Positions 1 to 23,009 of a stretch of DNA of 23,009 nucleotides are shown here, piece after piece (position 1 is the stretch's first letter; every line of letters begins with the position of its first letter). The translations under genes and the position numbers were made by a program. The notes below the pieces were generated by a model. That model worked only from the letters and a program-made list of their open reading frames with translations. It was not told the DNA's origin and ran no database searches. Origin of the DNA: a virus. The DNA lies in the IMG/VR virus record IMGVR_UViG_3300041402_001054, positions 1 to 23,009 of that record. The stretch is one strand, 5' to 3'.

Positions 1-3
1 AAC

Positions 4-201
4 ATGACTAAATGGTACGAAGGAGACAAATATCAAAAGCATTGCAGGTGGTGTGGTACGCCGTACAAGGCGCATAAGCCTGTTGGCAGGGATGGCTTCC
101 ATACGAACCGGTGTAAGATGGCCCACGCAAGAGCGTATAAAGCATACGTTACTAGAAAAAAGGATCCTTCCGGAGCTCCGGCAGCCGATATCGGAAAGTG
201 A
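4..201 (+). CDS. Small zinc-ribbon-like protein
   Basis: A 65-residue basic protein. It has a CxxC pair (C14, C17) and, after a GRDG turn, a second half-site with H33 and C37 followed by a basic helix containing RCKMAHARAYKAY. This resembles small phage or bacterial treble-clef zinc-ribbon proteins, whose usual second half is CSxxCRxAxYR; here His replaces the first Cys of the second pair. The likely role is nucleic-acid or protein binding, which is inference. Only three bases precede the ATG, so the ribosome binding site and true start cannot be judged and the gene could begin upstream of the window. Its last 17 codons take part in an imperfect duplication (147-297). It is read in the same direction as the unknown gene at 311 and rusA, so it may belong to their operon. 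Confidence 0.6.
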   Translation: MTKWYEGDKYQKHCRWCGTPYKAHKPVGRDGFHTNRCKMAHARAYKAYVTRKKDPSGAPAADIGK

Positions 202-297
202 GTAACAAGGAAAATAGGGATGAAAAGATCGTTACTAGAAAGAAGCTCGAGCTCCGGAGTCCAGCTGCCTGCAGAAATTTATGAGTAACAAATAAAA
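147..297 (+). repeat. Imperfect tandem duplication, 83-bp offset
   Basis: The sequence CGTTACTAGAAA at 147-158 recurs at 230-241, and (G/A)TGAGTAACAA at 198-208 recurs at 281-291; both pairs have an offset of exactly 83 bp. The middle of each unit is GC-rich and related but scrambled by small indels (GGAGCTCCGGCAGCC against GCTCCGGAGTCCAGCTGCC). Both copies can be read as peptide tails beginning VTRKK and ending at a TGA that overlaps a (G/A)TG. The first is the C-terminus of the zinc-ribbon gene. The second ends a 28-codon GTG-start frame (198-284) that lacks a convincing ribosome binding site. The most likely history is duplication of a gene end followed by decay. Confidence 0.6.
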
Positions 298-310
298 TAC
301 GGAGGAAAAC

Positions 311-682
311 ATGAACGCTTTAGAATGGTTAGGCACCTTTGCCGTAGAAAATTTTATCAAGTGTCAGGAATGGGAAGAAACTATCCCGGCACTAATGATA
401 GTTAGTGCATTGGAATTTGGAACCAGCAAATCTGCTAAGTCAAAAATTGAAAAATGGATGATGCAAGAAGGAACTGGAATAGATTTATCAAGAAGGTCAC
501 ACAAAAAACATTTTGATAAATGTTGGGAAAGATTAGAGAAAAATGGCGTTTTTAAAAAGGGAAAAGTATGTGCAGATTTTAGTAATGAACACGGAGAAAT
601 AGAATTGGCATTATTAATTGGCGTTGCCAGGTCTCATTTAAAAAGAGGGCCAAAACCCCTGCATCAACATGTTGTGGTGTAA
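311..682 (+). CDS. Hypothetical phage protein (123 aa)
   Basis: I do not recognise this family. The ATG at 311 is preceded by GGAGGAAAAC, a strong ribosome binding site at good spacing, so the gene and its start are credible. The product is soluble and mostly helical in appearance. It has a Trp/Glu-rich N-terminus, a lysine-rich middle (KSAKSKIEKWMMQ and RRSHKKHFDKCWERLEKNG, which looks like a helix-turn-helix-style run) and a C-terminal stretch containing GVARSHLKRGPKP. A DNA-binding or accessory replication role is possible but only guessed from charge and from its place upstream of rusA. It is not a membrane protein and has no signal peptide. Forty-five bases separate it from the annotated rusA start. 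Confidence 0.55.
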   Translation: MNALEWLGTFAVENFIKCQEWEETIPALMIVSALEFGTSKSAKSKIEKWMMQEGTGIDLSRRSHKKHFDKCWERLEKNGVFKKGKVCADFSNEHGEIELALLIGVARSHLKRGPKPLHQHVVV

Positions 683-721
683 CCGCCGTGATCTGCTTAG
701 CTCGGAGCTTATTCACCACAA
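672..721 (+). repeat. 8-bp inverted repeat in the rusA leader
   Basis: TTGTGGTG (672-679) and CACCACAA (714-721) are perfect inverted copies, 34 bases apart. They bracket the end of the 311-682 gene and the gap before rusA. No U-run follows, so this is not a standard terminator. It could form an RNA stem just upstream of the rusA ribosome binding site (GGAGG at 730-734) or be an operator half-site pair; chance is also possible. Confidence 0.3.
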
Positions 722-727
722 GATATA

Positions 728-1147
728 GTGGAGGACGAAATAGAAAACAAGATCTCATTAACCATCCCGGGTGAACCAAAAGGAAAGCAAAGGGCAAAGT
801 GGTCGCCAGTAGGAACCTATAGCCCCAAGGCTACGGTAAACTATGAAACTTATATCAAGCAGCTATTCGCAATCAAGTATCCCGCTTTTATCCCCATCGA
901 ATCTGCATTAACCGCTGAGCTCTGGGCAGGCTTAATAATACCCAAGTCCGCAAGCAAGAAGAAGATAGGAATGATGAAGCTGGGAATATTAAAACCGACT
1001 AGGCGGCCGGACGTTGATAATATTTTAAAGCTAGCCTTAGACGCCCTTGAGAAATTAGCTTATAAGAATGACAGTCAAATTTGTAGGGTTGTTATAGATA
1101 AGGATTATTCAGAAAGGCCTAGGCTAGAGATAACTATTTCTTGGTAA
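728..1147 (+). CDS. rusA: RusA-family Holliday junction resolvase
   Basis: This is a RusA-type endonuclease, which cuts four-way DNA junctions during phage recombination and replication or before packaging. The N-terminal strand ISLTIPGEPKGKQRAK and the block RRPDVDNILKLALDAL followed by KNDSQI are the family signature. D95 and D97 in PDVDN and D115 in NDSQ correspond to the metal-binding acidic residues of RusA. The length (139 residues) is normal for the family. The start is uncertain: the GTG at 728 has no upstream Shine-Dalgarno, but a perfect GGAGG lies inside it at 730-734, five bases before an in-frame ATA at 740 that would give a more typical RusA N-terminus. The gene ends 14 bp inside the convergent minus-strand gene at 1134-1289. 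Confidence 0.85.
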   Translation: MEDEIENKISLTIPGEPKGKQRAKWSPVGTYSPKATVNYETYIKQLFAIKYPAFIPIESALTAELWAGLIIPKSASKKKIGMMKLGILKPTRRPDVDNILKLALDALEKLAYKNDSQICRVVIDKDYSERPRLEITISW

Positions 1148-1289
1148 ACTTCTTTCCTGAGTCTGCGTGATATAGTGCTCTAAAATAAGATACGGCGTCT
1201 TCTTTTTTTTCATAACACTTCATTATTTTCTTTTTTAATTGATGCCAGACACACCACTTGCCTTCTCTCCTCACTAGATCATAGGGCAT
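1134..1289 (-). CDS. Small basic phage protein (51 aa)
   Basis: A 51-codon gene. Its ATG (1289-1287) overlaps the TAA stop (1291-1289) of the membrane-protein gene upstream as TAATG, and AAGGAG lies at ideal distance. The product starts MPYDLVRREGKWCVWHQLKK and continues with a central Cys and EKKEDAVSYFRALYHADSGKK. This resembles a widespread family of tiny phage proteins: a basic VxRxGKWCV strand, then a helix with a (K/R)xAxxxxRALY motif. Their function is unknown to me, but they commonly accompany late genes. It is the last gene of the minus-strand operon and overlaps the 3' end of rusA by 14 bp on the opposite strand. Confidence 0.7.
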   Translation of the reverse strand: MPYDLVRREGKWCVWHQLKKKIMKCYEKKEDAVSYFRALYHADSGKKFTKK

Positions 1290-1630
1290 TATCTCCTTCC
1301 TATATTAGTTGCTATCCTCTCTAAAACCTTAGTCTGGTCTTTTCCTTGGTCGTGAATATTATTGAGGATCGTAGTCTGCTCTACTGCTTTTTCACGTAGC
1401 ACCTTCATGTCTCCTTTCATCTCCGTCATTGATTCCCTGCTCATTGCTAGATCTGTTATACATGCCTGTGCTCTCGGATCATTGATGCACTTTTGCCTGT
1501 TTATGGTCCCTCCTAAAGTATTTTTCGGCTTCCTCAACTTGAGCACAAACCATAAAACAAGTGCCAGGACAAGAAGGGTGAAGCCTCCAAAGGCTCCTAT
1601 TTGTGTCCAGGGTATTTCGGGTACGTTCAT
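1289..1630 (-). CDS. Single-pass membrane protein, possible lysis accessory
   Basis: A 113-residue protein. It has one strong N-terminal transmembrane helix (about residues 11-31, GAFGGFTLLVLALVLWFVL) followed at once by a basic KLRKPK stop-transfer, which predicts an N-out, C-in orientation. The C-terminal part is a polar helical or coiled-coil region with two cysteines (KCINDPRAQACIT) and many Glu/Lys/Gln residues. The ATG overlaps the stop of the upstream spanin-like gene as ATGA, and the gene shares the operon with the endolysin. A role in lysis (antiholin, holin-like or pinholin partner) is reasonable from context, but no family motif proves it. XhlA-type proteins have the reverse order of coil and membrane segment. 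Confidence 0.6.
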   Translation of the reverse strand: MNVPEIPWTQIGAFGGFTLLVLALVLWFVLKLRKPKNTLGGTINRQKCINDPRAQACITDLAMSRESMTEMKGDMKVLREKAVEQTTILNNIHDQGKDQTKVLERIATNIGRR

Positions 1631-2298
1631 GTTATAGCTCCTGTTATATATCCAAGTCCAAAAAATGTGGCGCTGTATAAAATATTCTTGAAGTTAAGCT
1701 TTAATCCTACTCGTCTTATTGCCTTATCACCTTCATTGATTGTTTCTCCCGCAAGATTATCATAGGCTTCCTCTGCTGAAAGCTGTTTCTCCAGACCCTT
1801 TCTTATACTGTGTTCATTTGTGTATTTCCCATGCTGCTTAAAGGCTATGGATGCCCAGAAGTTTTTTTGCTTTATTATCTTATCTTTCTCTGCCCTCTCG
1901 TTCCAGAACCTCTCTCTCCATTCTTTGACGAGGAGATCCCTATTAGCAATAATAAGAACCGGGTCAGTAAGAGTCTCGCCTTCCTTTTTAATATCATAAA
2001 TAGCCTGGGCTTTTTCCCTGTCTCTCTTTTTACTCGCAAGTATTTCCTTATCTAATTTTTTAATCTTCTGCTTTAGTTCGCCTATCTCTTCGTCTTTCTT
2101 TTCGGTGTCCTTATCGCTTGCCTTGGTCTGTTCAACAAGAGCATCCTTGTTCTCTTTCAGGTCCTTCTGTGCTGCAGCAAGCTCTCCCTTGAGTTTCTGA
2201 TACTTCGCATCGGACCGGGGACAAGCTCTCTCAACAATAAAGATGGCCAGCACAAGAATGACGATACCAAAAATTACCGGTTTTATATAGTTCTTCAT
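1627..2298 (-). CDS. Membrane-anchored coiled-coil protein, spanin-like
   Basis: Start chosen at 2298, where the ATG overlaps the endolysin stop as ATGA and AGGAGA lies upstream; the longer frame from 2322 adds eight residues without a better site. The 223-residue product has an N-terminal transmembrane segment (about residues 5-22, VIFGIVILVLAIFIV) and a long Lys/Glu coiled coil (about 35-105). A Trp-rich helical region follows (KEWRERFWNERAEK), and the C-terminus is hydrophobic and glycine-containing (LYSATFFGLGYITGAIT). A membrane anchor plus periplasmic coiled coil placed directly after an endolysin is the layout of inner-membrane spanins (Rz type). I see no separate lipoprotein partner. 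The hydrophobic C-terminus is not typical of classical Rz, so it may be a one-protein spanin or an unrelated lysis protein. Confidence 0.55.
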   Translation of the reverse strand: MKNYIKPVIFGIVILVLAIFIVERACPRSDAKYQKLKGELAAAQKDLKENKDALVEQTKASDKDTEKKDEEIGELKQKIKKLDKEILASKKRDREKAQAIYDIKKEGETLTDPVLIIANRDLLVKEWRERFWNERAEKDKIIKQKNFWASIAFKQHGKYTNEHSIRKGLEKQLSAEEAYDNLAGETINEGDKAIRRVGLKLNFKNILYSATFFGLGYITGAIT

Positions 2299-2906
2299 GG
2301 TAGCTTTTCTCCTATGGCCCACTCATGGCCTCCCCCCTCGAGATAAGTTTCCGCAGCCTCGCAGAGGGACGTTGCTATTATTTTTTGGTTAGCAATGGCA
2401 GATAAAAACAAGGCCTCTTCGTTGTCAGATAGGAAGCCGAGCTCTACAAGGACGGCCGGCATCTTGGTGTGCTTGAGCACGTAATATTTTCCTGGCTTTA
2501 CGCCCCTATCTATGACCTCGAAGATCTTGCCAACATCTTTGATTAAGCTTTCTTGGACTATCCCCGCAAACTGTTCTCCCTTCTTTGAACCCGGGTAATG
2601 ATAAGTCTCTATCTCAACTCCAGGCTTTCCTTTCATCGGCCGAGCATTGTTATGGATGCTAAGAAAAGCGTGTGCCTTCCAGGACCAAGCTTTGCCACAT
2701 CGATCTCGTAGAGTAATGAAATCATCCTTGTGTCTTGTCATGTAAGTATCAAATAAATAATCTCCCGAAAAAGCGTAACCCCTCATAAGAAGTGCCACGG
2801 CCAGGTTTATGTACTTCTCCAGGATATTGAGCTCTTTGTTTACGGCTCCAGGATCCTTCCCACCATGACCAGGATCTATGCAGAGGCGATATGGGCTATT
2901 CCTCAT
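2295..2906 (-). CDS. N-acetylmuramoyl-L-alanine amidase endolysin (Amidase_3)
   Basis: A zinc amidase that cuts the bond between muramic acid and L-alanine in peptidoglycan; here it is the likely endolysin. Family signatures are clear: CIDPGHGGKDPGA with Zn ligand H14, E30 as second ligand, SIHNN with H85 as third, and the C-terminal VELGFLSDNEE with catalytic E155. The 203-residue length is that of a bare catalytic domain. There is no cell-wall-binding domain and no signal peptide, so release would need a holin. Start chosen at 2906, where the ATG overlaps the upstream stop as ATGA and AAAGGA precedes it; a frame from 2921 adds five residues. It heads the lysis block at the end of the late operon. 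Confidence 0.92.
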   Translation of the reverse strand: MRNSPYRLCIDPGHGGKDPGAVNKELNILEKYINLAVALLMRGYAFSGDYLFDTYMTRHKDDFITLRDRCGKAWSWKAHAFLSIHNNARPMKGKPGVEIETYHYPGSKKGEQFAGIVQESLIKDVGKIFEVIDRGVKPGKYYVLKHTKMPAVLVELGFLSDNEEALFLSAIANQKIIATSLCEAAETYLEGGGHEWAIGEKLP

Positions 2907-5900
2907 TGTTCCTTTTTCCATTTATTCGTCAATATTCTTAATCTTCTTATAAATCTATCCGACCATACTCCGGGAATCTTTCTCGCTAAGCGCTCTAGCC
3001 CCTTCCTTTCATCCTTTCCTGTCTCTAAATATTTTGTCCAGAATACGGTAGCCCTTGCTTCCGGGGAGAGTTCAGCCATGTTCAACCACCATGTCCTATC
3101 CGGAATGTCATAAATAACCCCATATCTCTTGAACCAACTAACGAGCCTTTTTCTATCTTCAGCCGGTTGCTTTCTTATGAAAGCTTTGATCTTGCTAAGA
3201 ACATCTCTATCTTTTATTTTTTCATCTTTGAGTTTCCTATAATATGTGTTAGCCATTTCGCTGAGTTCTCTTTTTTGCTTATGTTTCCTTGTTGAGTCCT
3301 CCATGGCGACCTTTTCCACTTTCTTTATTTCTTCAACTGAATACGGCGGAGTAACGCCAAACACTCTTCTTACGAGAGGAAGCCTTGACACAATTTCGGT
3401 CGTTGTTTTTCTTTTGTCTTTTTCAGGCAAATCTTTCATGGCAAGAGTAAGGCCACCATTGACAAGGCTTGTGTAGACATTCCCCCTGGTAAAAACCTGG
3501 CTCAAGAAATATTCAAGCCTCTCTGGAGACCAGCCTGTTGCTGCCCCTATTTTTACCAATGCTGGATGCGTGTATATCGTGTATTCCTCCCTTGGCGTAA
3601 TTTTGCCTCCTCTCCATATATCTTTCCTTGTCCAAAAATCTTTGTTGGCCACATATCCCATCAGGCCATCTATCGAAGGTGGCAGAAGTTGATCCGGTAC
3701 TATAGGAATAAAATCTTGGACAGATTGGACAATTTGATCTGCATTAACCTCCTTGCCCAAAGCTTTCCTCATCAGGTTCTCAACAATAGTGCAGGCAATT
3801 CTTTGTCCTTGATCTTTCGCTATCTTAAAGTATAGATACCGTCTATTCCCATTTTTATCCGTAAATCTAAATGGTGTGCTGAGGATCCAGTTATTAACCT
3901 TTTCTCTATCGGTGACGTGATCCATACATTCTTCGTTGACGAGATTATTTGCTAAATATAAGCCACTTGCTAACACCGCTAACTGAGCAAATTTCCATAA
4001 TGTATCAACTGGCCTGTCTGCCAGGGCCCTAAAGATTCCTCTTGTCCCCTGCACTCCTGCATTGAGATAAGGGATCCCTGCATCCAGAGCTTTCGTAACA
4101 TTACCACCCTGACTAAAATCAATATAATTCCTTGCTGTCCAGGTGGCTTCATGTGGAGATCTTCCTTGCCTTAGAGCTCTCTCCCTGAGTGCTATTCTTG
4201 TCCAGATCTCCGATGTTTCACCAAGGTAGCCTAACGTTTGTTGCAAGGCCTTGAGCTTTCTATTGGCTGTCTTAAATGGTCTTCCCTGGTGAGTCAAGAA
4301 CGTCATTCCCCCACCTTCATCTAGGTAGTCAATCCATCTTCCCTTCCTCGAGAAAGCATCTTTCGCTGTTACCATAAAATCTCTTGCGATCTGAAAGGTA
4401 AACTTAGGAACAAAGCTTGAATATTCAGATGTTGTAATCCAGACATGGGCAATATCTCTTGGGAAGTTAGTCAATGCAAAGCCAGGGTTTAATCCTGTGG
4501 CCATCGGTTTCAAAAACCTACTTCCTGAGAGCCATCCAATCCAGAGAGCAAGCTGTTGGTTTATCAGCGGGTCTCTAGTCAACCACTCTCTTGCATGTTC
4601 ATCACGCATTATAATTTCTTTTGGTTTTCCCTCAACCATAGCTTTTATTTTTGTATGCCCGGCTGGTGCTTCCTGATAGATAGGCTTCCCTTCTTTTGTT
4701 GTTTTATATACTTTAGCCAGCTTAAATATCCCATTATCAGGGACCTCCTTGGCTAGGCTAAGTGCTGTCTTATTAGCCCTGTTTCTAAATATCCTTGCTT
4801 GCGTCCTTGATACAACATTTTGAAGGAGTAGCCTTGAGTTATTTTCCATAACCTGATAACTTCCTTCATCAAGGGCCTTTATTCCGCTATCAGGGACCGT
4901 TATTATCCTTCCCATTGAATCATAACCTTTTGCTGGGGGATCAAGATACTGAATGAACATTCTTGGTGAATAATCGCCTTTGCTTTTTAAGTTTTCATGA
5001 GACTCGGCATCGATCAAGCCTTCAGATTTTAAATCATCTAAAACTTTTTCCATCTCATTGAAATAAAGGTCTGCCCTCTCCTGTATTTCTTTTGGAATCG
5101 TCTTCATGTATTCTGTGTGTTCTTTTTCGCTCAGACCATGAGGATGCCTTACTTCTGGCTTATACTTAGAGATAGCAATTGTCCTCCTTGATTGGATAGC
5201 CGCATTTAGTAACTCTTCATCTGCCTTAGAAAGTTTTGAGTATATCTTTTTAGAAGCTTCTTCAAATAATCTCTCTGCTTTTGCGTTGGCCCCGGCAATT
5301 AGATCGTGCTGAATTGCAGCCTCCTTGCCTAAAGGACCCAGGTCTTTAATTAATTCCTTCTTTACGTTTCCGCTCGTATCAACAAAAGCTCTTTTAGCAC
5401 CTTTAAATGCTTTTTTAAAGCTAGGTTTTTTTCTCTCTTTTAACTGTCTGCTTGTTTCCAGGTACATCCACTCGACCTTGCCTGTGTCAGTCTTTTGCAG
5501 CTCGCCTTTGAGCTCTTCCAGCTTCACTCTCTTTATTGTTTTAGCCCTTTCTCTAATCCTTGATATTGCCTCCTTGATTTCTTTCGTAAACGGATAGCCA
5601 GAGTAAAGCTCCCATTCTTCTTTGGGGACTTCCTTCACATCTCTTATGACTTCCTTCATGTATTTTTCTGTTTCTTGGGGACTCAAAGCCTGCCCCCATT
5701 TTCCTTGATAAGTTGCGCCAACCTTTAGTTTACCTTCTATCCCTACCTGTTTTGCATATTTCTTAACTTCAGCAATCCTATCAACTGGCAATTCACCAAG
5801 CTCCTCGACATCTCCCGCAGGAGTTTCTACTGATACTTTGACCAGGCTCATTCTTTCCGGGACTTTTTCTATCTCGGGCTCGGGCAAAGGCTTGGGTTCT

Positions 5901-7813
5901 GCCCTTTCTTTTTCTTCGTACATTCCTTTTTCTTTTAACGCCTCTTTCTGCTCTGCAGTTAATTCCTTCCCCTCTCTCAATGCCTTCTCTATAGCCTTTA
6001 TCCCAGGAGCTTTCCTATACATCTCTGGCGTCTTTCTTTCTGCAACCTTCGCCTCTTCTGCGACAGTAATTTTCTCTACTGCCATTGGTGCCTTAGGCTT
6101 TTCTTTTTCCTTAAACTCCTCAAACTCTGCCTGTACCCTTTCCTTCTCTGCTACTTCTCTACTAACTGGGACCCTCTTCCTTGCAACAAGCATATCGTAA
6201 AGGTCAACATCTCCCTCCATCCTTGGATATTTATGCCCTAATACTTGTGCTGCCAAGTCCATTTCTTTAGCAGCAGGATCTCCTTTCCCTCCTATCATTC
6301 TCAAAGGAAGGATCTTCATTAATTCCGCTCGAGAATAGTCCGGGTTAGGTTTTATCTTCCCTACTAGATCGTGGATATCCTGGAGAAGTTCATCCTTATA
6401 CGTAATGGGCTTAGCTTCTTTCGCTACTTCTGGAGCAGCAGGCTTCCCTACGACTTCTTTTCCTTTTGACTCGAAATATTCTGCTATATCTCTTGGCGTT
6501 GCGATCTCCTCCTTGCCCTTCACATACTTAATTATATCTTTCCAGAGAACTCTAGGATGCTGTTCAAAGGTGGCCCAGATGCTCTCTAGCATCTCTTTTT
6601 TTTCGTCAAGGACCGGCGCTGGCTTTACTGCAGGTGGCTTTACCCAGGTTACATCAATGGATCCATCAGCCTTGGGACTTATGTTTACTTTCGTTTCTGG
6701 CTCAACAGGTTTAGGCTCTACCTCTCTATACATAGCAAGGATCCTTTCTTTCTCTGGGGTTTTGGGATCAAAGATTAACCCCCTCTCTGTTGCTATCCTC
6801 GTTGCCGGGGCCATTAACCTTGGTGCAACCTTAGGGGCTATTTCCGGGGGTTTAATTGCAGTTTCCGGAGCTCCTACCACCTCACTTATTCCTCTCATCA
6901 ATGGAGATCTCATTGTCTTCGTGCTTTTCATCATGGTTTGTATTTCTTTCTCTAGGGACCTAAACTTGCTTATATCTCCTGCTGAATCTGCTACAGCCTT
7001 GCGCCATACGCTAACAAGGTCCTTTGGATATCCAATCTTCTCTGCGTAATTAAGCGCTCTTTCCATATTGTATTTAAAAGCCTCAAATTTTATCTTCTTG
7101 GCAGCTATGGCAGCTAAGACCATATCAGTCGCACCTTCTCCTATAGATGCTCCTACCCTAAGCCATTCAGGCGCATCTTCCGGAATAAGCTCTGATAGCT
7201 GCCTGTGCGCAAGGGGATCATACTTTGAGCCCTCTACAACAGAGAGCGTTACGTTTTTAAGCTGGGTCAATGCTTCAAATATACCAATAATTGCGGGCGC
7301 ACCTGCAAAGGCAGTAAGCCAAAGTGGTAGCCTGTGAGCTATTTTATCTGCATAGTAATTTACTTTTGGATCCTTGAAGATTCCGGCTGCCTCTTTCTTT
7401 ATTTCGGGAGGATACAACCAAAGATACTTCTGAAGCTTTTCTCCAGTTTCATATCCTCTCTCTTCTTCTGGAGTCAACGCTGATATCGTGGGCATTTCAG
7501 GGGCCATCTCTGGCCTGCGCTTGGCTAGTTCTGCCTCTCTCGCATCCTTAGCAAGCCTCTGCTCAACTCCTTTATCTAGCATCATTTTTGCTTGAGTATA
7601 TTTGGGACCCCCCATCACTTCTAACCCAGGCAATACCTTTGCACCTAAGGATTTGATTCTATCGAAGATTGAAGGCTTGGCTTCTGGCTCAACCAATTCT
7701 GGTTCTAGTATTTCAGGCTTCTCTTTAGATGCCTTGAATATTGAGGAATAGACATCTTCCTCTTCCTCCTCCTTGGAATCCTTGAATATCAAATCGTAGA
7801 TTTCTTGTGGCAT
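2903..7813 (-). CDS. Giant LPD38-like polyvalent/ejection protein (1636 aa)
   Basis: The largest gene of the window. The N-terminus (1-60) is very acidic, with two related units (IYDLIFKDSKE and VYSSIFKASKE). A hydrophobic helix lies near 168-190. Residues about 370-780 are Pro/Lys/Glu-rich and low in complexity. From about 900 on there is a well-ordered helical region. It includes SKGDYSPRMF, NPGFALTNFPRDIAHVW (about 1108-1124), DEGGGMTFLT, ARNYIDFSQGG and a hydrophobic segment near 1270-1290, which together match my memory of large polyvalent protein-associated domain 38 (LPD38). Such giants are carried in phage heads and injected, comparable in place to T7 gp16. The gene lies after three smaller putative ejection genes and before the endolysin. 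No enzyme motif (lysozyme, ART, protease) is visible, so its action in the host is unknown. Confidence 0.7.
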   Translation of the reverse strand: MPQEIYDLIFKDSKEEEEEDVYSSIFKASKEKPEILEPELVEPEAKPSIFDRIKSLGAKVLPGLEVMGGPKYTQAKMMLDKGVEQRLAKDAREAELAKRRPEMAPEMPTISALTPEEERGYETGEKLQKYLWLYPPEIKKEAAGIFKDPKVNYYADKIAHRLPLWLTAFAGAPAIIGIFEALTQLKNVTLSVVEGSKYDPLAHRQLSELIPEDAPEWLRVGASIGEGATDMVLAAIAAKKIKFEAFKYNMERALNYAEKIGYPKDLVSVWRKAVADSAGDISKFRSLEKEIQTMMKSTKTMRSPLMRGISEVVGAPETAIKPPEIAPKVAPRLMAPATRIATERGLIFDPKTPEKERILAMYREVEPKPVEPETKVNISPKADGSIDVTWVKPPAVKPAPVLDEKKEMLESIWATFEQHPRVLWKDIIKYVKGKEEIATPRDIAEYFESKGKEVVGKPAAPEVAKEAKPITYKDELLQDIHDLVGKIKPNPDYSRAELMKILPLRMIGGKGDPAAKEMDLAAQVLGHKYPRMEGDVDLYDMLVARKRVPVSREVAEKERVQAEFEEFKEKEKPKAPMAVEKITVAEEAKVAERKTPEMYRKAPGIKAIEKALREGKELTAEQKEALKEKGMYEEKERAEPKPLPEPEIEKVPERMSLVKVSVETPAGDVEELGELPVDRIAEVKKYAKQVGIEGKLKVGATYQGKWGQALSPQETEKYMKEVIRDVKEVPKEEWELYSGYPFTKEIKEAISRIRERAKTIKRVKLEELKGELQKTDTGKVEWMYLETSRQLKERKKPSFKKAFKGAKRAFVDTSGNVKKELIKDLGPLGKEAAIQHDLIAGANAKAERLFEEASKKIYSKLSKADEELLNAAIQSRRTIAISKYKPEVRHPHGLSEKEHTEYMKTIPKEIQERADLYFNEMEKVLDDLKSEGLIDAESHENLKSKGDYSPRMFIQYLDPPAKGYDSMGRIITVPDSGIKALDEGSYQVMENNSRLLLQNVVSRTQARIFRNRANKTALSLAKEVPDNGIFKLAKVYKTTKEGKPIYQEAPAGHTKIKAMVEGKPKEIIMRDEHAREWLTRDPLINQQLALWIGWLSGSRFLKPMATGLNPGFALTNFPRDIAHVWITTSEYSSFVPKFTFQIARDFMVTAKDAFSRKGRWIDYLDEGGGMTFLTHQGRPFKTANRKLKALQQTLGYLGETSEIWTRIALRERALRQGRSPHEATWTARNYIDFSQGGNVTKALDAGIPYLNAGVQGTRGIFRALADRPVDTLWKFAQLAVLASGLYLANNLVNEECMDHVTDREKVNNWILSTPFRFTDKNGNRRYLYFKIAKDQGQRIACTIVENLMRKALGKEVNADQIVQSVQDFIPIVPDQLLPPSIDGLMGYVANKDFWTRKDIWRGGKITPREEYTIYTHPALVKIGAATGWSPERLEYFLSQVFTRGNVYTSLVNGGLTLAMKDLPEKDKRKTTTEIVSRLPLVRRVFGVTPPYSVEEIKKVEKVAMEDSTRKHKQKRELSEMANTYYRKLKDEKIKDRDVLSKIKAFIRKQPAEDRKRLVSWFKRYGVIYDIPDRTWWLNMAELSPEARATVFWTKYLETGKDERKGLERLARKIPGVWSDRFIRRLRILTNKWKKEQ

Positions 7814-7814
7814 T

Positions 7815-8732
7815 TTATAAGCTTAACCTGATATAGTTATATTCTTCCTCCGTTAAATTTTCTTTCTTCATAAATTGTTCTTTATTTTTTTCAAGGCCTT
7901 CAATGGTAGCTTTCCCAGCTGTCAATTTAGCTATGATCTTATCGCATTTCCTTTTATCTAATTGGCCTAAAAGTTGGTCGAGAGTGTTCAACTGATTTTG
8001 TCTCATTTCATCAATTTTAGCTTTTAAGTCCTCGACTCTTGGTTCATCCTCCAGTATGCCGATCTCTTTCTCAATCGATTCTAGCTCATCTACAAAAACT
8101 TTCTCTTTTTTGCCAAAGAATTTCAACTGGTCTTCCAATTGTTTTTTTGTTAATTTTTCTCCTTTCACTCCGAGCTGTGCCCAGCCAAGTTTTGTTTTTC
8201 CTCTTGATACTTCTCTCTGCGCACGGCCAGCTTTTACTTTCTCTGCCTGCTCTAGGAACTCCTGGACTTTATCTGCCCCTAGTAGCCTTGTGAGGGTTGC
8301 CATTTCTTCCCTTGATGGATATTCACCATCTTGCAACCTTCTTCCTAAGGCCGGCATTAAATTTGCGTATGGTTCCATGACCTCTTCGTATTGTCCTGGA
8401 ATTTCTGGCGGGATCCCGGGAGTCTCGCCCAGGCCTACTTGCCTCATTCTTTCTATAGTCTCTACTCCCGGCCGACCATATTCTTCTGTTCCCTTCGAGA
8501 TTGTTGCAAGAAGCATCTTCACGATATCTCTCGAGTACCCGGCTTCCAGCAACCGCTTTTGCATTTCTTCTTGAGCCGTATATCCTTCTAGCCTTCTGGC
8601 AAGCCCGCTCCTTTGAAGCTCCTCTTGCACTTTCCCCCAGGCCCCATAGCCTCTCTCCCGGACTTTCTGCTGCAAAAGGATTTTCATCAGCTGAGACATA
8701 AATTGATTAAAGTCAGTTGTGTCGAGCGGCAT
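7815..8732 (-). CDS. Coiled-coil protein, putative internal virion/ejection protein
   Basis: A 305-residue, highly charged, helical protein with no signal peptide and no membrane segment. The N-terminus (about 1-80) is Gln/Arg/Leu-rich and helical, the centre has a proline-rich link (GIPPEIPGQYEEVMEP), and residues about 190-300 form a long Lys/Glu/Leu coiled coil with KKEKVFVDELESIEKEIG. A strong AAGGAGGAG precedes the ATG. One base separates its stop from the giant LPD38-like gene. I do not recognise a named family. Its position and coiled-coil content suggest the role of T7 gp15- or P22 gp20-like internal virion proteins, which help deliver DNA across the envelope; this is inference. Confidence 0.6.
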   Translation of the reverse strand: MPLDTTDFNQFMSQLMKILLQQKVRERGYGAWGKVQEELQRSGLARRLEGYTAQEEMQKRLLEAGYSRDIVKMLLATISKGTEEYGRPGVETIERMRQVGLGETPGIPPEIPGQYEEVMEPYANLMPALGRRLQDGEYPSREEMATLTRLLGADKVQEFLEQAEKVKAGRAQREVSRGKTKLGWAQLGVKGEKLTKKQLEDQLKFFGKKEKVFVDELESIEKEIGILEDEPRVEDLKAKIDEMRQNQLNTLDQLLGQLDKRKCDKIIAKLTAGKATIEGLEKNKEQFMKKENLTEEEYNYIRLSL

Positions 8733-8745
8733 TTTCTCCTCCTTC

Positions 8746-9333
8746 TTAATCTCGATCCATAAGGTAGTAACTTAACATGGGCAGCCAGGACATATCTTGT
8801 CCTCCCATTCCTGCCTGTGTCATTGTCGCTTGCATATAGGGATTGAGCGTCCCCATCTGTCCCCCCATTATCATGTTGAGATAATTTATAAACTGATCTA
8901 TGGACCTGAATCCCTCTGCCCTTCTTGCTCCACTCATTATTTCCGGGATCTCCTCTGATCTCATCAGGGTAGTCCCTAATTCCCTTGCCATGCCAGTAGT
9001 TCCTAGGAGCCTCTGGAATCGATTTACTATTTCCTCAACACCGAATCCTTTCCTTACATCTGCAACTTGTCCTGCCGTAAATCTCCTTTCCTTCTCTTCC
9101 TCTTCAAACTCCGCTCCTGTTCCCAGCAAGCCCATTCTTGAAAGGCCCTTTCTTTTAGCCTCGATCCTGCCCCTCTCTCCACCTTGGACCCCCTTTACTG
9201 TTTGAGATATGATGGCTTCCCTTTCCTCCGGAGTGTAGCCCTGGGGGTACTTGAAAAGAAAACCCATCCGTTCTTTCAGGCCTTTTAGTAAAGGAGCAAA
9301 TTCTTCAGACCAGGTAAATTCTCCATTTGACAT
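8746..9333 (-). CDS. Putative internal virion protein (195 aa)
   Basis: Start set at 9333: the ATG overlaps the upstream TAA as TAATG and AAGGAGGTGG precedes it at proper spacing, while the ATG at 9357 lies upstream of that ribosome site. The product starts MSNGEFTWSEEFAPLLKG. It is helical and rich in Arg/Glu and Gly, with RKGLSRMGLLGTGAEFEEEEKERR in the middle split by glycines, and has a Met/Gly/Gln-rich C-terminus (NMIMGGQMGTLNPYMQATMT then GMGGQD). The methionine- and glycine-rich mildly hydrophobic tail is of the kind found in phage proteins that enter membranes on ejection. The family is not recognised; the role is inferred from neighbours. Confidence 0.55.
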   Translation of the reverse strand: MSNGEFTWSEEFAPLLKGLKERMGFLFKYPQGYTPEEREAIISQTVKGVQGGERGRIEAKRKGLSRMGLLGTGAEFEEEEKERRFTAGQVADVRKGFGVEEIVNRFQRLLGTTGMARELGTTLMRSEEIPEIMSGARRAEGFRSIDQFINYLNMIMGGQMGTLNPYMQATMTQAGMGGQDMSWLPMLSYYLMDRD

Positions 9334-9650
9334 TATCCACCTCCTTCCTGTGGCCATCCCCAGTTTGCAGTTCGGCCCATCTGAGTTTGGAGCGCCTTTG
9401 CTACAATGGGATTAAACTGCTGGAATTGCTGTGAAAAATACTGCTGCTGTGGCTTGATCATGGCCAGCAATTCTTCCATCATCCTTTGTTGCTTTTGTGA
9501 GGAAGTCTCTCCGAAAAGACCTGAAGAAGTTAATAATGATAGAGCTGCAGGGATTAATATAGCCAAGGGAATCCCTGCGGCAGCAGCACCTCCAGCTCCA
9601 GGCAGGGTAGCCCCTCCTGAAAGTAATTCTCCTATCGGCATCTGAGACAT
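9333..9650 (-). CDS. Small Gly/Ala- and Gln-rich protein, putative ejection protein
   Basis: A 105-residue protein with three parts. A Gly/Ala-rich start is followed by a hydrophobic segment (about residues 22-45, AAAAGIPLAILIPAALSLL). Next comes a helical Gln-rich stretch (MIKPQQQYFSQQFQQF), and the C-terminus is glycine-rich. AAAAGGAGG before the ATG makes the gene credible. The hydrophobic part lacks basic residues in front of it, so it looks less like a Sec signal than like a membrane-inserting segment. The order (small hydrophobic, mid-size, coiled-coil, giant) resembles the gp14-gp15-gp16 or P22 gp7-gp20-gp16 ejection sets. Its function is inferred from this layout only. Confidence 0.55.
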   Translation of the reverse strand: MSQMPIGELLSGGATLPGAGGAAAAGIPLAILIPAALSLLTSSGLFGETSSQKQQRMMEELLAMIKPQQQYFSQQFQQFNPIVAKALQTQMGRTANWGWPQEGGG

Positions 9651-9662
9651 TTTAACCTCCTT

Positions 9663-10097
9663 TTAAAACGTATCTAATTCATCCTTTTTCTCTATATTGT
9701 AAACCTTATTGGTCCTGTGGCAGTAAAGCAAGAAAAGACCGTTGAACCCATAGTTCTTGAGCATATAATATTGTCTCCAATCTTCACGACCGAAGTTTTT
9801 CTTCATCCGATGGTTGTGGATTACAACCGCTATTTCCTTTATGCTGTAATTCTTGCCTTTAACTCTCCGAAGCTTTTCTTCCAATCTTCCCATGCTCATA
9901 TCAACCATTGCTTCATATCGGCTAGTATGCGGGAAAGTTGCGCCATCCTTCATAACCACATAGACCCTTTCAAGGTGATCGGGAAAGAGCTCTTGCCAAG
10001 AGTTAATTCGCTTCTCAGATGCAGAGAAAATAGAAGCCAACATCAGCAAACTGAAGATTTGAATTAAATTGCTTGTTATTACTTTCGTACTTCGCAT
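9663..10097 (-). CDS. JAMM/JAB-like protein with N-terminal signal peptide
   Basis: A 144-residue protein. The N-terminus has basic residues and a hydrophobic run ending FSA (about residues 10-26), consistent with a Sec signal peptide. The rest resembles the JAB/MPN (RadC-like) metalloprotease fold: AVVIHNH at 90-96 then GRED at 103-106, compare the RadC HNHPxG...SRED pattern. H94, H96 and D106 could bind zinc, but the spacing from the second His to Asp is one residue shorter than the canonical JAMM motif and the conserved Ser is Gly. It may therefore be a divergent or inactive member. YGFNGLFLLY follows as a core strand. No Shine-Dalgarno is visible before the ATG, unlike almost all neighbours. 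The gene follows the spike gene and precedes the ejection genes. Confidence 0.5.
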   Translation of the reverse strand: MRSTKVITSNLIQIFSLLMLASIFSASEKRINSWQELFPDHLERVYVVMKDGATFPHTSRYEAMVDMSMGRLEEKLRRVKGKNYSIKEIAVVIHNHRMKKNFGREDWRQYYMLKNYGFNGLFLLYCHRTNKVYNIEKKDELDTF

Positions 10098-10107
10098 TTA
10101 TTTTTAA

Positions 10108-11703
10108 TTATTGATCTACCACGGCTATTTCATGCTCTACTCCTGCACCATCTTGAAAGTAGAGCTTATTGTCATTTTTAGTATATATTTTTCCATAGTC
10201 CGCATCTGCTGTGGGTGTTGTTGTTTCCTTCATGCATAACTTCCCGTTTTCTAAAGTAATCTCAGCATAGGTAGATGGGTTTAGTGTGCCGAAACCAAAA
10301 CCGTAATTTTGGTTCATATAACCACATTTCCCTGCTGATAAAACAAACATTCTAGGGGCTGCTACGCCATCATTAAAAACTATATTTTTACCCGCAGTAA
10401 AAGTTCCAAAACTAGGATAACTGACAAATAAACGAAGATTTGTTCCCGTGTTGTGTATAAAATATCCTAAACCCGCCCCCATGCCACTCTTATTAGAATA
10501 TTGTCCTCCAATTACATTGACTCCCAATACATACTCCCCAATATAAATGTTATTTAATCCACCACTTGCATAATTTTGGATATTTTCTAATGTTATTGAC
10601 TTGGCATGTCCTTCAATCACTATCATGGCATCGTGAGGAGATACTGTTGCAACAGAAGTTTGCATCATGATACTACTCAAATGAACTCCATAAGCATTTT
10701 TTATATAAATTAGAGGCTTTGTAGCATAACCAAAAATCTCAATATTAAATTTTGTGATAGAAATATGATTCCCTACCCCCTCGGAAGGAGAATCAAGAGC
10801 AACGGCACCTGCACATTCTCCTTGACAATAACCACCATCAATAACTACATCAGGAGGAGGAACTCCCCCAATGGTGCTATTTGAAAGCATAACAGCATAG
10901 TCGTTAGGACAATTTCCGTAAGCATTTCTACGCAACTCGACAATCCCTGTTCCACCTTGAATCAAAACATCGTGTTTTCCCCAATTTCTAATAAAGCATT
11001 CCTCCATAACGAAATTCGAGACCTTTCCTTCGGGTACAACTACGCCACTATGGTTGGCGTTAACACCTGTAGAACCTCGTATCTCAATATTTTTTAATAT
11101 TGCTCTTCTGAGCCCCGCACCAGTTGTGAAATTAATTACAATTCCAGGTATAGAATCATCAGAAAAATAAATCCCTGAATTAGGAGCGGTAGCAGCATTT
11201 GAGCCAAATCTTGCACTACCAATATAGGTTGCCTGCCATTGAACATTGTCAAAGGTAATGGTTGACCTGCTTTCGTAAAGAGCCGAGAAAATAACTGGTA
11301 ATCCGGTATCTGTCGCAGCCTGTAAAGCAGCAGCACAATCAATGGGAGTTCCTGCATCATAAGGAACCGCTCCCCACCACTCTGGATAAACCATTGATAC
11401 CGAACCAAGACCAAAATCTACCTTGCCCGTTCCTGCCCATTCAAATATCTCGTATAAGCCTGCCTCTACACGACCATCAATTGTTAGCGTTTTTGTGGTA
11501 GAAATAAGAACTGAACCACCCCGTAAGAATTTCAGCGTGATATTATCTGGAATAGTCAAATCATCAGTGACGGCATACTGCTTGAAAATAGTCAGGGTAC
11601 TCTCCCTAGCACCCAGAGCATTTATAACCACAGCGAGATTTTGCGTAAACCCAAAAACACTAAGAAGTAAAACCAGGGTTAATACTGTTAATGCTTTTTT
11701 CAT
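10108..11703 (-). CDS. Beta-helix tail spike-like protein with signal peptide
   Basis: A 531-residue protein starting MKKALTVLTLVLLLSVFGF, a typical Sec signal peptide. Residues about 25-115 form a beta-rich cap (NITLKFLRGGSV, TIDGRVEAGLYEIF, VYPEWWGAV) also found in the truncated upstream gene. Then PIDCAAALQAA and a long repetitive beta region (about 120-470) with many Asn/Gly turns look like a pectate-lyase-type right-handed beta-helix. The C-terminus carries a tag seen in phage fibres (ADADYGKIYTKNDNKLYFQD, then GAGVEHEIA). Such proteins usually bind or cut surface polysaccharides. No catalytic residues can be assigned by eye. A strong AGGAGG precedes the ATG. The export signal is odd for a virion protein. 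Confidence 0.75.
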   Translation of the reverse strand: MKKALTVLTLVLLLSVFGFTQNLAVVINALGARESTLTIFKQYAVTDDLTIPDNITLKFLRGGSVLISTTKTLTIDGRVEAGLYEIFEWAGTGKVDFGLGSVSMVYPEWWGAVPYDAGTPIDCAAALQAATDTGLPVIFSALYESRSTITFDNVQWQATYIGSARFGSNAATAPNSGIYFSDDSIPGIVINFTTGAGLRRAILKNIEIRGSTGVNANHSGVVVPEGKVSNFVMEECFIRNWGKHDVLIQGGTGIVELRRNAYGNCPNDYAVMLSNSTIGGVPPPDVVIDGGYCQGECAGAVALDSPSEGVGNHISITKFNIEIFGYATKPLIYIKNAYGVHLSSIMMQTSVATVSPHDAMIVIEGHAKSITLENIQNYASGGLNNIYIGEYVLGVNVIGGQYSNKSGMGAGLGYFIHNTGTNLRLFVSYPSFGTFTAGKNIVFNDGVAAPRMFVLSAGKCGYMNQNYGFGFGTLNPSTYAEITLENGKLCMKETTTPTADADYGKIYTKNDNKLYFQDGAGVEHEIAVVDQ

Positions 11704-11723
11704 TTAAGCCTCCTATTTATATA

Positions 11724-12212
11724 TTAACCAGAGTACCATTCGGGAAACATCGCTGCTGCTGCAAGTGGACCGAGAACAACAGAACCCTCACCCTCGAATA
11801 TTAGATATGCCCCAGCCTCAACCCAACCATTGATAGTTACGGTTATGCCCAAACTTACATTAAGTGAACCGCCTTGTAAAAATTTCAGCGAAATATTTGA
11901 AGGAACTGTTTTACTTTCACTTACAGTTAATTTAGTTGATATTAGAAGAGTTTTCTTAGAGGAACCAATATCGCTTATCGCAGCAGAAAAAGAGTTATAT
12001 TTTTTTGCATCAATCCAGGAGCTAGTTAGGCTATTATAAATAATTCTTTCAATCACTTTTTCTGGAACTGATAAATTTTCAGACAATGCTAATTTATCGT
12101 GAGATCCCCTGAATAAATTATGCTCTTTTTCAAATATCTTAACAAAACCAAGAAGATGCTCTTCATCTAAAACTTTCCTGACAATAGCCCTTACTTCTTC
12201 TTCATTTTTCAT
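11724..12212 (-). CDS. Truncated spike paralogue: helical N-terminus plus cap module only
   Basis: A 162-residue protein with no signal peptide. Residues 1-70 are helical and charged (MKNEEEVRAIVRKVLDEEH, then a Lys/Glu-rich stretch). Residues about 72-162 match the cap module of the neighbouring 531-residue spike: NISLKFLQGGSLNVS, TINGWVEAGAYLIFEG and a final FPEWYSG, aligned to NITLKFLRGGSV, TIDGRVEAGLYEIFEW and YPEWWGA. The protein stops exactly where the paralogue goes on into its beta-helix. It could be a degraded spike, or an adaptor whose cap trimerises with or templates the full-length spike. Its ATG is one base after the nozzle stop, so it is translationally coupled to a core tail gene. 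Confidence 0.65.
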   Translation of the reverse strand: MKNEEEVRAIVRKVLDEEHLLGFVKIFEKEHNLFRGSHDKLALSENLSVPEKVIERIIYNSLTSSWIDAKKYNSFSAAISDIGSSKKTLLISTKLTVSESKTVPSNISLKFLQGGSLNVSLGITVTINGWVEAGAYLIFEGEGSVVLGPLAAAAMFPEWYSG

Positions 12213-12213
12213 T

Positions 12214-15200
12214 TTATTCAGCGCTTATAGTCCTTTTCCCTCTCTTTGTCTTAATGTAGAGCCAAAACTTAATTACCTGCAGTAGATCTCCAACGTCCTC
12301 CGTGTTAATAAATTCAAGAGAATAGAACTGGCCCTTGATAGACATATCTATCCTTTTATGAATGACGTTTCTCAATTCAGGATCAGCGCCGGTTGGCGTG
12401 GATCCAGCAAGGCTTACATTCAAATCAGCGGTATCCCTAAAATTTGAATAGACCTTAAAAATAAGTATCTTATCTGCCGGCAGGATGAAATCAATCCAAA
12501 TTTTCCTCAGGCGCATCCATTTTTCGCTACCTATCCATCCTGTCTTCCATCTCATATTTATAAGTTGGCCATCATCAGTAGTCGCATCGACGTCCACCTT
12601 GTAGAGCTCTCCTTGATCCGTACCATAAAGCATGGCCCTTTCTCCCTTCTCTATTGCCAGGACGCTTATAGAACAAATATTTTGATGGTATGTATCGACA
12701 AAGAAATTTTTGTCTTTGTAGTTATAAACAATTGTTTTGTTAGGGACCATGCTCGAGCCGGTAGGAATGGACAGTCTAAATTCATTTTCTTCTTCATGGT
12801 TTCTTGCTAAGGATCTGTGAGCATACGTTTTATTTATTGTTTTAAGGATTTTTTTAACTTTATTAGGTAATTCCATTGTCGTCAATTTCCAGCCATCAAA
12901 CTCTTCTATTTCATAGTAATTAGACAGGAACCTTAATTTCCTGTCTCCACATTCTGCTACACTCGCACCAGCACAAGTCCCTTTGCCATAAATCATTTTA
13001 TCAATAACAAGTTCTGTCCCACTCCTTGACATTACCCAGATTGAATTTTTCTTAAATGGATAGAGATAATTATTGAATTCTTTTACCCTCAGGACCGGGC
13101 TGGCCTCATCTTCCCTTAAAGGAAAAATGCTATTTGCTATTGATTTAAACTGTTCTAGGTAGCCTCGCCTAGATCTAAAAAGGCTTTCCGGATAACCCTC
13201 AACACCACAAACCCACAAGCAATCATCCCAGATCTCAATCGAATCGCCAAGTGGAGGGGGGTAGCTTTCATAGCTTACCTCATCTCCCAGGGCCGAGTCT
13301 GGGAAGCTATCTTTATACGTAGTAACGCTGTTCAAGATTGTCTCGACCCAGTAACGCTCTTCTTCCCCTTCTTTGTTTCTCCATATACTCTTGTGAGTTA
13401 CCTCCGCTTCCGGTGAGACAGGGATATTTGTCAAATTGGCTACATTGCCGGAAGTCAATTCTACTCCTTCAGAAGGTGGCGATGGATTGCTCTCGCAGGG
13501 ATAATTCCCCCCTCTTATATAAGTAACAACATAAGAATAGGTTCCAAGAACATCGGAGATTGAAGTCCAGAGTTCAAAGAGGATATCAACATCTTCTCTT
13601 ACGGTCCAATCTAGTTGATCATCAATGTCCCATCTTTTACCGACCGTATATGTTGGATCTATTTTATCCATGCCAACTCTAACATAGTTAGTCGAGTTGA
13701 TAGCGGAGTCCCCATAAATGACAAGCCAGTATTCTGTATTGGCTTTAATGTCAGGTAGCACTCCATTGAATGTAAACGTTACCCATCCATAAGTAGGGAA
13801 GGCTGATAGAGCATCAGCATCTTCCTTGTCAGATCCTTCCCCTACAATTTCGTCTGAAAGGTTTATGGTCTCAGACATTCCTCCGTGGCCAGAATGAATT
13901 TCAGCCCACACTTTTTTGCCAGTCAGGGATCCTACCTTCGCCAAATAAAGCTTGACCTTTGTTACATTATTATCTTCATAGACCAAGAATTCCTGGGCCA
14001 TAAGGGTAGTAGCATTTGTTTCCCTTAGCTCTTTTATGTCATCAATGTTTGATAGTGCGTATTCAACGAATTTCTGTTCCTCTGTTACCAGCCCATAAAT
14101 TTTAAATGAGTAATCTTCATCTCCATTAATCCATGTCGTATCATACTTGATGGTATGTTGTTGTCCATCACCATATGTTCCCCCTCCCTGTGTTCTTGTC
14201 CACTTAATATGCTTACCTTCAACAGGAGGATCCCAGCTTGCATATAATATAAGATAATAAGTTGTATCTGCACTTAAAGATGGCTTTGTTCCCGAGAAAG
14301 GAAAGGTTATCCAATTAAACTCAATTAAATCAATATCATCTTTATCTTTAGTATCGCTATCACCCCCAACTTGTGTTCCAACTTTATCGCTATGAATTTC
14401 TACCCATACCGTTGCCCCTGGTGGGAAAAGAGTTCTTCTTAACGGCAATTTAACGCTGGTTAATTCAGATGCTTTATCAACCTTGAAGCTTTGAGCACTA
14501 TACCAAAAGGTCAGATCAGCATGAACCGTATCAGAATAACCTGTTTCCTTAGCTCCGTAGGCTTCTATCTCCTCTTCCTCTATGGTCTGTCCACAAATCT
14601 CAAAAACTAAATCAACGGTACTGTATCCTCCCCAATCAAGCGATCCGTCTATCTCCCAATATTTACCATCCTCATATTCAGGGCTACTATTATCGAAGCC
14701 TATCACTATAAAATTAGTAGAGCTTATTGAAAAAGTGACATCTCTGTAGATGACGAAATAATAAGTTTTATCCGCTTCAAGATCTGGAGCTGTTCCGGAA
14801 AACGTCAATTGATAAACAGTCTCTATTTTGATCGAATCTCCAGCGCTCTCGTCTACTAGGTCTTCAGTAACAACGATCTCAGCTGCGACTCCTCCAGTAG
14901 CAACGGTATAAAATCCATCATTGTGGGCCGTACCTGACACTTTGATCGTATCGCCGGTTATGAATCCCGCTAACCCGGTACCTGAATCTGTAATTTTCTT
15001 CGTAGCGGAAACAAAGGCAATTGTTGTCTCTTCAACCTCGGCGAAGGAGCCTCTTATATTGCTGATGTCGAGATTATCTGTCGCCTGGCCATTTATAGCT
15101 GGCGAAGCGTTTTTTGTTACTGAAGTATTTGATTTAGATTCGTGGATCTCAGCCCAAATATTACCGGTCGGGCTGCCGACTTTCCTTAGCTTCAGCGTTA

Positions 15201-15804
15201 TCTTCGACAGCTCGCAATCTACGGACACCTTGAATGACTGAGCTAAAAGTGTTTGCCCTGCAGCTTGCCCCAACTCACCACAATGGTCCTGATTTGAATC
15301 TGGGTATTCAGCAAGTTTTTTCTCGCCGGCGGCCGCTTCTGATTCAACGGTAGGCGGAGAGAGGGGAGCTTCTACGCCAGAATAATTTGCTTGTCCATCT
15401 TTTATTGTGATCAGCTTTTCATAGCCGGCCACTAGAACCAATCCTTTATCCTGGACTACCGAGACAGGCTTATCAATTATCTTAGTAGGCGAAAAGATCG
15501 ATCCCCATTCGTTGCCTGATTTAAGTTGAATATCATCTTCCAGGAAGGCGGCAACTTTAACCTCGTCAGACTCCTCTATGCCAAAAGCGCCAAAGACCTT
15601 CTTTGAGGCAAAGTCATATATGGAATCTAGCTTTGTTAGCCCGGGTCTTTTCTGTTTTCTCTTGCCATCCTCTGATCCTCTTGTGTTTTCACAAATAAGA
15701 CACTCTCTAATTGGGATCTCGCTTGGAGGGCTGGCTTCATTTAGACCTCCACCTAGATCCTCTACGGGTACTTTTTTGAGCGGCTTTTTTGTGTAGCTTG
15801 CCAT
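12214..15804 (-). CDS. Propeller-type tail nozzle/stabilisation protein with inserted beta modules (1196 aa)
   Basis: The N-terminus (VEDLGGGLNEASPPSEIP ... RKQKRPGLTKLD) and the C-terminal half (about 750-1196) read like short-tail nozzle/stabilisation propellers. The C-terminal signs are TYSYVVTYIRGGNYPCESNPSP, IEIWDDCLWVCGV, YEIEEFDGWKL, NKTIVYNYKDKNFFVDTY, YGTDQGELYKVD and MRWKTGWIG. Between them lie three related beta-sandwich modules, at about 161-401, 418-571 and 580-746. Each has an AQ(S/E)F strand, a VGSxTG or equivalent turn, (W/V)xEIHS and ADxTYYxVIY. Module one has a further small beta domain nested at about 254-325 (TKKITDSGTG, GDTIKVSG). The modules may bind glycans. It follows the adaptor gene directly (TAA-ATG) and would form the distal tail tip. 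Confidence 0.72.
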   Translation of the reverse strand: MASYTKKPLKKVPVEDLGGGLNEASPPSEIPIRECLICENTRGSEDGKRKQKRPGLTKLDSIYDFASKKVFGAFGIEESDEVKVAAFLEDDIQLKSGNEWGSIFSPTKIIDKPVSVVQDKGLVLVAGYEKLITIKDGQANYSGVEAPLSPPTVESEAAAGEKKLAEYPDSNQDHCGELGQAAGQTLLAQSFKVSVDCELSKITLKLRKVGSPTGNIWAEIHESKSNTSVTKNASPAINGQATDNLDISNIRGSFAEVEETTIAFVSATKKITDSGTGLAGFITGDTIKVSGTAHNDGFYTVATGGVAAEIVVTEDLVDESAGDSIKIETVYQLTFSGTAPDLEADKTYYFVIYRDVTFSISSTNFIVIGFDNSSPEYEDGKYWEIDGSLDWGGYSTVDLVFEICGQTIEEEEIEAYGAKETGYSDTVHADLTFWYSAQSFKVDKASELTSVKLPLRRTLFPPGATVWVEIHSDKVGTQVGGDSDTKDKDDIDLIEFNWITFPFSGTKPSLSADTTYYLILYASWDPPVEGKHIKWTRTQGGGTYGDGQQHTIKYDTTWINGDEDYSFKIYGLVTEEQKFVEYALSNIDDIKELRETNATTLMAQEFLVYEDNNVTKVKLYLAKVGSLTGKKVWAEIHSGHGGMSETINLSDEIVGEGSDKEDADALSAFPTYGWVTFTFNGVLPDIKANTEYWLVIYGDSAINSTNYVRVGMDKIDPTYTVGKRWDIDDQLDWTVREDVDILFELWTSISDVLGTYSYVVTYIRGGNYPCESNPSPPSEGVELTSGNVANLTNIPVSPEAEVTHKSIWRNKEGEEERYWVETILNSVTTYKDSFPDSALGDEVSYESYPPPLGDSIEIWDDCLWVCGVEGYPESLFRSRRGYLEQFKSIANSIFPLREDEASPVLRVKEFNNYLYPFKKNSIWVMSRSGTELVIDKMIYGKGTCAGASVAECGDRKLRFLSNYYEIEEFDGWKLTTMELPNKVKKILKTINKTYAHRSLARNHEEENEFRLSIPTGSSMVPNKTIVYNYKDKNFFVDTYHQNICSISVLAIEKGERAMLYGTDQGELYKVDVDATTDDGQLINMRWKTGWIGSEKWMRLRKIWIDFILPADKILIFKVYSNFRDTADLNVSLAGSTPTGADPELRNVIHKRIDMSIKGQFYSLEFINTEDVGDLLQVIKFWLYIKTKRGKRTISAE

Positions 15805-16518
15805 TTATCTCACGGCTTCACTTAATCTTCCTCTCCTGTTATATTTAAGCGAAGGTTTTATTTTCAAGAGCTTATCCCTAACCCTAGAAAGTTCTCTGTC
15901 GTAGATTTTCCCGACCTCTATGGCTCCAGATTCATCTGCAATCTGACATTGAAAGACTGCATCTATGGATATTAATTTATGTGCTGGTGCCGGAAAAGGA
16001 GGCGTTGCTATGTTAGGAGAGGTGTCTGAAGTATCATGATTAAGATCTGGAACCTTATAAAAATAATAAGCTTTATATCTATCCGCTAGCGTTGATGGCG
16101 GGATGGGCCTTAATCCAATGACTCCTTCTTCTTCCCAGAACCAAACTTTAGGCTCTGCCACTTCATTGATGCTGCCCACGAATTCATAAAGTTGATCAAG
16201 CTCTATATAAGTCAATCCATGTGGCTTCTTAGCTCCTAAATTATGAAAAATATCTTCCATCATAAGAAAATCGGTTACAGATAAATCATCTTCAATATCG
16301 TATTCCCATTTATTTATTTCCCTTGAGATCAAGAATTTCTTTCTAAAATATTGCGGTATAATGGGGATTAGATCTAATTGAACATTCTGCTGAGAAATAT
16401 TTATAACCTCGTTAAGGTCAAATATATCATCATCCTCATCTTTGACCTGTCCTTCCGGGAGTTCCGATAATTCGTCAAGTAAAAAGCGGGCGTAATTTCT
16501 GATTGCTAGCCTATTCAT
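15805..16518 (-). CDS. Head-tail adaptor-like protein (T7 gp11 / P22 gp4 position)
   Basis: A 237-residue soluble protein. The N-terminal helices (MNRLAIRNYARFLLDELSEL) contain the FDLNEVINISQQNVQLDLI stretch typical of adaptor proteins, which usually carry a WxDxEIxxxINxAxxxL pattern. A beta-containing middle (YIELDQLYEFVGSINEV, then VWFWEEEGVIGLRPIPPS) and a late helical region (EVGKIYDRELSRVRDKLL) match the usual adaptor order. Adaptors form the dodecameric ring under the portal that receives the nozzle. The direct junction to the nozzle gene supports this. GGAGG precedes the ATG. The call relies on pattern and synteny; sequence similarity to T7 gp11 itself is not obvious. Confidence 0.6.
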   Translation of the reverse strand: MNRLAIRNYARFLLDELSELPEGQVKDEDDDIFDLNEVINISQQNVQLDLIPIIPQYFRKKFLISREINKWEYDIEDDLSVTDFLMMEDIFHNLGAKKPHGLTYIELDQLYEFVGSINEVAEPKVWFWEEEGVIGLRPIPPSTLADRYKAYYFYKVPDLNHDTSDTSPNIATPPFPAPAHKLISIDAVFQCQIADESGAIEVGKIYDRELSRVRDKLLKIKPSLKYNRRGRLSEAVR

Positions 16519-16529
16519 TCTTCCTCCGT

Positions 16530-16760
16530 TTATTTTTTCACAAAGGGAATGATACCCTTAACATCTGTCCAGGTGATCATCCCGTCAACAAATAAGGTTC
16601 CGATAGAAAGCAACCCTGCGTATAAAATCCACATATCTTTTCCTGCGGTGATATTTCCTCCGAATAGAACTGCATAAAACGCTGCAGTAATTAGCCCTAC
16701 GTTTATCAACCACATCACCTTTCTGCCAAAGTTTCGACCTTTCTTTTCATTATTTTCCAT
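16530..16760 (-). CDS. Small two-TM membrane protein, holin candidate
   Basis: A 76-residue protein with a basic, polar N-terminus (MENNEKKGRNFGRK) and two transmembrane helices (about 16-34 MWLINVGLITAAFYAVLFG and 43-61 MWILYAGLLSIGTLFVDG) joined by a short polar turn. The C-terminus is short and ends in VKK. This is the shape of class II holins, with both ends inside. AGGAGG lies seven bases before the ATG. Its place between a beta-helix gene and the head-tail adaptor, far from the endolysin, is unusual for a holin. It might instead be an unrelated membrane protein working with the exported proteins encoded just upstream. Confidence 0.55.
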   Translation of the reverse strand: MENNEKKGRNFGRKVMWLINVGLITAAFYAVLFGGNITAGKDMWILYAGLLSIGTLFVDGMITWTDVKGIIPFVKK

Positions 16761-16770
16761 CTTTTTCCTC

Positions 16771-18378
16771 CTATCTTATTACAAACACATCTCTTATTAG
16801 CAGGATGTCTCTAATCAGAGCTGTAGGAATGTCGCCCTGCTGCTTCTCATGCACCCCTACGTCTGGAGCCGTCCCCGACCAAACCATATTACCGAAATAA
16901 TCAAGTGATAACCCGACATCGACTCCTGCATCCTTACATGGTGAGCCACCCTGAATGCGGAAATCATTACCTGCCTTATTTACAAACTGTGCATCTTCCC
17001 ATAATCCGTTTGTATCCCAGCCTGTATCAGTTTTATAATCCGCAAAATCACCAGCGAAAAAATCATCAGGGGACAGGTTAGCTACGGTTACATATACGGC
17101 TCCCACAGAGTTGTACCATAAGTTATAATCACAAGCTGTTATCATGCTAGAATTTTGCACAATAAGACATCTTCCATTAACATCAATCCCTATGTTGTTT
17201 TTTAATGTAACTCCACTAATCCCCGGACCCCAGATAAAAAAGGCATTAGTAGTATATATAGACCCACTACGATGCCTGCATACCATATTGTTATAGATGC
17301 TAACTGTCGTGGTGTATTGACCTATTTGTACGCCATTCTGGTCACAATTATAGAGAAGATTGAAAGAAATCTCCATATTCGTGACTTTATTACTACTAGA
17401 AGACCCCTGTGAATATATCCCATTGCCAGCATAGCCAGCACCGTAATCAGAGGTAAAATAAAGCAGGTTACGCCTAATAATCGGGCCTGAATGAGTGCCA
17501 TTCGGACATTGAACATCAATGAGAGTATGGTAACAATCCCATATTTCATTATCCTCTATGATGTTGCCGATACTCGATCCTCCATTACCAGTAAAATTAA
17601 ATACTCCATGATTCCCGCAGTTGTTGATTGTGTTGTTTTTTGCTGTACAATAATCTGCCCGTTCAAACATAACGCCATCACATTGACCACCATTCTTGGG
17701 AGCAAAATGATGTATAAGACATCCATCAACTATGATATGGGCAGCATCATAAGTTCGTACACCATATTTATCGGCATAGGCTAATTCAAGATTTTCAACA
17801 GTGATATAACTTTTTTCTTGTATCCAAAAACAATCCTCTCTTTGTGTCGCCTCTACAGAATTATATCTTGTATCGGGGTCAGTGATAGCATAACAGTATA
17901 AGTATGGTGAGGACCAATACCAATCATACTCTGACTCGGGACTACCATCTTCTGTTCCCCATGTTACACTGTCGTCTGTTTCAACGAAAAACACTCCAAC
18001 AGGGTCAGAACCACAAGTTGCTCTCCAGACATTTGAGCCTTGGTCAGCCCAAGAAGTAGGAGCAGCTGAACCGAAAATCTGAGGTAAATCTCCACTTCCG
18101 TAAGCACCGAACGTAATTTGGCCACCAGAATCACCAGAAAAAAGAACAGTCGCTTGCTCTCGCCAAGTATCACCCCTATTAAAGTAAATATTATCACCAG
18201 GGGAAAAACCCGGACTTGAACCATAACTCATAACTTTGGCTATGGTTTCCCAAGGGAAGCCGACTAAACCACTATTGCTGTCGCTTCCCGTAGGGGCATT
18301 GGCCACATAATACTCTGTTGCCATTAAAGGAGACAGCAAGAGAACTAGAAAGGTTAGACAGGCTAACAATCTTTTCAT
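16771..18378 (-). CDS. Right-handed beta-helix protein with signal peptide
   Basis: Start chosen at 18378: AAAAGGAGG (18394-18386) sits seven bases upstream, inside the end of the previous gene; the frame from 18399 begins before that site. The 535-residue product starts MKRLLACLTFLVLLLSPLMA, a clean Sec signal with an LMA cleavage site, and the mature part begins TEYYVANAPTGSDSNSG. The PWETIAKV and PGDNIYFNRGDTWRE motifs mark secreted or phage beta-helix proteins. Repeated beta rungs with Asn ladders follow (ITVENLELAY, HIIVDGCLIHH, NIIEDNEIWDC, NMEISFNLLYNC, GVTLKNNIGIDV). After DVGVHE the C-terminus ends in a hydrophobic period-7 tail (IRDILLIRDVFVIR). A carbohydrate-related role is likely for the fold; no catalytic triad is assignable. 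Confidence 0.75.
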   Translation of the reverse strand: MKRLLACLTFLVLLLSPLMATEYYVANAPTGSDSNSGLVGFPWETIAKVMSYGSSPGFSPGDNIYFNRGDTWREQATVLFSGDSGGQITFGAYGSGDLPQIFGSAAPTSWADQGSNVWRATCGSDPVGVFFVETDDSVTWGTEDGSPESEYDWYWSSPYLYCYAITDPDTRYNSVEATQREDCFWIQEKSYITVENLELAYADKYGVRTYDAAHIIVDGCLIHHFAPKNGGQCDGVMFERADYCTAKNNTINNCGNHGVFNFTGNGGSSIGNIIEDNEIWDCYHTLIDVQCPNGTHSGPIIRRNLLYFTSDYGAGYAGNGIYSQGSSSSNKVTNMEISFNLLYNCDQNGVQIGQYTTTVSIYNNMVCRHRSGSIYTTNAFFIWGPGISGVTLKNNIGIDVNGRCLIVQNSSMITACDYNLWYNSVGAVYVTVANLSPDDFFAGDFADYKTDTGWDTNGLWEDAQFVNKAGNDFRIQGGSPCKDAGVDVGLSLDYFGNMVWSGTAPDVGVHEKQQGDIPTALIRDILLIRDVFVIR

Positions 18379-18379
18379 T

Positions 18380-19048
18380 TCAAGGCCTCCTTTTAGCAAT
18401 AAGCAATAGAGACGCTAAGAGAAAGTTTATCCCAAAGAAGATAGCATTTTCTTCTCCATTCCCATTCTCATCCACATAAACCTCAATCTTCGTAATAATA
18501 GCAGTCATGTTTGCTAAAGGAGTATAACCAACCGTTTGAGTTAAAGTATCATCAGCCCCAGGTGTATTGTGATACATCCCATCGCTAACTGACTCATCGT
18601 ATGACCAATTCTCTCTATCAACCATATAAATATGAAAGCCATATCTTTCTGTCTTATCAAAAGCGAAGGTAATCTCATCGCTAACTTTCTCTTGATCCGC
18701 ATTACAGCTAACACCATCATTATCCCCTTCCCATGTAATTCTTTGAAAGGTTCCTTCATCTTCATCACCAATCGCATCGTCCATGTCATCAGCGGTTGTC
18801 ATTAGACCAACAGAGGTCCCATCTAAAGTTGCTGCACCCCAACTCCAAGCGGTAACTGTTATTCTGATTTTAGAACCACTGAAAGCCGAAGTACCCGCAG
18901 GTAATATGTTCCTATAATTTCTTCCTGCACTCCCTAAACCAAGGTCAGGTGTTGATTGCCAAGCTATTTCCCAACCTGGACTGCCCGTTCCTGTAGTAAA
19001 TAATAAAAGCGTGAGGCATATTACAACTAAAGCAATTCTCTTCAACAT
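18380..19048 (-). CDS. Signal-peptide protein with phage decoration/fibre-like domain and C-terminal TM
   Basis: A 222-residue protein. The N-terminus MLKRIALVVICLTLLLFTT is a Sec signal. The acidic beta-rich middle (about 27-195) has the pattern of a domain seen in phage fibre and decoration proteins: GRNYRNILPAG, SKIRITVTAWSWG, TSVGLMTTADD, FQRITWEGDNDGV, KVSDEITFAFD, TAIITKIEVYVDE. The C-terminus has a hydrophobic segment (202-218, FFGINFLLASLLLIA) ending in KRRP, which looks like a membrane anchor or surface-sorting tail. The KRR codons are AAA-AGG-AGG, which is also the Shine-Dalgarno of the next gene, so the basic end may partly be a by-product. AAGGAGG precedes the ATG. Confidence 0.65.
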   Translation of the reverse strand: MLKRIALVVICLTLLLFTTGTGSPGWEIAWQSTPDLGLGSAGRNYRNILPAGTSAFSGSKIRITVTAWSWGAATLDGTSVGLMTTADDMDDAIGDEDEGTFQRITWEGDNDGVSCNADQEKVSDEITFAFDKTERYGFHIYMVDRENWSYDESVSDGMYHNTPGADDTLTQTVGYTPLANMTAIITKIEVYVDENGNGEENAIFFGINFLLASLLLIAKRRP

Positions 19049-19058
19049 CTATACCTCC

Positions 19059-21104
19059 TTATGTGATAAGGTCTACGTCCGACATAATTGATAGCCAATA
19101 ATCAGTTCCATCAAAATAGAAGGCAACTATGTCCACGTCTGCATTTCCTGTTGAGAGTGTAGGTGCTGTTCCGCCTGCTGCTCCTATATGAGTATCATGC
19201 GTCCAGTCAATCGTATCATCTCCATCTCCCTGAACAATTACTAGAATCAAATTACAAGCTCCAGGTGGATCGGTAAAAGACATATCTAGATTCACGCCTG
19301 TAATTGTGACCTTTTGCTTCTGTCCGTTAGTCCAATCTATTGTAAAAGCTCCACCTTCCGCACCCTCATCATACTCAGCATCGAAGGTGATTATCTCGTT
19401 CACAACGAGGGTGTCTAGTATCAAGTCTTTAGACCACGACTTTATCCCTCCCGTAGTGCAAACAAGAATACTCCCATTAGCACCAGGAAAGGCCGTAGGG
19501 ACTGTATAAATTGTGTCCCCAGACTGAACTCCTACTTGATCCCCGTAAACGTCTCCATCCGCATCCTGAAGTTTCATCACTCCTGCGTTACCGGCAGCTC
19601 CAATAGCGACACCTCCTGGAATCGGTACTATAGCAGTACTCCATTCAATGTCTTCCGTAGTATCATTGTAGAACGGAAACTTATCTGCATTAGGGTCGGT
19701 CAGGTTTGTGAGTTCTGTCAAGACGGCATTCTGAGCCTGAACATCTGCGCCTATTTCCACTCCCAAAGCGGCCCTTGCTGTAGCATGATCCGCAAGGCTC
19801 AATGTGACAAAATTGCCTCCGTCAGCCATTGTGAAATGATTCGCAGTGAACCGGAATAATCCATCACCACCTGCGACTCCGAAATAATCTTCAGTCGCAC
19901 CAGCGTCTACTTTTAATTTGAATGTAGCAGCCGCCCCCAGTTGAGTATCCGTACCATCCTCATCAGTGAACCACAGTGTATTAGGAGCGCCAGCATCTAC
20001 CCATATTTGACCAGATCCCCCTATATCTGCATCTGCTTCTGCCTGTTCGATTAGATAAAAACTATTAAGTCCCGTAAGGTTCTGACCATTCCAGGCAAAT
20101 CCAGCTCCAGCTGTATTGCTCAAGTCAGCCATAAATGCGGCGAACGATACGTTTGCAAGCAATGTCTGTACGTTTGCCGAGGGAGCTATTCCAGCGTACG
20201 TGTCAAGAGCAGCACCCCAAGCTTGAACATCATTCCCTATCTGTAAACCTAAAGCAATTCTGGCTGTGGCGTGATCAGCAAGACTAAAGGTAACGAAATC
20301 GCCACCATCTGCCATCGTAAAATGGTTTGCGGTGAATCGAAATAATCCGTCGCCTCCAGTAACCCCAAAATAATCAGCAGTCGCACCAGCATCAACTTTC
20401 AATGTGAAAGCATCTACGGCTCCAGCTACCCAGGTTGGAGCAGCGGCAGCTCCATTTGACTTTAAAAATTCCCCATTCGCACCCAAAGCTAATTCTATAA
20501 TTGTATTAGCGCCATTGGAATGAAATAGCCTCCAATTTGTTGGGGTGGCGAGGGTATCCAGGTCTGCATCAGAAGCCTGGGCACTAATGTCTGCTAACAC
20601 ATTTGCAACTGTTCTTTCCTCAAATCCATCAACACCATCAACTCTAATATATCTACCAGCAGTTGTAGCTACTGCGGATAAGTCAGTCAAGGCAGCATCG
20701 TAAGCGTTGAAATCAGTCCCTACTTCTAAATCTAAGTCAGTCCTAGTTTCTGCATAGCTTCTGCCTTCAATAGTGTCAGCGTCGGTGAACTTAGCAAAGT
20801 CGTTGTCTACTGGAACCCCACTCGTATCTACGCCTCCGCCTCCTCCAGCAGTCAAATCTGTTGCGTTTCCAGCGTCGTCCTTGTAGTAAAGCTTACCAGT
20901 GTCCCCCAACACGTACAACATCCCGTAACCCACTTTGTGAGTCGGTGCTGCCGAAAGTTCCTTGAGCTCTAGCCACTTTTCAAAAACTGCCTTGTCAATA
21001 AATGGGGGTATAGGATAAATCAGTGGTATTTGACCTACGGCAAGATTAGCAGAGCTAAAAAAAAGAACGCTACATAATGTTAAAACCAATAATATCTTTT
21101 TCAT
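19059..21104 (-). CDS. Tail fibre-like protein with signal peptide and internal repeats (681 aa)
   Basis: Start set at 21104, where the ATG overlaps the upstream stop as ATGA behind CAGGAG; the frame from 21149 adds 15 residues without support. The product opens MKKILLVLTLCSVLFFSSAN, a Sec signal. Next come a tag motif (GDTGKLYYKDDAGNATDL), a Gly5 linker and fibre repeats. Three copies of an AR(T/A)xLGxEIGxDVQA-type motif lie near 117, 276 and 438. A larger ~61-residue unit with DYFGV(T/A)GGDGLFRFT occurs twice, near 233-293 and 395-455. A second tag (IWVDAGAPNTLWFTDEDG) lies between them. The C-terminal ~120 residues (GGAFTIDWTNGQKQKVTITG, AFYFDGTDYWLSI) look like the beta knob common at phage fibre ends. 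Likely role: host-surface binding; the export signal is unexpected. Confidence 0.75.
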   Translation of the reverse strand: MKKILLVLTLCSVLFFSSANLAVGQIPLIYPIPPFIDKAVFEKWLELKELSAAPTHKVGYGMLYVLGDTGKLYYKDDAGNATDLTAGGGGGVDTSGVPVDNDFAKFTDADTIEGRSYAETRTDLDLEVGTDFNAYDAALTDLSAVATTAGRYIRVDGVDGFEERTVANVLADISAQASDADLDTLATPTNWRLFHSNGANTIIELALGANGEFLKSNGAAAAPTWVAGAVDAFTLKVDAGATADYFGVTGGDGLFRFTANHFTMADGGDFVTFSLADHATARIALGLQIGNDVQAWGAALDTYAGIAPSANVQTLLANVSFAAFMADLSNTAGAGFAWNGQNLTGLNSFYLIEQAEADADIGGSGQIWVDAGAPNTLWFTDEDGTDTQLGAAATFKLKVDAGATEDYFGVAGGDGLFRFTANHFTMADGGNFVTLSLADHATARAALGVEIGADVQAQNAVLTELTNLTDPNADKFPFYNDTTEDIEWSTAIVPIPGGVAIGAAGNAGVMKLQDADGDVYGDQVGVQSGDTIYTVPTAFPGANGSILVCTTGGIKSWSKDLILDTLVVNEIITFDAEYDEGAEGGAFTIDWTNGQKQKVTITGVNLDMSFTDPPGACNLILVIVQGDGDDTIDWTHDTHIGAAGGTAPTLSTGNADVDIVAFYFDGTDYWLSIMSDVDLIT
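19740..19921 (-). repeat. Fibre repeat, copy 2 of 2
   Basis: Encodes about residues 395-455 of the fibre protein (LKVDAGATEDYFGVAGGDGL ... HATARAALGVEIGADVQA). It is matched by 20226-20408. Protein identity is high, but many third codon positions differ, so the duplication is old and kept under selection for the protein sequence. Confidence 0.8.
20226..20408 (-). repeat. Fibre repeat, copy 1 of 2
   Basis: Encodes about residues 233-293 of the fibre protein (LKVDAGATADYFGVTGGDGL ... HATARIALGLQIGNDVQA). It is the partner of the copy at 19740-19921, about 490 bases away, in the same orientation and reading frame. Confidence 0.8.
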
Positions 21105-21577
21105 CTTAATCTCCTGGCCATTGATAACCTTGCATTTATAGCCGTGCAATTCCCTGCTCCACTATTCACCTTGATCCGATAAAGCTTGACATGGGTTGCA
21201 CCATAGAATTGAACCTGAGTAGTTATTCTGACAACGCTTGAGATTGAATTTACGTCTGTATTGGCCTGGATCCTAAGGTAAGCATCAGCAGCTATTCCTG
21301 TTGACCACGTAGAACCTTGATCTGTTGATACGGCAAATTCAAAATCAACGCTAACGGTAGCAGCAGCGGCCGGCGTAAACCAGACTGTAATTGCTCCCCT
21401 GTCATTCTGGCCACCTATGGAGATCTTGCTAGACGTAATAGCTCCTCCATCAACGACGGTAATGTTGTCGTTTACATCTACTGCTGTAGCAAAGAAATTT
21501 CTTACATATCCCTGAGATCCCATCAATGGCAAAATAAACAGTAATAGAAAAATACTAAGTATGATTTTTTTCATCAT
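21101..21577 (-). CDS. Small signal-peptide protein with beta-sandwich domain (158 aa)
   Basis: The product starts MMKKIILSIFLLLFILPLMG, a strong Sec-type signal peptide; either of two adjacent ATGs behind AAGGAG could serve. The mature part (about 24-158) is beta-rich: SSKISIGGQNDRGAITVWF, VDFEFAVSTDQGSTWSTG, SSVVRITTQVQFYGATHVKL, CTAINARLSMARRLR. The FAVSTDQGSTW pattern and alternating strands suggest a jelly-roll or Ig-like fold, like small phage decoration proteins. The family is not recognised. It is the first gene after the terminator at 21597-21623, and its stop overlaps the ATG of the fibre gene, so the two are translationally coupled and may work together as base and fibre. Confidence 0.6.
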   Translation of the reverse strand: MMKKIILSIFLLLFILPLMGSQGYVRNFFATAVDVNDNITVVDGGAITSSKISIGGQNDRGAITVWFTPAAAATVSVDFEFAVSTDQGSTWSTGIAADAYLRIQANTDVNSISSVVRITTQVQFYGATHVKLYRIKVNSGAGNCTAINARLSMARRLR

Positions 21578-21596
21578 CTTTCTACTCCTTTTTTGT

Positions 21597-21623
21597 GAAA
21601 AAGGGGAGGACTTGCCCTCCCCA
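21597..21623 (-). terminator. Intrinsic terminator after the beta-helix gene
   Basis: On the minus strand GGGGAGG (21622-21616) and CCTCCCC (21609-21603) form a 7-bp GC-rich stem with a 6-base loop, followed directly by TTTTT (21602-21598). It lies between the stop of the 311-residue beta-helix gene and the ribosome site of the next gene. Only about 20 bases separate it from the next start, with no room for a full promoter, so it probably acts as a partial terminator that lowers downstream expression. Confidence 0.85.
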
Positions 21624-21659
21624 TTAAATCATTCCCTTAATTTCTCAAAGAGTTCTATT

Positions 21660-22595
21660 TTAGGATTGTGTCAGCAATGTGCCATTCAGATAGCAGTTGT
21701 TGTACTTGGCATCGGCAGCGTTGTGTGCAGGATCCATGGCTTCCGCTTGGAAGTTGGTATTCGCTACCTGAACAAGGCTAGAATCATCATCGAGTCCGAG
21801 TGCTAGGGCAATTGATCCATCTCCTATTTCGCTGTTCTTGAGAATCGTCATAGAGGGTACGGAGTTTCTATGGAAGAAGATCCCCTTTTGATCAGCACCA
21901 CGAACAATAATCTCTTCAAGGATATTTCCGCTTGCCTGTTTCTGGGCGGCATTATCAGTAACAACATAGATCCCATTTCTCGCCATCTGGATGACAACAT
22001 TGGAAAGTCTGTTTCCGGTCATGTCCTTTACGATCTCTAGTCCCCTGGTTGTCGTTGGGCTTCCTCCTGGCAATCCGCAAAGCAGAATATCTACCAGCAC
22101 ATTTCTATTGAAGTTATCAACTTGGAATATAGGGTCTGTGTCGGGACACTCGAAACAAAGATTCTCGAGCCTGGAGTTGATTATGGACGTACAATCAACC
22201 GGGCTTCCGGCAACTGGCTTGATGGTTACGCCTCTTTCCCCGTTAAGGTCAAAAGCATCACCAAGGCCAATCATGCTACAACCATAAGGCATTGATTCAA
22301 GATTCTCTGCGTATTTCCCAGGTGCGATATAGCAAACATCGGCTCTAGCCCAAGGTGACTCTGCCCAATCAATCCGAGCGTTCATTGCAGTAATGGCTGC
22401 TTCGATTGTCGCAAATGCCCTATCAAACGATAGGCCATTATGCCTGTCACTTCCATCCTTGCCATCAACGTGGAATTGCACGGATCGTACAGGGGTTAGC
22501 CCTTGCCCTTGCATGAATTCAACCCGCCTGAGAAACCGGATCTTCCTTCCGATTTCGGCATAACCACGTCTTTGTCTTCTTACTCTTAAATACAT
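21660..22595 (-). CDS. Beta-helix virion protein without signal peptide (311 aa)
   Basis: The N-terminus is very basic (MYLRVRRQRRGYAEIGRKIR) and has no export signal, unlike the four genes that follow. From residue 40 the motif DGKDGSDRHNGLSFDRAFAT, then IEAAI, marks the start of a beta-helix of the type found in many environmental phage genomes. Later rungs (CSMIGLGDAF, RLENLCFECPDTD, GLEIVKDMTGNRLSNVVIQM, GNILEEIIVRG, PSMTILKNSEIG) continue the solenoid. Its place just before a terminator, near what would be the head-gene end of the operon, and its lack of a signal peptide suggest a true virion decoration or spike protein. AGGAGGT precedes the ATG. Confidence 0.7.
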   Translation of the reverse strand: MYLRVRRQRRGYAEIGRKIRFLRRVEFMQGQGLTPVRSVQFHVDGKDGSDRHNGLSFDRAFATIEAAITAMNARIDWAESPWARADVCYIAPGKYAENLESMPYGCSMIGLGDAFDLNGERGVTIKPVAGSPVDCTSIINSRLENLCFECPDTDPIFQVDNFNRNVLVDILLCGLPGGSPTTTRGLEIVKDMTGNRLSNVVIQMARNGIYVVTDNAAQKQASGNILEEIIVRGADQKGIFFHRNSVPSMTILKNSEIGDGSIALALGLDDDSSLVQVANTNFQAEAMDPAHNAADAKYNNCYLNGTLLTQS

Positions 22596-22605
22596 CTTTT
22601 ACCTC

Positions 22606-23009
22606 CTACGTAAAAGTTTCTGTGAACATAAACCCATACATCTTTTTCAAGAATTGCCTTTTTGCTTCACTCCAGGCTTTCAGTCCTTCTTTCCATAATT
22701 CGTCATCCGAGCCTTTTAATTCTGTCAAGTGTTCTTCGATCACTCTCAGCTTTTGTTTGAGATAAACGAGTACTTTAAGTGTGTAAATCGTTCTTCTGTC
22801 TAGCGGCGTATAATCCTTCCCCTTCGAAACGCAGTACTCAATTATATATCCTCTTTTGCGTATAGCAGTTGAGGTTTTTTCTGCTACCGGCAGAAACCTT
22901 ACTATCAACCACCTTCTTGATTTTTTCTCGAAAAAAGGACGAAACTCAGGGTCTATGTTTTTAAGTTCTCCTAAGAACCAGCGTTCAACACAGGGTGTCT
23001 CCGCTGGTC
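22606..23009 (-). CDS. Unknown phage protein, 5' end cut by window edge
   Basis: A TTG codon at 22908 could serve as a start, but the same frame stays open to the window edge and reads like real protein (CVERWFLGELKNIDPEF, RPFFEKKSRRWLIVRFLPV). The gene therefore almost certainly begins beyond 23009. The WFLGELKxIDPEFxPxF...RWxIVR pattern resembles a small phage protein found beside head genes; its function is unknown to me. The rest is helical and basic, with a coiled-coil-like segment (TIYTLKVLVYLKQKLRVIEE) and an aromatic C-terminus (FLKKMYGFMFTETFT). At least 134 residues are visible. It ends ten bases before the beta-helix gene and is probably co-transcribed with it. Confidence 0.6.
   Translation of the reverse strand, partial: PAETPCVERWFLGELKNIDPEFRPFFEKKSRRWLIVRFLPVAEKTSTAIRKRGYIIEYCVSKGKDYTPLDRRTIYTLKVLVYLKQKLRVIEEHLTELKGSDDELWKEGLKAWSEAKRQFLKKMYGFMFTETFT

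Follow-up and report, generated by a model that had tools for sequence, protein, structure and literature searches.

The window, a 23,009-nucleotide stretch of a virus genome, encodes a set of minus-strand genes (S1 to S6) for which our preferred reading, held at about even confidence, is that S1 to S5, and probably S6, are receptor-binding spikes and their companions that would be exported by Sec and joined to the virions at lysis or later. The taught view is that tailed phages assemble entirely in the cytoplasm; our comparison of the window with cultured Cellulophaga phages suggests that some tailed phages may attach their outermost parts outside the cytoplasm. Under the preferred reading, S1 to S5 and probably S6 would be late phage proteins that are exported by the host Sec translocase, cut by signal peptidase I and folded in the periplasm or at the cell surface; S2, S4 and S5 would be of the receptor-binding fibre or spike type and S1 and S3 their likely companions. 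Virions would meet the exported proteins at or after lysis and have them mounted on the tail, while S3 may stay on the envelope through its C-terminal membrane anchor.

A broader proposition, to which we give somewhat less than even credence, is that tailed phages include a widespread class whose virions are made in two compartments: head and tail would be cytoplasmic and the receptor-binding spikes would pass through Sec and signal peptidase, snapping on by a conserved module at the mature N-terminus once the cell is open, with signal peptide and classical virion anchor interchangeable on the same spike domains. Lack of a signal peptide has served as support for a phage rather than a cell-surface origin of variable proteins (PMC6199706). 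If Sec-exported receptor-binding proteins do end on virions, that rule fails, virome fibre genes will have been missed or mistaken for bacterial ones, and an additional compartment has to enter models of infection timing.

Signal peptides in the window

The six genes are as follows.

S1, 21101..21577, minus strand: 158 aa, signal peptide and small beta-sandwich domain; signal-peptide score 13.5
S2, 19059..21104, minus strand: 681 aa, tail-fibre-like with signal peptide; score 13.4; PHROG tail fiber, E 4e-6
S3, 18380..19048, minus strand: 222 aa, signal peptide, C-terminal transmembrane segment and KRRP tail; score 12.7
S4, 16771..18378, minus strand: 535 aa, right-handed beta-helix with signal peptide; score 14.6; Pfam Beta_helix, E 1e-10
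S5, 10108..11703, minus strand: 531 aa, spike-like, signal peptide at the position of the anchor, then a cap domain; score 13.5
S6, 9663..10097, minus strand: 144 aa, JAMM-like with a weaker signal peptide; score 9.3

All six (21101, 19059, 18380, 16771, 10108 and 9663) were confirmed on the minus strand, with the N-termini MMKKIILSIFLLLFILPLMGSQ (S1), MKKILLVLTLCSVLFFSSANLAVGQ (S2), MLKRIALVVICLTLLLFTTGTGS (S3), MKRLLACLTFLVLLLSPLMA (S4), MKKALTVLTLVLLLSVFGFTQ (S5) and MRSTKVITSNLIQIFSLLMLASIFSAS (S6). Signal peptides were called with a custom scorer of n-, h- and c-regions at a threshold of 12, not with SignalP, and by this scorer the N-termini of S1 to S5 combine a basic n-region, a hydrophobic h-region and a small-residue c-region. 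Of shuffled N-termini 0.14% reach the threshold, as do 2 of 336 shadow open reading frames; among 44 E. coli K-12 coding sequences the hits were yaaX and yaaI (both true), three membrane proteins and carB, a single false positive. By this measure the signals of S1 to S5 lie far above chance. Their starts are well supported by GGAG- or AGGAGG-like ribosome sites upstream of each gene and by the start of S2 (ATG 21104), which overlaps the stop of S1 (21101) as ATGA; S4 (the 16771 gene) begins at ATG 18378. The original prediction of six Sec-type signal peptides thus stands for five of them, with values of 12.7–14.6 and well-placed starts, and is weaker for S6 (9663), which scores 9.3, below the threshold, and has no ribosome site visible at its start. 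S6 is the weakest case of the six, and its distant homologue also carries a signal peptide. The scorer gave nothing for the adaptor, nozzle, ejection proteins and 21660 beta-helix, as had been predicted. A spanin-like gene at 1627 of the window also scores, as a membrane anchor.

A canonical AxA site is absent from S1, S3, S5 and S6; a c-region xxA motif was found in 30 of 38 signal-peptide proteins in comparison to 44% of control segments. The +1 Gln of the Bacteroidetes rule is present in S1 and S5, possible in S2 as a G^Q further on, and lacking in S3, S4 and S6. Signal-peptide genes cluster, with 18 adjacent pairs where shuffling gave 6.5 on average and at most 14 in 2000 shuffles, and two to five signal-peptide genes in a row, of fibre or beta-helix type, are met with repeatedly in viromes.

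The original prediction had proposed looking at conservation of the signal in homologues, and S1 keeps its signal peptide at 31–49% identity in unrelated phages (L013, 46–49%; L015, 31%), as do most relatives of S2 (with a signal in L004, L005, L006, L009, L011, L012 and L027, without one in L010) and of S4 (with a signal in L005, L006, L015, L016, L019 and L025, without one in L014 and L021). Use of the signals across unrelated folds had been taken to indicate function, and since homologues keep them, function is likely. Fibre or spike domain homology was found for S2 (PHROG tail fiber), S4 (Beta_helix) and S5 (a spike of L038 behind Mtd_N); S1 and S3 are likely companions. The AF2 model of S1 (pLDDT 67) is a beta-sandwich for which phage tail proteins come out best in the PDB, at a weak Z of 8–9, within a weak and mixed set of phage tail proteins, carbohydrate-binding modules and viral jelly rolls. 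S4 matched choice-of-anchor Q weakly, at 16 bits, under the cut-off of 25, and a homologue search with S3 gave none. The C-terminus of S3 (AIFFGINFLLASLLLIAKRRP) holds a transmembrane segment and KRRP tail that the original prediction lacked. A C-terminal sorting anchor was rejected as a general feature, the filter having found it in only one of 42 signal-peptide genes, to which S3 was added by eye.

The S5 spike module and relatives of the virus

The remaining genes of interest are listed below.

Tail-fibre-like contrast case, 21660..22595, minus strand: no signal peptide; weak PHROG hydrolase and tail fibre matches
76 aa protein, 16530..16760, minus strand: two hydrophobic segments, in the gap between S4 and the adaptor
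Tail adaptor, 15805..16518, minus strand: no signal peptide; 54% identical to the L002 adaptor; named from the original prediction and gene order
Tail nozzle or stabilisation-like protein, 12214..15804, minus strand: no signal peptide; 65–80% identical to L002; PHROG internal virion protein, E 1e-10
Anchored tail-spike stub, 11724..12212, minus strand: N-terminal tail-attachment region and cap domain, then a stop; no signal peptide
Large ejection-type protein, 2903..7813, minus strand: places the virus among its relatives

To judge from sequence comparison, a signal peptide replaces the usual N-terminal virion-anchoring domain in the S5 spike module, and the two interchange. Over its residues 1–58 the 11724 stub matches the N-terminal end of the full-length L002 fibre at 60% identity, and its residues 74–160 are 42% identical to S5 residues 22–110. 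The cap domain of S5 follows a tail anchor in the stub and in L038 (Mtd_N, E 1.7e-11), and a signal peptide in S5 and L040. Whole-protein searches of viral contigs with S5 and S6 found nothing and neither had a PDB sequence match; the S5 structure model (pLDDT 47) was too poor for use. A homologue of S6 in L038 (6269-6694; 26–30%, E 9e-9) has a signal peptide and an HxH...SxxD motif (HSHQGSAYPSLPD) and adjoins an M15 peptidase gene. S6 itself retains HNH and a D of this JAMM motif without the Ser, and Pfam Toxin-JAB1 was matched, at 19.1 bits against a cut-off of 21, by the L038 homologue only and not by S6.

The 2903..7813 protein is 71–78% identical to that of L002, 38% to L027 over 838 aa, 27% to Desulfofustis phage OP947158 and 26% to Cellulophaga phage phi46:3. 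In the 23.8 kb examined, no signal-peptide gene was found in the close relative L002, which has a full-length anchored fibre, so the signal-peptide module is optional. Alignments of the nozzle and S2 in bacterial genomes gave no host and only two fibre matches, in L027 (a MAG labelled Euryarchaeota) and L026 (a Bacteroidetes MAG); the amidase and spanin-like protein encoded in the window argue for a diderm bacterium.

Cellulophaga phages and other known systems

The Cellulophaga phages phi19:1 and phi10:1 and their kin encode signal-bearing proteins of the pectate lyase (PHROG 11548), tail fiber protein (PHROG 16053) and virion structural protein (PHROG 22767) types, and like the window they carry late fibre or lyase genes in rows of two to three, each with a Sec signal, at the end of the tail operon concerned with receptor binding, in phi19:1 the three consecutive genes gp102, gp103 and gp104. 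They differ in that their hosts are cultured marine Bacteroidota and the proteins were detected in virions (MS/MS according to GenBank). The signal-bearing proteins gp102-104 of phi19:1 and gp093 and gp094 of phi10:1, which include fibre and pectate-lyase-like types, are annotated in GenBank as 'structural protein, experimental MS/MS'; their virion status is that annotation, and exported proteins could co-purify with particles. In phi19:1 the MS/MS note is also given to the capsid and tape measure and is absent from gp105-108 and the lysozyme. Taken at face value, these notes contradict, for cultured Cellulophaga phages, the original premise that exported spikes would not be built into virions.

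The C-terminal domain of gp103 also occurs in phi17:2 gp050 and phi4:1 gp049 (the latter with MS/MS), and the lyase domain of gp102 in phi14:2 gp097 (virion by MS/MS) and in phi4:1 and phi17:2. The N-termini of phi17:2 gp050 and phi14:2 gp097 are other than signal peptides, and no phi14:2 structural protein identified by MS/MS has one. By domain comparison, at least two of the three phi19:1 signal-peptide proteins have same-host podophage homologues, also recorded as structural, with a different N-terminus.

Most signal peptidase I substrates of Bacteroidetes have Gln at +1, the Q-rule (PMC5837995). A small residue followed by Q at the cleavage site was found in 12 of 13 Cellulophaga genes (about seven distinct N-termini) in comparison to 7.6% of control segments, and the sites predicted for phi19:1 and phi10:1 give predicted mature N-termini such as pyroGlu-TVEGTVGSDGSLIPY and pyroGlu-TVIK. 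Because their cleavage sites obey the Q-rule, these proteins appear to be genuine substrates of signal peptidase I. Among members of the gp103 family there is hardly any change across the signal peptide (93%) and the 29 residues that open the mature protein (82%), and the remainder is 21% identical, a pattern expected for an export-plus-docking module; the 58 synonymous and 32 non-synonymous pairwise changes in the family's signal-peptide codons indicate purifying selection. No sequence homology was detected between the Cellulophaga proteins and S1 to S6 or the environmental signal-peptide proteins, so the link to the window is one of architecture, and it is by analogy that we infer export, cleavage and docking and transfer the Cellulophaga case to the window.

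PblA and PblB of S. mitis SM1 and XepA of B. subtilis PBSX are likewise encoded by phages and act on the cell or outside it, and to our knowledge neither system has a Sec signal of the S1 to S6 kind; the structural likeness of S1 to XepA is weak (Z 7.8). Ordinary fibres and spikes (P22 gp9, T7 gp17 and those anchored by Mtd_N) share the fold type and probably the receptor-binding role but have no signal peptide, the T7 and P22 genes being negative with the custom scorer. Lambda Lom resembles the window's proteins as a signal-bearing protein encoded among tail genes and differs as an outer-membrane beta-barrel in the host membrane (PMC12309495), whereas S2, S4 and S5 resemble a fibre, a beta-helix and a spike protein. 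In the literature surveyed, which lay mostly outside the subscription journals and did not take in the Cellulophaga proteomics study, signal peptides on virion fibres were not found described.

Weighing of alternative explanations

The main rival is that the proteins are exported and never mounted, forming a surface coat or secreted set (for receptor masking, superinfection exclusion or digestion of host glycans to free progeny) whose presence in virion preparations is carry-over. We consider this rather unlikely. It would account for the signal peptide and C-terminal membrane anchor combined in S3 and also in L009 8276, for an L006 run that includes a lipobox-like protein and a signal-bearing SNase, for the varying position of the module (flanked either by the capsid and the connector genes or by the tape measure and the distal tail genes) and for the precedent of Lom, exported to the outer membrane from between tail genes (PMC12309495). 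However, the C-terminal anchor was filtered from only 1 of 42 signal-peptide proteins, L004 and L005 place their signal-bearing fibres among tail genes after the tape measure, and the phi19:1 MS/MS notes label the signal-peptide genes structural and leave the neighbouring non-structural genes unlabelled. Because of these Cellulophaga notes, mounting on virions is preferred over a pure surface coat, and among the readings first offered, assembly at the membrane or after lysis is the best supported, by the phi19:1 and phi10:1 annotation.

Another of those readings, uncleaved hydrophobic N-termini serving as anchors or docking peptides during cytoplasmic assembly, is improbable: the swap of anchor and signal peptide before the same cap domain and the lack of AxA sites in S1, S3, S5 and S6 would suit it, but the N-termini match Sec signals in charge and length, and cleavage-site features that docking would not need are conserved (xxA in 30 of 38; +1 Gln in Cellulophaga). 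Passenger bacterial genes for secreted surface proteins, with no phage-specific role, could explain why S4 is of a common secreted beta-helix type with its weak choice-of-anchor Q match and why the whole set is absent from L002. Such an origin seems quite improbable given the phage fibre and spike domains of S2 and S5, an S1 signal peptide kept at 31–49% identity across three unrelated phages and the purifying selection on gp103-family signal codons. Wrong starts or chance hydrophobic N-termini, an artefact to which the weak S6 score, its lack of a visible ribosome site and the custom origin of all scores might point, are disfavoured as extremely improbable by the ribosome sites, the ATGA overlap, conservation and the scorer controls.

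Signal peptides on a shared podovirus-like backbone

The record is a 23 kb fragment whose minus strand carries a late operon of podovirus-like type, and its backbone was recognised through a related contig, L002, with nozzle identity of up to 80% and ejection protein identity of 71–78%. L002 encodes capsid, adaptor, nozzle, a full anchored fibre of 767 aa and ejection proteins, and no signal-peptide genes were found in the 23.8 kb examined. As L002 shares the backbone and has no such genes in that stretch, the following are additions to the backbone:

S1, gene 21101, minus strand, signal-bearing
S2, gene 19059, minus strand, tail-fibre-like
S3, gene 18380, minus strand, signal-bearing
S4, gene 16771, minus strand, right-handed beta-helix
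S5, gene 10108, minus strand, spike-like
S6, 9663–10097, minus strand, JAMM-like, predicted exported

The nozzle (12214–15804) contains apparent repeated inserted domains, seen as several off-diagonal matches against L002. Between S4 and the adaptor lies an unannotated gene (16530–16760) whose 76 aa product has two hydrophobic segments.

Sec-type signals had been proposed for all six genes; five are textbook examples with good ribosome sites, while the sixth (9663) is weaker. Our in-house n/h/c-region scorer, which is not SignalP and treats signals and N-terminal anchors alike, gave one clear false positive in calibration on 44 E. coli genes, and passed 36 of 293 genes from 19 stretches in comparison to 2 of 336 shadow ORFs and 0.14% of shuffled N-termini. 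With the h-region placed by hydrophobicity alone, a cleavage-like xxA directly followed it in 30 of 38 proteins versus 44% of control segments; within the window this motif occurs only in S2 and S4, S1, S3, S5 and S6 having other small residues at the end. No fibre or MS/MS structural gene with a signal was found in T7, P22, Bacteroides phage B124-14 or the phi38:1 and phi14:2 stretches.

Residues 22–110 of S5 are 42% identical to residues 74–160 of the neighbouring gene 11724, and the homology begins where the S5 signal ends. Gene 11724 is an anchored tail-spike stub that matches the L002 fibre N-terminus over its own first 58 residues. The domain common to S5 and the stub follows the tail-anchoring Mtd_N in contig L038 and a signal peptide in contig L040. 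L038 also encodes a signal-bearing S6 homologue (6269–6694), likewise JAMM-like and predicted exported, that adjoins genes for an M15 peptidase and a small membrane protein and is therefore possibly a lysis cassette member.

Conservation and clustering in other phages

Whether homologues keep the signal, as asked in the original prediction, was answered affirmatively for S1 and for most S2 and S4 relatives, with exceptions. S1 homologues in contigs L013 (46–49% identity) and L015 (31%), phages without other relationship, are both signal-bearing and directly followed by another signal-bearing gene. Fibre relatives of S2 carry a signal in L004, L005, L006, L009, L011, L012 and L027 and lack it in L010; relatives of S4 carry one in L005, L006, L015, L016, L019 and L025 and lack it in L014 and L021. 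The related phages L006 and L021, whose capsids share 53% identity, differ in the genes 3' of the capsid gene, which bear signals in L006 and none in L021. Adjacent signal-bearing pairs numbered 18 against a shuffled mean of 6.5, in loci collected by homology to S1, S2 and S4, whose frequency therefore cannot stand for that among phages generally. BK063671, an annotated phage-collection record with an assigned methanogen host, has five signal-bearing genes in a row.

Two L006 genes of note lie in or beside its run of signal-bearing genes: one (15193–15660) for a signal-bearing staphylococcal-nuclease homologue (Pfam SNase, E 2e-18), the other (13749–14135) for a lipobox-like protein. L027 (JAKPCO010000019.1), from a MAG labelled Euryarchaeota, combines a 38%-identical relative of the window ejection protein with its signal-bearing fibre and is probably a stray phage contig.

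Signal-bearing proteins annotated as structural in Cellulophaga phages

The window ejection protein pointed to Cellulophaga phage phi46:3, whose signal-bearing structural protein in turn pointed to a set of Cellulophaga phages. In phi19:1, gp102, gp103 and gp104 are consecutive genes with signal-type N-termini, and their annotation calls all three structural on the basis of experimental MS/MS. Capsid, tape measure and other tail genes bear the same annotation; gp105–108 and the lysozyme have no such note. The gp104 N-terminus, MRNIVLILLFFNISFSFG, is clearly hydrophobic, yet fails the scorer's charge/cleavage rule. The same pattern occurs in phi10:1 (gp093 and gp094). The gp103 domain has a different N-terminus in same-host podophages (phi17:2 gp050; phi4:1 gp049, MS/MS). 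The same holds for the gp102 domain, found in phi4:1, phi17:2 and phi14:2, where its protein, gp097, is recorded in the virion by MS/MS. A match at profile level only, to PHROG 36353, suggests that gp104 may also have a homologue with a non-signal N-terminus.

Of 13 Cellulophaga genes, 12 have a small residue plus Gln after the h-region, versus 7.6% of control segments; the 13 amount to about seven distinct N-termini, and six of these have the Gln. Most signal peptidase I substrates of Bacteroidetes have Gln at the new N-terminus (PMC5837995), and the pattern fits this Q-rule, so that the signals look processed. The hydrophobic N-termini could alternatively be docking peptides, but these would have no need of Gln at a cleavage site. 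Members of the gp103 family differ little in the signal and the first 29 mature residues, and the remainder falls to 21% identity, which could also come from recombination at a shared N-terminal module; signal codons showed 58 synonymous versus 32 non-synonymous changes, summed over non-independent pairs.

Likely export and proposed virion mounting

S1–S5 are likely exported. We give even chances to their being subsequently mounted on virions, because joining is argued only from analogy and database MS/MS notes: the Cellulophaga proteins have the same architecture as S1–S5 but no detectable shared sequence. Export without mounting is the main alternative and appears less likely. Few precedents are known; lambda Lom is exported and its gene lies among tail genes (PMC12309495), and phage variable proteins have been described without signals, which was taken as support for phage origin (PMC6199706).

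The L016 phage gene at 353–811 has a type IV prepilin-like N-terminus (MKTIGFTLIELLLVVVI), and gp002 of the crAss-like phage phi14:2 (L032, 283–1278) is an OmpA-domain protein with a signal-type N-terminus. The L009 protein at 8276–11194 combines a signal peptide, a beta-helix and a C-terminal membrane anchor with a basic tail, a type I membrane topology.
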